From the NCBI RefSeq assembly GCF_021531975.1, contig NZ_JAFBIY010000001.1, forward strand, positions 186,001 to 250,000: a stretch of DNA of 64,000 nt, in the 5' to 3' direction. Shown one piece after another: positions 1-64,000 of this stretch; positions within the stretch are counted from its first letter, which is position 1; each line of letters starts with the position of its first letter. Position numbers and translations under genes: made by a program. A model generated the notes under the pieces. It did not search any database. It was not told where the DNA came from and was given only the letters and a program-made list of their open reading frames with translations. The DNA is from Faecalicatena contorta. Lineage in GTDB: Bacteria > Bacillota > Clostridia > Lachnospirales > Lachnospiraceae.

Positions 1-979
1 CAAAGGTGTCACCTAATGTTATTGTAATCGGTACCACGGTCTTTTTATCCAGAAGGGGATGCCGTCCCTCGCGAATATGGATGCGTCCTTCGGTATTGAA
101 AAGAGGAAGACTTGCATTCATATCCAGTGCCAGGGCACCCTTGGCAAAAATAAAGTCAAGAGTTGTCATTACGGTATAATCTGTCCGTATACTGTCAATA
201 TATTCAGCAGCATCAACACTTAATCGTGCAAGAATAACCTGTATCTCTTCCTGTTCTTTGCCATACAGCTCTTTCAAGTCATTATTTAATTTTACCACTG
301 CCATCGGCTCAATAAAGAGTGTGGAACCGGTGGAAGACTGATCGTGGATCATGCCCGGCACCTGACTGCGGTATTCTGCCTTGACCGGCAGGCAGTAGCG
401 GTCACCTCTCATGGTAATGATCGGATCCTGCAGATAGGTGCGAAGAGAGCCGTTTACCATACCGGACAGAGTAGCATGAACCTTGTCATTCATCTGGTTG
501 ATCGAGCGCCGGATGTGTTTCAGGTTTGTGCTGGCATCATCGCTTATCTCTTCCTCGTCAATAATACATCTTCGAATCTCAGTAGTGAGAGGTGCTGCAG
601 GCACCAGTTCAGAAAAATATGCATCCAGACAGTCCTCTTTGTCGTCTGCATTTTCATGGCGTCCATAAGACTTTATCCGTCCTGCAGTTTCCAGAAGACG
701 GCAGATGCGAAGAAGCTCGCCGCTTCCCAGAACGCCGCCGATAGACAGACGGCTTAAAGAATCGTTTACTGGATTACAGCCGCCAAAAGAAGGCCGCCCT
801 TTCTTAACGATCCTTGTAAATGCTGCAGCAGTTTCTTCCTGCGCATTCTGTATATCGGAAAGTTCGGTCATAGGCTTTAACCTCTTACAGCGTTCCTTGC
901 CGCCGAAGGAGGAAGCCTGGTCGATCAGAAGATCAATGATTTTGTTGTATTCTAATTTAGTTAAAGTTTTCTTATTCAT
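1..979 (-). CDS. mutS2: MutS2 family ATPase/endonuclease, N-terminal part (cut by window edge)
   Basis: The minus strand reads open from an ATG at 979 to the window edge, giving about 326 residues of N-terminal sequence (MNKKTLTKLEYNKIIDLL..., then GGKERCKRLKPMTEL). This opening and the later MRGDRYCLPVK and STGSTLFIEP stretches are typical of the MutS2 clamp/lever region. The ATPase and C-terminal Smr nuclease regions would lie beyond position 1 and are not visible. MutS2 proteins bind branched DNA or collided ribosomes, depending on species; which applies here cannot be read from the sequence. It is divergent from the PDZ protein at 1109. Confidence 0.9.
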   Translation of the reverse strand, partial: MNKKTLTKLEYNKIIDLLIDQASSFGGKERCKRLKPMTELSDIQNAQEETAAAFTRIVKKGRPSFGGCNPVNDSLSRLSIGGVLGSGELLRICRLLETAGRIKSYGRHENADDKEDCLDAYFSELVPAAPLTTEIRRCIIDEEEISDDASTNLKHIRRSINQMNDKVHATLSGMVNGSLRTYLQDPIITMRGDRYCLPVKAEYRSQVPGMIHDQSSTGSTLFIEPMAVVKLNNDLKELYGKEQEEIQVILARLSVDAAEYIDSIRTDYTVMTTLDFIFAKGALALDMNASLPLFNTEGRIHIREGRHPLLDKKTVVPITITLGDTF

Positions 980-1047
980 AATATTCCCCGTAAATTTGTT
1001 CTATCCTATATTCTAACCCATTTGCCCGGTAAAGAAAAGGATAAATA

Positions 1048-1076
1048 TTGAACATTTGCAGTGTATAAGGTATACT
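1048..1076 (+). promoter_or_regulatory. Probable vegetative promoter of the PDZ-protein gene
   Basis: TTGAAC at 1048-1053 and TATACT at 1071-1076 are separated by 17 bases, a near-consensus sigma-A promoter. It sits 33 bases ahead of the ATG at 1109. Confidence 0.7.
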
Positions 1077-1108
1077 ATATAAAGGATTGTAAAGGAGAAA
1101 GGTGCGCT

Positions 1109-2335
1109 ATGGATGAGCAAAAAAGACCAGTAGATGAACAGGAACCATCAGAAGAAGAGTATTCTTTTTTGCAGGAAGTGATTAAAGACGAAGCAGACCG
1201 CGGAAAGAAGTTCGGCAGGCAGATTCTGCGTATGGCGATCTTAGGTCTTGCGTTCGGTCTTCTCGCCTGTGTTGGCTTTTATATAGGCAAACCATGGGTG
1301 GAAGGCAAGATGAATGGCGGACCGGAGCAGATTACAATTCCGGCAGATGAAGAGGAAGAACCAGACAGTGAAGAGAAGGCTGGGCAGGAAGTTATTCCCG
1401 ATGAGAGAAGTTATCAGGACATGCTTCAGGTACTCAAAAGTACTGCAGAAAAAGCCAGTGCAAGTGTGGTAGAAATCTGTATAGAAGAAGAGTGGCATAT
1501 GGCAGGCACGGTTGTCGGAGATAATGGGCGGGAGCTTCTTGTACTTGGTAAGAAATTCCCGGATAAGATGGCCGGAAAGATTTATATTTCATTTTCAGAT
1601 GGCGCACGCGCAGAAGCAAGTATTAAGCGTAAAGACAGCAATCTGGATCTGGCAGTCTATGCGGTTCCCCGCGAAGCTATAGAGAACAAGACCTGGTCCA
1701 CCATACAGGCAGTCGAATTCGGAAACTCCAATATTGTTTCCGCCGGTGACATTGTAATTGTCCTTGGACGCACTGCAGGTAATGATTATCGGATATCCTA
1801 TGGAATGGTGGAGAAGAAAGATGTAATGACCAATTACGCAGATGGACAATATGGTGTCATTTGTACGGATATTACCGGAACGGAAGAAGAAAGCGGACTC
1901 ATTCTGAATATGGAAGGTGAGGCGATCGGAATCGTCAGCCCTTCTATGACGAAAGCACAGAGCGATATGCACATTTCCGGATTCTGCATTTCAGATGTGA
2001 AAGATGCTATTGAAAGATTATCCAATGGAAAAGGCGTGCCTTATACCGGTATACGCGCAGCAGAAGTGACAGAAGAGATGCAGGAGCAGGGGTTCCCGAA
2101 AGGCATTTCCGTAACGGAAGCTGAGGCAGATTCCCCGGCGATGGCAGCAGGCATTCAGAGCGGTGATATTATTACAGAGATAGACGGTGTGGAGATTGAA
2201 AACTATACCGCATATCATCATGCACTTATGAAGAAAGAAGAAGGCGATTCGCTGGAACTTAGAGGATGCCGGCAGGGGACAGGCGGTGAATACGTAGATA
2301 TTGATTTTACTGTTAGGGTCGGAACCAAAGAATAG
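1109..2335 (+). CDS. Membrane-anchored HtrA-like PDZ protein with degenerate protease site
   Basis: The start is ATG 1109, preceded by AAAGGAGAAAGG at 1091-1102; an upstream in-frame codon has no such site. The 408-residue protein has a cytoplasmic acidic N-terminus, one membrane segment (about residues 41-60, ILRMAILGLAFGLLACVGFY), an acidic linker, a trypsin/HtrA-like domain and a C-terminal PDZ domain (about 305-395, SPAMAAGIQSGDIITEIDG). Only the Asp of the triad is recognisable (SNLDLAVYAV). The position of the catalytic His in the family's TNxHVV motif reads LGKKF, and the usual GNSGGPLLN reads EEESGLILN, which puts Glu in place of Ser. I infer a non-catalytic, ligand-binding HtrA relative facing outside the membrane. 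Confidence 0.82.
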   Translation: MDEQKRPVDEQEPSEEEYSFLQEVIKDEADRGKKFGRQILRMAILGLAFGLLACVGFYIGKPWVEGKMNGGPEQITIPADEEEEPDSEEKAGQEVIPDERSYQDMLQVLKSTAEKASASVVEICIEEEWHMAGTVVGDNGRELLVLGKKFPDKMAGKIYISFSDGARAEASIKRKDSNLDLAVYAVPREAIENKTWSTIQAVEFGNSNIVSAGDIVIVLGRTAGNDYRISYGMVEKKDVMTNYADGQYGVICTDITGTEEESGLILNMEGEAIGIVSPSMTKAQSDMHISGFCISDVKDAIERLSNGKGVPYTGIRAAEVTEEMQEQGFPKGISVTEAEADSPAMAAGIQSGDIITEIDGVEIENYTAYHHALMKKEEGDSLELRGCRQGTGGEYVDIDFTVRVGTKE

Positions 2336-2362
2336 AAAAAGCAGAAAGAGGTATTGACAGAT

Positions 2363-3304
2363 ATGAGATATATAAATACCCTCGTCGAGGGTGAGACAAT
2401 TCGTAACATTTATTTATGTAAGGGGAAGCGTTGTGCCGAAACAAGAAATGGCAAGCCTTACGAGAATCTGATCCTGCAGGATAAGACAGGTACACTGGAC
2501 GGTAAAGTCTGGGATCCAAATTCCAGCGGAATAGCGGATTACGACGAAATGGACTTTATCGAAGTATTCGGCGAAGTGACAAGCTATAACAACAACCTGC
2601 AGCTCAATATCCGACAACTCAGGAAGGCCCATGAGGACGAGTATGTTGCAGCAGATTATATGCCAACAACAGAAAAGAGTCAGTCAGGAATGTATCAGGA
2701 GCTTATAGGATATGTAAAACAGATTGATAATACATATCTCAGGCAGGTGGTAGAGTATTACTTTGTGAAAGATGAAGCATTTATCCAGAAATTCCAGGCA
2801 CATTCCGCTGCAAAAAGCGTACATCACGGATTCGCGGGAGGACTCCTGGAGCATACATTAAGTGTAGTGAAGTTCTGTGAATATATGGCAGGAGCATATC
2901 CGATACTAAATAAAGACCTGCTCTATGCAGCAGCAATCTGCCACGATATCGGAAAAACAAAAGAACTGTCCTCCTTCCCGGAAAATGATTATACAGATGA
3001 TGGACAACTGCTTGGACATATCGTAATCGGCGTAGAGATGATCAGCGATGCAGTAAGAACCATACCCGGTTTTCCGCCGCAGCTCGCAAGCGAACTGAAG
3101 CACTGCATCATCGCACACCATGGCGAGCTGGAATACGGTTCACCTAAGAAACCGGCACTGGCAGAGGCACTGGCGCTTAACTTCGCGGACTGCACAGATG
3201 CCAAGATGCAGACACTCACAGAGATATTCAAAGAGAAAAACAGCAATGACTGGCTTGGGTATAATCGGCTGTTTGAATCAAATTTGCGGAAGACAAAAGT
3301 GTAA
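2363..3304 (+). CDS. YhaM-type 3'-5' exoribonuclease (OB-fold + HD domain)
   Basis: A 313-residue protein. An N-terminal OB-fold (about 12-95, ENLILQDKTGTLDGKVWDP) is followed by an HD phosphohydrolase domain with HHGFAGGLLEHTL, AAICHDIGKTKEL and the distal HH plus NFADCTDAK metal ligands. This order matches the YhaM family of Firmicutes, which trims RNA (and DNA) from the 3' end. ATG 2363 is chosen because AGAGG at 2346-2351 is 11 bases upstream, whereas the in-frame TTG at 2354 lies too close to it. It follows the PDZ gene by 27 bases and ends at a hairpin at 3309. Confidence 0.85.
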   Translation: MRYINTLVEGETIRNIYLCKGKRCAETRNGKPYENLILQDKTGTLDGKVWDPNSSGIADYDEMDFIEVFGEVTSYNNNLQLNIRQLRKAHEDEYVAADYMPTTEKSQSGMYQELIGYVKQIDNTYLRQVVEYYFVKDEAFIQKFQAHSAAKSVHHGFAGGLLEHTLSVVKFCEYMAGAYPILNKDLLYAAAICHDIGKTKELSSFPENDYTDDGQLLGHIVIGVEMISDAVRTIPGFPPQLASELKHCIIAHHGELEYGSPKKPALAEALALNFADCTDAKMQTLTEIFKEKNSNDWLGYNRLFESNLRKTKV

Positions 3305-3308
3305 AATG

Positions 3309-3341
3309 GGGACGTAGTATTTTGCAAAAATACTACGTCCC
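3309..3341. terminator. Hairpin repeat of the GGGACG family, probable terminator
   Basis: Fifteen-base arms (GGGACGTAGTATTTT and its exact complement) enclose a 3-base loop. It lies 5 bases after the yhaM-like stop and before the ribosome binding site of the next gene. There is no long T-run, so termination is inferred from position and stem strength. Related hairpins are at 17105 and 35234. Confidence 0.6.
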
Positions 3342-3386
3342 AAATTAACTTTTGCCCTGTACCTAAATGTGAAAAAAGGAGTAATT

Positions 3387-4796
3387 ATGCAAAAAAATGA
3401 TATTGTGGTTGTGACAATTGAGGATATGGGAACCGATGGAGAAGGCATCGGAAAAGTGGATGGATATACGTTATTCATTAAGGATGCGGTTATCGGTGAT
3501 GTGGTGGAAGCCAAGGTTATGAAGGCGAAGAAGAGTTATGGCTATGCAAGATTAATGCATATTATTTCTCCTTCGGAATTTCGTGTTGATCCGAAGTGTC
3601 CTGTGGCACGCCAGTGTGGTGGCTGTCAGGTGCAGGTGTTGAGTTATGAGCGGCAGCTGGTGTTCAAAAATGAGAAGGTGCTGAATAATCTTATGCGGAT
3701 AGGTGGAATCCCGGAAGAGGTATTGGCGCGTATTATGGAGCCAATCTGTGGTATGGACAAGCCGTTTCGTTATCGCAACAAGGCGCAGTTTCCAATCGGG
3801 ACAGATAAGGAGGGGAATCTGATCGCAGGTTTCTATGCGGGGCGGACCCACAGTATCATTCCGTGTAAAGATTGTCTGCTTGGTGTAGAGGTAAATGCAC
3901 AGATTCTGGATATCATCCTTGGATTTATGAAAGAATTCGGGATTCGTCCATATGATGAGGAGCGGCATGATGGTCTGGTGCGTCACGTACTGATCCGCAC
4001 TGGTTTTACAACGAAGGAAATCATGGTTTGCATTGTCATAAATGGAAAAAGTCTTCCGCACGGAGAGGCTCTCGCCGGACGTCTGGCGAAGATTCCGGGT
4101 ATGACGAGTATTACGCTCAGTGTCAACCGGGACAAGACGAATGTAATTATGGGAAATGAGATAGTTCCACTTTGGGGAGAGACGTATATTACGGATTATA
4201 TTGGAGATGTCAAATATCAGATTTCTCCGCTTTCCTTCTATCAGGTCAATCCGGTGCAGACGGAGAAGCTCTACAAAACGGCGCTTCATTACGCCGGACT
4301 TACCGGGAAGGAAACGGTCTGGGATCTGTATTGCGGCATCGGGACGATTTCACTTTTTCTTGCTCAAAATGCAAAGCAGGTATATGGTGTGGAAATCGTG
4401 CCGCAGGCAATTGATGATGCGAAGAATAATGCCTGCATAAACGAGATAGAAAATGCAGAATTTTACGTGGGAAAGGCGGAAGAGGTGCTGCCGGGTTATT
4501 ATAAGAAATATGCAGAAGAACACCCGGGTGAAAATGCTCACGCAGATGTGATCGTGGTTGATCCGCCGCGAAAGGGATGCGAGGAATCACTGCTTAGAAC
4601 GATGGTGGATATGAAGCCGGAGAGGATTGTGTATGTGAGCTGCGATTCGGCAACACTGGCGAGAGATGTGAAGTTCCTGCGCGGGAATGGATATGAGCTT
4701 CAGAAGGTAAAGGCTGTAGATATGTTCCCGCATACGGGGCATGTTGAGACGGTGGTATTGATGTCAGGAAAAGATGTAATAAAATATCAAGTATAG
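3387..4796 (+). CDS. rlmD: 23S rRNA m5U methyltransferase with TRAM domain (RlmD/RlmCD type)
   Basis: ATG 3387 is preceded by AAAAAAGGAG; the protein has 469 residues. Residues 1-58 form a TRAM RNA-binding domain. C71, C77, C80 (CPVARQCGGC) and a later Cys (PCKDCLLG) fit the 4Fe-4S cluster of the TrmA/RumA family. The SAM-binding motif is VWDLYCGIGTISLFLA, and the catalytic end has VVDPPRKGC and YVSCDSATLARD, which supplies the nucleophilic Cys. Family members methylate U747 and/or U1939 of 23S rRNA; Gram-positive RlmCD does both. A shorter paralogue without TRAM is at 11870. Confidence 0.88.
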   Translation: MQKNDIVVVTIEDMGTDGEGIGKVDGYTLFIKDAVIGDVVEAKVMKAKKSYGYARLMHIISPSEFRVDPKCPVARQCGGCQVQVLSYERQLVFKNEKVLNNLMRIGGIPEEVLARIMEPICGMDKPFRYRNKAQFPIGTDKEGNLIAGFYAGRTHSIIPCKDCLLGVEVNAQILDIILGFMKEFGIRPYDEERHDGLVRHVLIRTGFTTKEIMVCIVINGKSLPHGEALAGRLAKIPGMTSITLSVNRDKTNVIMGNEIVPLWGETYITDYIGDVKYQISPLSFYQVNPVQTEKLYKTALHYAGLTGKETVWDLYCGIGTISLFLAQNAKQVYGVEIVPQAIDDAKNNACINEIENAEFYVGKAEEVLPGYYKKYAEEHPGENAHADVIVVDPPRKGCEESLLRTMVDMKPERIVYVSCDSATLARDVKFLRGNGYELQKVKAVDMFPHTGHVETVVLMSGKDVIKYQV

Positions 4797-4820
4797 ACAT
4801 AGTGATACGGGGGAAATGTT

Positions 4821-6119
4821 ATGGGCAATTTTCAACTGGAGTATTGTAAACTGCAGATAGGATGCCTGTTGATCGTATTTTATCTTACTTTTATCTATTA
4901 TAAAGAACGGAAACGATTTCGTATTTCTGATGGAATAACACTATATGATATTTTGCTGGTAGAAGGGATGTTTTGTCTGCTGTTGGACGGGATTACAGCC
5001 TATACAGTCAATCATCAGGAGCTTGTTCATCCAACCGTGAATCTGGTACTTCATGGTCTGTTCCTGACCAGTATAGATATACTGATTTTCCTCATGCTTC
5101 TTTACATGCTGGACGCGACAGAAGGACTTCCGAAGGACTGGAAAAAGATGTCACTTCTGTGTGCACCTCTTCTGATAAATGTTCTGATCGTGGTGTTGAA
5201 TCTTCATTCGCTGGAATATCGTCAGGGAGAAGCGGGATTCTATTCGATGGGAATTTCGGTTTATACCTGTTTTGCAATGATTGCAATATATATCTTATTG
5301 AATATTGTTCATGTGTTCCGTCGCTGGGATTCCATTGACAGTCATAAAAGGGTGAATATGGTAACTTGTCTTCTTGTAGTGGCAGGAGTGACAGGGTATC
5401 AGATGCTGGTTCCGGACTCTTTGATTTCCAGTATCGGTACGACCATGGTGCTGGCAGGTGCTTATGTGAATCAGGAGAATCCGGCCATGAAAGAGCTTAC
5501 CCGGTATCATGATGAAATGGTAATTGGTTTTTCTACTTTGATTGAGAGTAGGGACAGCAGCACAGGTGGTCATGTAAAGCGCACGACACAGTATGTAAAG
5601 CTGCTTGCTGAGGAGCTGGGAAGACGTGGTTATTATTCTGAGATTCTGACAAAGGATTATATGTCGAATCTTCTGAAGGCTGCGCCTATGCATGACGTTG
5701 GAAAGATTGCCGTTCCGGATGCAATTCTGCAAAAACCGGGAAGACTTACGCCGGAAGAATTTGAGATTATGAAGCTTCACGCACAAAAGGGCGGAGAGAT
5801 CATACAGGAGAGTTTTGGACGTATGGGCAATGAACAATATCTTGAGATTGCCTGTCACATTGCCCAGTATCATCATGAAAAATGGAATGGCAAGGGTTAT
5901 CCGGAAGGACTTAAGAGAAAGGAAATACCGCTTTGTGCCAGAATTATGGCCATTGCGGATGTGTTTGATGCTGTCTCTGCGGACCGGTGCTATCGCGCTG
6001 CACTTCCGTTAGATGAATGTTTTGAGATCATTCAGGAAGGCAGCGGTCAGGACTTTGATCCGATTCTGGCAGAAGTCTTTCTGGATCTGCGGGAGGAAAT
6101 ATGCCGTATTTACCTATGA
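4821..6119 (+). CDS. Membrane HD-GYP domain protein, probable c-di-GMP phosphodiesterase
   Basis: A 432-residue protein with ATG 4821 behind GGGGGAAA. Residues 1-215 hold about six or seven hydrophobic segments, like the 7TM sensor modules seen on histidine kinases. The remainder is an HD-GYP domain with HDVGK (291-295), a later conserved His (HIAQYHH) and the HHEKWNGKGYPEG signature (351-363). HD-GYP proteins hydrolyse cyclic-di-GMP to pGpG or GMP. It converges on, and overlaps by 6 bases, a second HD-GYP protein on the other strand. The signal sensed by the membrane part is unknown. Confidence 0.88.
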   Translation: MGNFQLEYCKLQIGCLLIVFYLTFIYYKERKRFRISDGITLYDILLVEGMFCLLLDGITAYTVNHQELVHPTVNLVLHGLFLTSIDILIFLMLLYMLDATEGLPKDWKKMSLLCAPLLINVLIVVLNLHSLEYRQGEAGFYSMGISVYTCFAMIAIYILLNIVHVFRRWDSIDSHKRVNMVTCLLVVAGVTGYQMLVPDSLISSIGTTMVLAGAYVNQENPAMKELTRYHDEMVIGFSTLIESRDSSTGGHVKRTTQYVKLLAEELGRRGYYSEILTKDYMSNLLKAAPMHDVGKIAVPDAILQKPGRLTPEEFEIMKLHAQKGGEIIQESFGRMGNEQYLEIACHIAQYHHEKWNGKGYPEGLKRKEIPLCARIMAIADVFDAVSADRCYRAALPLDECFEIIQEGSGQDFDPILAEVFLDLREEICRIYL

Positions 6120-9104
6120 AATAACCAGTTTTCCCCGACCGTTTTTCTTTGCCTGGTAAAGAGCCTTATCAGATCTTTCATACATTTGATTGAAAGTTGT
6201 TTCTGGTTCTGCAATAACTACGCCCATGGAAATTCCGGTTCCACCTTCGGTAGCTTTTACAGTCATATTTACTTTGTCAAAAATCTGCTGCGCTCTTTCG
6301 CGCATCTGTGCTTCGGTTGCATCTTTGTCAAAAAAGAGGATTGCCGCAAATTCATCACCGCCCATCCGGCAGGCGCGGTCCTCTTTGCGAAGTGCCATAA
6401 GAAGTGCCTGCGCAACTAAGATTAAGAACTTATCGCCGTTATGATGACCGAATGTGTCATTATATTCTTTAAACTTATCCACATCCATCATGATCATCAT
6501 AATCTTTGTTTTCCCTTCCAGAATCTTTAATTCTACATCACTGCGGAAAGCTGCGTGATTAAGAAGACCGGTAAGAGAATCTCTCCGATATGTACGTTCC
6601 CAGTATCGCAGTCTTGCCTGGGCTTTGCTCTGCTCTTCGTCTGTCAACATCTTCATGGCATAGGTGTTGGTAATGTCAGAAATAATAATCTCTGACCGCT
6701 CTGCGCGGGCTGCTGAATCGTAATACATTCTGCCAAAGCAAAATACATAGATTACAGACCCGTCTTTACGGAGCAGCTTATGCTCCTGAAATGCAAGAGA
6801 ATTCTTTGCAAGGCTGGCGTTGGTCAGACATAGATATTCTGTTTGTTCTTCTTCCGGAATCAGATCTATCTGGAACATAGGATTCTGCCGGATGTCATCC
6901 AGAGTATAACCTGTCAGTTTTTCAAAATTTTCATCTGCAGATATGATTCGCATGGCTTCGTCCAATATATATCTGCTATATGAGATTGGATGAACGCTGT
7001 GGCTTTTTTCGGTTTTAGCGTCGAAAGTATGGATTGAATATGTGGTAAATTCATTTGTAGTTTTTGGGTGATTGTTTGCATGATCTGTTGTATATGTCGG
7101 ATTTTCCTTTAACATCTGGAGGAATTCTGACACGATAAACGGATCGAATTGACTGCCTGCACAACGTTTTAATTCTTCGATTGCGCTCGAAGGAGACTTG
7201 GCTGTTCTGTAAGAACGGTCATTGGTCATGGCATCATAGGCGTCTACTACGGCAATTACACGCGATAAAAGAGGGATGCTTTCGCAGCTTAAGCCATCCG
7301 GGTACCCTTTGCCGTCCCAGCGTTCATGGTGATGACGGATTTCATCTGCAATTGCTTTCAGTTCATTGTTGCTGTTGGCAATTTCATAACCCTTTTCCGT
7401 ATGGGATTTTAGAATCTTCCATTCTTCATCGGACAATTTGCCGGGTTTGTTTAATATTTCCAGCGGAATTCCGATTTTACCTATATCATGTAAAAGACAA
7501 AGCAACGACAGCTGACTTTGCTGGATATCCGTAAGTGCTATTCTTTTTCCAAGTTCTGCGCCCATAAGCTGTGTGCGACGCACGTGATGCTCTGTATCAC
7601 TGTCACATTCCTGAAGAGCCCGGATCAGAGATGTAAGCATTTCAGAATGAATGGACTCCTGGTCCAGAAGTTTCTTGGCACGCATTGCCATTGTCGCCAC
7701 ATGTATTGCCTGGAGAATATCCGGCTTTTCTTCTGTGGCAACACTGACAGCATATTGTATATTGCCATCGAAGTTTTCTTTTACTTTTTCCAGATATTTC
7801 TGCATCTCTTCTTCGCTGCTGTGGTTGCATAGTGCAATGAGATTTGCTTCCAGACCGCGGACGTAATAGGTCTGTTTCGGGAAATACTCTCGCATTGTAT
7901 CCGCAAGACTTTTGATCTTCTGGTTTCCAATATTACTTCCCATTGTACTGTTTATTACAGATAAGCTGTTAATGTCACAGATTGCCACCGCAGCGGGCAG
8001 TAAAAAATGTTCTTTTCCTTCCCGGGCAAAACGCTGGAAACTTTCCCAGTTCTGAAATCCTGTCAGCAGGTCCGTTTCCAGAGCTGCATCAGAAAATACA
8101 AAAAGCTGCCCCAGAATCTGGTCTTTTTCGTTTTTCAGCCTTCGGATATCGCATCTCAGAGGCTTTTGATCTTCCCCGTTTTTCACGTAACATTGCAGAG
8201 AAAAGCTATCATTCTCGGATTTTGTATTCAGAGAAAGATTGTAACAGCTCAGGAAATCTTCCAGATACATACATTCTTCCGGCTGGATTTTGCCCAGAAG
8301 ATGATCGGCACGCGCATTATGAAGAATCAGGGTATCATTGTAATCAAATAAGACGATTCCCTGGTCTATGTTTTCAAAAATACTGGTTTTTAGGCGATTT
8401 AGCATTCCATGAGTGGAGTAGTTAAAGCAGCTCCAGTACAGCAGGAATGCTGTGAGACTGTATCCGCAGATAGAATAGTCCAGAAGGCTATACACATTTT
8501 CCACCGGCCAGAACAAAAATACTGCATTTACAGATACAATCGTCAGAATACCAGAAATGACATGGCGGTATTGTGCCCGGTATTCTCTGGGAATCCGGTA
8601 CATTTTCCACATCAAAAGGGTCAGAATGACAGCTACCAGAGAATACGTGAAGATCAGATGCATCCAGTAAAGTGGCAGCATCTGATAGGTGTATTTTGCA
8701 ATGAGAGTACTTCTCGGCACATAACGAATCGCTATTTCACAGAACGGATTGATAGTAAAGACGACAATCTCAAACAATGTATACAGCATGATCAATCGGA
8801 AGGCTGTTCTTGCTTTTTTTGTAAATTTATGTTTTGTAAAAAATACGGTAAATATAAGAAGACAGACCAGCATAATATCGATACTGACGAAATAGATACT
8901 GGACATGACTGACATACACAGATAACTATCATTCAGGATACTGATAAGGTAGCTGATATCTACGATAGCAGCACCTGCACAGGCATATCCTAAATATTTT
9001 CCGGTGGTCTTATTTTTCTGAATAGATTTTATGAACAAAACAATATCTATCAATGCAATCAGGATAGAAACAATAATATAGCAATTTAAGAACAGTTTAT
9101 CCAT
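6114..9104 (-). CDS. 7TM-PAS-degenerate GGDEF-HD-GYP-PAS-GGDEF bifunctional c-di-GMP protein
   Basis: A 996-residue protein. Visible order: seven hydrophobic segments (1-230), PAS-like (about 240-340), a GGDEF-fold domain that has lost its motif (343-480; DLLTGFQNWESF is kept but GGDEF reads GLEAN at 417-421), an HD-GYP domain (500-660; HDIGK 539-543, HHHERWDGKGYPDG from 590), a second PAS (705-815) and an intact GGDEF (830-995; GGDEF 915-919). An RKED inhibitory-site motif lies five residues before GGDEF. It therefore carries both a synthase and a hydrolase for c-di-GMP; the degenerate GGDEF could sense GTP or mediate dimerisation (inference). Promoter at 9153-9181. Confidence 0.87.
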   Translation of the reverse strand: MDKLFLNCYIIVSILIALIDIVLFIKSIQKNKTTGKYLGYACAGAAIVDISYLISILNDSYLCMSVMSSIYFVSIDIMLVCLLIFTVFFTKHKFTKKARTAFRLIMLYTLFEIVVFTINPFCEIAIRYVPRSTLIAKYTYQMLPLYWMHLIFTYSLVAVILTLLMWKMYRIPREYRAQYRHVISGILTIVSVNAVFLFWPVENVYSLLDYSICGYSLTAFLLYWSCFNYSTHGMLNRLKTSIFENIDQGIVLFDYNDTLILHNARADHLLGKIQPEECMYLEDFLSCYNLSLNTKSENDSFSLQCYVKNGEDQKPLRCDIRRLKNEKDQILGQLFVFSDAALETDLLTGFQNWESFQRFAREGKEHFLLPAAVAICDINSLSVINSTMGSNIGNQKIKSLADTMREYFPKQTYYVRGLEANLIALCNHSSEEEMQKYLEKVKENFDGNIQYAVSVATEEKPDILQAIHVATMAMRAKKLLDQESIHSEMLTSLIRALQECDSDTEHHVRRTQLMGAELGKRIALTDIQQSQLSLLCLLHDIGKIGIPLEILNKPGKLSDEEWKILKSHTEKGYEIANSNNELKAIADEIRHHHERWDGKGYPDGLSCESIPLLSRVIAVVDAYDAMTNDRSYRTAKSPSSAIEELKRCAGSQFDPFIVSEFLQMLKENPTYTTDHANNHPKTTNEFTTYSIHTFDAKTEKSHSVHPISYSRYILDEAMRIISADENFEKLTGYTLDDIRQNPMFQIDLIPEEEQTEYLCLTNASLAKNSLAFQEHKLLRKDGSVIYVFCFGRMYYDSAARAERSEIIISDITNTYAMKMLTDEEQSKAQARLRYWERTYRRDSLTGLLNHAAFRSDVELKILEGKTKIMMIMMDVDKFKEYNDTFGHHNGDKFLILVAQALLMALRKEDRACRMGGDEFAAILFFDKDATEAQMRERAQQIFDKVNMTVKATEGGTGISMGVVIAEPETTFNQMYERSDKALYQAKKNGRGKLVIS

Positions 9105-9152
9105 GTGGTCGTTTTCCTTTCTTCAGGAATTGAAGTACCTGTTTATATTTAT

Positions 9153-9181
9153 AGTATATAAAAGTCGCTTTTAAAAATCAA
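9153..9181 (-). promoter_or_regulatory. Probable promoter of the bifunctional c-di-GMP gene
   Basis: On the minus strand TTGATT (9181-9176) and TATACT (9158-9153) are spaced by 17 bases, about 50 bases ahead of the start codon at 9104. The stretch between 9104 and the divergent gene at 9240 holds nothing else I can name. Confidence 0.65.
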
Positions 9182-9239
9182 TTCATAAAAAGTTTTAGAG
9201 GCGCTAAGTCAAACTATATGATAGAATAGAAAGAAATAT

Positions 9240-10763
9240 ATGGTTGATATTTGTATTGCAAAAGAATGGGTGGATAAAAATATGAGAATTCAGAAAGATA
9301 AAGATTTGAAACTTTATATCAAAGGTGGCGTGGCGTTCCTTTTGTTTATGGTAATTGCATTGTTCACATTTTTTTATTTTGTGCAGAAAGATGTGAATAA
9401 AAATGTTGAAACAACTTTGAAAGATAATGTGGAACGGCAGAACCATCATCTGCAGACAATCCTGGATCTGCAGTTTCAGCATCTGGAAAGCGTGGCAGAA
9501 AGCATAGCGCATGGTAGTGAACTGACAGCAGAGGAGAATATGTGCACGATTCGTGTCCTGCAGAAGAACAGTGATTTTGAACGTGTTTCGATTATAGATG
9601 CAGAGGGAAATTCCCATTATGACGAGGGTACCGTAAAAAATGTGTCCCATAGAAGATATTTTAAGGAAGCAATAGATGGTAATCGTACACTAAGTGATCC
9701 GCTGGAAAGTAGTATTGACGGTCAGACGCGGGTGGTGATCGGCGTGCCGATCTATGCAGATGGAGACAGAGATAAGGAAGTGATAGGAATTCTGGCCGCG
9801 TCTTATGATATGACTGCACTGAGCAGGATGATGTTTGAAGATATCTATGGTGGAGAAGGCTTTTCCATGATTTTAACCAGAGATGGAGAGGTTATTTCTT
9901 ACGATGCAGGTGATTCTGAAGGTGGCAGTGCCCTGGAGAGTATAGGTAACAATCTGTTTGGAAAATATGAAGCGGAGATGGAGAATAATCCGATTGCGGC
10001 GAATGTGATAGCCGATTTTGAAAAAGGGAAAATTGGATGTGCGGAACTTAATACCGGAACAAATAAGTGGTATATGGCGTATGCACCGCTTTCCTATAAT
10101 GGCTGGATGGTCTGTTATTCGATTCCTTCTAAGAGTGCGCGTAGTGCGTATCAGTTTATTAATCAATATGAGACTGTTTTATGTCTGTCACTTGCCCTGG
10201 CGGTTATGGTTCTTATATTTGTACTTATGAGAAGTGTAAAGAGACGTCAGAATATGCTGATTGAGTATGCAACTACAGATGCGCTGACGGGTCTGTGTAA
10301 TAAGGAGAAAACAAAGAATGATATTGAGCAGTGGCTTAATAAAGTAGATGAACATAGTGGAATACAGGCGTTTATCATCATGGATATAGATTTTTTCAAA
10401 GGAGTGAATGATACATATGGACATGTAGCCGGGGATCAGGTACTGCAAAAGATCGGAAGCTTTCTTCAGAATCAGTTCCGGGATGGAGATATTCTGGGGC
10501 GTATCGGTGGAGATGAGTTTGTAATATTTATGAAGAATGTAGATACCGTAGAACATCTTAAGGCAAAAGCAAAAGAAGTTGCAGAGGGGATTTCTAAAAT
10601 CCAGATTCCGGAACTGGAAGGTAAGATGCTGTCTGCCAGTATAGGTATTTCGTATGCACCCGATTATGGGGAGGAGTATCTGGACTTGTATAATCATGCG
10701 GATGAGGCTCTCTATGAGACGAAACGAAATGGAAGAAATGGTTATACTGTTTATGGTAAATAA
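9240..10763 (+). CDS. CACHE-GGDEF membrane diguanylate cyclase
   Basis: A 507-residue protein. A membrane segment (about 29-48) is followed by a large extracytoplasmic sensor resembling a double CACHE domain (about 50-305; SHRRYFKEAIDGNRTLSDP), a second membrane segment (313-331) and a GGDEF domain. GGDEF at 423-427 is intact and an RDGD product-inhibition site (414-417) lies exactly five residues before it. This predicts an active cyclase under feedback control by an extracellular small molecule. The start is uncertain: ATG 9240 lacks a strong ribosome binding site and ATG 9282 is possible. It is divergent from the bifunctional HD-GYP/GGDEF gene. Confidence 0.87.
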   Translation: MVDICIAKEWVDKNMRIQKDKDLKLYIKGGVAFLLFMVIALFTFFYFVQKDVNKNVETTLKDNVERQNHHLQTILDLQFQHLESVAESIAHGSELTAEENMCTIRVLQKNSDFERVSIIDAEGNSHYDEGTVKNVSHRRYFKEAIDGNRTLSDPLESSIDGQTRVVIGVPIYADGDRDKEVIGILAASYDMTALSRMMFEDIYGGEGFSMILTRDGEVISYDAGDSEGGSALESIGNNLFGKYEAEMENNPIAANVIADFEKGKIGCAELNTGTNKWYMAYAPLSYNGWMVCYSIPSKSARSAYQFINQYETVLCLSLALAVMVLIFVLMRSVKRRQNMLIEYATTDALTGLCNKEKTKNDIEQWLNKVDEHSGIQAFIIMDIDFFKGVNDTYGHVAGDQVLQKIGSFLQNQFRDGDILGRIGGDEFVIFMKNVDTVEHLKAKAKEVAEGISKIQIPELEGKMLSASIGISYAPDYGEEYLDLYNHADEALYETKRNGRNGYTVYGK

Positions 10764-10790
10764 GAGGAAAACAAGGTGAGGAAAGAAACC

Positions 10791-11849
10791 ATGGAAAATC
10801 AGGAAAAACAGCATAAGCGGCGTGTGCGTTATTCGGGTACACATCCGAGAAATTATAAAGAAAAATATAAGGAACTGAATCCGGAGAAATATGCGGATAC
10901 GATAGAAAAGGTGATTCGTAAAGGCAGTACACCGGCCGGTATGCATATTTCTATTATGGTAAAAGAGATCCTGGATTTCCTTCAGATTCAGCCGGGTCAG
11001 ATTGGGCTGGATGCGACGCTGGGATATGGCGGACATACGAAGGAAATGCTGAAATGCCTGCAGGGGCAGGGGCATATCTATGGATTGGATGTGGATCCGA
11101 TTGAGTCTGCCAGGACGAAAGAACGTCTTGAAAAGCAGGGATTTGGAGAGGATATCCTGACGGTACGACTGCAGAATTTTGCAGATATTGATCAGGTTTC
11201 CAGAGATACAGGAAAGAAATTCGACTTTATTCTTGCGGATCTTGGTGTGTCTTCCATGCAGATTGATAATCCGGACCGCGGATTTTCCTATAAAGTAGAT
11301 GGCCCACTGGACCTGCGTATGAATCCACAGAAGGGAATCAGTGCGGCAGAGAGGTTAAAGGAAGTCTCTGGAGAAGAACTGCAGGGAATGCTTGAGGAAA
11401 ATGCAGATGAACCGTATGCTTTCGAGATTGCCGAGACAGTTTTGAAATGGAGAAATAAAGGGCATGCAATTGAGACAACGACACAGCTTAAGGAAGTCAT
11501 TGAGGAAGCCCTTTTGTTTCTGCCGGAAAAAGAACGAAAAGAGGCTGTAAAGAAATCCTGCCAGAGAACATTCCAGGCTCTTCGTATTGATATTAACAGT
11601 GAGTTTGAAGTATTGTACGCATTTTTGGAGAAGCTTCCGGATGTGCTGGCACCAGGCGGACGGGTAGCGATTCTTACGTTCCATTCGGGTGAGGACCGGC
11701 TGGTAAAGAAGACATTTAAGGAATTCCATCGGGCGGGGTTGTACAGTGAGATTTCCAAAGATGTTATCCGCCCTTCTGCACAGGAGTGCGCAAGAAATAG
11801 TCGGGCAAAGTCCACGAAAATGCGCTGGGCGATTCGTGCCGAGATATAA
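10791..11849 (+). CDS. RsmH-family 16S rRNA N4-cytosine methyltransferase, paralogue with N-terminal extension
   Basis: About 352 residues. The family core begins only near residue 55 (MHISIMVKEILDFL), after a basic extension (KRRVRYSGTHPRNYKEKY). SAM motif LDATLGYGGHTKEML, then ADLGVSSMQID and RGFSYKVDGPLDLRMNP are characteristic of RsmH (m4C1402). In most bacteria rsmH sits in the mraZ-ftsL cluster; here it follows a cyclase and lies 20 bases before an rRNA m5U methyltransferase, so it is probably a second copy. ATG 10791 is taken with GAGGAAAG before it; GTG 10776 is an alternative. Confidence 0.8.
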   Translation: MENQEKQHKRRVRYSGTHPRNYKEKYKELNPEKYADTIEKVIRKGSTPAGMHISIMVKEILDFLQIQPGQIGLDATLGYGGHTKEMLKCLQGQGHIYGLDVDPIESARTKERLEKQGFGEDILTVRLQNFADIDQVSRDTGKKFDFILADLGVSSMQIDNPDRGFSYKVDGPLDLRMNPQKGISAAERLKEVSGEELQGMLEENADEPYAFEIAETVLKWRNKGHAIETTTQLKEVIEEALLFLPEKERKEAVKKSCQRTFQALRIDINSEFEVLYAFLEKLPDVLAPGGRVAILTFHSGEDRLVKKTFKEFHRAGLYSEISKDVIRPSAQECARNSRAKSTKMRWAIRAEI

Positions 11850-11869
11850 TAGAAAGGGTAGTATGATCT

Positions 11870-13024
11870 ATGCAGCAGATAAAAGCAAAGTGTCCTGTGG
11901 CAAAGAAGTGCGGAGGGTGCGAGTATCAGGGTATTTCCTATGATGAGCAACTACAGAAGAAACAGAAGCAGACAGAGTCACTTCTTAAGAAATTCGGAAA
12001 AGTTCAGCCCATTATTGGAATGAAAGTGCCCTGTTATTACCGGAACAAAGTGCATAGCGTCTTCGGGCGGGACCGCAGGGGAAATATTATTTCCGGTACC
12101 TATCAGGCAGGAACTCATTATATTGTGCAGACCGAAGACTGCTTGCTTGAAGACCGGAAATGCCAGGAAATCATCCGGACGATCCGGGGGCTTTTAAAAT
12201 CATTTAAGATAAAAACGTATGATGAAGATACGGGTTATGGCCTGCTTCGTCATGTGCTGGTGCGCCGTGGATTTGAGACCGGGGAGATCATGGTGGTCCT
12301 TGTTCTGGGTTCGCCGATTCTTCCGTCAAAAAATAATTTTGTCAAAGCTTTGAGAAAGGAACATCCGGAGATAACAACAGTTGTGATCAATGTGAATGAC
12401 AAACGTACCAGTATGGTATTAGGTGAGAGGGAGATTCCCGTCTATGGAAAAGGATATATTCAGGACAGACTTTGCGGCTGCACTTTCCGGATCTCTCCGA
12501 AGTCCTTTTATCAGGTGAATCCGGTACAGACGGAGATACTGTATGAGACTGCTGTTGCATTTGCCGGTCTGACAGGGAAGGAAGAGGTCATAGATGCCTA
12601 CTGTGGAATAGGAACCATCGGTATGGTGGCAGCCAGACACGCCAAAAAGGTGATCGGCGTAGAGCTAAGTAAAGATGCTGTACGTGATGCCCGCATAAAT
12701 GCAAAAGCAAACCAGATAGGAAATATTGAATTCCGGCAGGGAGATGCCGGGGAATTCATGGTTGATATGGCGAAAAAAGGTCAGAAAACAGAAGTCGTTT
12801 TCATGGATCCGCCCCGGGCAGGAAGCGACGAGAAGTTTCTCTCCTCGCTCGTAACACTAAAGCCGGAAAAGGTTGTATATATTTCCTGTAATCCGGAGAC
12901 GCTGGCAAGAGATCTTAAGTATCTCGTGAGGAAAGGCTATGCGGTAAAAAAAATACAGCCGGTGGATATGTTCCCGTGGACGGGGCATGTGGAGACGGTG
13001 TGTTTGCTGAGTAGGGTGAAATGA
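11870..13024 (+). CDS. TrmA-family rRNA m5U methyltransferase lacking the TRAM domain
   Basis: A 384-residue protein that starts almost directly at the iron-sulfur motif (C8, C14, C17 in CPVAKKCGGC; a fourth Cys in TEDCLLED). The rest parallels the protein at 3387: SFYQVNPVQTE, DAYCGIGTIG, FMDPPRAGSDE and YISCNPETLARD with the catalytic Cys. The lack of TRAM makes it about 85 residues shorter. It probably targets 23S rRNA, perhaps a different uridine from its paralogue. It is 20 bases after the RsmH paralogue and likely cotranscribed. Confidence 0.84.
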   Translation: MQQIKAKCPVAKKCGGCEYQGISYDEQLQKKQKQTESLLKKFGKVQPIIGMKVPCYYRNKVHSVFGRDRRGNIISGTYQAGTHYIVQTEDCLLEDRKCQEIIRTIRGLLKSFKIKTYDEDTGYGLLRHVLVRRGFETGEIMVVLVLGSPILPSKNNFVKALRKEHPEITTVVINVNDKRTSMVLGEREIPVYGKGYIQDRLCGCTFRISPKSFYQVNPVQTEILYETAVAFAGLTGKEEVIDAYCGIGTIGMVAARHAKKVIGVELSKDAVRDARINAKANQIGNIEFRQGDAGEFMVDMAKKGQKTEVVFMDPPRAGSDEKFLSSLVTLKPEKVVYISCNPETLARDLKYLVRKGYAVKKIQPVDMFPWTGHVETVCLLSRVK

Positions 13025-13109
13025 GTTGCTTTGGATAAAAATATTGAATGAATTGGCAAAGCATAATATAATAAAACTAACTATATTGTAGTAGGAAGGA
13101 GGAACCGAT

Positions 13110-14279
13110 ATGCCAGGAGTAACTGTGTCCATTGCACCTGAAATACTGAATTGGATTATACAAAAAGTACAATTTCAAAATGTAAATAGTTCTGTATATG
13201 AATTGTTGAATAAATGGTTATCTGGCGAAAAGGAACCGACTTTCAATCAAGTTGAAGATATGAGCAAGAAAACCAATATTCCATTTGGTTATTTCTTTTT
13301 GGATAAACCACCTGTTGAAGAATGTAAAGTTGTTGAATACCGTACAGTGGATAGTATTAGTCTACAAGAACCAAGTAGAAACTTGATAGATGTTTTGGAT
13401 ATGATGTCTGAGGCTCAGGAGTGGATGGTTGATTATTTGAAAGATAATGGATATGAACCATTAGAGTTTGTTGGACGTGGAAAGAGAATATTGAGTGCTA
13501 GTGAAATTGCTCATGATATTCGAAAAGAATTAGGATTAAACGTAAATTGGTATGAAAGTAGTAAGAATACAACGGATTCTTTTAGGTATTTAAGAAGTTG
13601 TTTTGAGAATAAAGGTATAATGATAATGATGAGTGGTATAGTTGGAAGTAATACTCGTCGAAAACTCGATGTAGATGAATTCCGTGCTTTTACCATTGTG
13701 AACGAATATGCACCATTAATATTTATTAATACGTGTGATTCTGAAAATGGGAAATTATTTTCTTTATTACATGAAATCGCTCATGTTTGGCTGGGTGAAG
13801 ATAGTTTCTATAATGAACAGTATGGAAGCAGTGTTAGTGTCAGTCAACTGGAGCAGATTTGCAATGCTGTTGCAGCAGAAATTTTGGTTCCTAATATGGT
13901 TTTCATAGAAAAATGGATTGAAGTATCTGGAACTGATTTGGAAAAAATAGAAGCTTTAGCTAAGTTTTTTAAATGTAGTAAATATGTTGTGACAAGAAGA
14001 GCTTGTGATAACGGAAATATAGACAAAGACAAATATAATGAGATAGTAAGTCTGTTGGTAAAGAACTATCATAAATGGAGAGAAGAACAGAAGGATAGTA
14101 ATAGTTCTGATGGCGATTATTATCGAACATTGGCAAGTAAACTGGATCATCGATTTGTGAAAGCATTGGAACAAAGTGCAAAGGCGGGCAGGACACAATA
14201 CACGGAAATCTATCGTTTGACCAATACCAATCGAAAAACTTTTTCAAGGCTTGTCAATGAGATTGGTGGTGTAAAATGA
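13110..14279 (+). CDS. ImmA/IrrE-type HExxH metallopeptidase/regulator
   Basis: A 389-residue protein behind GGAAGGAGGAACC. The N-terminus (about 1-65) resembles the lead-in of HTH-ImmA regulators (NKWLSGEKEPTFNQVEDMSK). A zinc-peptidase motif LLHEIAHVWLGE (HEIAH 221-225) and a downstream Glu in CNAVAAEIL follow. Such proteins pair with toxins or cleave phage/ICE repressors. The gene is visibly more AT-rich than its neighbours. Its TGA overlaps an ATG (ATGA at 14276-14279) that opens the remains of a DUF4411 gene, the usual partner of this regulator type. I infer an orphaned antitoxin/regulator of mobile origin. Confidence 0.82.
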   Translation: MPGVTVSIAPEILNWIIQKVQFQNVNSSVYELLNKWLSGEKEPTFNQVEDMSKKTNIPFGYFFLDKPPVEECKVVEYRTVDSISLQEPSRNLIDVLDMMSEAQEWMVDYLKDNGYEPLEFVGRGKRILSASEIAHDIRKELGLNVNWYESSKNTTDSFRYLRSCFENKGIMIMMSGIVGSNTRRKLDVDEFRAFTIVNEYAPLIFINTCDSENGKLFSLLHEIAHVWLGEDSFYNEQYGSSVSVSQLEQICNAVAAEILVPNMVFIEKWIEVSGTDLEKIEALAKFFKCSKYVVTRRACDNGNIDKDKYNEIVSLLVKNYHKWREEQKDSNSSDGDYYRTLASKLDHRFVKALEQSAKAGRTQYTEIYRLTNTNRKTFSRLVNEIGGVK

Positions 14280-14571
14280 TAGAAGAGATGCAAATATTAT
14301 AAAGGAATATTCAAAAGTTCTTATATATTTGCAAGACAGTCCGTTATATAGTGACAAGGCACTGAGAGCATGGTCACAAGCGGGAATCGCAGATCCATGG
14401 TTGATTGCGGCTGCGAAAGCGTACAGTTATACTATTATTACACTTGAAGCTTCGGCGGGGAAGATTACTACGGTATGTAATAAACCAAAGATTCCTAATG
14501 TCGGCGGAGATTTAGGTGTGAAATGTGAAAATCTGTTTTCGTTTATGCGTAAAATGGAATTTTGTTTATAA
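14276..14571 (+). pseudogene. Remnant of a DUF4411 (PIN-like nuclease/toxin) gene
   Basis: The ATG overlapping the upstream stop gives only eight codons before TAA at 14300-14302. In another frame an open stretch encodes the C-terminal half of a DUF4411 protein: ALRAWSQAGIADPWLIAAA, a TLE acidic position and KIPNVGGDLGVKCENL. The N-terminal half, which carries the first catalytic Asp of PIN-like folds, is missing, so a deletion removed roughly 80 codons and changed frame. The product is not expected to be active. A short protein from TTG 14329 is possible in principle but has no evident ribosome binding site. Confidence 0.72.
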
Positions 14572-14618
14572 AAAGGAAAAATAAATACAACTTGTTATAG
14601 CCGAAATAGTATTGTAAC

Positions 14619-15019
14619 ATGCAACAGAGTGGTAGTTCTTTTGACCCACAAAAAGTCAGACGGACATTTCAACCGATAATAGTTTGTTCTGAGCTTGGAA
14701 TCACGAAAGCAGAACTTGCTAAGAGGATGGGGATGCTTCCGTCTTCTTTATATATAGTAAGCTTGCAAGAGAAAACATGACATTTGAAGAATTACAGAAA
14801 TGTCTGGATGTGCTGGAGGTCGCGATAGAGTTTGATCTCAGATACCCGGACGGCAATGTACAAAGCTCACAGGTGAACCATGAGATGTTTCTTGAAAGAA
14901 TGGATCTTCTTGAAACGGAACTGGAAGCAACGAAAAAAGCAGTAGAATTTCATAAGAAATCGCTGAGGGATTTACGAACAGAGCTGAATGTCCGGAAAAC
15001 AGAGAACGGGCGACAATAA
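14619..15019 (+). pseudogene. Helix-turn-helix (XRE-like) gene frameshifted in a TA repeat
   Basis: From ATG 14619 the frame reads an HTH start (ELGITKAELAKRMGMLPSSL) and stops at 14780. The following frame continues KLARENMTFEELQKCLDVLE and a basic, probably coiled C-terminus to 15019. The break falls in TATATATA at 14749-14756: removing one TA restores SSLYSKLAREN across the junction, giving one protein of about 132 residues. I therefore read this as a two-base insertion by slippage. It may be a true pseudogene, a phase-variable allele or an assembly error. Confidence 0.75.
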
Positions 15020-15048
15020 ATACTGATTTTTGGGAAAGGAACAAGAGA

Positions 15049-15675
15049 ATGAAAAAGAAGCTGTTGTTGTGCATGGCGCTCCTGATGGTAACGATACAGT
15101 TTCAGAGTCGTCTGGTATGTGCGCATGATGCAGAACCGATACAAACTGTCAGAGTGGGATTTTTTTCATTTGACGGTTATCATATGATCGATGAAAATGG
15201 GCAGAAAAGTGGTTATGGGTATGAGTTTTTAAACCTCCTTTCTCGTTACAGTAATCTGCGTTTTGAGTATGTGGGTTACGATAAGAGTTGGGAAGAGACG
15301 TTAGAGATGCTGGAAACAGGCGAGATCGATCTGGTCACATCTGCGAAGAAAACGCCGGAAAGAACAGAAAAATTTGCTTTTTCAAAGCCCATTGGTTCCA
15401 GTTATACAATCATCACGGTACACAAAGATAATCAGCGCATTATTTCGGGTGATTATGAAACATATGACGGTATGATAATGGGGCTGTTAAGAGGCAGCAG
15501 CCAGAATGATAATCTGAGGGATTTTGCAAAGGATAAGGGCTTTTCTTATACGCCGGTTTATTATGATACGGTCGATCAGTTAAAGGATGCATACAGGGCA
15601 GGCATGAATGGGCATATTGCGAAGCCGATCAATGTTGAAGAACTATTATCTTATCTGGCTGAGATTCTGAAATAG
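15049..15675 (+). pseudogene. Collapsed hybrid sensor kinase: periplasmic binding domain fused to a receiver tail
   Basis: The intact 208-codon frame encodes a signal peptide (KKKLLLCMALLMVTIQF), then an amino-acid-binding-type domain (SBP_bac_3; VRVGFFSFDGYHM, GEIDLVTSAKKTPER) up to about residue 183. It then switches abruptly to YRAGMNGHIAKPINVEELL, the last helix and lysine loop of a response-regulator receiver domain. Large Lachnospiraceae hybrid kinases have exactly these two modules at their ends, so an in-frame internal deletion removed the transmembrane, kinase and most receiver parts. The 208-residue product could still be secreted and bind ligand, but it cannot signal. Confidence 0.78.
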
Positions 15676-15687
15676 GAGGCAGAGAGT

Positions 15688-17100
15688 ATGAAAAAGAAGA
15701 TTTTGGCATGTCTGTTTGTTTTACCGTTTATCATGGCAACCGTCGGATATATGTTGTCCGGTGTACCTGTAGTGGATGCAGCTTATGCCGGTGTTGAACT
15801 TTATTTTCTGAATTTATTATATAATCCGGAAAATATATGGGCAGAAATTGCCAGATGGACGGCACCGATTATGACAGCCAGTGGAATTTTACTCGCTCTT
15901 CGCGGAGTCGTAAAGCATATCCGGGATTACCTTTTGTGTTTTCGGGAAGATTCTACGGCTGTATACGGAGACAGTGAGGCAGCAGAGCTGGCAGCAAGGC
16001 TTCTGTCTCATGGGACATTTGCCTCTGACCGGTTGCTTCCGAGGGCGAGAAATCATGTGCTGATGTTTGAAGATGACGTGAAAAACCTGGATTTCTATCA
16101 GGATCATGAATCTGCATTTGCGTCAGACAGAGTCTACATGAAACTGGAGCAGATTGATTCTTCACTGCTTAAGGAAAATCATTTGCGTTTCTTTAATGTA
16201 AATGAGATTATCTGCCGAAATTATTGGAAGAATCACAATCTTCTGCAGTATCTGCAGGACGATCATATGGAAGTCCGGATCGCGATCATCGGATTTGATG
16301 CGCTTGGGCAGAAGCTTTTGACTTATGGGCTTATGAATAATATTTATATTAAGCCTCAGAAGATTACATATCATATCTTTGGTGACAGTGCATTATATGA
16401 GAATTTACATAAGGATCTTCCACTGATGAATGAAGATAGTATCATATATCATGGAAATACATGGGAAAATAGTATGGATATTCTGCGAACCATGCATCGT
16501 ATCATTGTGACAGAAGAAGGACAGCTTGGACTCCTGCAGAGTCTGATCTCAGCGTGTCCCGATGTGGAAATTGACTATTACAGCAAAGAAGGACCGATTC
16601 TGGAGAGTATTTTTAAGACAGATATGTTGTGTTCCTTTGGTTATCTGGAAGAAATATATACAGATGATAATATTAAGAAGGATGCGCTTTATCGTCTGGC
16701 CAAGGAATTGAATTACAAGTATGCGTGCATGTATGGCGGTGTAGAGACATCGGATAGAGAAAAGGCAATGGAAGAAGAGTGGGAGAAGCTGGATGGATTT
16801 ACGAAAGCTTCCAATATTGCTTCCTCAGATTATCACGGAATCCGGGTGCTTCTGTTACAAAGTCTGGAAAAGAGCGGGAAGACATTTACAGAAGATGAAC
16901 TGAGTGAAGCTGAGCATATCCGCTGGTCCAGATTTCATTATCTGAATTACTGGACTTATGGCATCCCTGAAAATGGAAAGAATAAAGATGCTGCCCACAA
17001 GATTCATAAATGTCTGATTCCTTATGAGGAACTTCCTAAGGAGGAGAAAGATAAGGATTATGAAGCGGTCAAGTTGTTGCTGGACTGTTTCCCGGTATAA
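15688..17100 (+). CDS. Membrane Rossmann protein with C-terminal RyR domain
   Basis: A 470-residue protein behind AGGAGGCAGAG, 12 bases after the collapsed kinase gene. Two N-terminal hydrophobic segments (about 5-24 and 58-75) are followed by a nucleotide-binding-like region (VYGDSEAAELAARL, 92-105), then a Rossmann/TrkA-N-like strand-loop-helix (VRIAIIGFDALGQKL, 196-210). The last 65 residues (AEHIRWSRFHYLNYW, then CLIPYEELPKEEKD) match the RyR repeat known from ryanodine receptors and found in some bacterial proteins with TrkA-type domains. I infer a membrane sensor, possibly linked to ions or nucleotide-derived ligands; the actual function is unknown. Confidence 0.7.
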   Translation: MKKKILACLFVLPFIMATVGYMLSGVPVVDAAYAGVELYFLNLLYNPENIWAEIARWTAPIMTASGILLALRGVVKHIRDYLLCFREDSTAVYGDSEAAELAARLLSHGTFASDRLLPRARNHVLMFEDDVKNLDFYQDHESAFASDRVYMKLEQIDSSLLKENHLRFFNVNEIICRNYWKNHNLLQYLQDDHMEVRIAIIGFDALGQKLLTYGLMNNIYIKPQKITYHIFGDSALYENLHKDLPLMNEDSIIYHGNTWENSMDILRTMHRIIVTEEGQLGLLQSLISACPDVEIDYYSKEGPILESIFKTDMLCSFGYLEEIYTDDNIKKDALYRLAKELNYKYACMYGGVETSDREKAMEEEWEKLDGFTKASNIASSDYHGIRVLLLQSLEKSGKTFTEDELSEAEHIRWSRFHYLNYWTYGIPENGKNKDAAHKIHKCLIPYEELPKEEKDKDYEAVKLLLDCFPV

Positions 17101-17104
17101 AAAA

Positions 17105-17160
17105 GGGACGCGGTAAAATGTAAAAATACCCCGGGGTATTTTTACATTTTACCGCGTCCC
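17105..17160. terminator. Perfect 56-bp palindrome, bidirectional terminator/repeat of the GGGACG family
   Basis: Positions 17105-17132 are the exact reverse complement of 17133-17160 (28-base arms, no spacer). Arms open with GGGACGCGGTAAAATG. It separates two convergent genes, ending 5 bases from each stop, so it probably terminates both transcripts. Confidence 0.75.
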
Positions 17161-17165
17161 CATTA

Positions 17166-17975
17166 TTATCTCATAAACTCATTAATGACGTGCAACACAC
17201 CATCTTCATCATTTGATTTTGTAATGTAGTCCGCTTTTTCCCGTACAAGCGGCTGGGCATTTGCCATAGCTACGCCTAGCCCGGCAGTTTCGATCATAGT
17301 CAGATCGTTGTAACCGTCTCCGCAGCAGATCATTTCATCAGTTGTCAGTCCGATACTCGTCAGGAGACGAAGGAGCGACTGTGCTTTGTCGATGTGCGGC
17401 GGCATGATTTCCAGAAAGAACGGATCGGAACAATATACGTACAGATAAGAACGGAAATAGTCCGCAATTTCCAGACGTACCCGGTCTACGATGTCCGGTT
17501 CCCCGGTTATGAGGAACTTGTTGACTGGTTCTGTTATCTGTTCCGGGAAATCGTCAACTTCGATGATCGGCATATTGTTGATGCGGGATTCTAATTCTGT
17601 ATACTGGTTTGGGCGGATACCGGATATGATGTGGTCTTTTGCATAAGTCACGATATCAACGCCGGTGTATTTCTTCGCAATTGTAAAAAGTGGATGTGCG
17701 ACGTCATCCGGAAGTACTTTGTTATAGATGACTTCATTGCTGCGACAGTCTGTGATTCTGCCGCCGTTGAAAGACAGAATGTAGCTTCCGTAATCTGAAA
17801 GATGAAGCTCTTCGGCAAGAGGCATCACCCCCTGTGTGGGTCTTCCGCTTGCCAGAACGACTTTTTTGCCATGTTCCTGTATATCAATTAATGCCTCTAA
17901 GGTAGGGCGGGATATCTCTTTCTTTGAATTCGTAAGAGTTCCGTCCAGATCGAGGGCGAGTATTTCATAACTCAT
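17166..17975 (-). CDS. Cof-type HAD-superfamily phosphatase
   Basis: A 269-residue protein with all HAD motifs: LDLDGTLTNS (nucleophile Asp), LASGRPTQG, a distal Lys and GDGYNDLTMIETAG. The C2-type cap between motifs places it with the Cof/YidA group, which dephosphorylates sugar phosphates and similar small metabolites; the substrate cannot be told from sequence. It is the last gene of the pncB-ddl-murF series, 24 bases after murF. Confidence 0.87.
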   Translation of the reverse strand: MSYEILALDLDGTLTNSKKEISRPTLEALIDIQEHGKKVVLASGRPTQGVMPLAEELHLSDYGSYILSFNGGRITDCRSNEVIYNKVLPDDVAHPLFTIAKKYTGVDIVTYAKDHIISGIRPNQYTELESRINNMPIIEVDDFPEQITEPVNKFLITGEPDIVDRVRLEIADYFRSYLYVYCSDPFFLEIMPPHIDKAQSLLRLLTSIGLTTDEMICCGDGYNDLTMIETAGLGVAMANAQPLVREKADYITKSNDEDGVLHVINEFMR

Positions 17976-17999
17976 ATGTTCTGTCGGGGAGAAATCTCC

Positions 18000-19370
18000 C
18001 TACACCCCTTTCAATGCATCTACGATTTCCGGGAAGTGCATGCCGTGGGAAGCCTTGACAAGCACATTGTCCCCTTCCTTAAGCAGGTCCTTCATCTGTG
18101 CAAGGAAATCCGCTTTTTCAGCGAACCATATACCTTTTGTGTGGCTGCCGGTATTTGCTCCGCGGACGATCTCCTCTGACAGAGGGCCGATACCGCATAC
18201 CAGATCTATATCATGTTCAGCCGCGTAAACACCGATTTCGTAGTGCAGCTGTTTTTCATTTTCGCCAAGTTCTCCCATGTCACCAAGAACAGCAACCTTT
18301 CTGCCGATAGCCATATCCAGCACATCGATGGATGCTTTCATGGAGATGGGGTTGGCATTGTAGCAGTCATCCAGGATGATCAGTTTATCGGTGGAGATGA
18401 TATTTCCGCGTCCCGGTATGGAAGGCAGTCCTTCGATTCCGGCTTTGATCTCGTCCGGAGTAAGTCCCAGTGTATATCCGACGGATGCACCTGCAAGTGC
18501 ATTGGAGATCATATGTGCACCCGGAAGTGGTACAACACAGTCAAATGTATCGCCGGATGGAAGATGGATCGTGCAGGCGCTTCCTTTTAATCCGAGTGGC
18601 CGGATATCGGTTGCATAGAACTGACATTCATCATCGGTTCCGAAGAAAACAGGTTCAACGCCTTTGACCGGTCCCATATCTCTTAAGAGGTTATCATCAC
18701 CATTTAAAATAATGGTCCCGCCATGTTTCATATCTTGTATCATCTGTGATTTTTCCTGAAGGATACCTTCTCTTGTTTTGAAAAACTCCAGGTGTGCAAC
18801 ACCAATATTTGTAATGACGCAGATATCCGGACTGGCAACAGAAGACAGGCGGCGCATTTCACCGAAATGATTGACACCCATTTCCAGAATGGCAATCTGA
18901 TGGGATTCATTCATCTCGAATATTGTGATAGGAAGTCCCCATTCATTATTGAAGTTTCCCAGTGTTTTGTGTACACAATATTTTTGTGCAAGGACAGATG
19001 CGATCATTTCTTTTGTGCTTGTCTTACCGACACTTCCGGTAATACCTACGACTTTGACATCGAAGGAATCGCGGTACAGCTTTGCAATGTCGAGAAGAGC
19101 CTGTCCGGTTGATTCCACCAGAATATAAGGAAAATCTGTTTCTCCGAGATCTTCATGTGATACGACACACAGAGCTCCCTTTTCAATCGTATCCGGGATG
19201 AACTGGTGGGCGTTGAATCTCTCACCGTCGATGGCAACGAACAGATAATCCTTTTCTACCTTGCGGCTGTCGATGACAACGCCTGCAACTTCCTGTGAAA
19301 GCTTACTTTTGTCGCCGTGGTAGGTACCACGGCAGGCGGCAGTAATGTTCTCCAAGGTAAGGTTTTTCAT
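18000..19370 (-). CDS. murF: UDP-MurNAc-tripeptide-D-alanyl-D-alanine ligase
   Basis: A 456-residue Mur ligase. The ATP loop is GITGSVGKTSTKEM, followed by TLGNFNNEWGLPI, LEMGVNHFGEM, NIGVAHLEFF and the C-terminal DDCYNANPISMKAS. This set is specific to MurF, which joins D-Ala-D-Ala to the UDP-MurNAc-tripeptide in cytoplasmic peptidoglycan synthesis. It lies 14 bases downstream of ddl, which makes its D-Ala-D-Ala substrate. Confidence 0.95.
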   Translation of the reverse strand: MKNLTLENITAACRGTYHGDKSKLSQEVAGVVIDSRKVEKDYLFVAIDGERFNAHQFIPDTIEKGALCVVSHEDLGETDFPYILVESTGQALLDIAKLYRDSFDVKVVGITGSVGKTSTKEMIASVLAQKYCVHKTLGNFNNEWGLPITIFEMNESHQIAILEMGVNHFGEMRRLSSVASPDICVITNIGVAHLEFFKTREGILQEKSQMIQDMKHGGTIILNGDDNLLRDMGPVKGVEPVFFGTDDECQFYATDIRPLGLKGSACTIHLPSGDTFDCVVPLPGAHMISNALAGASVGYTLGLTPDEIKAGIEGLPSIPGRGNIISTDKLIILDDCYNANPISMKASIDVLDMAIGRKVAVLGDMGELGENEKQLHYEIGVYAAEHDIDLVCGIGPLSEEIVRGANTGSHTKGIWFAEKADFLAQMKDLLKEGDNVLVKASHGMHFPEIVDALKGV

Positions 19371-19384
19371 AGAGTTTCCTCCTC

Positions 19385-20449
19385 TTAATAACGTGCTTTG
19401 ATAGATTCTTCAATAATAAGCTCACAGAGTTCACCATATTCAATACCGGCGGCTTTTGTGGCTTTTGGAATCAGGCTGGCAGGTGTCATACCCGGCAGAG
19501 CATTGACTTCCAGACAATAGAATTTGCCGTCTGCATCGTCAACAATGAAATCAGCACGAGAGTACACATCCAGGCGAAGTGCCTCAAAAGCCCTTTCACC
19601 GGCGCGCTGAATTGCTGCCTGTGTATCTTCATCCAGTGATACCGGCGGACAGATCTCCTGAGCACCACCGGTCTGGTATTTGTTTTCATAATTGAAAAGT
19701 CCGTCCTTTGGAATGATCTCTACAAGCGGCAGTGCTTTTCCGGCAATGATACCACATGCAAATTCCCGTCCTTTGATATAAGGCTCAATAACAACCTCTC
19801 CATCTGGTTCTTCTGCAAAAGAAGCGCGAATCGCTTCATTATACTCCTCTTCCGTATGAACAATATATACACCGATACTGGAACCGCCGGAGCAAGGTTT
19901 AATGACAAGCGGAAGATAATATCCTAAGTCCTTAAGCGGTGTATCTTTCGTCTTTGCAGTAAGAGAAGTGCCGCGCGGTGTCGGAACATCACTCATCTTA
20001 AATACCTGTTTGGCTACCAGTTTATTCATGGACAGCGCACAGCCGAGAGAGTTCGGGCCTGTGTACTTGATTCCAAGGATATCGAACGTGGACTGTAATT
20101 TTCCGTCCTCACCAACGGAACCGTGCAGTGCCATAAATGTAATATCAGCCATGCGGCACAGTTCGATGACATTTGGTCCCAGATAGCAGTCAGACTGATC
20201 CGGGCGTGATGCACGAAGGGCATCCAGATCCGGTGTAGTGATCTTAATGTTGTCTGCGATTCCAAGTCCTCCGTCCGGAAGATCAAAGACTTCCTCCAGT
20301 TTATCAGAATCGTATGGAAGCCCGAAGAATACATCCAGCAGATAAGCCTGATGTCCTCTTTCCCGCAGCGTTCTGCAGATGCCGGCACCTGAAGTAAGTG
20401 ATACATCACGTTCCGGACTAAGTCCTCCGGCTAATACAATAATTTTCAT
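19385..20449 (-). CDS. ddl: D-alanine-D-alanine ligase
   Basis: A 354-residue ATP-grasp enzyme. The N-terminus has LAGGLSPERDVSL, then ALHGSVGEDGKLQ, the ATP-grasp PLVIKPCSGGSSIGV, a NYENKYQTGG loop whose Tyr/Lys are typical of D-Ala-D-Ala rather than D-Ala-D-lactate ligases, and EVNALPGMTPASL. It supplies the dipeptide for MurF, its direct downstream neighbour. Cytoplasmic. A vancomycin-type D-lactate specificity is not suggested. Confidence 0.93.
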   Translation of the reverse strand: MKIIVLAGGLSPERDVSLTSGAGICRTLRERGHQAYLLDVFFGLPYDSDKLEEVFDLPDGGLGIADNIKITTPDLDALRASRPDQSDCYLGPNVIELCRMADITFMALHGSVGEDGKLQSTFDILGIKYTGPNSLGCALSMNKLVAKQVFKMSDVPTPRGTSLTAKTKDTPLKDLGYYLPLVIKPCSGGSSIGVYIVHTEEEYNEAIRASFAEEPDGEVVIEPYIKGREFACGIIAGKALPLVEIIPKDGLFNYENKYQTGGAQEICPPVSLDEDTQAAIQRAGERAFEALRLDVYSRADFIVDDADGKFYCLEVNALPGMTPASLIPKATKAAGIEYGELCELIIEESIKARY

Positions 20450-20463
20450 TATGAATCCTCCTT

Positions 20464-21918
20464 TTAATCAGCAATATTCACGTGGTCCAACAGAGATTTC
20501 TTTACATCATATAATTTTTGTGACAAGTCTACATATACACGGTGTGGGTAGAAGAGACGTTTTGTTTCTTCCCACAGAGTGTCTTTTTCCTGGCGGCAGT
20601 ATGCGGCGATTTCCATAACGGAAGGAGACTTGTATACACATTCTCCATTTTTAAATACAGGAACAAGAATCTCTCGCATGGTGTAAGAACCACCCGGAAG
20701 CTTTGTCTTCTTCCATGTGTCGACCGGATCAAAGAGCATAAGATCCTCGTTTGTGTCATATTCTTCTCCGGCAAAGCAGATGAGGTCTGCACGTATTTTC
20801 CCTGTTTCTTTATCATAGATACGATAGATTGTCTTGTTGCCGGGATTTGTAATCTTTTCTGTATTTTCTGATACTTTGATCTTCGGAACAAATTCACCGT
20901 CTTCATTCTGAATAGCAGCGAGCTTATATACACCACCGAAGGACGGACAGTCCTTGGAAGTGATCAGGTTTGTGCCGACACCCCAGGAATCGATGGCTGC
21001 GCCCTGCATCTTAAGATCGTGAAGCAAATACTCGTCCAGATCATTGGAGGCACAGATCGTAGCATCTGTAAATCCGGCGTCATCCAGCATCTTTCTTGCC
21101 TTTTTGGACAGATAAGCAAGGTCTCCGCTGTCCAGACGGATACCGTATTTTTTAAATTCCTTTCCGGCATCTTTAAATTCCTGGAATACGCGGATCGCAT
21201 TTGGAACACCAGATTTCAAGGTGTCATAGGTATCAACAAGAAGAGTGCAGTTGTCCGGATATAACTCGGCATAATATTTAAATGCAGTATATTCATCCGG
21301 GAAACTCATGATCCAGCTGTGGGCGTGTGTTCCCATGACCGGTACATCAAAGAGCTGTCCGGCAAGAACATTCGATGTTCCCACACAGCCGCCGATCATG
21401 GCAGCACGTGCACCATAAAGACCGGCATCCGGTCCCTGTGCGCGGCGCAGTCCGAATTCCATAATACCGCCGCCATCTGCAGCGAATACGATTCGGGAAG
21501 TCTTGGTGGCAATGAGAGACTGGTGGTTGATGATATTCAGAATCGCAGTCTCTACAAGCTGTGCTTCCATAATCGGTGCGATTACCTTTAAAAGTGGCTC
21601 TTTTGGAAAGACAACGGTTCCTTCCGGGATGGCGTAAATATCGCCGCTGAAATGAAAGCCGCTCAGATAATGAAGAAAGTCTTCATCAAAAATCTTAAGG
21701 CTTCTCAGATAATCTACATCTTCATAAGTAAAGTTCAGATTTTTTACGTAATCAATAACCTGAGCAAGGCCCGCGCAAACGGAATAACCATTATTGCAAG
21801 GATTCTGGCGGAAGAATACATCGAAGACAACGATTTCATTCTGCTTCTGCTTATAATAGCCCTGCATCATGGTAAGTTCGTACAAGTCTGTCAATAGAGT
21901 TAAATCTTGTTTGTTCAT
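20464..21918 (-). CDS. pncB: Nicotinate phosphoribosyltransferase
   Basis: A 484-residue protein starting NKQDLTLLTDLYELTMMQGY, with FDVFFRQNPCNNGY, GLRRAQGPDAGLYGARAA, GTHAHSWIMSF, IRLDSGDLAYLSKKAR and GVGTNLITSKDCPSF, all typical of clostridial nicotinate PRTase. It makes nicotinate mononucleotide from nicotinate and PRPP in the Preiss-Handler NAD salvage route. It is the first gene of an apparent operon with ddl, murF and a HAD phosphatase, with 14- to 24-base gaps. AAAGGAG precedes the start. Confidence 0.94.
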   Translation of the reverse strand: MNKQDLTLLTDLYELTMMQGYYKQKQNEIVVFDVFFRQNPCNNGYSVCAGLAQVIDYVKNLNFTYEDVDYLRSLKIFDEDFLHYLSGFHFSGDIYAIPEGTVVFPKEPLLKVIAPIMEAQLVETAILNIINHQSLIATKTSRIVFAADGGGIMEFGLRRAQGPDAGLYGARAAMIGGCVGTSNVLAGQLFDVPVMGTHAHSWIMSFPDEYTAFKYYAELYPDNCTLLVDTYDTLKSGVPNAIRVFQEFKDAGKEFKKYGIRLDSGDLAYLSKKARKMLDDAGFTDATICASNDLDEYLLHDLKMQGAAIDSWGVGTNLITSKDCPSFGGVYKLAAIQNEDGEFVPKIKVSENTEKITNPGNKTIYRIYDKETGKIRADLICFAGEEYDTNEDLMLFDPVDTWKKTKLPGGSYTMREILVPVFKNGECVYKSPSVMEIAAYCRQEKDTLWEETKRLFYPHRVYVDLSQKLYDVKKSLLDHVNIAD

Positions 21919-21961
21919 TTCCGAAAACTCCTTTGTACTATCGAATAATATAATCTGTATT

Positions 21962-21991
21962 ATTATAGCACCAGAATGTGGAAAAGTACAA
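21962..21991 (-). promoter_or_regulatory. Probable promoter of the pncB-ddl-murF operon
   Basis: On the minus strand TTGTAC (21991-21986) and TATAAT (21967-21962) are spaced by 18 bases, about 45 bases before the pncB start. Confidence 0.6.
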
Positions 21992-22008
21992 GAAAAAAAC
22001 AGACGCCA

Positions 22009-22743
22009 CTAAACGAGCGTCTGATTTTTGTTTATCGTTTCCTGAATGATATTCTGACAGTATTCTCCGATATGCTTCTTTGTCTCTTTGTCCAAGTCAC
22101 TGATGTAAAATGGTTTTCCATATTCAATGATTACATGTGTTTTTTTGATGCGTGGGAGATGATTCTCAAACATCTCCGCTGTGTTGTTCATGCTGATCGG
22201 AACGACAGGGCATCCGCTTTTCTCGGCAATCTTGAAAGAACCATTATGGAAAGGAAGCATACTGCCTTCTTCTCCACTGTTTCTTGTTCCTTCCGGGAAG
22301 ATACAGATAGAAATACCTTTTTTCATATAATCAATGGCCTGCAAAATAGTCTTAAGACCTTCTCTTGGATTCTCGCGGTCCAGAAACAGGCAGTAGAGCC
22401 GCTTCATCCAGTCGCGAAGAAGCGGATATTTCAGCATTTCCTTTTTTGCGACATATCCAGTCAGCCGTTTACATCTGGAATACGTAAGAAGAATGTCAAA
22501 ATAGCTTCTGTGGTTTCCGATAAAGAGAACCGGCTCATCCGGCACAAGCTCTTCGCCAATGACGGTTACTTCAACACCAGAAATGGCAAGAATTTTCTTA
22601 AATGCCCACTGCACCATGCGAAGGCATTGGTAATCCGAGGCTTCTTTATTAAAATGTCCAATGATCCATTCTACAAAAAGGACCGGGATGCCAAGCAACA
22701 GGTAAAGTCCCAAAAATATTGCAACGCATATAAATCTTATCAT
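22009..22743 (-). CDS. plsC: 1-acyl-sn-glycerol-3-phosphate acyltransferase
   Basis: The start at 22743 has GGAGG nine bases upstream on the minus strand; a longer frame from 22785 lacks a site. The 244-residue protein has an N-terminal membrane helix (IRFICVAIFLGLYLLLG), the acyltransferase motif NHRSYFD (HX4D) and FPEGTRNSGEE for glycerophosphate binding. It acylates lysophosphatidic acid to phosphatidic acid at the inner membrane face. It ends close to the pncB promoter. Confidence 0.9.
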   Translation of the reverse strand: MIRFICVAIFLGLYLLLGIPVLFVEWIIGHFNKEASDYQCLRMVQWAFKKILAISGVEVTVIGEELVPDEPVLFIGNHRSYFDILLTYSRCKRLTGYVAKKEMLKYPLLRDWMKRLYCLFLDRENPREGLKTILQAIDYMKKGISICIFPEGTRNSGEEGSMLPFHNGSFKIAEKSGCPVVPISMNNTAEMFENHLPRIKKTHVIIEYGKPFYISDLDKETKKHIGEYCQNIIQETINKNQTLV

Positions 22744-22851
22744 TTTTCGTTGACCTCCAGTTTCAATTCTTATTACAGTATACAATAAAAATGGAATTTT
22801 TCAAAGGGTTGGTGTGTATGATGTTAATGAGAATACAGACATGGGGATTCT

Positions 22852-23259
22852 ATGAAAAAATGGATTGTGTACATACCGGTCATGCTGGCATTCTTTCTGC
22901 TTGCTGCATGTTCGGCAGGAAAGGAAAATCTGAAAAAAATAAGGGACATCGATTATACCGTTGTGGCAGCAGATGAGGTGCCAGAAGAGCTTAAAGTAAA
23001 ATATGAGGAAGAAAAGGAGGAGCCGTGCCGTCTCACATATGCGGATCAGGGGTATCTTTATATAGCGCAGGGATATGGGAAAAAAGAGACCAGCGGTTAC
23101 AGCGTCTCAGTAGAAGCGTGTTATGAGACTGAGGATGCGGTATGCATTGAGACCAGTCTTATGGGACCGGACAGAAAAGAAGAGATCATAGAAGAGGACA
23201 CGTACCCCTATGTGGTGGTAAAGATAGAATATACAGACAAAAATGTGATATTTCAGTAG
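22852..23259 (+). CDS. PrcB-like lipoprotein
   Basis: A 135-residue protein with a lipoprotein signal (VMLAFFLLAACSAG; lipobox Cys at 20). The C-terminal half (YLYIAQGYGKKETSGYSVSV to TYPYVVVKIEY) has the pattern of the PrcB C-terminal domain, named for a subunit of a spirochaete protease complex. It is probably an exported, membrane-anchored protein. It lies 12 bases before the SipL-like gene, suggesting cotranscription; a role in the spore envelope is only guessed from this. Confidence 0.72.
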   Translation: MKKWIVYIPVMLAFFLLAACSAGKENLKKIRDIDYTVVAADEVPEELKVKYEEEKEEPCRLTYADQGYLYIAQGYGKKETSGYSVSVEACYETEDAVCIETSLMGPDRKEEIIEEDTYPYVVVKIEYTDKNVIFQ

Positions 23260-23271
23260 GAGGCAGTAAAA

Positions 23272-24831
23272 GTGGAGTGTGAAAAAAGAGAGATTGGTGT
23301 ATATCGGCAGGGAAGAGTGATTACAGATCAGTTTTATATCGATGATGATTATAACGTGCCGGATGCTAAAAGTGATGTGAAAGATGTCATACTCGGAAAG
23401 GGAACAATTGACATTGAGGATATGAAGGCAGTGGAAAATTATATACGGGTTTCCGGGAAAATGTATTTTCGGGTGCTTTATGTGGCAGAAGGAAGTGAAA
23501 CGAGACTCGCTTCGTTAGAAGGACATTTCCCGTTTGAAGAGATGATATATATGGAAGAAGCACAGGAAGAAAATTTATTTGTGAAACAGGCAGAAGCGGA
23601 ACTTACAGTTACGATGATACATTCGCGAAAACTGAATATCAAGACACTGGCCGAGCTCCAGATCTGCTCGGAAGGAAAAGCGGGGATTGAGATAACGACA
23701 GATATGCGTGCCGATTTTCCAGTCTATAAGAAACACCGTCAGGAAAATCTTCTGAAAATGGTTCTTTTGAAAAAAGATACCTATCGCATTAAGGAAGAAA
23801 TCACACTTGGCGGAACAAAGGAAAGTGTGGGTACCCTTTTATGGAGTGAGGCTGTAAGCCGCAGGCTGGATACAAGACTTGACACGGATGCGCTTATTTT
23901 ACAGGGTGAGCTGCTGTTATTCTGCTTTTATGAGTCATTAGAAGGGAAGCTGGACTGGATCGAGCAGACGATTCCTTATGAAGGACGTATGGAATGTTAC
24001 GGTGCCGGGGAGGATATGTATCATCAGATCTATGCATCCCTTTGTGATGTCAATGTGGATGTCCGGATGGACGAAGACGGAGAAATGCGTCTTCTGGGAG
24101 TAGAGGCGACACTGGAAGCAAGAATCCTTGTCTGTGAGGAAGAAAAACTGGAGGTGCTGGAGGATATTTATTCTTTGAACTGCCGGTGTATTCCTGACTT
24201 GAAAGAGGAGAGGGCGGAGCGTCTCCTGATGCAGAACCATTCCAAATGCAAGGTTACAGAACGGCTTTCTCTTCCGGAGATCAAAGATGATATTCTGCAG
24301 ATCTGTCACAGCAGCGCCAGGATACAGGTTGAGCATACAGAGGCACAGGCAGAAGGAATCCGCATTGAAGGCGTACTCCATATATGGTTTTTGTATGTGA
24401 AAACAGATGACGCAAGACCGTTTGATGTATGGCAGGGAATGGTGCCGTTTTCCTATCTTCTGGAAAGCAATGAAATGGCAGAAGAGATGAATTATGACAT
24501 TTCCAGTGCGGTTGAACAGCTGGCGGTGGGGCTTATGGGAAATGATGAGATCGAAGTAAAAGCAGTGCTGGCATTTCATACATTTCTTCGTAAGCCGGTA
24601 TACATACACAATATCGAATCTGTAGAATGCGAACCGCTTGATATGGAAGAAATGGAAAAACGTCCGGGAATCGTAGGATATATTGTGAAGGCGGGGGATG
24701 ATTTGTGGAGCCTTGCCAAAAACTATAACACTACAGTTGAAGGAATTATGAAAGTAAACGAAATGGAGACAGATGCGGTCCGCGAGGGGGATAAGATATT
24801 GATTTTTAAAGAGAATTTAAGTATACTGTAA
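23272..24831 (+). CDS. sipL: SipL-like spore morphogenesis protein (DUF3794/SPOCS repeats + LysM)
   Basis: GTG 23272 follows AGGAGGCAG. The 519-residue protein has an N-terminal DUF3794/SPOCS-type region (DQFYIDDDYNVPDAKSDV), a second similar region around 170-410, and a C-terminal LysM (GYIVKAGDDLWSLAKNYNT, about 462-510). This order and length match SipL of Clostridioides difficile, which binds SpoIVA through LysM and builds the spore coat around the forespore. Expected to be made in the mother cell. Confidence 0.82.
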   Translation: MECEKREIGVYRQGRVITDQFYIDDDYNVPDAKSDVKDVILGKGTIDIEDMKAVENYIRVSGKMYFRVLYVAEGSETRLASLEGHFPFEEMIYMEEAQEENLFVKQAEAELTVTMIHSRKLNIKTLAELQICSEGKAGIEITTDMRADFPVYKKHRQENLLKMVLLKKDTYRIKEEITLGGTKESVGTLLWSEAVSRRLDTRLDTDALILQGELLLFCFYESLEGKLDWIEQTIPYEGRMECYGAGEDMYHQIYASLCDVNVDVRMDEDGEMRLLGVEATLEARILVCEEEKLEVLEDIYSLNCRCIPDLKEERAERLLMQNHSKCKVTERLSLPEIKDDILQICHSSARIQVEHTEAQAEGIRIEGVLHIWFLYVKTDDARPFDVWQGMVPFSYLLESNEMAEEMNYDISSAVEQLAVGLMGNDEIEVKAVLAFHTFLRKPVYIHNIESVECEPLDMEEMEKRPGIVGYIVKAGDDLWSLAKNYNTTVEGIMKVNEMETDAVREGDKILIFKENLSIL

Positions 24832-24885
24832 GCATATTGTATACAAGATACAGAATGCATAGTGTGAAATGCAAGGAGAAGAACG

Positions 24886-25761
24886 ATGGATAAAATGGAT
24901 TTGAAAGCGTTGGGAAAAATTAATCTGGGACTCGATGTACTGGGAAGAAGAGAAAATGGATACCATGACGTCCGTATGGTCATGCAGACCGTGTACCTTT
25001 ATGACCATATTCACATGGAGAAGACGAAGAAACCGGGCATCTCACTGACTTCTAATCTGTTTTTCCTGCCGACAGATCAGACCAATCTGGCTTATAGAGC
25101 AGCGCAGATGCTGACGGAAGAGTTTGGTATTCGTGAAGGTGTGCGGATTTCGCTGGATAAGCATATTCCGGTGTCTGCCGGCATGGCAGGAGGCAGCACG
25201 GACGGTGCAGCAGTTCTTTTTGGCATGAACCGTATGTTTGATCTGGGACTTTCCCAGAAAGATCTTATGGAGCGGGGCGTAAAGCTTGGCGCGGATGTGC
25301 CGTACTGTGTAATGCGCGGAACTGTTCTGGCGGAAGGAATCGGAGAGATCCTGACACCTCTTGCACCATGCCCGAAGTGTTATGTATTACTTGCCAAACC
25401 GCCGGTAAATGTATCAACGAAGCTTGTATATGAACGTCTGGATGCACATGAGATCACAGATCATCCGGACATTGACGGTATCCTTTCTGGTCTTGAGAAC
25501 CAGGATATCTATGAGGTTGCCTCCTGTATGGGAAATGTTCTTGAAAGAGTTACGATCGGAGAGTATCCGGTCATCCAGGAACTCAAGAATGTGATGAAGG
25601 AAAATGGAGCAATGAATGCGATGATGAGCGGCAGCGGTCCCACAGTCTTTGGTCTGTTTGAAGAGAGAAAGACAGCGGAGCGTGCTGCTTCTAAGATAAG
25701 AGCAAAGCAACTGGCGAAGCAGGTGTATGTAACGACCATACATTATGCAAGGAGGAAATAA
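24886..25761 (+). CDS. ispE: 4-diphosphocytidyl-2-C-methyl-D-erythritol kinase
   Basis: A 291-residue GHMP kinase behind AAGGAGAAGAACG. It has ALGKINLGLDVLGRRENGYH, the ATP loop PVSAGMAGGSTDGAAVL, LGADVPYCVMRGT and MMSGSGPTVFGLF near the C-terminus. It phosphorylates CDP-methylerythritol in the MEP isoprenoid pathway. The downstream GntR gene begins immediately after its stop. Confidence 0.95.
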   Translation: MDKMDLKALGKINLGLDVLGRRENGYHDVRMVMQTVYLYDHIHMEKTKKPGISLTSNLFFLPTDQTNLAYRAAQMLTEEFGIREGVRISLDKHIPVSAGMAGGSTDGAAVLFGMNRMFDLGLSQKDLMERGVKLGADVPYCVMRGTVLAEGIGEILTPLAPCPKCYVLLAKPPVNVSTKLVYERLDAHEITDHPDIDGILSGLENQDIYEVASCMGNVLERVTIGEYPVIQELKNVMKENGAMNAMMSGSGPTVFGLFEERKTAERAASKIRAKQLAKQVYVTTIHYARRK

Positions 25762-26442
25762 ATGATGGAACTGAACTTTAAAGTCAACATGAATGAATAT
25801 CTGCCGCTTCGAGATGTTGTATTTAATACACTGAGACAGGCGATCCTGCGCGGAGAATTAAAACCGGGAGAGAGACTTATGGAGATTCAGCTGGCGAATA
25901 AGCTTGGGGTCAGCCGTACCCCGATCCGAGAGGCGATCCGTAAGCTTGAGCTGGAAGGACTTGTGCTCATGATCCCGAGAAAAGGAGCAGAGGTCGCTGA
26001 GATTTCTGAGAAGTCTTTAAGAGATGTCTTGGAAGTACGCAAGGCACTGGAAGAGTTAGCTGTGCGCCTTGCCTGCGATAAGATTACAGAAGAAGAGATA
26101 AAAGAACTGGAAAAATGTGCCGTAGATTTCAAGAAAATACTGAAAAGCAATGATATTACAGAGGTTGCAGAGGCAGATGTACGTTTCCATGATATCATCT
26201 ATATGGCTACAGATAATCAGAAGCTCATCACTCTTCTGAGTAATTTAAGAGAGCATATGTATCGTTATCGTGTGGAATATCTGAAGGATCAGACGGCTCA
26301 TAAGCAACTTCTTAGAGAGCACGAAGAAATCGTAAAGCACATACGGGAACGCAACAAAGAGGAAGCGGTACAGATCGTATGCTGCCATATTGACAATCAG
26401 GTAGATGCTGTCAGTGATGTAATTCGTACAAAACATAATTAA
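25762..26442 (+). CDS. GntR/FadR-subfamily transcription regulator
   Basis: A 226-residue protein whose start directly abuts the ispE stop (AGGAGG upstream). Residues 10-75 form the winged helix (LRQAILRGELKPGERLMEIQ, GVSRTPIREAIRKLELEG). The C-terminal all-helical FCD domain has the metal/ligand-binding pattern RFHDIIY and late His residues (HEEIVKHIR, CCHID). The ligand is unknown. Coupling to ispE is common in Clostridia and does not reveal its regulon. Confidence 0.88.
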   Translation: MMELNFKVNMNEYLPLRDVVFNTLRQAILRGELKPGERLMEIQLANKLGVSRTPIREAIRKLELEGLVLMIPRKGAEVAEISEKSLRDVLEVRKALEELAVRLACDKITEEEIKELEKCAVDFKKILKSNDITEVAEADVRFHDIIYMATDNQKLITLLSNLREHMYRYRVEYLKDQTAHKQLLREHEEIVKHIRERNKEEAVQIVCCHIDNQVDAVSDVIRTKHN

Positions 26443-26509
26443 AAATGGAATAAACAAAGGATTCTGTGTGCATACTCCTTACATCAGAAAGTGTGGGGAG
26501 GTACATATC

Positions 26510-27154
26510 ATGAAAAACGAAAGCTTCAGACAGAGAGTCTGTGTAATACTGGGAATCTGTATGGCGGCAGTGATAACGGGAGCCGTCTTTTTCCACCGGG
26601 CAGAGGCTGTGGCGGCAGAGACGTCAAAACTGCAGAAGAAAATGGCGAAAGAGGTGTTCCGTTTTCATGTACTGGCAAATAGTGACAGTGAAGAAGATCA
26701 GAGGGTGAAACTGAATGTCCGGGACGCTGTTCTTGCTTATATGAAAGAGAATTTAGGACACGTAGATTCGCAGGAAGAGACAAAGGAATGGGTGCGGTCG
26801 CATCTGGATGAGCTGGAAGCGGAGGCAGACCGGATCCTGGAAGAAGAAAATTGTGATTATCGGGCACAGGCAGAAGTAACGGTCTGTGATTTCCCGGAAA
26901 AGAGATACGGAGATGTCACATTTCCGGCGGGTAAGTACGAGGCACTTCGTATCCGTCTGGGTAAGGCAGATGGGCATAACTGGTGGTGTGTGCTTTACCC
27001 GAATCTCTGTTTTATTGATACTGCCTGTACGGCAGTAAGTGAAGAAGGAAAAGAAGAGCTCAGAGGTGTGTTTACCGAGGAGGAATATGAACTTGTTACC
27101 ACTTCTGCTGACTTTAAGATACGATGGTTTTTCTTTGGAGGAAATGATGACTGA
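26510..27154 (+). CDS. spoIIR: Stage II sporulation protein R
   Basis: ATG 26510 follows GGGGAGG; the protein has 214 residues. An N-terminal signal/membrane helix (VCVILGICMAAVITGAVFF) is followed by the SpoIIR core FRFHVLANSDSEEDQRVKL, LNVRDAVLAYM and HNWWCVLYPNLCFID. SpoIIR is secreted from the forespore and triggers the SpoIIGA protease to process pro-sigma-E in the mother cell. The gene overlaps the next one by 8 bases. Confidence 0.93.
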   Translation: MKNESFRQRVCVILGICMAAVITGAVFFHRAEAVAAETSKLQKKMAKEVFRFHVLANSDSEEDQRVKLNVRDAVLAYMKENLGHVDSQEETKEWVRSHLDELEAEADRILEEENCDYRAQAEVTVCDFPEKRYGDVTFPAGKYEALRIRLGKADGHNWWCVLYPNLCFIDTACTAVSEEGKEELRGVFTEEEYELVTTSADFKIRWFFFGGNDD

Positions 27155-28331
27155 ATTTTTAGTAAGACATTTTGTAAAAGATTATAACGAAACAGAAAAG
27201 GTGTCTGTCCGTACAGCATATGGAGTGCTGGCAAGTATGGTAGGCATCTTTTGTAATGTGATTCTGTTTATTGTAAAGTGGATCGTGGGATTTGTGCTTC
27301 ATAGTATATCTGTTCAGGCGGATGCATTTAACAACCTGTCGGATGCAGCTTCCTCGATCGTAGGGCTTGTGGGAGTGAAGATGGCGGAAAAACCGGCAGA
27401 TGAAGATCACCCTTTCGGTCACGGAAGGATTGAATACATAGCAGCACTTGTAGTAGCCTTCCTTGTGCTGCAGGTGGGATTTACTTTTTTCAAAGATTCG
27501 ATCGGGAAGATAAGAGAGCCGGAACAGCTGAAGTTCCAGATTGTGTCCATAGTGGTCCTGCTTCTTTCCATCGGCGTGAAGCTGTGGATGAGCGTTTTTA
27601 ACCGGAGACTGGGCAAAAGGATAGATTCCAAGGTCATGCTGGCAACAGCAACAGATGCCATGGGTGATGTTGTCACAACATCTGCGACAATCGCTTCTCT
27701 GGTGTTCTGGCGTGTGACGGGCATCAATATTGACGGGATCGTAGGTCTTGGTGTATCACTGGTCGTAATGTGGGCCGGCATCGGAATTGCAAGGGATACG
27801 CTGGAGCCGCTCATTGGTGAGGCAGTGGATCCGGAAGTATATGAAAAGATAAAGGCATTTGTAGAAGGGTATGACGGAATAGAAGGAAGTCATGACCTGA
27901 TCGTACATAATTACGGACCTGGCAGAAGTATGGCATCCATACATGCAGAGGTTCCGAACGATGTTGACATTGAAGTATCGCATGAGATCATTGACAGGAT
28001 TGAAAGAGACGCAATTAAAAAGCTTGGTATTTTTCTGGTCATCCATATGGATCCGGTAGAGACAAAGGATGAGCAGGTGCTGCAGGTAAAGAAGCAGGTG
28101 GTCGACATACTGGAAGCACTCGATCCGGCAGTCAGCATACATGATTTTCGTCTGGTAGACGGAAAAGAACAGATTAATCTGATTTTTGATATGGTAGTGC
28201 CATTTTCTTATGATGACAAGAAGCAGAAGGAACTCAGAACGACACTTGTGAAACTTCTGCATGTGGCAGATAAGAGATATCAGTGCGTGATCACATTAGA
28301 GAGGAGTTTTGTGGCAGATGCAAAAGAGTAA
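27147..28331 (+). CDS. Cation diffusion facilitator transporter
   Basis: The start at 27147 (second of two ATGs) sits 5 bases after GGAGGA. The 394-residue protein has about six membrane segments. ADAFNNLSDAASS in TM2 and ATATDAMGDVVTTSA in TM5 supply the paired Asp residues of the metal site. DEDHPFGHGRIEY lies between TM2 and TM3. The C-terminal cytoplasmic domain ends in a long extension beyond VIHMDPV. Exports Zn, Mn or Fe by proton antiport in the family; the metal cannot be assigned. It overlaps spoIIR by 8 bases and the thioesterase gene by 14. Confidence 0.9.
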   Translation: MTEFLVRHFVKDYNETEKVSVRTAYGVLASMVGIFCNVILFIVKWIVGFVLHSISVQADAFNNLSDAASSIVGLVGVKMAEKPADEDHPFGHGRIEYIAALVVAFLVLQVGFTFFKDSIGKIREPEQLKFQIVSIVVLLLSIGVKLWMSVFNRRLGKRIDSKVMLATATDAMGDVVTTSATIASLVFWRVTGINIDGIVGLGVSLVVMWAGIGIARDTLEPLIGEAVDPEVYEKIKAFVEGYDGIEGSHDLIVHNYGPGRSMASIHAEVPNDVDIEVSHEIIDRIERDAIKKLGIFLVIHMDPVETKDEQVLQVKKQVVDILEALDPAVSIHDFRLVDGKEQINLIFDMVVPFSYDDKKQKELRTTLVKLLHVADKRYQCVITLERSFVADAKE

Positions 28332-29043
28332 TAAATACAGTTTCCAAAGCCGGGTACGGTTCAGTGAAGTGGATCATACAAAACGGATCACCCTTCCGGC
28401 GGTCATTAATTATTTTCAGGATTGCAGTACATTTCAGTCGGAAGATATCGGATACGGATTTGATTTTCTGACAGCAAAAAAACGTGCGTGGATATTGTCT
28501 TCCTGGCAGGTCGTTGTAGAACGCTATCCGAAGATCGGGGAAGAGATAACCGTCAGTACATGGGCGACCGGATTCAAAGGAATGCTGGGACAGAGAAATT
28601 TCTGCATGGAGGATAAAGAGGGCAGGAAAGTAGCTTATGCCAATTCTCTGTGGGTATATATGGATACGGAAAAGGGACGGCCGGTAAGACCAGATCAGGA
28701 AGAAACAGACGCATATGGCATCGGAGAGGCTCTTTCCATGGATTATGCGTCCAGAAAGATCGCGCTTCCGGAAAATGCAGAAATACTTGCAAAATTCCCG
28801 GTAAGAAAGTACCATATTGATACAAATGAACATGTAAACAACTGCCAGTACGTGCAGATGGCAATGGAAGTGCTTCCGGACGAAGCTGATATCCGGCAGG
28901 TGCGTGTGGAATATAAGAAGTCGGCAGTTTATGGAGACAGGATTGTTCCGAAGATTGCTGTTACAGATGAACGGACAGTCGTAGAGCTGTGTGATGAGGC
29001 AGGGAGTCCTTTCGCAATCGCAGAATTTGTGAAGAGTAAGTAA
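28318..29043 (+). CDS. Acyl-ACP thioesterase (FatA-like)
   Basis: A 241-residue protein from ATG 28318 (GAGGAG 11 bases upstream; a TTG at 28309 is too close). It has two hot-dog folds: the first around VRFSEVDHTKRITLPAVINY with RAWILSSWQV, the second with KYHIDTNEHVNNCQYVQMA, containing the Asn/His pair of acyl-ACP thioesterases. It releases fatty acids from acyl-carrier protein. Bacterial members probably adjust free fatty acid pools. Confidence 0.87.
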   Translation: MQKSNKYSFQSRVRFSEVDHTKRITLPAVINYFQDCSTFQSEDIGYGFDFLTAKKRAWILSSWQVVVERYPKIGEEITVSTWATGFKGMLGQRNFCMEDKEGRKVAYANSLWVYMDTEKGRPVRPDQEETDAYGIGEALSMDYASRKIALPENAEILAKFPVRKYHIDTNEHVNNCQYVQMAMEVLPDEADIRQVRVEYKKSAVYGDRIVPKIAVTDERTVVELCDEAGSPFAIAEFVKSK

Positions 29044-29062
29044 AAGAGAAAACAGGAGACAG

Positions 29063-29908
29063 ATGAAAATGAGATTGATGGATGAATTGGGAAAAAGAAG
29101 GATGCTTACGGTTGTAAAAAAAGTGGATTTCGGTGTGTATCTGGGAACAAAGGAAGAGAGGGTACTCCTTCCGAAGAAACAGGTTCCGGCGGGAATCGAG
29201 CTGGGGGATCCGATAGAAGTATTTCTTTACAAAGATTCCAGTGACCGTCTGATCGCGACAACGGCGATGCCGAAGATTACGATTGGAGAGCTGGCGGTGC
29301 TTACGGTGAAAGACACGGCAAGAATCGGCGCATTTCTGGACTGGGGGCTGGAAAAAGACCTGCTGCTTCCCTTCCGTGAACAGACCGCAAAGGTGAAAAA
29401 GGGGGATCAGGTACTCGTCTCTCTTTATGTGGACAAGACAGGAAGACTTTGTGCAACAATGAAGGTATATGAAAAGCTTGTCAAAGATTCTCCGTATAAG
29501 AAGGATGACCATGTGGAAGGAATCGTATATGAGATCAGTGATAATTTTGGTGCTTTTGTGGCAGTAGATAATTGTTACAGTGCGCTGATACCTAAGAGAG
29601 AACCAAGTGGCAGCCTGAAGGTAGGAGATGTGGTGCATGCACGGGTTTCCAGGGTGCATGAGGACGGCAAAATGGATCTGAGCATACGTGAGAAAGCGTT
29701 TATTCAGATGGACGCTGACGCACAGATGATCATGGAATATATGGAAAAACGCGGCGGCAGTATGCCATTTACCGATAAGGCAGATCCGGAGCTTATCAAA
29801 AAAGAGCTTGGTCTTAGTAAAAATGCATTTAAACGGGCGGTTGGACGTCTTTTAAAAGAGCATAAGATACAAATTACGGGGAAATCTATTGAAATCCTCG
29901 GCAAATAA
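29063..29908 (+). CDS. cvfB: CvfB-like S1 RNA-binding protein
   Basis: A 281-residue protein with three tandem S1-type OB folds (LTVVKKVDFGVYLGTKEERV; VKDTARIGAFLDWGLEKDLL; VEGIVYEISDNFGAFVAVD) and a C-terminal winged helix (LIKKELGLSKNAFKRAVGRL). This is the CvfB architecture known from Staphylococcus, where it binds RNA and affects virulence-gene expression. The target here is unknown. Confidence 0.88.
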   Translation: MKMRLMDELGKRRMLTVVKKVDFGVYLGTKEERVLLPKKQVPAGIELGDPIEVFLYKDSSDRLIATTAMPKITIGELAVLTVKDTARIGAFLDWGLEKDLLLPFREQTAKVKKGDQVLVSLYVDKTGRLCATMKVYEKLVKDSPYKKDDHVEGIVYEISDNFGAFVAVDNCYSALIPKREPSGSLKVGDVVHARVSRVHEDGKMDLSIREKAFIQMDADAQMIMEYMEKRGGSMPFTDKADPELIKKELGLSKNAFKRAVGRLLKEHKIQITGKSIEILGK

Positions 29909-29948
29909 GTTATAATTATGAACGTATAGAAGAAAAGGAGAGATAAAG

Positions 29949-30182
29949 ATGAAAGTACAGAATATTACAGATATTGATGGATTTTTTAAGGTAGTGGATT
30001 CCTGCAAAGGAAAAGTTGAATTAGTAACAGGAGAGGGCGACAGACTGAATCTGAAGTCCAAATTATCACAGTATGTATCAATGGCAAATATTTTCTCTAA
30101 CGGAGAGATTCCGGAGCTTGAGATTGTAGCACATGAGCCGGAAGATATTGATAAATTAGTAAAGTTTATGATTTGCGGCTAA
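29949..30182 (+). CDS. Small HPr-like protein without the phosphocarrier histidine
   Basis: A 77-residue protein behind AAAAGGAGAG. Its pattern (NITDIDGFFKVVDSCKGKVE, then RLNLKSKLSQYVSMAN and a final helix) follows the HPr fold. The active-site His15 region is replaced, while the KS that holds regulatory Ser46 in HPr/Crh is kept. It is probably regulatory rather than a PTS phosphocarrier. A similar gene is at 61811. Confidence 0.6.
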   Translation: MKVQNITDIDGFFKVVDSCKGKVELVTGEGDRLNLKSKLSQYVSMANIFSNGEIPELEIVAHEPEDIDKLVKFMICG

Positions 30183-30198
30183 CAGATAGAAAAGACGG

Positions 30199-30225
30199 CG
30201 TCAGCGGGCATAGAGCTTGCTGGCG
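30199..30225 (+). terminator. Hairpin between the HPr-like gene and dnaE
   Basis: Eleven-base arms (30199-30209 and 30215-30225, with three G-T pairs) enclose a 5-base loop, followed by TTATTTG. The weak T-run makes it an inefficient terminator at best. Confidence 0.4.
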
Positions 30226-30263
30226 TTATTTGACTTATAGGAAACTTTTTAAGAGGGATAATT

Positions 30264-33200
30264 ATGAGTTTTGTACACTTGCACGTCCATACAGAGTACA
30301 GTCTTCTGGACGGTTCCAATAAGATTAAGGAGTGTGTGGCCAGGGTAAAGGAACTGGGCATGAATAGCGTCGCGATCACAGATCATGGTTGTATGTTCGG
30401 AGTGATTGATTTTTATAAGGCGGCGAAAGCAGCCGGGATAAGGCCGATTCTTGGCTGTGAGGTATATGTGGCTCCGGGCTCCAGATTTGATAAAGAGGCA
30501 TTCGGAAGTGGTGATGACAGATATTATCACCTTGTTCTTCTTGCGGAAAATGATCAGGGCTACCATAATCTTATGAAAATCGTTTCCAGAGGATATACAG
30601 AAGGGTATTATTACAAGCCTCGTGTAGATATGGAGATTCTGGAAGAGTTCCACGAGGGCATTATTGCACTGAGCGCCTGCCTTGCGGGTGAAGTGCAGAG
30701 GAATATTGCCCGTGGCATGTACAGTGAGGGAAAGGCAGCGGCTCTTCGCTATGAGGCCGTATTCGGAAAAGGAAATTTCTACCTGGAACTTCAGGATCAT
30801 GGCATACCGGAACAGCGGATGGTTAACCAGTCACTTTTCCGTATGTCACAGGAGACAGGTATCCCGCTCGTGGCGACGAATGATGTGCATTATACTTATG
30901 CCGAGGATGAGAAGCCCCATGACATTCTGCTGTGTATCCAGACGGGAAAGAAGCTGGCAGACGAAGATCGCATGCGCTACGAAGGTGGGCAGTATTACAT
31001 CAAATCAGAAGAAGAGATGCGGACGTTGTTCCCGTACGCACTGGAAGCACTGGAAAATACTCAGAAGATCGCAGACCGCTGTCAGGTAGAGATTGTTTTT
31101 GGTGAGACAAAGCTTCCGAAATATGATGTGCCGGAAGGATATACTTCATGGGAATATCTGAATAAGCTCTGTTATGAAGGGCTGGAAAAGCGTTATCCGA
31201 ATCCGTCCCAGGAGCTTCGTGACAGGTTGTCTTATGAGCTTTCTGTTATTCGTTCCATGGGGTATGTAGATTACTTCCTGATCGTGTGGGACTTTATCAA
31301 ATATGCCAAGGATCATCAGATCATGGTCGGCCCGGGTCGTGGTTCAGCAGCCGGAAGTATTGTTTCCTATTGCCTGGAAATTACAAGTATCGACCCGATC
31401 CGCTACCAGCTGCTTTTTGAACGTTTCCTGAATCCGGAACGTGTGTCCATGCCGGATATAGACGTGGACTTCTGCTTTGAAAGAAGGCAGGAAGTGATCG
31501 ATTATGTAGTAGAAAAATATGGTTCCGACCGGGTGGTGCAGATTGTTACTTTTGGTACGCTGGCGGCCAGAGGTGTCATCCGTGACGTAGGACGTGTCAT
31601 GGATCTTCCGTATGCATTTGTCGATTCGATTGCCAAGATGGTACCGAAAGAACTGAATATTACTCTGGAACGTGCGCTTAAGAGTCCGGAACTTAAGAAA
31701 GCTTATGAGGAGGATCCGCAGGTTAAAGAGCTGATTGATATGTCCAGACGTCTGGAAGGTCTGCCGAGGCATACTTCTATGCATGCGGCAGGTGTCGTGA
31801 TCAGTCAGAAGGCGGTGGATGAATATGTACCGCTCTCACTTGGGGCAGATGGCTCCGTTACGACACAGTTTACGATGACGACGCTGGAAGAGCTGGGACT
31901 TCTGAAAATGGATTTTCTCGGGCTTCGTACACTTACAGTTATTCAGGATGCTGTGCAGCTGGCAGGTGAAAGCTCCGGGAAGAAGATAGATATTAATGCA
32001 ATCGATTACAATGATAAGGCTGTTCTGGATTCCATCGGAAGCGGAAAGACAGATGGTATTTTCCAGTTGGAAAGTGCCGGAATGAAGAGCTTTATGAAGG
32101 AGCTAAAACCGCAGAGCCTGGAAGATATTATCGCCGGTATTTCTTTGTACCGGCCGGGACCGATGGATTTTATCCCGCAGTATATACGAGGTAAGAACCA
32201 TCCGGAAACGATTACTTATGACTGCCCGCAGCTGGAACCGATACTGGCACCGACTTACGGCTGTATCGTATATCAGGAGCAGGTTATGCAGATCGTCCGC
32301 GATCTTGCCGGGTATACACTGGGACGAAGTGATCTTCTCAGGCGCGCCATGTCTAAGAAAAAGGGCGATGTCATGCAGAAAGAAAGACAGAACTTCGTCT
32401 ATGGTAATCCGGAAGAAGGCGTGCCTGGATGTCTGGCAAATGGCATTGATGAAAAGACTGCGAATAAGATCTATGATGAAATGATTGATTTTGCAAAATA
32501 TGCTTTTAATAAATCACATGCAGCTGCTTATGCGGTAGTATCATATCAGACAGCCTGGTTAAAATACTATTATCCGGTTGAGTTCATGGCGGCGCTTATG
32601 ACTTCCGTTATCGATAATCCCGGAAAGGTGGCAGAATACATTTACAGCTGCCGGCAGATGGGAATTCGTATTCTTCCACCGGATATCAACAAAGGTGTAG
32701 GTAATTTCTCCGTAGATGACGGAAATATCCGCTATGGTCTTGCGGCAATTAAGAGTATCGGACGACCGGTCATTGAATCCATTCTGGAAGAGCGAAATGC
32801 AAGAGGTGAGTTCAAAACGCTTAAGGACTTCATCGAGCGTATGACGAGCAAGGAAGTGAATAAGCGGACGATCGAGAACTTTATCAAGTCAGGAGCATTT
32901 GACAGCCTGGGCGGTACGAGGAAACAGTTCATGATGATCTATATACAGATTCTCGATCAGGTCAATCAGGAGCGCAAGTATTCCATGGCAGGTCAGATGT
33001 CACTGTTTGACATGGTAAGTGATGACCAGAAGGCAGAGTTTGACATTTCTCTGCCGCCTGTAGGCGAATATGAAAAAGAAGTCAGGCTTGCATTTGAAAA
33101 AGAGGTACTTGGTATATATTTAAGTGGTCATCCAATGGAAGAGTATGAAGAGAAATGGCGAAAGAGTATCTCACGGACAACCATGGATTTCCAGCTGGAT

Positions 33201-33737
33201 GAAGAAACCGGTAGAACAAAGGTACATGATGGTGCAATGGAAATTGTCGGTGGTATTATCGCGGCAAAGACGATCAAGTATACAAAGAACAACAAGACGA
33301 TGTGCTTCCTTACGCTGGAGGATCTTGTGGGAACAGTGGAGATTGTTGTATTCCCGAGAGATTACGAAAAATATGCGCAGTATCTGAATGAGGAAAGCAA
33401 GATATTTGTCCGGGGAAGGGTATCTGAGGAAGATGATGCGTCCAGTAAGCTGATCTGTGAAAAGGTGATTCCTTTTGAGCAGACGAAGAAGGAATTGTGG
33501 CTTCAGTATACGGATAAGGAAACGTTTATAAGAGAGGAAAAGATACTCTATGATATGATTGGAAGTTCTGACGGAGAGGATCAGGTGGTCATCTATTGTA
33601 AGGCAGAACGTGCCATAAAAAGGCTTCCTGCGAACCGAAATATTCACGTTGATGCCGCATTATTGAGCAGATTGACGAATTATCTTGGAGAATCTTGTGT
33701 AAAAGTGATAGAAAAACCCATTGAAAACATTGGCTAA
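30264..33737 (+). CDS. dnaE: DNA polymerase III alpha subunit (DnaE)
   Basis: A 1157-residue protein. The N-terminal PHP domain begins VHLHVHTEYSLLDGSNKI and has AITDHGCMFG. The polymerase palm carries GPGRGSAAGS and the catalytic PDIDVDFCFERR; RHTSMHAAGVVIS and FALYR-like FNKSHAAAYAVVSYQTAW follow. A helix-hairpin-helix region and a C-terminal OB fold (EIVGGIIAAKTIKYTKNNKT) complete it. Clostridia use PolC as main replicase, so this is likely the DnaE that extends primers or acts in lagging-strand and repair synthesis. Confidence 0.95.
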   Translation: MSFVHLHVHTEYSLLDGSNKIKECVARVKELGMNSVAITDHGCMFGVIDFYKAAKAAGIRPILGCEVYVAPGSRFDKEAFGSGDDRYYHLVLLAENDQGYHNLMKIVSRGYTEGYYYKPRVDMEILEEFHEGIIALSACLAGEVQRNIARGMYSEGKAAALRYEAVFGKGNFYLELQDHGIPEQRMVNQSLFRMSQETGIPLVATNDVHYTYAEDEKPHDILLCIQTGKKLADEDRMRYEGGQYYIKSEEEMRTLFPYALEALENTQKIADRCQVEIVFGETKLPKYDVPEGYTSWEYLNKLCYEGLEKRYPNPSQELRDRLSYELSVIRSMGYVDYFLIVWDFIKYAKDHQIMVGPGRGSAAGSIVSYCLEITSIDPIRYQLLFERFLNPERVSMPDIDVDFCFERRQEVIDYVVEKYGSDRVVQIVTFGTLAARGVIRDVGRVMDLPYAFVDSIAKMVPKELNITLERALKSPELKKAYEEDPQVKELIDMSRRLEGLPRHTSMHAAGVVISQKAVDEYVPLSLGADGSVTTQFTMTTLEELGLLKMDFLGLRTLTVIQDAVQLAGESSGKKIDINAIDYNDKAVLDSIGSGKTDGIFQLESAGMKSFMKELKPQSLEDIIAGISLYRPGPMDFIPQYIRGKNHPETITYDCPQLEPILAPTYGCIVYQEQVMQIVRDLAGYTLGRSDLLRRAMSKKKGDVMQKERQNFVYGNPEEGVPGCLANGIDEKTANKIYDEMIDFAKYAFNKSHAAAYAVVSYQTAWLKYYYPVEFMAALMTSVIDNPGKVAEYIYSCRQMGIRILPPDINKGVGNFSVDDGNIRYGLAAIKSIGRPVIESILEERNARGEFKTLKDFIERMTSKEVNKRTIENFIKSGAFDSLGGTRKQFMMIYIQILDQVNQERKYSMAGQMSLFDMVSDDQKAEFDISLPPVGEYEKEVRLAFEKEVLGIYLSGHPMEEYEEKWRKSISRTTMDFQLDEETGRTKVHDGAMEIVGGIIAAKTIKYTKNNKTMCFLTLEDLVGTVEIVVFPRDYEKYAQYLNEESKIFVRGRVSEEDDASSKLICEKVIPFEQTKKELWLQYTDKETFIREEKILYDMIGSSDGEDQVVIYCKAERAIKRLPANRNIHVDAALLSRLTNYLGESCVKVIEKPIENIG

Positions 33738-33802
33738 TTCATGTAAAATGTGGCATGACAAGGGAGAAATTGTATAATCAGATTTTATGGAGGAGAAAAA
33801 TC

Positions 33803-34780
33803 ATGGCAGGAAAAGAGATTCGTACAATTGGTGTTCTGACAAGTGGAGGAGATGCTCCGGGGATGAATGCAGCAATTCGTTCAGTTGTAAGAACTGCTTT
33901 GGGGAAAGGACTGAAGGTCAGAGGTATTCGTAAGGGATATCAGGGACTTTTAGATGAAGAGATTATTGATTTATCTGCAAGAGATGTGTCTGACACAATT
34001 CAGAGAGGTGGTACTATTCTTCAGACAGCACGCTGTGCTGAGATGCGTACAGAAGAAGGTCAGCAAAAGGCAGCAGCTATTTGTAAAAAATATGGTATTG
34101 ACGGACTGGTTGTTATCGGTGGAGATGGTTCTTTTGCCGGCGCACAGAAACTTGCTAATTTAGGAATAAATACAATTGGTATTCCAGGTACGATCGATCT
34201 GGATATTGCATGCACAGAGTATACGATTGGGTTTGATACTGCTGTTAATACAGCAATGGAAGCAATTGATAAGGTGCGTGACACATCCACATCTCATGAG
34301 AGATGTTCCATTATCGAGGTTATGGGAAGAGATGCCGGTTATCTTGCATTATGGTGTGGTATCGCAAACGGTGCAGAACGTATCCTGATGCCGGAAGAGC
34401 ATGATTATAATGAAGAGGCTATTATTGCAGATATCCAGGAAAGCAGAAAGCGTGGTAAGAAGAATTACATTATCATCAATGCAGAAGGTATTGGAGATTC
34501 TATCAATATGGCGAAGAGAATTGAAGAAGCAACCGGTATGGAGACAAGAGCAACCATCATCGGTCATATGCAGCGCGGTGGAAGTCCGACATGTAAGGAC
34601 AGAGTATATGCTTCCATTATGGGTGCGATGGCAGTGGATCTTTTGCTGGAAGGAAAGACAAACCGTGTTGTTGGATATAAGCATGGTGAATATGTAGACT
34701 TTGATATCAATGAGGCGCTTGGTATGCAGAAGGGTATTCCTGCATATCAGTATGAGATTGCAAAACAGCTTGCATTATAA
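33803..34780 (+). CDS. pfkA: ATP-dependent 6-phosphofructokinase
   Basis: ATG 33803 has GGAGGAG eight bases upstream; the protein has 325 residues. Key motifs: TSGGDAPGMNAAIR, GGDGSFAGAQKL (ATP loop; Asp rather than pyrophosphate-type sequence), GIPGTIDLDIACTEYTIGF and EVMGRDAGYLAL. The catalytic Asp pair of TIDxD is kept, with Leu between where most PfkA proteins have Asn. It catalyses the committed step of glycolysis. Confidence 0.94.
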   Translation: MAGKEIRTIGVLTSGGDAPGMNAAIRSVVRTALGKGLKVRGIRKGYQGLLDEEIIDLSARDVSDTIQRGGTILQTARCAEMRTEEGQQKAAAICKKYGIDGLVVIGGDGSFAGAQKLANLGINTIGIPGTIDLDIACTEYTIGFDTAVNTAMEAIDKVRDTSTSHERCSIIEVMGRDAGYLALWCGIANGAERILMPEEHDYNEEAIIADIQESRKRGKKNYIIINAEGIGDSINMAKRIEEATGMETRATIIGHMQRGGSPTCKDRVYASIMGAMAVDLLLEGKTNRVVGYKHGEYVDFDINEALGMQKGIPAYQYEIAKQLAL

Positions 34781-34789
34781 GCAGACGAT

Positions 34790-35230
34790 ATGACAAAAGA
34801 TGTATTAGTAACAATATCCGGACTCCATTACGACGACAACATAATGGAGTCCGCAGAAGAAAATGAAGCAATAGAGGTAATTACTCCTGCGACATATTAT
34901 TTTAAGAATGGAAAACATTATGTTCTCTATGATGAGGTCGTGGAGGGAATACCGGGAACGATCAAGAACCGGATCAAGATTCAGGAAGGAAAGATGCTTG
35001 AGATCACAAAGAGTGGCATCACGAATTCACAGATGGTTTTTGAGAAGGATAAGATCAATGTCACACAGTATGCAACTCCCTATGGGGAGATAACGGTAGG
35101 CACTTATACAAGAGACTTACGTGTAGACGTCAGTGAAGACAACATAGACGTCTATGTGAGTTATTCACTGGATGTAGAGCGTGAGAAGCTTGCCGAATGT
35201 GACATCCGTATGAATATCAGAGCAAAATAA
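34790..35230 (+). CDS. DUF1934 beta-barrel protein
   Basis: A 146-residue protein nine bases after pfkA. The sequence (TKDVLVTISGLHYDD, VITPATYYFKNGKHYVLYDE, GEITVGTYTRDLRVDVSED) fits DUF1934, a small lipocalin-like barrel of Firmicutes (YwiB family). No catalytic motif is visible and its job is unknown. It ends at the convergent terminator at 35231. Confidence 0.82.
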   Translation: MTKDVLVTISGLHYDDNIMESAEENEAIEVITPATYYFKNGKHYVLYDEVVEGIPGTIKNRIKIQEGKMLEITKSGITNSQMVFEKDKINVTQYATPYGEITVGTYTRDLRVDVSEDNIDVYVSYSLDVEREKLAECDIRMNIRAK

Positions 35231-35269
35231 AAGGGACGTAGTAAATTTTCAAAATACTACGTCCTTTTT
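35231..35269. terminator. Bidirectional terminator, GGGACG-family hairpin
   Basis: Ten-base perfect arms GGACGTAGTA (35235-35244 region) and TACTACGTCC, extended by an inner TTTT/AAAA, are followed by TTTTT; a run of A lies on the other side. It sits between convergent stops at 35230 and 35276 and resembles the hairpins at 3309 and 17105. Confidence 0.8.
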
Positions 35270-35275
35270 GTGTCC

Positions 35276-35716
35276 TTATTCGCCTTTTAATCTTGCAAAG
35301 AAGCCTTTCTTCTTCTGAGGTGTCTCTAAAGGTCCTCTTAATCCTTTGACTGCTGTAATGTAAATACCACTTACAGTTGCCTTAACTTCCTTCTTCACCG
35401 GAATGAGTGGATAAATCTGTGCATCGCACATAAGAGTCATTACCTTAGGACCAACCTTTGCCTTTACTACCGGCACTTTTGAACGACGAAGATACTTCGG
35501 TGTGTTCTCCAGTACGATGGCCGGGAGTCCTGCGTCTTTCATTCTTAACTTGCCCTTATCGATAATCAGCATAGATACGGTCTGTGCAACAGCGTCGAGC
35601 TGTTCCTGCTGTTCAGCCTGCTTCTTTTCTGCTCTTTTTCCAAGGAAATATAATGCAACGCACGCAACAATTAATACGATCAATATAACTAATAAAACAA
35701 TAGTAAATGTGCTCAC
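35276..35716 (-). CDS. Single-pass membrane protein of unknown function
   Basis: GTG 35716 is chosen because AGGAGG lies seven bases upstream; 146 residues. An N-terminal membrane helix (STFTIVLLVILIVLIVACVA) is followed by a short coiled basic/acidic stretch (KRAEKKQAEQQEQ) and a compact domain (AQTVSMLIIDKGKLRMKDAG, then KVMTLMCDAQIYPLIPVKKE) ending in a basic tail. I do not recognise the domain. It probably faces the cytoplasm by its positive-charge pattern. Confidence 0.65.
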   Translation of the reverse strand: MSTFTIVLLVILIVLIVACVALYFLGKRAEKKQAEQQEQLDAVAQTVSMLIIDKGKLRMKDAGLPAIVLENTPKYLRRSKVPVVKAKVGPKVMTLMCDAQIYPLIPVKKEVKATVSGIYITAVKGLRGPLETPQKKKGFFARLKGE

Positions 35717-35933
35717 GGAAAATCCTCCTGTTTTCTTCTGTTTCTTATTATTCGCAAATCTCATTGTATCATTGTTTGTAGGGAAGTGCAAGTATTTTCA
35801 CACCGTGCAGATGCTGAAAGAGTGAAATATGTGTGAAAAGTGTTTTCAAGAAGTCTGGAATGTGATATAACATAATGGTATATTGAGAAATCACATATAT
35901 GTATATAATAATAAGAAATGAACGAGGTGCAGT

Positions 35934-36989
35934 ATGAAGAAGAGATTAGCGGCAGCAGTTGTCGGCGTAATGTCATTGGCAATGCTTATGACGGGATGTG
36001 AGGCAAGTAAGGGCCTTGAGACAGATGAACTGACGATTACGCAGTATAAGGGTGTAGAAGTAGATCAGGTAGATAAGCCGGAAGAAGTTACAGATGAAGA
36101 AGTAGAAAGTACGATTCAGTCTATCCTGGAGTCTCATGCGGAGACTGCTGAGATTACAGACAGAGCCGTAGAGAATGGAGATACAGTTAATATTGATTTT
36201 GCGGGAAAAATCGGCGGAGAAGAATTTGACGGTGGTTCTTCTACAGATTATCCGCTGACGATCGGTTCCGGTACATTTATTGAGGGATTTGAGGACAGTG
36301 TGATCGGTCACAATATCGGCGATACGTATGACTGGGAAGGCAAGTTCCCGGATGACTATGCGGCAGCCGATTATGCAGGAAAGGATGTTACATTTACAAT
36401 TACGGTAAAGAGTATTACAGAGCAGAAGCTTCCGGAGCTTAACGATGAATTTGTAAAGAGTGTTTCCGAAGAGTCAAAGACAGTAAAAGAGTACAAAAAA
36501 GAGATTAAGAAACAGCTGGAAGAGGATGCCGAGACCACATACAATGATTCATTAAGTGCAGAAGTATGGGAGAAGGTACTGGATAATACTACAGTTAACA
36601 AATATCCGGAAGATGAGATCAAGGAGTTAAGTGATTCCCTCATTTCCCAGTATAAATCAGCAGCAGAGTACAGCGGTATGGAGTACGAAGAGTTCATCGA
36701 GCAGAACATGGGATATAGTGTGGAAGAGTTTGAAAAGCAGGTAGAAGAGGCTGCAAAAGCAAATAATAAACAGATCATGGTCACAAAGGCAATTGCAGAT
36801 AAGGAAAAGATTACTCTGGACGACAAGACATACGAAAGTGAGTTAAAAGAACTGGCAGATATGTATGGATATGAGGATGTAGATGCTCTTAAGGAAGCAG
36901 CAGAAGAGGAAGATCTTAAGAATATCATTCTGAATAACCTGGTAAAAGAGTGGCTTGTTGAACATTGTGTTCAGGTGGCATCAGAATAA
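35934..36989 (+). CDS. Lipoprotein FKBP/trigger-factor-like peptidyl-prolyl isomerase
   Basis: A 351-residue protein with lipobox LAMLMTGC (Cys 22). An FKBP domain (VENGDTVNIDFAGKIGGEEF, GTFIEGFEDSVIGHNIGD) is followed by a trigger-factor C-terminal helical chaperone region (KEYKKEIKKQLEEDAETTYN onward). The ribosome-binding N-terminal domain of trigger factor is absent and replaced by the signal, so this is an extracytoplasmic foldase. It stands alone, with its own terminator at 37047. Confidence 0.86.
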   Translation: MKKRLAAAVVGVMSLAMLMTGCEASKGLETDELTITQYKGVEVDQVDKPEEVTDEEVESTIQSILESHAETAEITDRAVENGDTVNIDFAGKIGGEEFDGGSSTDYPLTIGSGTFIEGFEDSVIGHNIGDTYDWEGKFPDDYAAADYAGKDVTFTITVKSITEQKLPELNDEFVKSVSEESKTVKEYKKEIKKQLEEDAETTYNDSLSAEVWEKVLDNTTVNKYPEDEIKELSDSLISQYKSAAEYSGMEYEEFIEQNMGYSVEEFEKQVEEAAKANNKQIMVTKAIADKEKITLDDKTYESELKELADMYGYEDVDALKEAAEEEDLKNIILNNLVKEWLVEHCVQVASE

Positions 36990-37046
36990 TATTGACGAAA
37001 CAGAAGCAGTTTTGTATAATATCTTTGTATTAGGCGAAGCCTTGAT

Positions 37047-37088
37047 CCACGTTTGTTAGGGAAAATTCCTGACAAACGTGGTTTTTTT
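37047..37088 (+). terminator. Intrinsic terminator of the PPIase gene
   Basis: Arms CCACGTTTGT and ACAAACGTGG, with an inner AGG/CCT extension, are followed by seven T. Confidence 0.85.
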
Positions 37089-37270
37089 ATCTCAGTCGAA
37101 GAAGACTCCTACTTCTATAAGTGGTGAGCAATAAGAAATTTGTCTCAGTGGGAGTTCAATCTCCGACTGAGATAAACGCTCCGCGAGGATGCGCAGCGAT
37201 TCTGAGGAGAAAGATGTCAGCTGAAGCTGACCAGAATCGCGCGCCAAGTCTCACGCGCGTTCGACTTGAA
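37089..37270 (+). repeat. Structured intergenic element with GNRA-loop hairpin, copy 1 (family unknown)
   Basis: No gene is seen in 36990-37292. After the terminator come several hairpins: ACTT-CTAT-AAGT near 37110-37125; CTCAGTG-GGAG with CTCC-G-ACTGAG (37144-37170); a hairpin with CGC/GCG and TCC/GGA stems, one bulged T and a GCGA tetraloop (37177-37193); CGATTCTG (37197-37204) pairing with CAGAATCG (37232-37239) around GTCAGC-TGAA-GCTGAC (37216-37231); and AAGTC/GACTT (37246-37267). A third CTCAGT at 37091 can compete for the ACTGAG at 37165. The GCGA hairpin recurs at 44489. It may be an RNA, an IS200/IS605-type end remnant or a small repeat; I cannot decide. Confidence 0.55.
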
Positions 37271-37292
37271 TATATGATTATTGGAGGTTATT

Positions 37293-38162
37293 ATGGGGAA
37301 TAACAAAAATGTATATCATACGTTAATGTCAGTGCTGGCAGTGGTAGTGGGGAACTTTCTGTATGCACTGACAGTTACATTATTTCTGCTGCCGGCGAAT
37401 CTGGTGACCGGCGGGACGACGGGAATGGCGCTTACGGTGCACTATCTGACGGGGATTCCGATATCCGGTTTTGTGCTTGTTTTCAATGTGCTTATGCTGC
37501 TTCTGGGGTATAAGGTGCTGGGAAAGACATTTGCATCTACAACACTTGCAAGTACATTTCTTTACCCGTTCGCTCTTGAGCTTTTCCAACGATTACTACC
37601 CGGGATGGTATTGACCGAGGATCTGTTACTGTGCACATTGTTCTCTGGTCTGGGCATCGGCATATCCCTTGGAATCGTCATTCGCTCCGGCGCATCTACC
37701 GGCGGCATGGATATTCCACCGCTTGTGCTTAAGAAGTATTTTCGTATTCCGGTGTCTGTCAGCATGTATGCATTTGATGTGTGCATTTTGCTGTCACAGG
37801 CATTCTTCCGAAAAGCAGAAAATATTCTTTACGGAATCGTACTTGTATTGATTTATACTATTGTTCTTGATAAGATGCTATTGATGGGAACAACACGGAC
37901 AGAAGTGCGGATTGTCAGTGACAGGTCAAGAGAAATCTGCAATGCAATCCTGGGAGAGATTGATCGTGGTGTGACGCTGCTGGATGGTGAGAGCGGATAT
38001 ATGCACAATAAAATGCAGATGGTGTTCAGCGTCGTTTCTAATCGGGAACTGCCAAAAGTAGAGCGTATTGTTCACAGTATAGATCCGGAGTGTTTTCTTG
38101 TGGTAAGCCGTGTGAGTGAAGTAAGAGGACGAGGATTCTCGTTGAATAAGAAATATGAGTAA
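37293..38162 (+). CDS. YitT family membrane protein
   Basis: ATG 37293 follows TTGGAGGT; 289 residues. Five or six membrane segments (first FLYALTVTLFLLPANLVTGG, then SGASTGGMDIPPLV) are followed by a cytoplasmic DUF2179 domain (DRGVTLLDGESGYMHNKMQM to IDPECFLVVSRVSEVRGRGF). This is the DUF161/DUF2179 order of YitT proteins. Their function is not established; transport is suspected. Confidence 0.87.
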   Translation: MGNNKNVYHTLMSVLAVVVGNFLYALTVTLFLLPANLVTGGTTGMALTVHYLTGIPISGFVLVFNVLMLLLGYKVLGKTFASTTLASTFLYPFALELFQRLLPGMVLTEDLLLCTLFSGLGIGISLGIVIRSGASTGGMDIPPLVLKKYFRIPVSVSMYAFDVCILLSQAFFRKAENILYGIVLVLIYTIVLDKMLLMGTTRTEVRIVSDRSREICNAILGEIDRGVTLLDGESGYMHNKMQMVFSVVSNRELPKVERIVHSIDPECFLVVSRVSEVRGRGFSLNKKYE

Positions 38163-38194
38163 AGTGGTATCATATGCCAGAAGAGGGGTACAAT

Positions 38195-40126
38195 ATGGGA
38201 AAAGAATTAAGAATGGAAATGCGCAAAATCCGTACAGCTTCGTTAGGAAAAGAGGCTTGTGTGCCGGACTTGGAGGGAGAAAGTATTCTGCAGAATCAGC
38301 TTCGGTTTCAGTTACCGGAAGATGCAGAATTATATGAGGGATACGGAAGAGTGAAGAACGCATATCCTTACCGACAGAGGAATGGATACAACAGAACCCT
38401 TAAGGAGAATGAGGTGCAGACGGCTGTTCTGGAAAATCAATATCTGAAAGCAGTGTTTCTTCCAGAATATGGCGGCAGACTTTGGGAGCTTTGGGATAAG
38501 GAAAAAGGGGAAAATCTGCTGTATACGAATGATGTTATACGTTTTAGCAATCTTGCCGTGAGAAATGCCTGGTTCAGCGGCGGTGTGGAATGGAACATTG
38601 GTGTGATCGGGCATACTCCGTTTACCACAGAGCAGATGTATGTGGCACAGACCAGAGATGAAAAGGGGAATGCGGTACTTCGTATGTATGAGTATGAAAG
38701 AATCCGTAATGTAACATATCAGATGGATTTCTGGCTTGAGGAAGATTCCCGTTTTCTGAACTGCCGTATGCGAATTGTGAATGAGAATTCAGAAGTCGTT
38801 CCTATGTACTGGTGGAGCAACATGGCAGTTCCTGAGTTTGAAGGCGGCAGGATTATTGTTCCGGCGAAAGCTGCGTATACAACAGTGAATAAGGAAGTGC
38901 AGAAGGTTGACATTCCTATGGTAAGAGGTGTGGATGTTACGGATTATAAAAAGATTCCGAAATCTGTAGATTATTTCTTTGAGATCAACGAGGATATGCC
39001 AAAGTACATTGCTAATGTGAATGAGAGAGGATACGGGCTTCTGCAGATGTCAACAGGAAGGCTTAAAAGTCGGAAGCTGTTTTCCTGGGGAAGCCAGAAG
39101 GCTTCTGACCATTGGCAGGAATTCCTGACGGAAAATGCCGGAAGATATATTGAAATCCAGGCGGGACTTGCCAAGACGCAGTATGGATGTATCCCTATGG
39201 CACCAAATACAGCGTGGGAGTGGATGGAGCAATACGGAGCAATTCAGATCGAACCAGATCAGCTTCAGGTTACGCATGAAGAACGAAGCGCGCAAGTGAC
39301 AGAAATGTTGCTGCAAAAAGGATATCATAAGCAATTGGAAGAAAAGCTGAAGGAATCAAAAACTACAGCATTAAAGGAAGCAGAACTGATAAAGGCAGGA
39401 AGTGGATATGGAGTGCTCGGTGTTCACGGTAATCGCACCAGTCATCTGGAATTCGTGGATGAAAAAGGAGATTACAGCCGCTGGAAAGCATTTATAGAAG
39501 GAGGCAGACTGCACTGTCCAAAACCAGAGAAAAGACCAGGTGTATTTTTAAGCGATGCAGAAAGCTTTGACAGATTGAAGGAAGCTGTCAAGGGCGAAGA
39601 GCGAAACAACTGGTATGCACATTACCACCTGGGGATTCGTTATTCTATTGCCGGAAGATTGAAAAAGGCAGAGCGGGAGTTTCAGGCATCAATCGATCTG
39701 GAAGAAAATGCCTGGGCTCTTCACGGACTGGCTTGCCTGTACGTGCAAAAGGGAGACAGAAGACAGGCGGTTCGAAGTATTTTAAGAGGAATGAAATTAC
39801 AGAAAAACAGAAGATCCTATCAAAAAGAAGGATTCAAAATATTGCTACGCTGCGAAGCATATGAAGAAGTATGTTCTGATTATGAGAAACTAAGCGAAAA
39901 ACTGCAGGTTGACAGTCGACTGCGATTTTATTATATCAAAGCGCTTGGTGAGACAGGAAAGCAGAAAGAGGCATATGCACTTCTGGAAGAAAATGGAGGA
40001 CTGGTACTGGATGATATCCGTGAAGGCGAGGAATCTCTGGGAGAGCTTTGGAAGAAGCTGCATGATGCCATTTCGGAGGAAGAAGAGGAAGTGCCTTACA
40101 AGTATCAGTTTATGGCATTTGAGTAA
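38195..40126 (+). CDS. DUF5107 (mutarotase-fold) protein with TPR tail
   Basis: ATG 38195 is preceded by GAGGGG; 643 residues. The N-terminal half has the beta-sandwich pattern of DUF5107 (AVFLPEYGGRLWELWDKEKG, AWFSGGVEWNIGVIGH, MYWWSNMAVPEFEG), related to aldose-mutarotase-like folds of glycoside-handling enzymes. The C-terminal part has TPR-like helices (YHLGIRYSIAGRLKKAEREF, ALHGLACLYVQKGDRRQAV). No signal peptide, so it is cytoplasmic. It stands before an AraC regulator and a sugar ABC transporter, consistent with work on imported glycans. Confidence 0.8.
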   Translation: MGKELRMEMRKIRTASLGKEACVPDLEGESILQNQLRFQLPEDAELYEGYGRVKNAYPYRQRNGYNRTLKENEVQTAVLENQYLKAVFLPEYGGRLWELWDKEKGENLLYTNDVIRFSNLAVRNAWFSGGVEWNIGVIGHTPFTTEQMYVAQTRDEKGNAVLRMYEYERIRNVTYQMDFWLEEDSRFLNCRMRIVNENSEVVPMYWWSNMAVPEFEGGRIIVPAKAAYTTVNKEVQKVDIPMVRGVDVTDYKKIPKSVDYFFEINEDMPKYIANVNERGYGLLQMSTGRLKSRKLFSWGSQKASDHWQEFLTENAGRYIEIQAGLAKTQYGCIPMAPNTAWEWMEQYGAIQIEPDQLQVTHEERSAQVTEMLLQKGYHKQLEEKLKESKTTALKEAELIKAGSGYGVLGVHGNRTSHLEFVDEKGDYSRWKAFIEGGRLHCPKPEKRPGVFLSDAESFDRLKEAVKGEERNNWYAHYHLGIRYSIAGRLKKAEREFQASIDLEENAWALHGLACLYVQKGDRRQAVRSILRGMKLQKNRRSYQKEGFKILLRCEAYEEVCSDYEKLSEKLQVDSRLRFYYIKALGETGKQKEAYALLEENGGLVLDDIREGEESLGELWKKLHDAISEEEEEVPYKYQFMAFE

Positions 40127-40143
40127 GGAAGGAGAAGGATGTG

Positions 40144-41285
40144 ATGAACATGGAAGTGTACAAATCCATGTGTTACAGTCTGGCAAAAGCATATACTACA
40201 GGAGTTCGTCTGTACAAGAACGAACTCCCTTTATATTATTACTCTCCTTATAATATGGAGCCGGATCCAGTGGCTCCTTTTTTGCACCAGATCATCCATT
40301 CGGAGCATGAAGTTGGAATTATAACTACTTCTTTGTACCAGTTCTATGCGTTTATGACTTTAAAACCAGGCCTTCGCCTGATTATTGGACCAACGCGGGC
40401 GCTTACAGATACAGGAAAAGAGATGGATGAACTGTTGGCAATCCTGCGGATTGGTCAGGAGGAAAAGGAGAATTATGTAAGATGGCTGTGTAGTGCGCCG
40501 CTGATTAATATTGAGAGACTGGCATGGCTTCTGATGTCTCTGGTAACAGTACTGCAGGGGCGTCCTCTATCCATTGAGGATGTGTGGATGGAGAGACCAC
40601 CGAAAAGCAGCCGAAAGGAAGTTCAGACGGAAGCAATTGGAAATCGGATGAATAATATGGAAGATATGGGGATTTCCCAGGCGATAAGGCAGAGCCTCAG
40701 CTGGGAACAGTTGCCGGTGATGGACTATGCCAGATGAAGAACTGGGGGATCGGCATGTCATCTTGTGTATCAAGAGCTGCGATTCAAGGAGGGCTTGATC
40801 CGCAACATGCTTTCCTTATGACAAATCTGTATATACAAAAAATGGAACTTATGCAGGATATTTCGACGGTGGAACGGCTCGTTCAGGAGATGATACTTGA
40901 TTTTGCCGAACAGGTGGAGAAATTACGTCTTTTGGCAGGTAATGGAAGTCAGTTTTGCCGGTTGTGTGTGCAGTATATCTCTCAGAATATTTTTTCTTCT
41001 ATTCGGATCGAAAACATGGCGAAAGAACTGGGGTATAACAGATCCTATATGTGTAGTCATTTTACAAAAGAGATGGGTGTAACGTTGAATCAATATATTC
41101 AACAGGAAAAAGTAGAAGAGGCAAAACGGTTACTTCAGTTCAGTGATCGAAATCTGAGTGAGATAGCAAGTCTCCTGAGTTTTTCTTCACAGAGCCATTT
41201 CCAGACAGTTTTCAAGAAAATGACTGGAGAAACTCCATTATTATACCGAAAACAAATGAAAATTATGAGTGAGAAGACACACTAA
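40144..41285 (+). pseudogene. AraC-family regulator split by a frameshift
   Basis: The first frame (40144-40737) encodes an AraC N-terminal region and stops right after LPVMDYAR. A second frame from ATG 40734 begins MKNWGIGMSSCVSRAAIQGG, normally mid-protein in this family, and ends with a full AraC HTH (IRIENMAKELGYNRSYMCSH, LLSFSSQSHFQTVFKKMTG). The parts join naturally around DYAR-x-MKN, so a net one-base indel at about 40731-40736 broke one gene of about 380 codons. The break created an ATGA overlap, so coupled translation of two polypeptides remains possible. It probably regulates the ABC operon downstream. Confidence 0.72.
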
Positions 41286-41348
41286 TAGAATACATAAATA
41301 AATGGCGATTATATATTATAAAAATCAATCGGTCTCGGGTTTGGAAAT

Positions 41349-41383
41349 ATAACATATGTGAAAAACACATAACATATATGAAA
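41349..41383 (+). promoter_or_regulatory. Direct repeat, candidate AraC-type operator of the sugar ABC operon
   Basis: ATAACATATGTGAAA (41349-41363) and ATAACATATATGAAA (41369-41383) match at 14 of 15 positions with a 20-base period. A TAAAAT -10 candidate lies at 41406-41411 with a poor -35, the arrangement expected of activator-dependent promoters. The rest of 41286-41449 holds no gene. Confidence 0.55.
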
Positions 41384-41449
41384 TACTAGGCAGAAAAACA
41401 CATGATAAAATATGCTTGTAAAGACCAATGAGAAAGGAAAAAATAAATT

Positions 41450-42718
41450 ATGAAAAAGAGATTGATTAGTGTATTATTAATCGCATCGATGTCTATCGCT
41501 ATGCTTGCAGGCTGCGGTGGAAGCAGTGAAAGCAGCAAGAGTACATCGGAAGGATCCGAAGGCGGAAAAATCACATTTATGGCACCTGACTGGGCAATCC
41601 CGTCAGATGAACAGCTTGCAGCATTTACAGATGACACAGGAATTGAAGTTGAAATAGCTGAAGTAGGCCGGGATGATATCCGCGAAAAAATAGCAACTGC
41701 TTCATCAGCAGGAAAATGTGCAGCAGACGTAGTTGAAGTTGACTGGTCATGGGTCGGAGAATTCTATGCAGCAGATTGGTTAGAGCCAATGGAGATTTCT
41801 GAAGAAGACAAGGCAGATATGCCGACATTGGCAACATTCTCTATTGACGGCAACGTTCTGGCAATTCCTTATGCAAATGATTACCGTCTTGCATATTACA
41901 ATAAGGAACAGTTCGCGGCAGCCGGCATTACAGAAGAGCCACAGACATGGAATGACGTTTTGGAAGACTGTAGAACATTAAAATCAACAGGAACTGTTGA
42001 TTATCCATTTGCAATTGCTCTGAATGCGGAAGAGAAAACTTCCACATGCTTAATGTGGCTGGCATATACAATGAATGGTGTTGTATGGAATGAAGATGGA
42101 ACATTCAATAAGGAATCCGTATTAGAAGCATTAAAGTATATGGAGACATTAGTAAATGAAGAGTTAGTGGCTCCAGAAGATAAGACATCTTCCGGAATGG
42201 ATGCATATATGCGTATCTGTGGCGGAACAGCAAGTTTCCTTACAGGACCGACATCTTTCGTATCCAGAAGCCAGAACGAAGAAATCTGTAATGTCGTTGG
42301 AGATATTGAAGCAATTCTCGTTCCGGGTAAAGATGCAAAAGCAACACAGACAATGCCGCTTCCAGAAGCTCTTGGTGTAATGAAAGCATCAGAAAATAAA
42401 GAAGCAGCAAAGAAATTCGTAGAATGGTATACATCTGCTGAAATGCAGAAAGAATTTAATGCAAACTTAAGCGCAATTCCTACACGTAACTCTGTTTTGG
42501 AAGAACTCATCAATGATGGAACGATTCAGAATGCAGGAGCAATGTTAGATGAAGCTAAATTAGTTGCATCTCCATTCCCGAATGGAATACCTTCTTACTA
42601 TGCTGAAATGAGCAGTGCCATGTACAATGCAATCAATAAAATGGCACGTGGCGAACTGACAGCGGAAGAAGCTTATACAGAGATGGAAACAGCTTTAAAT
42701 GCATTAATTAACGAATAA
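41450..42718 (+). CDS. Sugar ABC transporter substrate-binding lipoprotein (CUT1)
   Basis: A 422-residue lipoprotein (IASMSIAMLAGCGGSS; Cys 22), Ser-rich linker, then an extracellular family 1 binding protein (ITFMAPDWAIPSDEQLAAF, AIPYANDYRLAYYNKEQFAA, EALGVMKASENKEAAKKFVE). It delivers an oligosaccharide to the two permeases that follow. No ATPase is encoded nearby; in many Firmicutes one MsmX-like ATPase serves several such systems. The sugar is not identifiable. Confidence 0.9.
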   Translation: MKKRLISVLLIASMSIAMLAGCGGSSESSKSTSEGSEGGKITFMAPDWAIPSDEQLAAFTDDTGIEVEIAEVGRDDIREKIATASSAGKCAADVVEVDWSWVGEFYAADWLEPMEISEEDKADMPTLATFSIDGNVLAIPYANDYRLAYYNKEQFAAAGITEEPQTWNDVLEDCRTLKSTGTVDYPFAIALNAEEKTSTCLMWLAYTMNGVVWNEDGTFNKESVLEALKYMETLVNEELVAPEDKTSSGMDAYMRICGGTASFLTGPTSFVSRSQNEEICNVVGDIEAILVPGKDAKATQTMPLPEALGVMKASENKEAAKKFVEWYTSAEMQKEFNANLSAIPTRNSVLEELINDGTIQNAGAMLDEAKLVASPFPNGIPSYYAEMSSAMYNAINKMARGELTAEEAYTEMETALNALINE

Positions 42719-42736
42719 GTTCAGGAAATAATAATA

Positions 42737-43603
42737 ATGAGAAAAAAGATATTACCTTATCTTTTACTGGCACCCATGATTTTTATCATGGGTGCACTGG
42801 TATTTTGCCCGATTATTTTAACATTTTCATATAGTCTGAAAAAATGGAAACTGACATCGCCGGGAGACATTCATTTTATAGGTGGTAAAAATTATCTTGA
42901 TATTATACAATCAGATTCCTTCTGGTACAGTATGCAGAATACAGTTGTTATCCTCATATTGGTTGTAGTATTTACAACAATATTTGGATGGCTTGTTGCA
43001 GCGTTCCTGAATGTGGATGTGAAATGGTCAGGAATCCTGTTGGCGTTATCGATTCTTCCGTGGGCACTGCCGCCATTCGTAAATGGAATTTTGTGGAAGT
43101 TTGTATTCTTTTCTGGATATGGTTTTTTAAATAAATTACTGATTGGTCTGGGAATTACAGGCACACCAATTGAATTTCTAAATTCGAGATGGTCGCTTTT
43201 GATCGTTATATCAATCGTAGTTGTCTGGAGAAGTATACCGTTTATGGCGCTGGTATGTCTGGCCGGGCGGCAATCCATTCCTGTTGAGATATATGAGGCG
43301 GCAAAGGTGGATGGCGGTTCTCCGGGAACAATATTTGGTTCGATCACATTACCTCTGATGAAGCCGTTTGTTGCAGTTGGTCTTACTTCTACATCTGTAA
43401 CGGCAATCAATGTGTTTGACGAGATCGTTGCGCTTTCGGGATACAGCGATATGGGAAAAAATATTTTAATGGAAAGTTATCTGACGACATTTTCGTTCCT
43501 GAATTTTGGAAAAGGAAGTGCCATGACATACATTGTAATGGCGTTTGCGATGCTTCTTGGAATATTCTACCTTCGAAGCCTTAACAAGGAGGTGGAATAT
43601 TGA
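42737..43603 (+). CDS. Sugar ABC transporter permease (MalF type)
   Basis: A 288-residue protein with six membrane segments. The EAA loop reads IYEAAKVDGGSPGTIFGSIT followed by LPLMKP, the contact site for the ATPase. It overlaps the next permease by 4 bases and lies 18 bases after the binding-protein gene, so the three form one operon. Confidence 0.92.
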   Translation: MRKKILPYLLLAPMIFIMGALVFCPIILTFSYSLKKWKLTSPGDIHFIGGKNYLDIIQSDSFWYSMQNTVVILILVVVFTTIFGWLVAAFLNVDVKWSGILLALSILPWALPPFVNGILWKFVFFSGYGFLNKLLIGLGITGTPIEFLNSRWSLLIVISIVVVWRSIPFMALVCLAGRQSIPVEIYEAAKVDGGSPGTIFGSITLPLMKPFVAVGLTSTSVTAINVFDEIVALSGYSDMGKNILMESYLTTFSFLNFGKGSAMTYIVMAFAMLLGIFYLRSLNKEVEY

Positions 43604-44436
43604 TGAAAAAAATGAAGAAAGTCGGATATGTTCTGGCAACGATTTGTTTTTTAATCGTGACGGCAGGACCATTTATATGGACCTTTGTGATTTCTGTGAC
43701 ACCGGAGTCTACAATGTTTGCTCCAACGAGTAATCTGTTGCCGGAAAGCATTACGTTTGCAAATTATGCGGAACTATTTTCGGGCGGGCGAAGAGGAAAT
43801 ACTTTTTTTACAGGTATGTATAATTCCCTGCGGGCTGTAGGAATCACATTATGCATCGGAATCCCAATCGCCATGGTCAGTGCATATGTACTGAGCCGTA
43901 TGGAATTCAAGGGGAGAATTCTCATTAAGAATCTTCTCTTGATTACAATGGTAATCCCTGTAATGGCCACGATCATTCCTTTATATCGGATGTTTGCACT
44001 TGGGAAAATGTTGGATGATATTTTCTGGCTCAGTATGGTGTATGTGACATCATATCTGCCGATGGCAACATGGATGATATCAAATTATTTTGCGACCGTT
44101 CCAAAAGAACTGGAAGAGGCAGCCCTGATTGATGGATGCCGGAAAATGTCTGCATTTTTCCGGGTGATGCTGCCATTGTCTTACCCGGTACTGGTGTCGG
44201 TTACTTTAATAATGTTTTTACATACATGGAGTCAATTTCAGATTCCATTGATATTAGCATCCTCTATGGAGACAAAGCCGATGGCGATAGTTGTGTCTGA
44301 GTTCATGACGAAAGATACGATTCAATATGGTCTGATCGCGACCGCAGGAATGCTGGCGTTAGTGCCGCCGGTACTGGCTGCGCTGTTCTTTAGGAAATAC
44401 CTGATTTCGGGCATGATGAAGGGGGCCGTGAAGTAA
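43600..44436 (+). CDS. Sugar ABC transporter permease (MalG type)
   Basis: A 278-residue permease with six membrane segments. The start at 43600 (ATGATG) follows AAGGAGGTGG inside the upstream gene and overlaps its stop by four bases. The EAA loop LEEAALIDGCRKMSAFFRVM, then LPLSYPVLVS, is well conserved. Partner of the 42737 permease. Confidence 0.92.
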   Translation: MMKKMKKVGYVLATICFLIVTAGPFIWTFVISVTPESTMFAPTSNLLPESITFANYAELFSGGRRGNTFFTGMYNSLRAVGITLCIGIPIAMVSAYVLSRMEFKGRILIKNLLLITMVIPVMATIIPLYRMFALGKMLDDIFWLSMVYVTSYLPMATWMISNYFATVPKELEEAALIDGCRKMSAFFRVMLPLSYPVLVSVTLIMFLHTWSQFQIPLILASSMETKPMAIVVSEFMTKDTIQYGLIATAGMLALVPPVLAALFFRKYLISGMMKGAVK

Positions 44437-44485
44437 GGTTTATAGTATGAAAAAGTTATAGAAAGCATCTATATGACCATCTGAA

Positions 44486-44545
44486 ATACGCTCCGCGAGG
44501 ATGCGCAGGAATTCGGATTGTTAGTTGTTGCAATTCTGAATTGTG
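44486..44545 (+). repeat. Structured intergenic element, copy 2 (GNRA-loop hairpin)
   Basis: The 21-base core of copy 1 (ACGCTCCGCGAGG plus ATGCGCAG, 44488-44508) recurs exactly. It is again followed by a second hairpin, here GAATTCGGATTG (44509-44520) pairing imperfectly with CAATTCTGAATT (44531-44542). Neither the second hairpin sequence nor the upstream hairpins of copy 1 are conserved in detail. Confidence 0.6.
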
Positions 44546-44552
44546 TCCACAA

Positions 44553-44596
44553 AAAATAGCCGTCCTTCTCTCGTCAAAATCCAGGAACGGCTATTT
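44553..44596. terminator. Bidirectional terminator between the ABC operon and the GNAT gene
   Basis: AATAGCCGT (from 44555) pairs with ACGGCTATT (to 44595), extended by CC/GG with one mismatch; A- and T-rich flanks lie on both sides. The flanking genes converge. Confidence 0.75.
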
Positions 44597-44615
44597 CTTT
44601 AGTTTAGTTTTGCAT

Positions 44616-45134
44616 TTACAGCATCAGTCCCATGACATACAAATCGTAGTAAACACCATTAAGCAACGTAGTATTTTTCAGACGACCTTCAATCTCAAAA
44701 CCGAAACGTTCGTAGAGCTTGACAGCGACCTCGTTGTCACAGCGAGTGTCTAACTGGATTCTTGTCGTAATGCCATTGCCTTTGCAGAAATCGATGAGAC
44801 GGCGAATGATCTCGCTTCCGATTCCCTGTGCCTGATATTTTTTCGCAACCACGATACCGAGCTCGCCCTGATGGCGGGCTTTGATTTTGTTTCCGGAATG
44901 AATCGTTCCAATACCGGCAATCTCGTCTCCATCCATGGCAAGAAGCATGATGCTTGCAGGATGTGCATTTGTTGCCAGAATGTCTTCGCGCTGACCGGCA
45001 GCATCCATTGGATATTCGGCTTTCTCGAAACTCAGATATGTAGTTTCCCCGCCTACATAATTGTAGAAATCTACAATCTTCTCTGCGTCCTCTGGTACCG
45101 GCTCACGGTAAATAATGTCTTTTGTGTTACTCAT
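44616..45134 (-). CDS. GNAT-family N-acetyltransferase
   Basis: A 172-residue protein. GNAT motif A reads LGIVVAKKYQAQGIGSEIIR (acetyl-CoA pyrophosphate loop Q-x-x-G-I-G), and the C-terminal IQLDTRCDNEVAVKLYERFG completes the fold. Length and order resemble RimJ/YdaF-like or phosphinothricin-type acetyltransferases. The acceptor is unknown. Confidence 0.87.
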   Translation of the reverse strand: MSNTKDIIYREPVPEDAEKIVDFYNYVGGETTYLSFEKAEYPMDAAGQREDILATNAHPASIMLLAMDGDEIAGIGTIHSGNKIKARHQGELGIVVAKKYQAQGIGSEIIRRLIDFCKGNGITTRIQLDTRCDNEVAVKLYERFGFEIEGRLKNTTLLNGVYYDLYVMGLML

Positions 45135-45191
45135 TGATATTTTCTCCTGATTATTTGATAAATGAATAAAAAAGAAACTTCTGTTTCTTCA

Positions 45192-45689
45192 TTATTTTTC
45201 AATTAACTGCCTGTCGATTTTCCCGGAAGCTATCGTATTATTTACCCACAAATTCAATGAATCAATAATCATGGACATTTTCTCAAGATTTTTCTGGATG
45301 GCGACAAAATCCGGGATTTCATCTTCGCTGATTTCTCCGTCAACAGCGATTTCAATCAGACGGTCTTTTTCGTTTGAAAGTATATTTAAAGTGGACAGCA
45401 TCTCTAATGTTATCTGAGACAGTTCTTTTGCCTGGACTTCCGGTACATATTCCTGCCCGATCGGACATTCATGGGAGCAGAAGTGATTACATAAGGATGG
45501 ATTGTGATAGCAGTCTGCCATGGCAAGCACTTCTTCCGGGTGTGGCAGCGATTTTTCGTTTTCAATCTTCTCGATACGATCTGCAGATATGTATTTCATT
45601 TTCTCGGCAGCGATAGCTCTGGAATATCCGAGAGCTTCGCGGCTTAAATGATAAATGTTTTTATTCTCCTTAACTGATTTTCTTCCCAT
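45192..45689 (-). CDS. XRE-family regulator with cysteine cluster
   Basis: A 165-residue protein. Residues 12-65 hold an HTH (LSREALGYSRAIAAEKMKYI, DRIEKIENEKSLPHPEEVLA). A Cys-rich stretch NHFCSHECPIG follows (with an earlier Cys in ADCYHNPSLC), possibly binding metal or sensing redox. The C-terminal helical part has no clear match. It is divergent from the small-membrane-protein operon at 45845, with an inverted repeat between them. Confidence 0.75.
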   Translation of the reverse strand: MGRKSVKENKNIYHLSREALGYSRAIAAEKMKYISADRIEKIENEKSLPHPEEVLAMADCYHNPSLCNHFCSHECPIGQEYVPEVQAKELSQITLEMLSTLNILSNEKDRLIEIAVDGEISEDEIPDFVAIQKNLEKMSMIIDSLNLWVNNTIASGKIDRQLIEK

Positions 45690-45772
45690 AATACTCTCCT
45701 GAAGTTTTATTTCGGTTTTTTTACCTGAATAGGCATTTCTATATTGGTAAAGCGTAGATTTATTATAGCGTA

Positions 45773-45802
45773 CTTTCAGTATAAACTACAACTATACGAA
45801 AG
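45773..45802. promoter_or_regulatory. Inverted repeat between divergent genes, candidate operator
   Basis: CTTTC-A-GTATA (45773-45783) and TATAC-GAAAG (45793-45802) are reverse complements apart from one extra base, 9 bases apart. The position between the XRE gene and a divergent operon suggests autoregulation. Confidence 0.4.
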
Positions 45803-45844
45803 CAAAATATTTTTGAGATAAAAAAGTAGAAAGGATGACGAAGA

Positions 45845-45988
45845 ATGGATGTTGAGCAAAGAATGAGAATCTGTCGTCTGATTGAGAAAATGAACAGACA
45901 AGAGACGTACAGCATCCGATTAGGACTTGAAAATGTATCCCGTTTTCGGGAAAAGAAAGTGAAAGAAAAGAAAGGAGAAGTTTTATAA
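45845..45988 (+). CDS. Small basic protein, 47 residues
   Basis: ATG 45845 follows AAGGA by nine bases. The peptide (MDVEQRMRICRLIEKMNRQE... SIRLGLENVSRFREKKVKEK) is helical and basic at its end. Its TAA is directly followed by the ATG of the next gene, and AAAGGAG near its 3' end is that gene's ribosome binding site, which supports real translation. Function unknown. Confidence 0.6.
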   Translation: MDVEQRMRICRLIEKMNRQETYSIRLGLENVSRFREKKVKEKKGEVL

Positions 45989-46201
45989 ATGTTAAGTATG
46001 TTGTTTGCAATTTTAATGATTATTGTATTTGGAAAACTGTTGATCGTTGCCATGAAGGCGGCATGGGGAATTACGAGAGTGTTATTTACAATTGTTCTGT
46101 TGCCACTTGTCTTAATAGGACTTGTATTAGGCGGATTGCTCTATATTGCATTGCCGGTACTGCTCGTAATAGGAGTTGTTTCCTTGTTTTGCAAGGAATA
46201 G
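45989..46201 (+). CDS. Small hydrophobic membrane protein, 70 residues
   Basis: Two membrane segments (LFAILMIIVFGKLLIVAM and TIVLLPLVLIGLVLGGLLYI, continuing to a third short hydrophobic stretch) make up almost the whole protein. It lies in an operon with the 47-residue protein (adjacent codons) and the DUF4230 protein 20 bases downstream. No function can be assigned. Confidence 0.65.
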   Translation: MLSMLFAILMIIVFGKLLIVAMKAAWGITRVLFTIVLLPLVLIGLVLGGLLYIALPVLLVIGVVSLFCKE

Positions 46202-46221
46202 TGTGAAGAGAGGATAAGAGT

Positions 46222-46800
46222 ATGAACGAAAAAAAGAAAAAATCGATAAGACCTGTCATTTATCTTGCTTTGGTAGCTGTTATCGCAGTAGCAGTCAGCG
46301 TGACAGTGGTGAGCACTAAAAAGGAGAATGTCACAACTGATGTCATTATGGGGAAAATAGAAAATGCGAGTGAGCTGACTTCAGCAAAAATGATCTGCAC
46401 CGGATTAAAGCATTATTCGGATGGTAAAATTCCATTTTTGACAGAAGAAGCATTTTCTATGACATATAGTGCTACCGTACGGGCAGGAATAGACATGGAC
46501 AAGCTTGATGTGAAGGTCACACATTCGAAAGTGATTATTAAAGTTCCTGAGGTGGAGATCCAGGATATAAACATTGATGATGATTCCATTCAGTTCTATG
46601 ACAAGAAATTCGCGTTATTCAGTGGCGATGCCAAAGAAGATGTGATCGCAGCGAGAAAGGAAATCAAAAAGGATGTACAGGAGAAAGTGGAAGTTCAGGA
46701 ACTGAAAAAAACGGCAAAAACGCAGATAGAAGTATTGTTAAAAAGCCTGTTTGAAGACAGTATAGGTGACAGAGAATTAGAGATTCGGTTTGAGGAATAA
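46222..46800 (+). CDS. DUF4230 membrane-anchored protein
   Basis: A 192-residue protein. An N-terminal anchor (VIYLALVAVIAVAVSVTVV) is followed by a DUF4230 domain (ENASELTSAKMICTGLKHYS, SATVRAGIDMDKLDVKVTHS, KVIIKVPEVEIQDINI) and a charged helical C-terminus. DUF4230 proteins are secreted or anchored and of unknown function. It is the third gene of the small operon beginning at 45845. Confidence 0.8.
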   Translation: MNEKKKKSIRPVIYLALVAVIAVAVSVTVVSTKKENVTTDVIMGKIENASELTSAKMICTGLKHYSDGKIPFLTEEAFSMTYSATVRAGIDMDKLDVKVTHSKVIIKVPEVEIQDINIDDDSIQFYDKKFALFSGDAKEDVIAARKEIKKDVQEKVEVQELKKTAKTQIEVLLKSLFEDSIGDRELEIRFEE

Positions 46801-46934
46801 AAAGCGATTTTATGAATTTTATTTGACTTTTATACACTCGAGTGAAGTCTTTTGTTTTGAAAATAGATATGATATAATAATAAAAATTCTTAAGTAAAGT
46901 ATCAGAGTTTGAGTACATGAAGGAGGATCTGGTT

Positions 46935-48578
46935 TTGAAAAATAAAAATAAGTTTCACAAAATTATTACCTGGTCTTTCTATTTAGTTGGGCTTTGTATG
47001 CTTATACTGTTAGTATATATTGGGTGTTGTCAAGATGATGGAAAACTCCAAAAGAGAAAATTACAGGGTTATGAGGTTGTGAACAATGTAAAATACAGAG
47101 AGATTGAAGATGATACAGTATCTCCTGGAATTAGAAAAGAGTATTTGCTGGAGTTAGGCAGCACGGAAGATAATAATAGTTGTATTGCCTTTTATCTCGT
47201 TTATCACTATGCTCAGGTATATGTAGATGATGAGCTGGTGTATAGCTTAATGCCGGGGGAAAAAAGAACACTCAGTGAAACGGCAGGCTGCAGGTGGGTA
47301 CTCATTCCTGTGTATCCGGAGGATGAAGGAAAGACAATGAGGGTAGAAACATTTCCTGTATATGGAAGTGTTTCCGGCAGAAGAACAGAGTTTCTGGAGG
47401 GTTCCAGATACGCTATTTTTGCAGCTACATTAAAAAATGATCTGCCGGAAATCATCTTAAGTATATTTGCAATTCTGGCAGGTATTGCATTTACATTGAT
47501 AGGCGCTTTTTGTGTGCTGAAGAAAAAGAGTGAGGACAGTCTGGTTTATCTGGGGTTGTTTGCGTTGTGTCTGGGCATGTGGAAGGCAGCAGATACCAGA
47601 TTCAGTGCGCTGGCTTTTCCAGATTATACTTTGGTTCTATCCGTGCTTCCTCTGGGAATGCTGATATTGTCGGTAGTTAATTTTATCCTGTTTATAGAGA
47701 GACAGATCGATAAAAAACGATGGAAATATTTGAATCTTGTCTGTGCAAGTTGCGTGGTTGTCATGATGCTGCAGATTCTTTTGCAAATTACGGGAGTCCG
47801 GGACTTAAGAGAAACGTTGGCTCTTACACATTTAATGATTGTTGCTACAGCGGTATTTGTAACACAGGCAGTCATCAGCGAATGGAGAGAAACAAAGAGG
47901 AATAAAAAAGCGGGTCTCACTCTGTTGTGCTTTGTGCTTTTTGCTGTGGGTGCCGCCGGAGATATGATTTACTATTATGTGAACGGAACATCCTCCGGGC
48001 TCCGTATAACCATTGCAATTTTTGTGGCGTATATTCTGACAATGGGAGTAATGGAAATTTTGAAGCTCAACCATCAGGCAAACATTGATTTCAGCACGGG
48101 TCTTTTTAACAGGAGCAGATGCAATGAATTAATAAATAATAATGCAATCGTTGAAGAAGGAACCTGCCTGATTATGTTTGATCTGAATCAGTTGAAAGAA
48201 GTAAATGATACTCTGGGACATCAGGCAGGAGATGAGTTGATCTATTCCTTCGCAGATGTCCTCAAGAAAAACATTCCGGCGTCTGCTTTTATAGGGCGTT
48301 ATGGAGGCGATGAATTTCTCGCAGTAATCAAAGAGAGCAGCAGAGATGAGATTTTAAAGATCATGCAAGGCATTTCCGATGCGGCAGATAATTATCATCT
48401 GGCAGACTCTCCACGCAAACTGAGTTATGCAGCAGGATATGTTTTTTCGTCTGATTATCCTGGGCTTACTATGCTCCAATTGTTGAGAAAAGCAGATTAT
48501 GAAATGTATCTTGATAAGAAAAAATATTATGATATGTTAAATGCCGAGGTAAAGGCGCAGTATTCCAAGAATGAGTAA
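46935..48578 (+). CDS. 7TM diguanylate cyclase (7TMR-DISM-GGDEF)
   Basis: TTG 46935 is taken as start: AGGAGG at 46921-46926 is eight bases upstream, and the ATG at 46917 would place that site inside the gene. The 547-residue protein has one N-terminal helix, an extracytoplasmic beta-rich domain (about 30-165), seven further hydrophobic segments, and a C-terminal GGDEF domain (TGLFNRSRCNELI, FDLNQLKEVNDTLGHQAGDE, GRYGGDEFLAVI). The motif is intact but the RxxD inhibitory site is absent (PASA in its place), unlike the other two cyclases in this window. Its 3' end overlaps the convergent TraX gene by 42 bases. Confidence 0.87.
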   Translation: MKNKNKFHKIITWSFYLVGLCMLILLVYIGCCQDDGKLQKRKLQGYEVVNNVKYREIEDDTVSPGIRKEYLLELGSTEDNNSCIAFYLVYHYAQVYVDDELVYSLMPGEKRTLSETAGCRWVLIPVYPEDEGKTMRVETFPVYGSVSGRRTEFLEGSRYAIFAATLKNDLPEIILSIFAILAGIAFTLIGAFCVLKKKSEDSLVYLGLFALCLGMWKAADTRFSALAFPDYTLVLSVLPLGMLILSVVNFILFIERQIDKKRWKYLNLVCASCVVVMMLQILLQITGVRDLRETLALTHLMIVATAVFVTQAVISEWRETKRNKKAGLTLLCFVLFAVGAAGDMIYYYVNGTSSGLRITIAIFVAYILTMGVMEILKLNHQANIDFSTGLFNRSRCNELINNNAIVEEGTCLIMFDLNQLKEVNDTLGHQAGDELIYSFADVLKKNIPASAFIGRYGGDEFLAVIKESSRDEILKIMQGISDAADNYHLADSPRKLSYAAGYVFSSDYPGLTMLQLLRKADYEMYLDKKKYYDMLNAEVKAQYSKNE

Positions 48579-49268
48579 ATGCGCAGGATAAAACCAATAA
48601 TTCAGCATTTTATTTTGTCTGCCACGCTCGCCGTTATATGTAAGTGTCAGCCCAAAACCTAAAAGTGCCCAGGGTTGGGTAAACATGGAGGCATAACCGA
48701 ACGGGATCGCCAGGAGGGGCACATCGTGGAACAGGTAGAAGAAATAACCAATTAAAATAGCGTGGTGCTCATAATCAAGACTTAAATACATGGCCGCAAT
48801 ACACATGACTAAAATAATTAGCCATGATACCAGATACCAGAGCACTTTAGGCAGCTTTTGCATTTTTTCTTTTAATGCATCTATACACCAGATTGTAATC
48901 AGGACGAACGCCAGAGTGAACATGACATTATTCCAGTTCATATTAAAGAAACTTGCTGTTGTAAACATATCAAAAGGCACTTCTGATATAACACCAAATA
49001 TCAGTAAGTTCATCAAATATTTCTTGCGGCTTCGTGTTTTGAAATATCCTTCAACCAGAAGAAAACAAAATAGTGGGAATGCAATTCTGCCGATTATATC
49101 AAACAGATTGCTCACGGCGGTAAGGGCTCCGTCATTTGAAACCAGATTAGGATAAATCAGTGCCTTGTTTACGTGGTCGATAAGCATGGAAATAATTGCG
49201 ATCAGCTTTAGCCATGCCCCTGAAAGAAATTGAACTTTGTTGCAAAGACGGTTGATTTTTTCGGTCAT
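48537..49268 (-). CDS. TraX family membrane protein
   Basis: Start 49268 follows AGAGAGGAAATC. The 243-residue protein has about seven membrane segments. LKLIAIISMLIDHVNKALI, RIAFPLFCFLLVEGYFKTR and a terminal FYPAHLLILGILR are the TraX signature. TraX was named for pilin acetylation in F plasmid transfer; chromosomal Firmicutes copies are common and their substrate is unknown. No conjugation genes are near. Confidence 0.85.
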   Translation of the reverse strand: MTEKINRLCNKVQFLSGAWLKLIAIISMLIDHVNKALIYPNLVSNDGALTAVSNLFDIIGRIAFPLFCFLLVEGYFKTRSRKKYLMNLLIFGVISEVPFDMFTTASFFNMNWNNVMFTLAFVLITIWCIDALKEKMQKLPKVLWYLVSWLIILVMCIAAMYLSLDYEHHAILIGYFFYLFHDVPLLAIPFGYASMFTQPWALLGFGLTLTYNGERGRQNKMLNYWFYPAHLLILGILRLYLGI

Positions 49269-49379
49269 ATGATTTCCTCTCTCTGTCATTCATACCAGAT
49301 TACCTGTGCCATTCGTAGTATGGACGATAGCTTCATTATACAGTATGGTGAAGGGAAAAGGTAGTGGATAATGATTTGA

Positions 49380-49408
49380 TTGAATTGTGTACAGGTAGAT
49401 GCTATACT
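49380..49408 (+). promoter_or_regulatory. Probable promoter of the NCS2 permease gene
   Basis: TTGAAT (49380-49385) and TATACT (49403-49408) have a 17-base spacer, about 75 bases ahead of ATG 49486. I looked for a purine riboswitch in this leader and saw no convincing one. Confidence 0.65.
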
Positions 49409-49485
49409 TTGTTTGGAAGAAGTGATCGTAGGATTTTGGCGTTTCACAAATACCTGATAATTATAAAATAAAAAGGGGAACAATA

Positions 49486-50838
49486 ATGGCAAAAGAAAAA
49501 AATGTAACAAGTATCAGTAATATTTACCGGTTGGAAGGTCGGGTTCCTGTTGCGAAGGCAATTCCATTCGGTTTCCAACATGTATTAGCAATGTTCGTAG
49601 CAAATGTAACTCCGTTAATTATTATTGCAGGTGTTGCAGTATATAATGGACAGGCATTTACGCAAATAGAGACGGCGCAATTGATTCAGAATTGTATGCT
49701 TGTGGCAGGTCTTGGTACATTGATTCAGCTTTATCCTATCTGGAAAATAGGATCCGGACTTCCGATCGTTATGGGGTTAAGCTTTACTTTTTTAGCTGCA
49801 TGTCTTGCATCGGCTTCTCAGGATTACGGATACATGATAGGTGGCATCATCGTTGGTGGATGTATTGAAGGGGTCTTAGGTCTTACTGCAAAATACTGGA
49901 GGAAGCTGATCCAGCCTATTGTAGCCGGATGTGTAGTTACATCGATTGGTCTTAGTATTTTAAATGTAGGTGTTTCTTCTTATGCAAATTCTGCAAAATA
50001 TGAAACTGGGGCATGGCAAAATCTTCTGGTTGCTACTGTTACATTAATTGCCTGTCTGTCATTTCATGTATTTGCAAAAGGCGTTCTTAAGCAGTTGAAT
50101 GTATTATTCGGCCTGATTGTTGGATATATTGTTGCTATTTGTTTTGGAATGGTAGATTTCTCGGCAATGGGCACCACGATTTCACAACTGGGGGTATTTT
50201 CATTTCCTTCATTATTTGCTTACGCACCCAAATTTAACATTGGTATTATTATTTCATTTGTTATTGTTTTTTTAGTTTCTGCAGTGGAAACAATCGGAGA
50301 TACCACAGCTGCATGTACAGGTGCTCTTGGAAGAGATATTACCGATGAGGAAGTCAGTGGTTCTTTGGCTGTGGACGGATTTATGTCAGCGATTGCCGGA
50401 GGTGTATTCGGCGTATCACCCATTACGTCATTTAGCCAGAATGTTGGCCTTTTAAAAATGACAAAAGTTGTCAATCGTTTTACTATCATGTTTGGTGCAT
50501 TATTGTTGATCTTTGGTGGTTTATTCCCGCCAATTGGAGCATTTCTATCGACTCTGCCGGATTGTGTTCTTGGCGGATGTACCGTTATTATGTTTGGCTC
50601 TATTGTTGTTGCCGGATTCGAAATGATTGCAAAAGTAGGATTCAATCATAGAAATATGATCATTGTTGCCACGTCTCTGTGTGTAGGTGTTGGCGTAACA
50701 CAGGTAGAAGGTTTCTTTTCCGGGTTGCCATCGATTTTCGGGGACATATTCGGATCCAACATGGTTGCCGGTGTTTTCGTAATTGCACTTGTTTTGAGTT
50801 GGGTGCTGCCAAAAGATATGGAAATAGAAAGTGAGTAA
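49486..50838 (+). CDS. NCS2 family purine permease (xanthine/urate type)
   Basis: A 450-residue protein behind AAAAAGGGGAAC, with about 12-14 membrane segments. PFGFQHVLAMFVANVTPLII opens it; the NAT signature reads QNVGLLKMTK, with Gln first as in xanthine/uric-acid carriers rather than Glu as in uracil carriers. ETIGDTTAACTGAL supplies the substrate Glu. Proton- or sodium-coupled nucleobase uptake is expected. Confidence 0.88.
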   Translation: MAKEKNVTSISNIYRLEGRVPVAKAIPFGFQHVLAMFVANVTPLIIIAGVAVYNGQAFTQIETAQLIQNCMLVAGLGTLIQLYPIWKIGSGLPIVMGLSFTFLAACLASASQDYGYMIGGIIVGGCIEGVLGLTAKYWRKLIQPIVAGCVVTSIGLSILNVGVSSYANSAKYETGAWQNLLVATVTLIACLSFHVFAKGVLKQLNVLFGLIVGYIVAICFGMVDFSAMGTTISQLGVFSFPSLFAYAPKFNIGIIISFVIVFLVSAVETIGDTTAACTGALGRDITDEEVSGSLAVDGFMSAIAGGVFGVSPITSFSQNVGLLKMTKVVNRFTIMFGALLLIFGGLFPPIGAFLSTLPDCVLGGCTVIMFGSIVVAGFEMIAKVGFNHRNMIIVATSLCVGVGVTQVEGFFSGLPSIFGDIFGSNMVAGVFVIALVLSWVLPKDMEIESE

Positions 50839-50932
50839 TAGGGCAGACAGCGAAACAGTTTGGAAAACTACCATATATGTGGTAGTGATAATAAAGAGCT
50901 GAACATGAGTTGGATTTTTACGATAAAATGAA

Positions 50933-50966
50933 TGGGAAAGCTGAGGTCTATCTATCAGCTTTCCCA
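50933..50966. terminator. Hairpin between convergent permease genes
   Basis: Perfect 12-base arms TGGGAAAGCTGA and TCAGCTTTCCCA with a 10-base loop. It lies 95 bases past the NCS2 stop and 10 past the cstA stop on the other strand. T-runs are weak. Confidence 0.6.
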
Positions 50967-50975
50967 TGATAACTA

Positions 50976-52661
50976 TTATGATATGTTTTCCTTTTCCATA
51001 AGTTTCTTAACACCCTGTATTGCTACAATGATGCCAAGAACCAAAAGCAATGCTGCAAATATCAGCTGCATTGTATTTCCAAGGCTCAGCCCTGTTGTTA
51101 CAAATGCTTTTGATAATTTTACGATTGTCAATCCCAATGCTGTGAATGTAACGGCCATCATGAATACCATAGGAATCCAAAGCATTACACCCTGTCTTTT
51201 TGTCTTTTTCAGGAATACTGCACAGGCAACCAGTGCCAGTACAGATAACAACTGGTTTGCAGAACCGAACAGAGGCCAGATTTCTGCGTAGCCGACTTTG
51301 GCAAGAAGGTATGCCAATACCAGTGTTAAAATGGTTGCAAAATACTTATTGGTTACAACTTTCAAAAATGGACTCATATTGTCATCATCAACATCTTCAT
51401 CTATGAAGAATTCCTGGAAGGACAATCGTCCAACTCTGGCTACAGAGTCCAATGAAGTCAGTGCAAATGCAGATACCGCAAGAGTAATCAATGTATATAC
51501 CAATGAATGCGGGAGACCAATGACTGACAGGAAATTGGCAATTGCACCAGCAAATATCTGAGGCTGTGTTGTCAGACCCTGGGATGCAGCTTCACCCTTT
51601 GCAAAAGAAGCAACTGCAATCAGTGCGATAATAGCAAGCATACTTTCCATCAGCATTGCACCGAAAGATACCGGCAGCATATTTTTTTCATTTTTTATCT
51701 GTTTGGAAGCAGTACCGGAAGAAACCAGAGAATGGAATCCTGATACCGCACCACAGGCAATAGTAACAAACAAAATCGGGAACAGATACTGTCCATCTAC
51801 ATTGAATCCGGTAAATGCTTTCAGGTTACAGGATGGATTGGATACAAATACTCCGATCACGGCTCCGGCGATCATAAAGATCAGCAGATAACTGTTCAGA
51901 TAATCTCTTGGCTGCAGCAATGCCCATACCGGCGCAACACACGCAATTAAAACATAAGCAAATATAATCAGATGCCATACATCACGGCTTAGATAAATCG
52001 GGAACTGCAATCCAAGTACTACTGCTGCGACAAGCATTACAATTGCAATTGCTGTATTTACCCATTTATTTAATTTTGCATATTTCAAAATCATGCCCAA
52101 TACAACAGCCTCTATAATAAACAGTACGGATGTTGTGGCAACGGCACCGTTTGCAGCTACTTTAGAAACAACTCCAGACTCATCTGCCACGAAGCCGTTA
52201 AATGTACCGGCTACCACATCTGCAAATGCTGCAACAACCAAAATGCAGAACAGCCAAGTGAACAGCAGGAACAGTTTCTTACCAAGTTTTCCGATATATT
52301 CTTCAATAATATATCCAATTGTACGTCCTTTATTTTTTACAGAAGCATACATTGCTGCAAAATCCTGTACAGCTCCGAAAAATACGCCACCAATCAATAT
52401 CCAGAGTAATACCGGAAGCCATCCAAAGATAGCAGCCTGAATTGGTCCATTGATTGGTCCTGCACCTGCAATGGATGCAAATTGATGACCAAATACCACA
52501 TTGGTATCTGCCGGTACATAATCCACACCGTCCTGAAGTTCATAAGCCGGTGTTTTTGCGTTTGGGTCTATTCCCCATTTTTTCTGGAGATATCTCCCGT
52601 ACAGAAGATATGCACCTCCAAGTACTACAATGGCGATAACCATCATTAAGATTCCACTCAT
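50976..52661 (-). CDS. cstA: CstA family transporter (peptide/pyruvate)
   Basis: A 561-residue protein with about 14 hydrophobic segments. The conserved CstA sequences are visible: FGHQFASIAGAGPINGPIQA, WILIGGVFFGAVQDFAAMY, SGFHSLVSSGTASKQI and SLDSVARVGRL. CstA proteins import peptides or pyruvate. An AGAGGT site precedes the start. Upstream, on the same strand, stands a T-box leader, so expression should respond to an uncharged tRNA, which fits amino-acid or peptide scavenging. Confidence 0.92.
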   Translation of the reverse strand: MSGILMMVIAIVVLGGAYLLYGRYLQKKWGIDPNAKTPAYELQDGVDYVPADTNVVFGHQFASIAGAGPINGPIQAAIFGWLPVLLWILIGGVFFGAVQDFAAMYASVKNKGRTIGYIIEEYIGKLGKKLFLLFTWLFCILVVAAFADVVAGTFNGFVADESGVVSKVAANGAVATTSVLFIIEAVVLGMILKYAKLNKWVNTAIAIVMLVAAVVLGLQFPIYLSRDVWHLIIFAYVLIACVAPVWALLQPRDYLNSYLLIFMIAGAVIGVFVSNPSCNLKAFTGFNVDGQYLFPILFVTIACGAVSGFHSLVSSGTASKQIKNEKNMLPVSFGAMLMESMLAIIALIAVASFAKGEAASQGLTTQPQIFAGAIANFLSVIGLPHSLVYTLITLAVSAFALTSLDSVARVGRLSFQEFFIDEDVDDDNMSPFLKVVTNKYFATILTLVLAYLLAKVGYAEIWPLFGSANQLLSVLALVACAVFLKKTKRQGVMLWIPMVFMMAVTFTALGLTIVKLSKAFVTTGLSLGNTMQLIFAALLLVLGIIVAIQGVKKLMEKENIS

Positions 52662-52732
52662 TACCTAATACCTCTTTTCTCTTTTGTCAGGCTCAGATTC
52701 TGTTATGAGCCTGCATTTTTATATGTATCTAT

Positions 52733-53070
52733 AAAAAAAACGCCCTCACAGTCCACACTGGACTGCAAAGGCGGAATTTTCCGTGGTACCACTCTGCTTG
52801 CCGTAATCAATCAACGACCCCTCTTCATGAATCTGTCATATGAAACAGTCTCTCCTGTAACGTAGAGAAAACGTCCTTACTTACTTGCACCTTTCAACGT
52901 ATCAACTTGATTGTTTATGCTTTTGGCAGGATGCTCCAGGGTGATGTCTCAGGAAGGCTTTCTGTCATCTCTCACCAGCTAACGACTCTCTGTGCTCCGG
53001 TATCTTCCTGTGATGTATCCCTCTCATCGCATTTTTTGGAACTTTTTTTATGGTTCCTTCGCTTTTGATA
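52733..53070 (-). promoter_or_regulatory. T-box leader upstream of cstA, probably isoleucine-specific
   Basis: On the minus strand the leader has a stem I with AGAGAG and a GCTGGTGAGAG apical part, a k-turn-like base (GATGAG with GGAGCATC), the T-box AGAGTGGTACCACGG at about 52793-52779, and a terminator (52774-52741) ending in eight T. In the specifier loop TGAGACATCACCC the codon placed before the conserved A is ATC (52945-52943), i.e. isoleucine. The base after TGG in the T-box is T, demanding discriminator A, as in tRNA-Ile; the alternative GAC (Asp) would need G. Confidence 0.88.
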
Positions 53071-53076
53071 AGCTAT

Positions 53077-53104
53077 ATTATAGCACCTTTTTTCATTAGC
53101 ACAA
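53077..53104 (-). promoter_or_regulatory. Probable promoter of the T-box/cstA transcript
   Basis: TTGTGC (53104-53099) and TATAAT (53082-53077) with a 16-base spacer on the minus strand, just ahead of the T-box leader. The stretch 53105-53336 shows no gene or clear signal. Confidence 0.6.
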
Positions 53105-53336
53105 GCTGCGAATTGTATATATTCAACATATTTTGTGTATGATTTTTGGGCAATTTCACCAAGAAAAAACAAAGAGGATATCGACTTTGAAGTAGCAAAA
53201 ATAGAAGAGTTTGACCATAAGCATAAGAAACATTGCTTGTTCAATATTCTTCGGATGAAAAACCAGGCCAAGATACTTTGTGCTAAAACGAATCGAAAGA
53301 AATCAGTAAAATACTAACGCGTAAGAAGAAATTACA

Positions 53337-53366
53337 GCATAATGATATTCACTCCCTGCATACATT
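53337..53366 (+). promoter_or_regulatory. Candidate sigma-E promoter of spoIIID
   Basis: GCATAAT (53337-53343), 15 bases, then CATACATT (53359-53366) fits the mother-cell sigma-E consensus, as known for spoIIID in Bacillus. Transcription would begin near 53373, about 22 bases before the start codon. Confidence 0.6.
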
Positions 53367-53387
53367 GTAAAAACAATGAATGCAGGG
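53354..53387 (+). other. Hairpin covering the spoIIID ribosome binding site
   Basis: CCCTGCAT-A-CATTGT pairs with ACAATG-A-ATGCAGGG around an AAAA loop: 14 pairs and one mismatch. The AGGGG at 53384-53388 is the only ribosome binding site for spoIIID and lies in the right arm. Only transcripts from upstream would contain both arms, because the sigma-E promoter starts inside the loop region. TTTT follows, so it may also terminate. Confidence 0.6.
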
Positions 53388-53394
53388 GTTTTGT

Positions 53395-53652
53395 ATGAAA
53401 GATTATATTGAGGAACGGGCGGTAGAGATAGGGTATTATATTATCGAGCATAAGGCGACTGTAAGGCAGACAGCGAAACGGTTCGGGATAAGTAAGAGTA
53501 CTATACATAAAGACGTCACAGAGCGTCTTTCTCAGATCAATCCATCTCTTGCTGCGGAAGCACGTAAGGTCCTGGATGTGAATAAGTCCGAGCGTCATAT
53601 CCGTGGTGGACTGGCTACCAGAGAGAAATATTTGCATATGGAACATCGTTAG
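53395..53652 (+). CDS. spoIIID: Sporulation transcription regulator SpoIIID
   Basis: An 85-residue protein. MKDYIEERAVEIGYYIIEHK, the HTH TVRQTAKRFGISKSTIHKDV and a C-terminal SERHIRGGLATREKY are all SpoIIID hallmarks. It is a small DNA-binding protein acting in the mother cell after sigma-E, activating sigK and spore-coat genes and repressing others. It is monocistronic; the next promoter is at 53668. Confidence 0.95.
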   Translation: MKDYIEERAVEIGYYIIEHKATVRQTAKRFGISKSTIHKDVTERLSQINPSLAAEARKVLDVNKSERHIRGGLATREKYLHMEHR

Positions 53653-53667
53653 GGAAGAGTCTTAGAT

Positions 53668-53696
53668 TTGACCTGTAAAAATATTGATGCTATAGT
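53668..53696 (+). promoter_or_regulatory. Probable promoter of the MATE-jetABCD operon
   Basis: TTGACC (53668-53673), 17-base spacer, TATAGT (53691-53696); 35 bases ahead of ATG 53732. No other strong promoter was seen up to jetD. Confidence 0.7.
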
Positions 53697-53731
53697 ATTT
53701 TTGCTTATAAGAAAAACAGAAGGTGAGTGCT

Positions 53732-55072
53732 ATGGCAAAAAATATGACAGAAGGCAGACCGCTCCGTTTGATTCTTCAGTTTGCGGTCCCACTTCTTATG
53801 GGAAATCTATTACAGCAAACATACAATATCATTGATGCTGCGATTGTAGGAAGGGTGCTCGGTACGCAGGCGTTGGCGGCTGTTGGCTCGACGAGCAGCG
53901 TGCAGTTTCTGGTACTGGGATTTTGTATTGGTTCCTGCGCGGGATTCGGTGTACCGATCGCGAAATGTTTTGGCGCGGGTAAGATGGAAGATATGCGGAA
54001 TTATATCTTTAATTCGATGGTGATAGCGGCAGGAGTAGCTCTGGTTATGACGGTATCCTGTGCGCTTCTTTGCCCGTGGATATTACATATTCTTTCGGTC
54101 CCGGATGAAATATATGCGGATGCATATCGGTATCAGCTGGTGATCTTCCTTGGAATTCCTTTTACAATTTTATATAATCTTTTGTCCAGTATCTTAAGAT
54201 CCGTCGGAGACAGCAGGACGCCGTTTGTCTTCCTGGCTATTTCAACCATATTAAATATCGGGCTGGATGCTTTTTGTATTGTCGTGTTGAAATGGGGATG
54301 CGCAGGAGCTGCCATTGCAACGATTGCTGCGCAGGCGCTGAGCGGTATTATGTGTGCGGTATTTATCTGGAAAAAGGTACCGGTCATCAAGCCTTCGCGC
54401 AGGGAGTGTGTGTGCAGAGCAAAGGTGTCGAAGAACCTGCTTGTTATGGGCTTGCCGATGGGACTGCAGTTTTCGATTACGGCTATTGGAAGCATGGTCA
54501 TGCAGTCGGCAAATAACAGTCTCGGAAGTGTCTATGTATCTGGATTTACAGCGGGTATGCGCCTGAAGCAGTTCCTGATGTGTCCGTTTGATGCCATTGG
54601 CTCGGCGGTGTCTGTTTTCTGCGGGCAGAATCTGGGCGCAGGGAAGATACAGAGGATTCGTTCGGGTATACGGACCGGACTTGTGATTGCGATTATTTAT
54701 GGACTGGTGATCGGAGTCGTTATGATTCTGTTCGGAAGACCACTTTCTCTAATCTTTGTCAGTGAAGAAGCGGGAGAGGTATTAGATGCTTCTGCGAAAT
54801 ATCTGCGGTGTATGGGATATTTCTTCTGGAGTCTTGCGATTTTGAATATCTGCAGAATGAGTACACAGGGACTGGGATTCTCCGGACGGGCAATTTTCTC
54901 CGGAGTAACAGAAATGTTTGCAAGAATTATTGTAAGCCTTGGTTTTGTGCGATATTATGGATATACAGCAATCTGTTTTGCAGATCAGACGGCATGGGTG
55001 ACAGCATGTCTTTATATTGTGCCGATGTGTTTTATATGTGTGAAGAAGATATCCAGGGAGAAAGATCGATGA
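53732..55072 (+). CDS. MATE family multidrug/solute exporter
   Basis: ATG 53732 follows AAGGTGAG; 446 residues, twelve membrane segments in two halves. LLMGNLLQQTYNIIDAAIVG, SSILRSVGDSRTPFVFLA and MGLPMGLQFSITAIGS are standard MATE sequences. It exports cationic compounds by ion antiport; substrate unknown. Its TGA (55070-55072) overlaps the jetA start, so this gene is the leader of the Wadjet operon. A second MATE gene lies on the far side at 62169. Confidence 0.9.
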   Translation: MAKNMTEGRPLRLILQFAVPLLMGNLLQQTYNIIDAAIVGRVLGTQALAAVGSTSSVQFLVLGFCIGSCAGFGVPIAKCFGAGKMEDMRNYIFNSMVIAAGVALVMTVSCALLCPWILHILSVPDEIYADAYRYQLVIFLGIPFTILYNLLSSILRSVGDSRTPFVFLAISTILNIGLDAFCIVVLKWGCAGAAIATIAAQALSGIMCAVFIWKKVPVIKPSRRECVCRAKVSKNLLVMGLPMGLQFSITAIGSMVMQSANNSLGSVYVSGFTAGMRLKQFLMCPFDAIGSAVSVFCGQNLGAGKIQRIRSGIRTGLVIAIIYGLVIGVVMILFGRPLSLIFVSEEAGEVLDASAKYLRCMGYFFWSLAILNICRMSTQGLGFSGRAIFSGVTEMFARIIVSLGFVRYYGYTAICFADQTAWVTACLYIVPMCFICVKKISREKDR

Positions 55073-56469
55073 ATTTGATGAGTAAGATTCCAAGAGAGTT
55101 TTATAAGCTTTTTGCAAGTAAATATATGGAATATTATATGCGGTTTCTTGTAGAGATCTACGAGGAATCAGGGAGATCCTATTCGCTTCTCGGGCTTACA
55201 GAGCGGGAGTGCCGCGCGATTATGAATGAGTGGATCGCCGCGGAGACACTGGACTGGAGTGCGGAGCAGTTTGATGAGGAAGGGGAGCTTCTGACCCGGT
55301 CAAATATGGCATTTGTCTGCCTTAGGCATCTGGAGGAATGGGGATGGCTCCGGAAGGATTATGATGAAGCACTGAACAGCTATGTGGTATCATTTCCGGA
55401 ATACAGTCAGCAGTTTGTGGAGCTTTTTAAACGGCTGTACAGTGAGGACAGCACGAAGGAGCGCGAGAGTGTGCTGGCGGTCTACAGTTATCTGTACACA
55501 TATCGGGCAGATAAGGAAAAGAATAATGAGATCTTAAAAAGTGCGCTGCAGACATCCCGGTCGCTTCTGCAGATGCTTTCGAATATGCAGGAGGGCATGC
55601 GGGGATATTTTGATGAATTATCGAAACAGAGGAGCTTTCTCGGGATTCAGGAAGTGCTTGTAAAGGAGATCAATAACAGCGACAGTAAGAAGTATGCGAT
55701 CCTTACGACGACGGACAGCTTCTATCGTTACAAGGAGGCGGTGAAGGAGCTGATCGATCAGAACTTAAGTGAAAATGAAGTGAGAAAGCAGGAACTTCTG
55801 GATAAGCAGCAGGAACAACGTGAAGAATCCGAGATCGTGAGAAGGCGCACAGAGCGTGCGGTTGCCCTCTGTGATGAAGCGATGGATATGATTTACCGGA
55901 TCGAGCGGGAATTTGACGCGATCGAGAGAAGATATAATAAGCTGATCGAGCAAAAGACAGTATTTGCCAATCGTGCGGCGGCACGCATCCGCTATATTCT
56001 TGCGGAAGGGGCAGTGGAAGAAGACCAGACGATTACCCTTGTCAATATTCTGAATCAGAGTGACAGGCAGGAAGAGATTCTGGAAAAGCTGGCAGAGCGG
56101 ATGCATCTTACGGAACGTTATCATGTTGTGACAGAGAGAAGCCTGTTCCGCAGGAGAGAATCAGAGAAGGGAAGCTTTGAACCGCAGGCAGTTATCCGAG
56201 AAGAGGAACAAAGCGGGGAACTGGATACATTTGTATTGAAGCCTCTTTATACCGGTAAGGAGATTGCCGAGTTCAGAAGAAAGAATGTGAAAGACGGAAG
56301 ATTTACGGTGACAGAGGAGACCGTGCAGTCGATCGAGGATCTGGAAAAGTTATTCTTCGTCTGGCAGGAAGCAACAGAGATTGCGGAAAGTGACAGGGAG
56401 ATTACCGTGGGAGAAGAACTGGAGAGCAAAGAGGGATACCGTTTCTCTTCTCTTACCATGAGAGAATAG
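55069..56469 (+). CDS. jetA: Wadjet system protein JetA (DUF5716, MukF-like)
   Basis: ATG 55069 has GGGAG eight bases upstream and overlaps the MATE stop as ATGA; a longer in-frame reading would run far into the MATE gene and is rejected. The 466-residue protein starts MNLMSKIPREFYKLFASKYM, has a winged-helix-like N-terminus, a long charged coiled middle (about 220-310) and a C-terminal segment ending SSLTMRE. It is the kleisin-type subunit linking the SMC heads in Wadjet. It appears to be of the DUF5716 kind rather than the DUF3375 kind of type I systems (recognition, not a search). Confidence 0.85.
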   Translation: MNLMSKIPREFYKLFASKYMEYYMRFLVEIYEESGRSYSLLGLTERECRAIMNEWIAAETLDWSAEQFDEEGELLTRSNMAFVCLRHLEEWGWLRKDYDEALNSYVVSFPEYSQQFVELFKRLYSEDSTKERESVLAVYSYLYTYRADKEKNNEILKSALQTSRSLLQMLSNMQEGMRGYFDELSKQRSFLGIQEVLVKEINNSDSKKYAILTTTDSFYRYKEAVKELIDQNLSENEVRKQELLDKQQEQREESEIVRRRTERAVALCDEAMDMIYRIEREFDAIERRYNKLIEQKTVFANRAAARIRYILAEGAVEEDQTITLVNILNQSDRQEEILEKLAERMHLTERYHVVTERSLFRRRESEKGSFEPQAVIREEEQSGELDTFVLKPLYTGKEIAEFRRKNVKDGRFTVTEETVQSIEDLEKLFFVWQEATEIAESDREITVGEELESKEGYRFSSLTMRE

Positions 56470-56499
56470 TGCGCAAAGTGCGAGGAAAGGAACGAAAGA

Positions 56500-57135
56500 A
56501 TGGTTTCATATATAGAAGAATTATCTGTAACCGAAGCAGAAAATCTGAAAAAGACAATATCAAAATTATTCAGGCAGACTTGCATTCTCCAGATGCGGTA
56601 TGATCCGGTGACGCTCACACCGAGAGATAATCTGGATTATGAGATGTGTATCAGACACAAAGGATTTATTGAGGATTACCTGTCTGTTCTTGGATGTGAG
56701 CTTGTGCATGATCCGCAGGAGCATATTTTCCGGCTGGAGGGAGAAGGTGTAGAGACGGAACGGATAAGTCCTGCGACTACAATTATTATTTTACTTGTGA
56801 AAATGATCTATCGTGATAAGATTCTCGGTGATGGGCTCAATGCCACAGTGACAACATTGACAGAGATCCGTGAATATGGAAAGAATACGAATCTTCTGAA
56901 CCGCAAACTTACGGTAGCTGAGTGGCGGGAAGCACTGTATCTTATGAGTAAACACCAGATGATCGAGCTGCCGGGAGCAGTGCGTGATGTGGAGGATCAC
57001 ACACCGATTTATTTATACAGTACGATTAATCTTTATGTCAGCGCTTCGGATATCGGGGAGCTGATCGAAGAGTACAGAGAGGAGGCCGCAGAGAATGAAA
57101 CAATCAAAGAAGATATTTTCCCGGATGCTGATTAA
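56500..57135 (+). CDS. jetB: Wadjet system protein JetB (DUF4194, MukE-like)
   Basis: A 211-residue protein behind AGGAAAGG. It has a winged-helix pattern (ENLKKTISKLFRQTCILQMR, DYEMCIRHKGFIEDYLSVLG, TTIIILLVKMIYRDKILG) typical of the DUF4194 MukE-like subunit. It bridges kleisin JetA and DNA in the JetABC SMC complex. It overlaps jetC by 41 bases, indicating translational coupling and balanced subunit production. Confidence 0.87.
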   Translation: MVSYIEELSVTEAENLKKTISKLFRQTCILQMRYDPVTLTPRDNLDYEMCIRHKGFIEDYLSVLGCELVHDPQEHIFRLEGEGVETERISPATTIIILLVKMIYRDKILGDGLNATVTTLTEIREYGKNTNLLNRKLTVAEWREALYLMSKHQMIELPGAVRDVEDHTPIYLYSTINLYVSASDIGELIEEYREEAAENETIKEDIFPDAD

Positions 57136-60100
57136 CAACTGGGGTGGTATCAGCCATAAGATGATGGAGTTTCATGAGTATGTGAATCTCTTCAGTGGTA
57201 AGAGCGGCTCCGGAAAATCGACGGTCATGGATGCAATTCAGGTGGTGCTATACGGAAGTGTAGCTTCTACATTTTTAAATAAAGCGGCAGATGATTCGAA
57301 AAACAAAAGAAGTGTGCTGAGCTACTTACGGGGCGCACAAAAGGATGGAACATCGAATCGGGAAAATGTGGATTTCTGTTCCCAGATCGTGCTGGAAATT
57401 GTGGATACCGGAAGCCGGATGACGACTTGTATCGGCGCTGCATTTGAAGTTGGGAAAAATGATCTGGATCTGAAGAAATATTGTTTTTTCAGTCACTGCG
57501 GGCGGATGCCTGAGGATGAATATCTGACGGAAAAAGGCACGCCGTATACCGTGGATCAGTTGAAAAAACTTATAGATGCAAGAAGTAAGTCCGAGGATAA
57601 CCGGGGACGCGTGGATGTGAATCGCATCTATCCGTCCAAAGAAGCTTATCTGAATACCGTGTACGATACGATTTTCGGCTATATTGATCCGGGACGGCTG
57701 ATGACGATGGAGAAAAGTGCGATTGCACTTCGTATGACGAACGGAACGGGTCAGTTTATCAAGGATTATATGTTCCCGAAGAGCAAGGAGGATACGGTTT
57801 CCACGATCAGTGAACAGCTCGGGGCATACCGGGAGATCAAGGAACGTGTGGATGACCTGGAGCACCGCATTGCGCTTCTGGATGAGATACATACACATGA
57901 TCTTAAGCTGCTTCAGGCGAAAGCGGATAAGGTGCGGACGGAAAGTATCTTACGGCTCATGGATATCGAGAACTGTAAGACAAGGATAGAGGCGAAGGAG
58001 GAGGACTTAAGGGGAATCCTTGCGCGTATTTCCGAGCTGGAGGAAAAGAGAGATTCACTGGATGCACAGAAGAAGGAGAAGACGGAAGAACTGATTCATG
58101 TGCAGGCAGATCTGCAGGCAAGTGATTATGGTGTAAAGAAGAAAGAACTGGATGATCTGGAGACGACCATTCAGCTGCTTGCAGGTAATTCCAGACAGTG
58201 GAGAGAGATATTAAATGGCCTGCGTGCATGGGAAGAGGATGAAGACATCAGCAGCTATGTAAGCAACCCGACACTGCAGAGTCTGGATGACGTGCTGGAC
58301 GGCGAGGTGTCTGTTCCGATTCTTGAGAAATTAAAACAAGGGCTTCAGAATGCGCTGGAGCTGATCGGCGAAGAACTGGAACACTTAAATGAAAGTATTC
58401 GTCTGGCAACGAGAGAGCTGAATGAGAAGAAGGAAATGGTGGAGGATCTGAAAAATGACCGCAAGCCATACCGGAAAGAGCTGAAAAGTGCGAGAGCCCA
58501 GCTGCAGAGTGAACTCAGCAGTCAGTATGGACGTACGATTCATGTGGAGATCTTTGCAGATCTGTTTGATATTACAGATGAAAAATGGAAAAACGCGATC
58601 GAAGGAAGACTGGGACGCATCAAACACAGCCTTGTGACAGCACCGCAGTATGCACTGGATGCGGCAAAAATATTCCGTAGAATGAAGAAAAAGGAATATG
58701 AGGAAATTGATCTTATAAATACAGCGGCGATCAAACGGGACGAGCCGCAGGCAGAGGAAGGAACTTTGTACGATGCTGTTTCGGCTTCCGAACCGTATGT
58801 GGACATGTGTCTGAAACGATACCTGGGACGTATTTACAAGTGCGAGACAGTGGAAGAACTGCACGAGGTTCGTGATGGGGTGACACCGGACTGCTATTCC
58901 TACAGCAATTACATTTTCCGCCATTTGCGAGAGGCGGATTATACTCGCTATGCCTGCATCGGAACAAAAGTATCCAAAGAGAAGCTCCGGGAACTGGAAG
59001 ATGAGGTATACGAGCTTCAGAAGAGCCAGCTTGCCGATATGCAGATGCGCGACACGTTGAAGCAGGCGCAGAGCTTTGAACAGCTCAATCAGAATCCAGA
59101 GCAGCTTCTGCAGCTTTCCTATGCGCCAGATGAGCTTCAGAATTATCTGGAAAAACAAGAACAGTTAAGACGCGAGCTTCGAAAACTGGAAGACGGTACT
59201 CTGACAGCGCAGCTCAAAGACCACAAAGAGAAACTGGATCAGGAGATTGCAGAGCTTGATCGCATCCTGGATTCTGTCAATAAGGAACGTATCAACTGTG
59301 AACGAGATCAGGGGTCTGTAACAAAGGAATGGGATGATTTCAAAGAGAAGCTTGCGAATCTGGAAGAAGGATTCATAGTGAATGAAGAACTTCTGGCAGA
59401 AGTAAGAGAGAATCTGGAAGTTCGGTCGGAGACGGTTTATCGAAGAGAACAGAATAAGCATCTGGAGGTGCTTATAAAAGCAGAAGAGACGGAGACCGAG
59501 CAGCGCGCCATCGCCCGCAACCAGTTCAACCGTGAGTATCCGGCATACGGATTTACCGGGGTGGAGCACGAAAACGACAGGTACGATAAAGTGCTTGATC
59601 AGCTTAAGAAAGACTTTGAACCGAAGTATAAGGTGGAATTCGAAAATCAGTATCGGACGGTTTACCGCAGTCTTCGCGAAAATGTGATTGCCACCATTCA
59701 CGGCGAGATTAAGGCGGCATACCGGCACAAGAGAGAAATCAACCGGATGCTTTCAAAGATTCGCTTCTCCGACAGTACATATCAGATCGATATTCTGCCG
59801 GCGGAAAATGAGAATGGGCAGTTCTATGAGATGCTGATGGCACCGGAGCTGGACAGTAAGGTGATGGACGACGGTGGCTTTGAAGGACAGCTGAGCCTTG
59901 GGGAAGATGAATTTTATCAGAAATACGAAAAGCAGATCCAGCGGCTGACGGAGAAATTCATGCCTCCGAGAGAGGAAGATGGACAGAAACGTTCTCTGCA
60001 TAAACAGGAGATGGAAAAATATGCAGATTACCGTAATTATCTGACCTTCAGCATGTATGAAAGAGTAGAGGACGAGCAGGGCAATGTAAAGAAGAATGCA

Positions 60101-60451
60101 GTAGATGAAATGGCAGGACGCGATTCCGGAGGAGAAGGACAGAATCCGAAATACGTGGCACTCCTGGCCGGTTTTGCCATGCTCTACATGCAGCAGAGTA
60201 ACCGGGATTCCCGTATTCGTCTTGTGCTTCTGGATGAAGCATTTTCCAAAATGGATAAGGAGCGAAGCGAGGTATGCCTGCGCTATGCGAGAGAGCTGGA
60301 ATTACAGTTGATTGTATGTGTACCGGATGAACGTCTGCAGTCTCTGATCCGTAACGTGGACAGTGTATATGGTTTCCGCAGATATCAGAATCAGATTTCC
60401 ATGATGCATATCGATAAAGGGAATTATCTGGAGATGATCGAGGGAGAGTAG
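57095..60451 (+). CDS. jetC: Wadjet system SMC-like ATPase JetC (MukB-like)
   Basis: An 1118-residue protein behind GAGGAGG. Walker A GKSGSGKST is at 35-43; the ABC signature SGGEGQ is at about 1011 and Walker B LVLLDEAFSKMD at 1043-1054. Long coiled coils flank a hinge-like centre (about 500-640). JetC is the motor that extrudes DNA loops and recognises small circular DNA, presenting it to JetD. All ATPase motifs are intact. Confidence 0.92.
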   Translation: MKQSKKIFSRMLINNWGGISHKMMEFHEYVNLFSGKSGSGKSTVMDAIQVVLYGSVASTFLNKAADDSKNKRSVLSYLRGAQKDGTSNRENVDFCSQIVLEIVDTGSRMTTCIGAAFEVGKNDLDLKKYCFFSHCGRMPEDEYLTEKGTPYTVDQLKKLIDARSKSEDNRGRVDVNRIYPSKEAYLNTVYDTIFGYIDPGRLMTMEKSAIALRMTNGTGQFIKDYMFPKSKEDTVSTISEQLGAYREIKERVDDLEHRIALLDEIHTHDLKLLQAKADKVRTESILRLMDIENCKTRIEAKEEDLRGILARISELEEKRDSLDAQKKEKTEELIHVQADLQASDYGVKKKELDDLETTIQLLAGNSRQWREILNGLRAWEEDEDISSYVSNPTLQSLDDVLDGEVSVPILEKLKQGLQNALELIGEELEHLNESIRLATRELNEKKEMVEDLKNDRKPYRKELKSARAQLQSELSSQYGRTIHVEIFADLFDITDEKWKNAIEGRLGRIKHSLVTAPQYALDAAKIFRRMKKKEYEEIDLINTAAIKRDEPQAEEGTLYDAVSASEPYVDMCLKRYLGRIYKCETVEELHEVRDGVTPDCYSYSNYIFRHLREADYTRYACIGTKVSKEKLRELEDEVYELQKSQLADMQMRDTLKQAQSFEQLNQNPEQLLQLSYAPDELQNYLEKQEQLRRELRKLEDGTLTAQLKDHKEKLDQEIAELDRILDSVNKERINCERDQGSVTKEWDDFKEKLANLEEGFIVNEELLAEVRENLEVRSETVYRREQNKHLEVLIKAEETETEQRAIARNQFNREYPAYGFTGVEHENDRYDKVLDQLKKDFEPKYKVEFENQYRTVYRSLRENVIATIHGEIKAAYRHKREINRMLSKIRFSDSTYQIDILPAENENGQFYEMLMAPELDSKVMDDGGFEGQLSLGEDEFYQKYEKQIQRLTEKFMPPREEDGQKRSLHKQEMEKYADYRNYLTFSMYERVEDEQGNVKKNAVDEMAGRDSGGEGQNPKYVALLAGFAMLYMQQSNRDSRIRLVLLDEAFSKMDKERSEVCLRYARELELQLIVCVPDERLQSLIRNVDSVYGFRRYQNQISMMHIDKGNYLEMIEGE

Positions 60452-60453
60452 CC

Positions 60454-61677
60454 ATGGCAAAGACTTTGATACAGTGGTTGATCGAGAAAATAGATACAAA
60501 AGATTACCGGGCAGGAAAATTGTCCGGAGAGAAGCATCCTTCAGTAAATAAGGAACTTCTTGAAGCGCTTGGCGGCAGGACAAGTCTTCTGGATCAGGCA
60601 AAAGAGTTCGAAAGAGACAGCGTATTGGGAGGCTCAGGAAAGATTCGGTTCCAGTGGCGTGATATGAATGCGGATATCGATAAGATTCACTATTCCGTGG
60701 ATATAATGCCGGAATTATGCAGAAGAGAAGGAATCGAGGATCCCAGAGCCAGGCAGCTTCGTTATATAGATGTTTTGTCTATGTGGAAGGAAAAAGCGAA
60801 AGATACATGGCTGGAATCCTATTACGAAGATGAGATATCAGGTCTGGAAAAAGGAAACTGCTCATCAGCCATTCAGCGTGAAATGGAGACAGAGAGATTA
60901 TATGCCTGCCTTAACGAAATCATTCATCTCGCGGAACCGGTTGAAAAAAGGATTTTCAGTGCCAGAGTATTTAAAAATGTAATCATACCAGAGGAAAATA
61001 TCACACCTTCGAAAGTATTTGAGAAAAAGTATGAGGGGAAGGTAAACAGCATTCTGGTTAATTACTCTCCGGAGTATGTGGAAGGAATGAGTGCAGATGA
61101 ACTTCTGAAAGCGCATGGAATCTTGTCTTATGCGCAGACGCTGGAGTGGAAAGGGCCGCTTGCCTATCTGTTGGACGGGCATATTATGGTTGATACTTCA
61201 CGGAATCATTATGGAACAATAATAGGTGCGCAGACGCTGGAACATGCAGTTCCCAAGGCGCTTTTTGGAGTAAAAAAAGTTATGCTGATCGAGAATAAGG
61301 CGAACTATGAAAAGATGAGTTTCAGCGAGAGCGACCTGTATATCTATTGTCACGGTTTTTTCTCTCCAAAAGAAATCAGATTTTTAAAAAAGATAAATGA
61401 AATTGCAGATCCTGAGGTAGCATTCTATCACTGGGGAGATCTGGACTATGGCGGTATCCGGATATTCCAGTATAATAAGAAAAATGTTTTTCCAAAGCTG
61501 TTGCCATATAAGATGTCTGCTGCGGATTATGAGCAGGCAATTGAAGCAGGAGCAGGCGTGCATATAGACAAGAAAAAACGTGAGAAAATGGCGCAAATGG
61601 ATGCAGGTCTTCTGGAGAAACTGAAATGTTGTATACTGGAACGGGACATGGAAGTGGAACAAGAACTACTCGTTTAG
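60454..61677 (+). CDS. jetD: Wadjet system nuclease JetD (DUF3322/DUF2220, Toprim-like)
   Basis: A 407-residue protein starting two bases after jetC. The N-terminal half is the DUF3322-type arm/winged region (FQWRDMNADIDKIHYSVDIM). The C-terminal half is DUF2220 with a Toprim-like site: a Glu in VMLIENKANYE and the DxD of HWGDLDYGGIRIF (Asp 329, 331). JetD is related to the Spo11/Topo VI A nuclease and cuts plasmid DNA held by JetABC. All acidic residues I can place are present, so the system looks functional. Confidence 0.9.
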   Translation: MAKTLIQWLIEKIDTKDYRAGKLSGEKHPSVNKELLEALGGRTSLLDQAKEFERDSVLGGSGKIRFQWRDMNADIDKIHYSVDIMPELCRREGIEDPRARQLRYIDVLSMWKEKAKDTWLESYYEDEISGLEKGNCSSAIQREMETERLYACLNEIIHLAEPVEKRIFSARVFKNVIIPEENITPSKVFEKKYEGKVNSILVNYSPEYVEGMSADELLKAHGILSYAQTLEWKGPLAYLLDGHIMVDTSRNHYGTIIGAQTLEHAVPKALFGVKKVMLIENKANYEKMSFSESDLYIYCHGFFSPKEIRFLKKINEIADPEVAFYHWGDLDYGGIRIFQYNKKNVFPKLLPYKMSAADYEQAIEAGAGVHIDKKKREKMAQMDAGLLEKLKCCILERDMEVEQELLV

Positions 61678-61810
61678 TATATTTTGCCACGCTACTTTGA
61701 TAAAGTTGTATAGAAATGGATAAAATTGGAAAATAATTTTGTGTAATCTCTCTCTTTTTTTCGAAAAAAAACTGTGCTAATATGTGTGTAATCAAAAAGG
61801 AGAGATGATT

Positions 61811-62041
61811 ATGAATAAAACAAAAGTAAATTTTAAGAATCCTGATGATGTAAAAAACTTTGTAAAAACAGTAGAAAAGTATCCATACAGTATGGATATG
61901 AAAAGAGGTAGATATATTGTTGATGCCAAGTCGCTTCTTGGACTGATGAATTTAGGACTGAATAAAGATATTGAACTGGATGTATATGAAGAAGACTGTA
62001 GCGATCTTTTTGATGCAATCAAACAATATGTTGCAGCTTAG
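61811..62041 (+). CDS. Crh/HPr-like regulatory protein
   Basis: ATG 61811 has AAGGAGA eight bases upstream; 76 residues. The second half (YIVDAKSLLGLMNLGLNKDI, ELDVYEED) closely follows HPr/Crh around Ser46, which is retained. The His15 loop is replaced by NFKNPDDVKNF, so PTS phosphotransfer is not expected. This resembles Crh, the Bacillus co-regulator of catabolite repression that lacks His15. A more divergent relative is at 29949. Confidence 0.7.
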   Translation: MNKTKVNFKNPDDVKNFVKTVEKYPYSMDMKRGRYIVDAKSLLGLMNLGLNKDIELDVYEEDCSDLFDAIKQYVAA

Positions 62042-62062
62042 TATTTCCTGTTTGCATGAAAG

Positions 62063-62100
62063 ACTCCTTATTGCTTTTATTAGCGGTAGGGAGTTTTTTT
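62063..62100 (+). terminator. Intrinsic terminator after the Crh-like gene
   Basis: ACTCC and GGAGT arms with inner TA pairs are followed by seven T (62094-62100). Confidence 0.75.
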
Positions 62101-62168
62101 CTGCCCTTTTGGACAGTTGCCGAAGGAGCTCTGGAGTGATAAGATATCTATATAAGGAGTAAAGAAAA

Positions 62169-63515
62169 ATGGGGATAAGAAAAGATTATCTGTTTGACAA
62201 CAGGGCACTGACTGTTTTGATTATTCCACTCATTATTGAGCAGTTTCTTGCGGTACTTGTTGGCATGGCAGATTCCATTATGATTGCAAGTGTGGGGGAA
62301 GCGGCAGTATCCGGAGTGTCACTGGTAGACCAGATCATGGTACTTATTATGAATATATTCTCTGCCCTGGCAACAGGAGGAGCGGTTGTAGCCGGTCAGT
62401 ACCTTGGACAAAAAAATAAAGTGCAGGCATGTCGTTCAGCAACACAGCTTATATGGTCTGTTACAGTCCTGGCACTAGGCATTATGGCGATTGTGTATGC
62501 CGGAAAATATGTGATTCTGCATGGTGTATTTGGACAGATAGAGCCGGATGTTATGCAACATGCAGATACTTATCTGATGATCGTGACGGCATCTATTCCA
62601 TTTATTGCACTGTATAATGGCGGCGCAGCAATCTTTCGTACAATGGGAAATTCCAAAATGTCCATGCGTGTGTCACTGATTATGAATGTAATCAATGTAA
62701 GTGGAAATGCGATTCTGATCTATGGATTTCACCGGGGTGTAGAAGGCGTTGCGATTCCGACGCTTGTATCTCGTATGGTTGCATCATTTGTGATTCTGTG
62801 GTTCCTGTGTGATGAAACACAGACGATTTATGTGAAAAAGAGTTTTCGTTTTCATCCGGACTGGACGATGATCAGGAAGATTCTGAGTGTGGGTATTCCA
62901 AACGGCCTGGAAAACAGTATGTTTCAGCTTGGAAAAATACTTGTGCTGAGTCTTGTATCTACGTTTGGCACATATGCAATTGCTGCAAATGCGATCAGCA
63001 ATACGATTTCTTTGTTTGCGATTCTTCCGGGAATGGCAATCTGTCTGGCAGTAACTACTGTTATTGCACGATGTGTAGGTGCAGGAGATTATGAACAGGT
63101 AAAATATTATAATAAAAAGCTCCTCATTCTTACACATATAAGTATGGCCGTTATGGTTGCCGCAGTATTGGCGCTTCTTCCGTTTATTTTGAAAGTGTAT
63201 CATCTGTCAGACAGGACGGCTGAAGTAACAAGGCAGATCGTCTGGTTCCACGGAATTTGCTCTATCTTTCTGTGGCCGCCGTCTTTTACTGTTCCGTACA
63301 CGTTCCGTGCAGCAGGAGATGCAAAGCTGTGTATGATTGTATCCACGGTTTCCATGTGGGTTTTCCGGGTTGGTTTCAGCTATATGCTTGGAAAATATAT
63401 GGGGCTTGGAGTATTCGGTGTATGGGTAGCAATGATTATTGACTGGGTATTCAGATCCATTTGTTTTGGTATCCGGTATTTTCAGGGCGGCTGGAAGAAA
63501 AAAGCAATTGTATAA
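62169..63515 (+). CDS. MATE family exporter, second copy
   Basis: A 448-residue protein with AAGGAG before ATG 62169. ALTVLIIPLIIEQFLAVLVG, MADSIMIASVGEAAVSGVSL and GGAAIFRTMGNSKMSMRVSL identify the MATE family. It is only distantly like the 53732 MATE protein (different start and first helix), so the two are not a recent duplication. The following aldo/keto reductase is 21 bases downstream and probably cotranscribed. Confidence 0.9.
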   Translation: MGIRKDYLFDNRALTVLIIPLIIEQFLAVLVGMADSIMIASVGEAAVSGVSLVDQIMVLIMNIFSALATGGAVVAGQYLGQKNKVQACRSATQLIWSVTVLALGIMAIVYAGKYVILHGVFGQIEPDVMQHADTYLMIVTASIPFIALYNGGAAIFRTMGNSKMSMRVSLIMNVINVSGNAILIYGFHRGVEGVAIPTLVSRMVASFVILWFLCDETQTIYVKKSFRFHPDWTMIRKILSVGIPNGLENSMFQLGKILVLSLVSTFGTYAIAANAISNTISLFAILPGMAICLAVTTVIARCVGAGDYEQVKYYNKKLLILTHISMAVMVAAVLALLPFILKVYHLSDRTAEVTRQIVWFHGICSIFLWPPSFTVPYTFRAAGDAKLCMIVSTVSMWVFRVGFSYMLGKYMGLGVFGVWVAMIIDWVFRSICFGIRYFQGGWKKKAIV

Positions 63516-63536
63516 GAATAAAAAGGAGGTTTTGAT

Positions 63537-64000
63537 ATGTATTATAAACAGTATGGAAATACAGATATGAAGGTATCCGCGGTTGGCCTGGGAACGATGC
63601 GGTACGATGAAGAAGATATTCAGGCGGGGCGTCTGGAAAAATGTGCAGAGATTCCTCTGTATGCGTTTGAGAAGGGAATCAATTACTGGGACACAGCACC
63701 GTTTTATTGTGACGATAAGAGCGAGATTGTGACCGGAATCGCGCTCTCTCAGGTTGATCGTAAGAAGGTATACGTTACTTCAAAGACGAACTTAAATACA
63801 TTAGAGACGGAGAAGCCGGATAAGGATATTTTCCGCCGCCGTCTGGAAATGTCACTGGACCGGTTGAAGACAGATTATATTGATTTCTACCATATGTGGT
63901 GTATGCTGAGTCTGGAATCCTGGGAGAAGCATATGGAGGCACTGTATGGATTCTTTGAAGAGGCGAAGGCAGAAGGGCTGATCCGTAATATTGTATTTTC
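63537..64000 (+). CDS. Aldo/keto reductase, N-terminal part (cut by window edge)
   Basis: ATG 63537 follows AAAGGAGGT. The 154 visible residues (YGNTDMKVSAVGLGTMRYDE, GINYWDTAPFYCDDKSEIV, VYVTSKTNLN, RLKTDYIDFYHMW) form the first part of an aldo/keto reductase barrel, with the catalytic Asp and Tyr (DTAPFY) and Lys (SKT). A C-terminal 4Fe-4S domain, common in clostridial members, would be beyond the window. NAD(P)H-dependent carbonyl reduction is expected. Confidence 0.9.
   Translation, partial: MYYKQYGNTDMKVSAVGLGTMRYDEEDIQAGRLEKCAEIPLYAFEKGINYWDTAPFYCDDKSEIVTGIALSQVDRKKVYVTSKTNLNTLETEKPDKDIFRRRLEMSLDRLKTDYIDFYHMWCMLSLESWEKHMEALYGFFEEAKAEGLIRNIVF

What the first reader, a model, noticed from the sequence alone, without database searches (positions are those of the whole stretch)
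53668..61677. Complete Wadjet (jetABCD) operon translationally coupled to a MATE exporter
Seen: intact SMC motifs in JetC, intact Toprim-like DxD in JetD, tight overlaps (jetB/jetC 41 bases, MATE/jetA ATGA), and a single strong promoter ahead of the MATE gene. Known: Wadjet restricts plasmids by loop extrusion and cleavage. Inferred: the exporter is an added, cotranscribed member, which is not part of the described four-gene system. It could be coincidental insertion behind a host promoter or a functional accessory.
Basis: partly seen in the sequence, partly recalled or inferred. Interest (0 to 1): 0.7.

Follow-up and report, generated by a model that had tools for sequence, protein, structure and literature searches.

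The report
Plasmid-defence operon behind unrelated exporter
An intact bacterial anti-plasmid system (Wadjet) sits directly behind a drug-exporter gene that it touches by four bases, but comparison with relatives indicates that the exporter is a resident of that spot and not a part of the defence system.

Summary
The anatomy is real: a complete, intact type I Wadjet operon (jetA 55069-56469, jetB 56500-57135, jetC 57095-60451, jetD 60454-61677) follows a MATE gene (53732-55072) with an ATGA overlap. The MATE is very probably not a Wadjet component. The operon's closest relative (G316/L129, JetA 84-86%) has it at the same site, directly behind spoIIID, without the MATE. Conversely, G124 has the MATE orthologue (80%) in the same spoIIID..HPr-MATE2-guaA neighbourhood without Wadjet. 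Of 120 unique JetA loci with enough upstream sequence, 1 has a co-directional MATE directly upstream, and that one is only 34% identical. Across 396 other genomes, MATE orthologue and JetA co-occur at chance. Best reading: the operon landed behind a resident exporter and may share its transcript; the overlap is incidental. A side result is of more interest: JetABC operons without the nuclease JetD are about as common as complete ones among relatives (37 and 32 of 69 decidable loci), with many changes on the tree and one visible jetD relic.

The parts
53380..53652 (+). spoIIID, sporulation regulator; left landmark of the resident neighbourhood
   Evidence: PF12116 6.8e-43; TIGR02844 above its cut-off
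53668..53696 (+). sigma-70-like promoter match TTGACC-17-TATAGT with extended -10, ahead of the MATE gene
   Evidence: the number of such matches in the region is at shuffle level
53732..55072 (+). MATE1, MATE-family exporter (ORF from GTG 53723; likely start ATG 53732, inferred from spacing); resident gene, not part of Wadjet
   Evidence: PF01554 1.5e-52; orthologue 80% in G124 in the same neighbourhood without Wadjet
55069..56469 (+). jetA, kleisin-type subunit of Wadjet type I; overlaps the MATE stop by ATGA
   Evidence: PF18982 1.8e-85; PADLOC JetA1 760.6 bits
56500..57135 (+). jetB, KITE-type subunit
   Evidence: PF13835 7.5e-10; PADLOC JetB1 367.9 bits
57095..60451 (+). jetC, SMC ATPase; overlaps jetB by 41 bases
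   Evidence: PADLOC JetC1 1503.3 bits; Walker A, signature and Walker B present
60454..61677 (+). jetD, Toprim nuclease
   Evidence: PF09983 2.9e-16; PADLOC JetD1 444 bits; E280, D329, D331 invariant in 24 sequences
61811..62041 (+). HPr-like protein (ORF from GTG 61784); right landmark of the resident neighbourhood
   Evidence: PF00381 1.1e-6; below the NCBIfam cut-offs; beside MATE2 in relatives
62169..63515 (+). MATE2, a second resident MATE exporter, only 21-25% identical to MATE1 over parts
   Evidence: PF01554 1.6e-46; beside guaA in relatives
63537..64000 (+). start of an aldo/keto reductase gene (runs off the window; G000:C11:249537-250661); its orthologue stands directly behind MATE1 in G124
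   Evidence: PF00248 1.2e-32; 90% identical to the G124 gene

Best explanation
This is a complete type I Wadjet anti-plasmid operon lying in an old chromosomal neighbourhood (spoIIID ... HPr-MATE2-guaA). It stands directly behind a resident MATE exporter whose stop codon now overlaps the jetA start. By homology, JetABC extrudes loops on small circular DNA and JetD cuts it. The exporter probably contributes only a promoter and read-through transcription; the four-base overlap may help ribosomes pass from MATE to jetA, but the MATE protein has no role in plasmid restriction. Shown: gene content, intact motifs, overlaps, absence of the MATE from the same operon at the same site in the closest relative, presence of the MATE orthologue in the same neighbourhood without Wadjet. 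Inferred: one transcript, order of events, plasmid restriction.
For: G316/L129 has UraA-spoIIID-jetABCD-MarR-HPr-MATE2-guaA with no MATE1. G124 has spoIIID-phosphoglucomutase-MATE1 (80%)-aldo/keto reductase (90% identical to the window genome's, which lies behind MATE2)-MarR-kinase-regulator-HPr-MATE2-guaA, all on one strand, with no jet genes there. Of 52 genomes whose loci went into, 18 show spoIIID near MATE2 or guaA in one locus; only G316 of these has jet genes there. The 29 best MATE1 relatives outside the window gene have no jet gene within about 1.5 kb. 1 of 120 unique JetA loci with enough upstream sequence has a co-directional MATE directly upstream. Co-occurrence in 396 other genomes is at expectation: 1 against 1.0 for close JetA, 5 against 5.9 for any JetA.
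Against: 5 MATE genes (in 4 loci) lie within 2.5 kb upstream of jetA against 2.3 expected from the loci's own background (Poisson P 0.08), so a weak enrichment is not excluded; 3 of the 5 are divergent. L177 does have a co-directional MATE 186 bases upstream. Only one Wadjet-free genome (G124) shows MATE1 in this neighbourhood, and the window's genus has a single genome held. The co-occurrence test rests, which scored only the best few candidates per genome. An ancestor with both genes and later losses would give the same pattern.
Confidence: 0.87

Rival explanations
1. The MATE is a newly recruited functional accessory of this one Wadjet operon, for instance exporting a toxic compound met together with plasmids, or tying jet expression to drug exposure.
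For: ATGA overlap and same strand; terminator-like sites in the region are not above shuffle level; one further co-directional case, L177.
Against: Absent from the same operon at the same site in the closest relative; orthologue lives there without Wadjet; the L177 MATE is only 34% identical; no co-occurrence.
Confidence: 0.04
2. Ancestral five-gene arrangement: the common ancestor of the window genome and G316 had spoIIID-MATE1-jetABCD and G316 lost the MATE.
For: Both share the same insertion site; G124 shows that MATE1 can be in this neighbourhood.
Against: G316 has 138 bases with its own jetA leader between spoIIID and jetA and a MATE1 relative (72%) on another contig. Even if true it makes the MATE dispensable, not a component.
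Confidence: 0.25
3. Misassembly or gene-calling artefact joins the MATE to jetA.
For: The genome is a draft of 34 contigs.
Against: The junction lies inside a 505-kb contig; both reading frames are intact across it; the MATE protein resembles relatives almost to its end.
Confidence: 0.03

Closest known systems
Wadjet type I (JetABCD / EptABCD / MksBEFG)
   Same: Four genes in order A-B-C-D, PADLOC type-1 profiles as best hits for all four, intact SMC and Toprim motifs.
   Different: Preceded by an overlapping MATE gene that is not part of the system. No PDB chain matched JetD (E up to 0.01) or a JetA profile (E up to 0.1), so it is far by sequence from the solved complexes.
MksBEF condensin of Pseudomonas (JetABC-like without JetD)
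   Same: Many near relatives of the window operon are JetABC without JetD. [quoted passage not shown]
   Different: The window operon keeps an intact JetD.
MATE-family exporter (TIGR00797 subfamily)
   Same: MATE1 passes the TIGR00797 cut-off (175.6 against 147.4 bits).
   Different: Reaches the cut-off of none of the 12 listed MATE equivalog models; substrate unknown.

Membership tests
Wadjet type I | jetA, jetB, jetC, jetD adjacent on one strand | tested here: met
Wadjet type I | subunits match type I rather than type II/III profiles | tested here: met
   JetA1, JetB1, JetC1 and JetD1 best in PADLOC; JetD2 and JetD3 far weaker
Wadjet type I | SMC ATPase motifs in JetC | tested here: met
   Walker A, signature and Walker B found (motif patterns recalled)
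Wadjet type I | Toprim catalytic acids in JetD | tested here: met
   E280, D329, D331 invariant in 24 sequences (their catalytic role is recalled)
Wadjet type I | restricts plasmids | not testable with these tools
   needs a transformation or conjugation assay; reported for a Clostridium cellulovorans Wadjet (PMC12287153, passages seen)
MATE as a Wadjet component | recurs next to jetA beyond chance | tested here: not met
   1 of 120 loci co-directional and adjacent; 5 MATE genes within 2.5 kb upstream against 2.3 expected, P 0.08
MATE as a Wadjet component | orthologue co-occurs with jet genes across genomes | tested here: not met
   1 observed against 1.0 expected, 5 against 5.9
MATE transporter | MatE domains | tested here: met
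   PF01554, two stretches
MksBEF-type condensin (no JetD) | absence of the nuclease subunit | tested here: not met
   window jetD is present and intact

The most novel reading that the evidence does not exclude
In Lachnospiraceae, type I Wadjet repeatedly sheds its nuclease: closely related JetABC operons exist with and without JetD, the nuclease-free ones are mostly intact and under purifying selection, and they act as a chromosomal loop-extruding condensin. The window operon would be an armed member of a clade in which several near sisters have been disarmed, a natural experiment in turning a plasmid-defence machine into a chromosome organiser.
Probability: 0.5. Interest if true: 0.58.

Novelty: new member of a known kind. 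Interest (0 to 1): 0.3.

Why it matters
For the finding itself: it guards against adding a fifth, exporter subunit to Wadjet on the strength of one gene overlap. What may matter more is the by-product. The idea that a condensin such as MksBEF came from Wadjet by loss of JetD is stated in a review for Pseudomonas (PMC10586767, passages). Lachnospiraceae offer many close pairs (for example L151 with JetD, L158 with only a relic) in which it could be tested directly.

Tried and rejected
Considered that MATE1 is a duplicate of MATE2: rejected, 21-25% identity over parts. Looked for mobile-element borders: no inverted repeats and only weak direct repeats inside jetC across 53300-62200, no tRNA in the window, so the mode of insertion is unknown. 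RNA families in 48000-64000: none at gathering threshold. Placing the MATE/jetA junction to the base: the stretch GGGAGAAAGATC before the jetA ATG resembles jetA leaders of relatives, while the MATE C-terminus SREKDR resembles GRKDR in G124, so the breakpoint stays ambiguous. Solved-structure sequence searches: nothing for JetD or the JetA profile, only weak Rad50 hits for JetC. Searches for MATE1 in the genera of G124 (3 genomes) and G316 (1 genome) added no new orthologue. Compared JetA/B/C columns between loci with and without JetD for a decayed JetD interface: the largest differences slightly exceed label shuffles that ignore kinship; judged inconclusive.

Correction made on checking: the MATE profile was built from four MATE proteins only, because five others on the - strand had been lost by a filter. 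One search repeated the count with nine; the same 12 MATE genes were found and the conclusion did not change.

Literature: five searches in an open-licence library; nothing on a MATE partner of Wadjet or on JetD-free JetABC in Bacillota was seen in the listings, which is no proof of absence.

Full report
What is there. The + strand carries spoIIID (53380-53652), a MATE exporter (MATE1, 53732-55072, with an upstream GTG at 53723), jetA (55069-56469), jetB (56500-57135), jetC (57095-60451), jetD (60454-61677), an HPr-like gene (about 61811-62041) and a second MATE gene (MATE2, 62169-63515). Pfam and PADLOC identify all four Jet proteins, with type I profiles best for each. JetC has Walker A, signature and Walker B, and JetD has the glutamate and the DxD that are invariant in 24 aligned JetD sequences. 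The ATGA overlap and the 41-base overlap are as described. The promoter-like site at 53668-53696 exists, but such matches are at the level of shuffles (15 against a mean of 15.1) and one of equal score lies inside the MATE gene.

Is the MATE part of the system? The window's genus holds one genome. In 397 genomes of the family, JetA was found in 66, the window's own included; I fetched the neighbourhoods of 60 of the 65 others and 80 named loci (the cap; 93 relatives were confirmed) from a GTDB-based collection. Eight of the 140 repeated others, leaving 132, of which 120 have more than 1.3 kb upstream of jetA. A MATE profile built first from four and then, after a check, from nine MATE proteins of the window genome found the same 12 MATE genes in 11 of the 132 loci. 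One (L177, an uncultured Lachnospiraceae) stands directly upstream of jetA on the same strand, 186 bases away; it is 34% identical to MATE1. Within 2.5 kb upstream there are five MATE genes in four loci, three of them divergent; elsewhere in the same loci there are seven in 920 kb, so about 2.3 would be expected in the 303 kb upstream, Poisson P 0.08. The linkage does not clearly exceed chance, though a weak enrichment is not excluded.

Where does the MATE belong? The closest relative of the operon, G316 (the same contig as L129, Faecalicatena contorta ET55; JetA 84-86%), has jetABCD at the same site: UraA, spoIIID, jetABCD, a MarR-family gene, HPr, MATE2, guaA, with 138 bases between spoIIID and jetA and no MATE between them. 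Its nearest MATE1 relative (72%) is on another contig. G124, whose only JetA hit is a distant one (30%) on another contig, has spoIIID, a phosphoglucomutase, the MATE1 orthologue (80%), an aldo/keto reductase, a MarR-family gene, a kinase-regulator pair, HPr, MATE2 and guaA, all on one strand. That reductase is 90% identical to the one that begins at 63537 in the window, behind MATE2. Of 52 genomes whose loci went into, 18 show spoIIID and MATE2 or guaA within one locus, and only G316 of these has jet genes there; the window genome was among the 52 but its two loci in that script were too short to count. The 29 other best MATE1 relatives have mixed neighbours and no jet gene within about 1.5 kb. 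Across 396 other genomes, MATE1 orthologues (E 1e-150 or better, 36 genomes) and close JetA (E 1e-100 or better, 11 genomes) share 1, expected 1.0; with any JetA (65 genomes) they share 5, expected 5.9 (from the lists; one search scored only the best few MATE candidates per genome).

Mechanism. The Wadjet operon should work as described for its family: JetABC measures circular DNA by loop extrusion and JetD cuts it (review PMC10586767, passages seen). A natural Wadjet blocks plasmid transfer in Clostridium cellulovorans (PMC12287153, passages seen). The resident exporter gene most likely lends its promoter and read-through. Whether the overlap couples translation is untested.

A side result. 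Relatives of the window operon often lack JetD. With an iterated JetD profile over the 132 loci and a tree of 84 JetA proteins (83 loci with a JetA score of at least 390 bits, plus the window), 32 have JetD (window included; L139 and L156 have it split in two or shortened, and in L199 it lies 2.9 kb behind jetC), 37 have none despite more than 1.3 kb on both sides, and 15 are undecided, mostly because of contig ends. The tree needs 20 changes of state, at least 14 of them forced by well-supported branches of a quick tree; shuffled labels need 23.2 on average, and 54 of 500 shuffles were as low, so the trait is hardly clustered. A tree count cannot tell loss from gain, but L158 keeps a relic of the JetD C-terminus with an internal stop at the end of jetC, and its close relative L151 has the whole gene; it is the only relic found in the 37. 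In 50 whole genomes searched with the JetD alignment, 31 have no JetD match. Seven of the 50 have jetD at the jet locus and all seven matched; of the 43 chosen because their jet locus lacks jetD, 12 have a match elsewhere or a fragment and 31 have none. G209 and G448 give the same match and G145 and G455 are probably one genome too, so the unique numbers are slightly lower; many are drafts. JetC of the 37 has Walker A in 34 and signature and Walker B in 37; the three without Walker A have jetC split into separate frames. Of 31 loci with JetD, 30, 31 and 31 have the motifs. Pairwise dN/dS in seven pairs without JetD is 0.07-0.20 for JetA and 0.06-0.18 for JetC; in five pairs with JetD it is 0.05-0.08 (four computable) and 0.05-0.06; two mixed pairs and one undecided pair fall at 0.06-0.12 and 0.04-0.11: constrained, perhaps a little relaxed (JetA reading frames were taken from their first start, which may add noise). 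Of 20 loci whose flanks were printed, 14 lack jetD, 3 have it and 3 end too soon; by eye no replacement gene is shared behind jetC, except that L136 and L166 lie at the same site. My searches listed no paper on this in Bacillota, within an open-licence library only.

Limits. Neighbourhood counts rest on simple open-reading-frame calling. Genomes are mostly drafts. The order of insertion events rests on one Wadjet-free genome with MATE1 in place (G124) and one Wadjet genome without it (G316). Nothing here measures expression or function.

Noticed in passing
L132, L136, L137, L138, L140, L141, L143, L144, L158, L162, L163, L166, L167, L168, L204 and others: JetA-JetB-JetC operons without jetD are about as common as complete ones among relatives of the window operon (37 and 32 of 69 decidable), with many changes on the tree and mostly intact ATPase motifs.
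   Followed up: partly
L158:7560-7697: Relic of the JetD C-terminus with an internal stop, overlapping the end of jetC; the close relative L151 has full jetD.
   Followed up: yes
L174, L179, L180, L190, L200: jetD lies upstream of jetA (order D-A-B-C) instead of behind jetC.
   Followed up: no
L139:15340-16469 and L156:15367-16271: jetD is split into two frames, possibly decaying or a sequencing error.
   Followed up: no
L136, L166, L172 upstream of jetA: JetABC (without JetD in L136 and L166; L172 undecided, contig end) lies behind the same gene or genes, which look by eye like dapF and an LL-diaminopimelate aminotransferase (names recalled), suggesting inheritance at a fixed site.
   Followed up: no
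window 61811-62041: HPr-like protein without any histidine, so it cannot carry the usual phosphohistidine; relatives stand beside MATE2 in several genomes.
   Followed up: no
window about 52720-53080, - strand, upstream of the cstA-like gene: Looks by eye like a T-box leader (TGGTACCAC motif, recalled) but gave no Rfam match at gathering threshold.
   Followed up: partly
L042/L139, L041, L059: MATE genes divergent from jetA within 0.8 kb upstream in three further genomes.
   Followed up: partly
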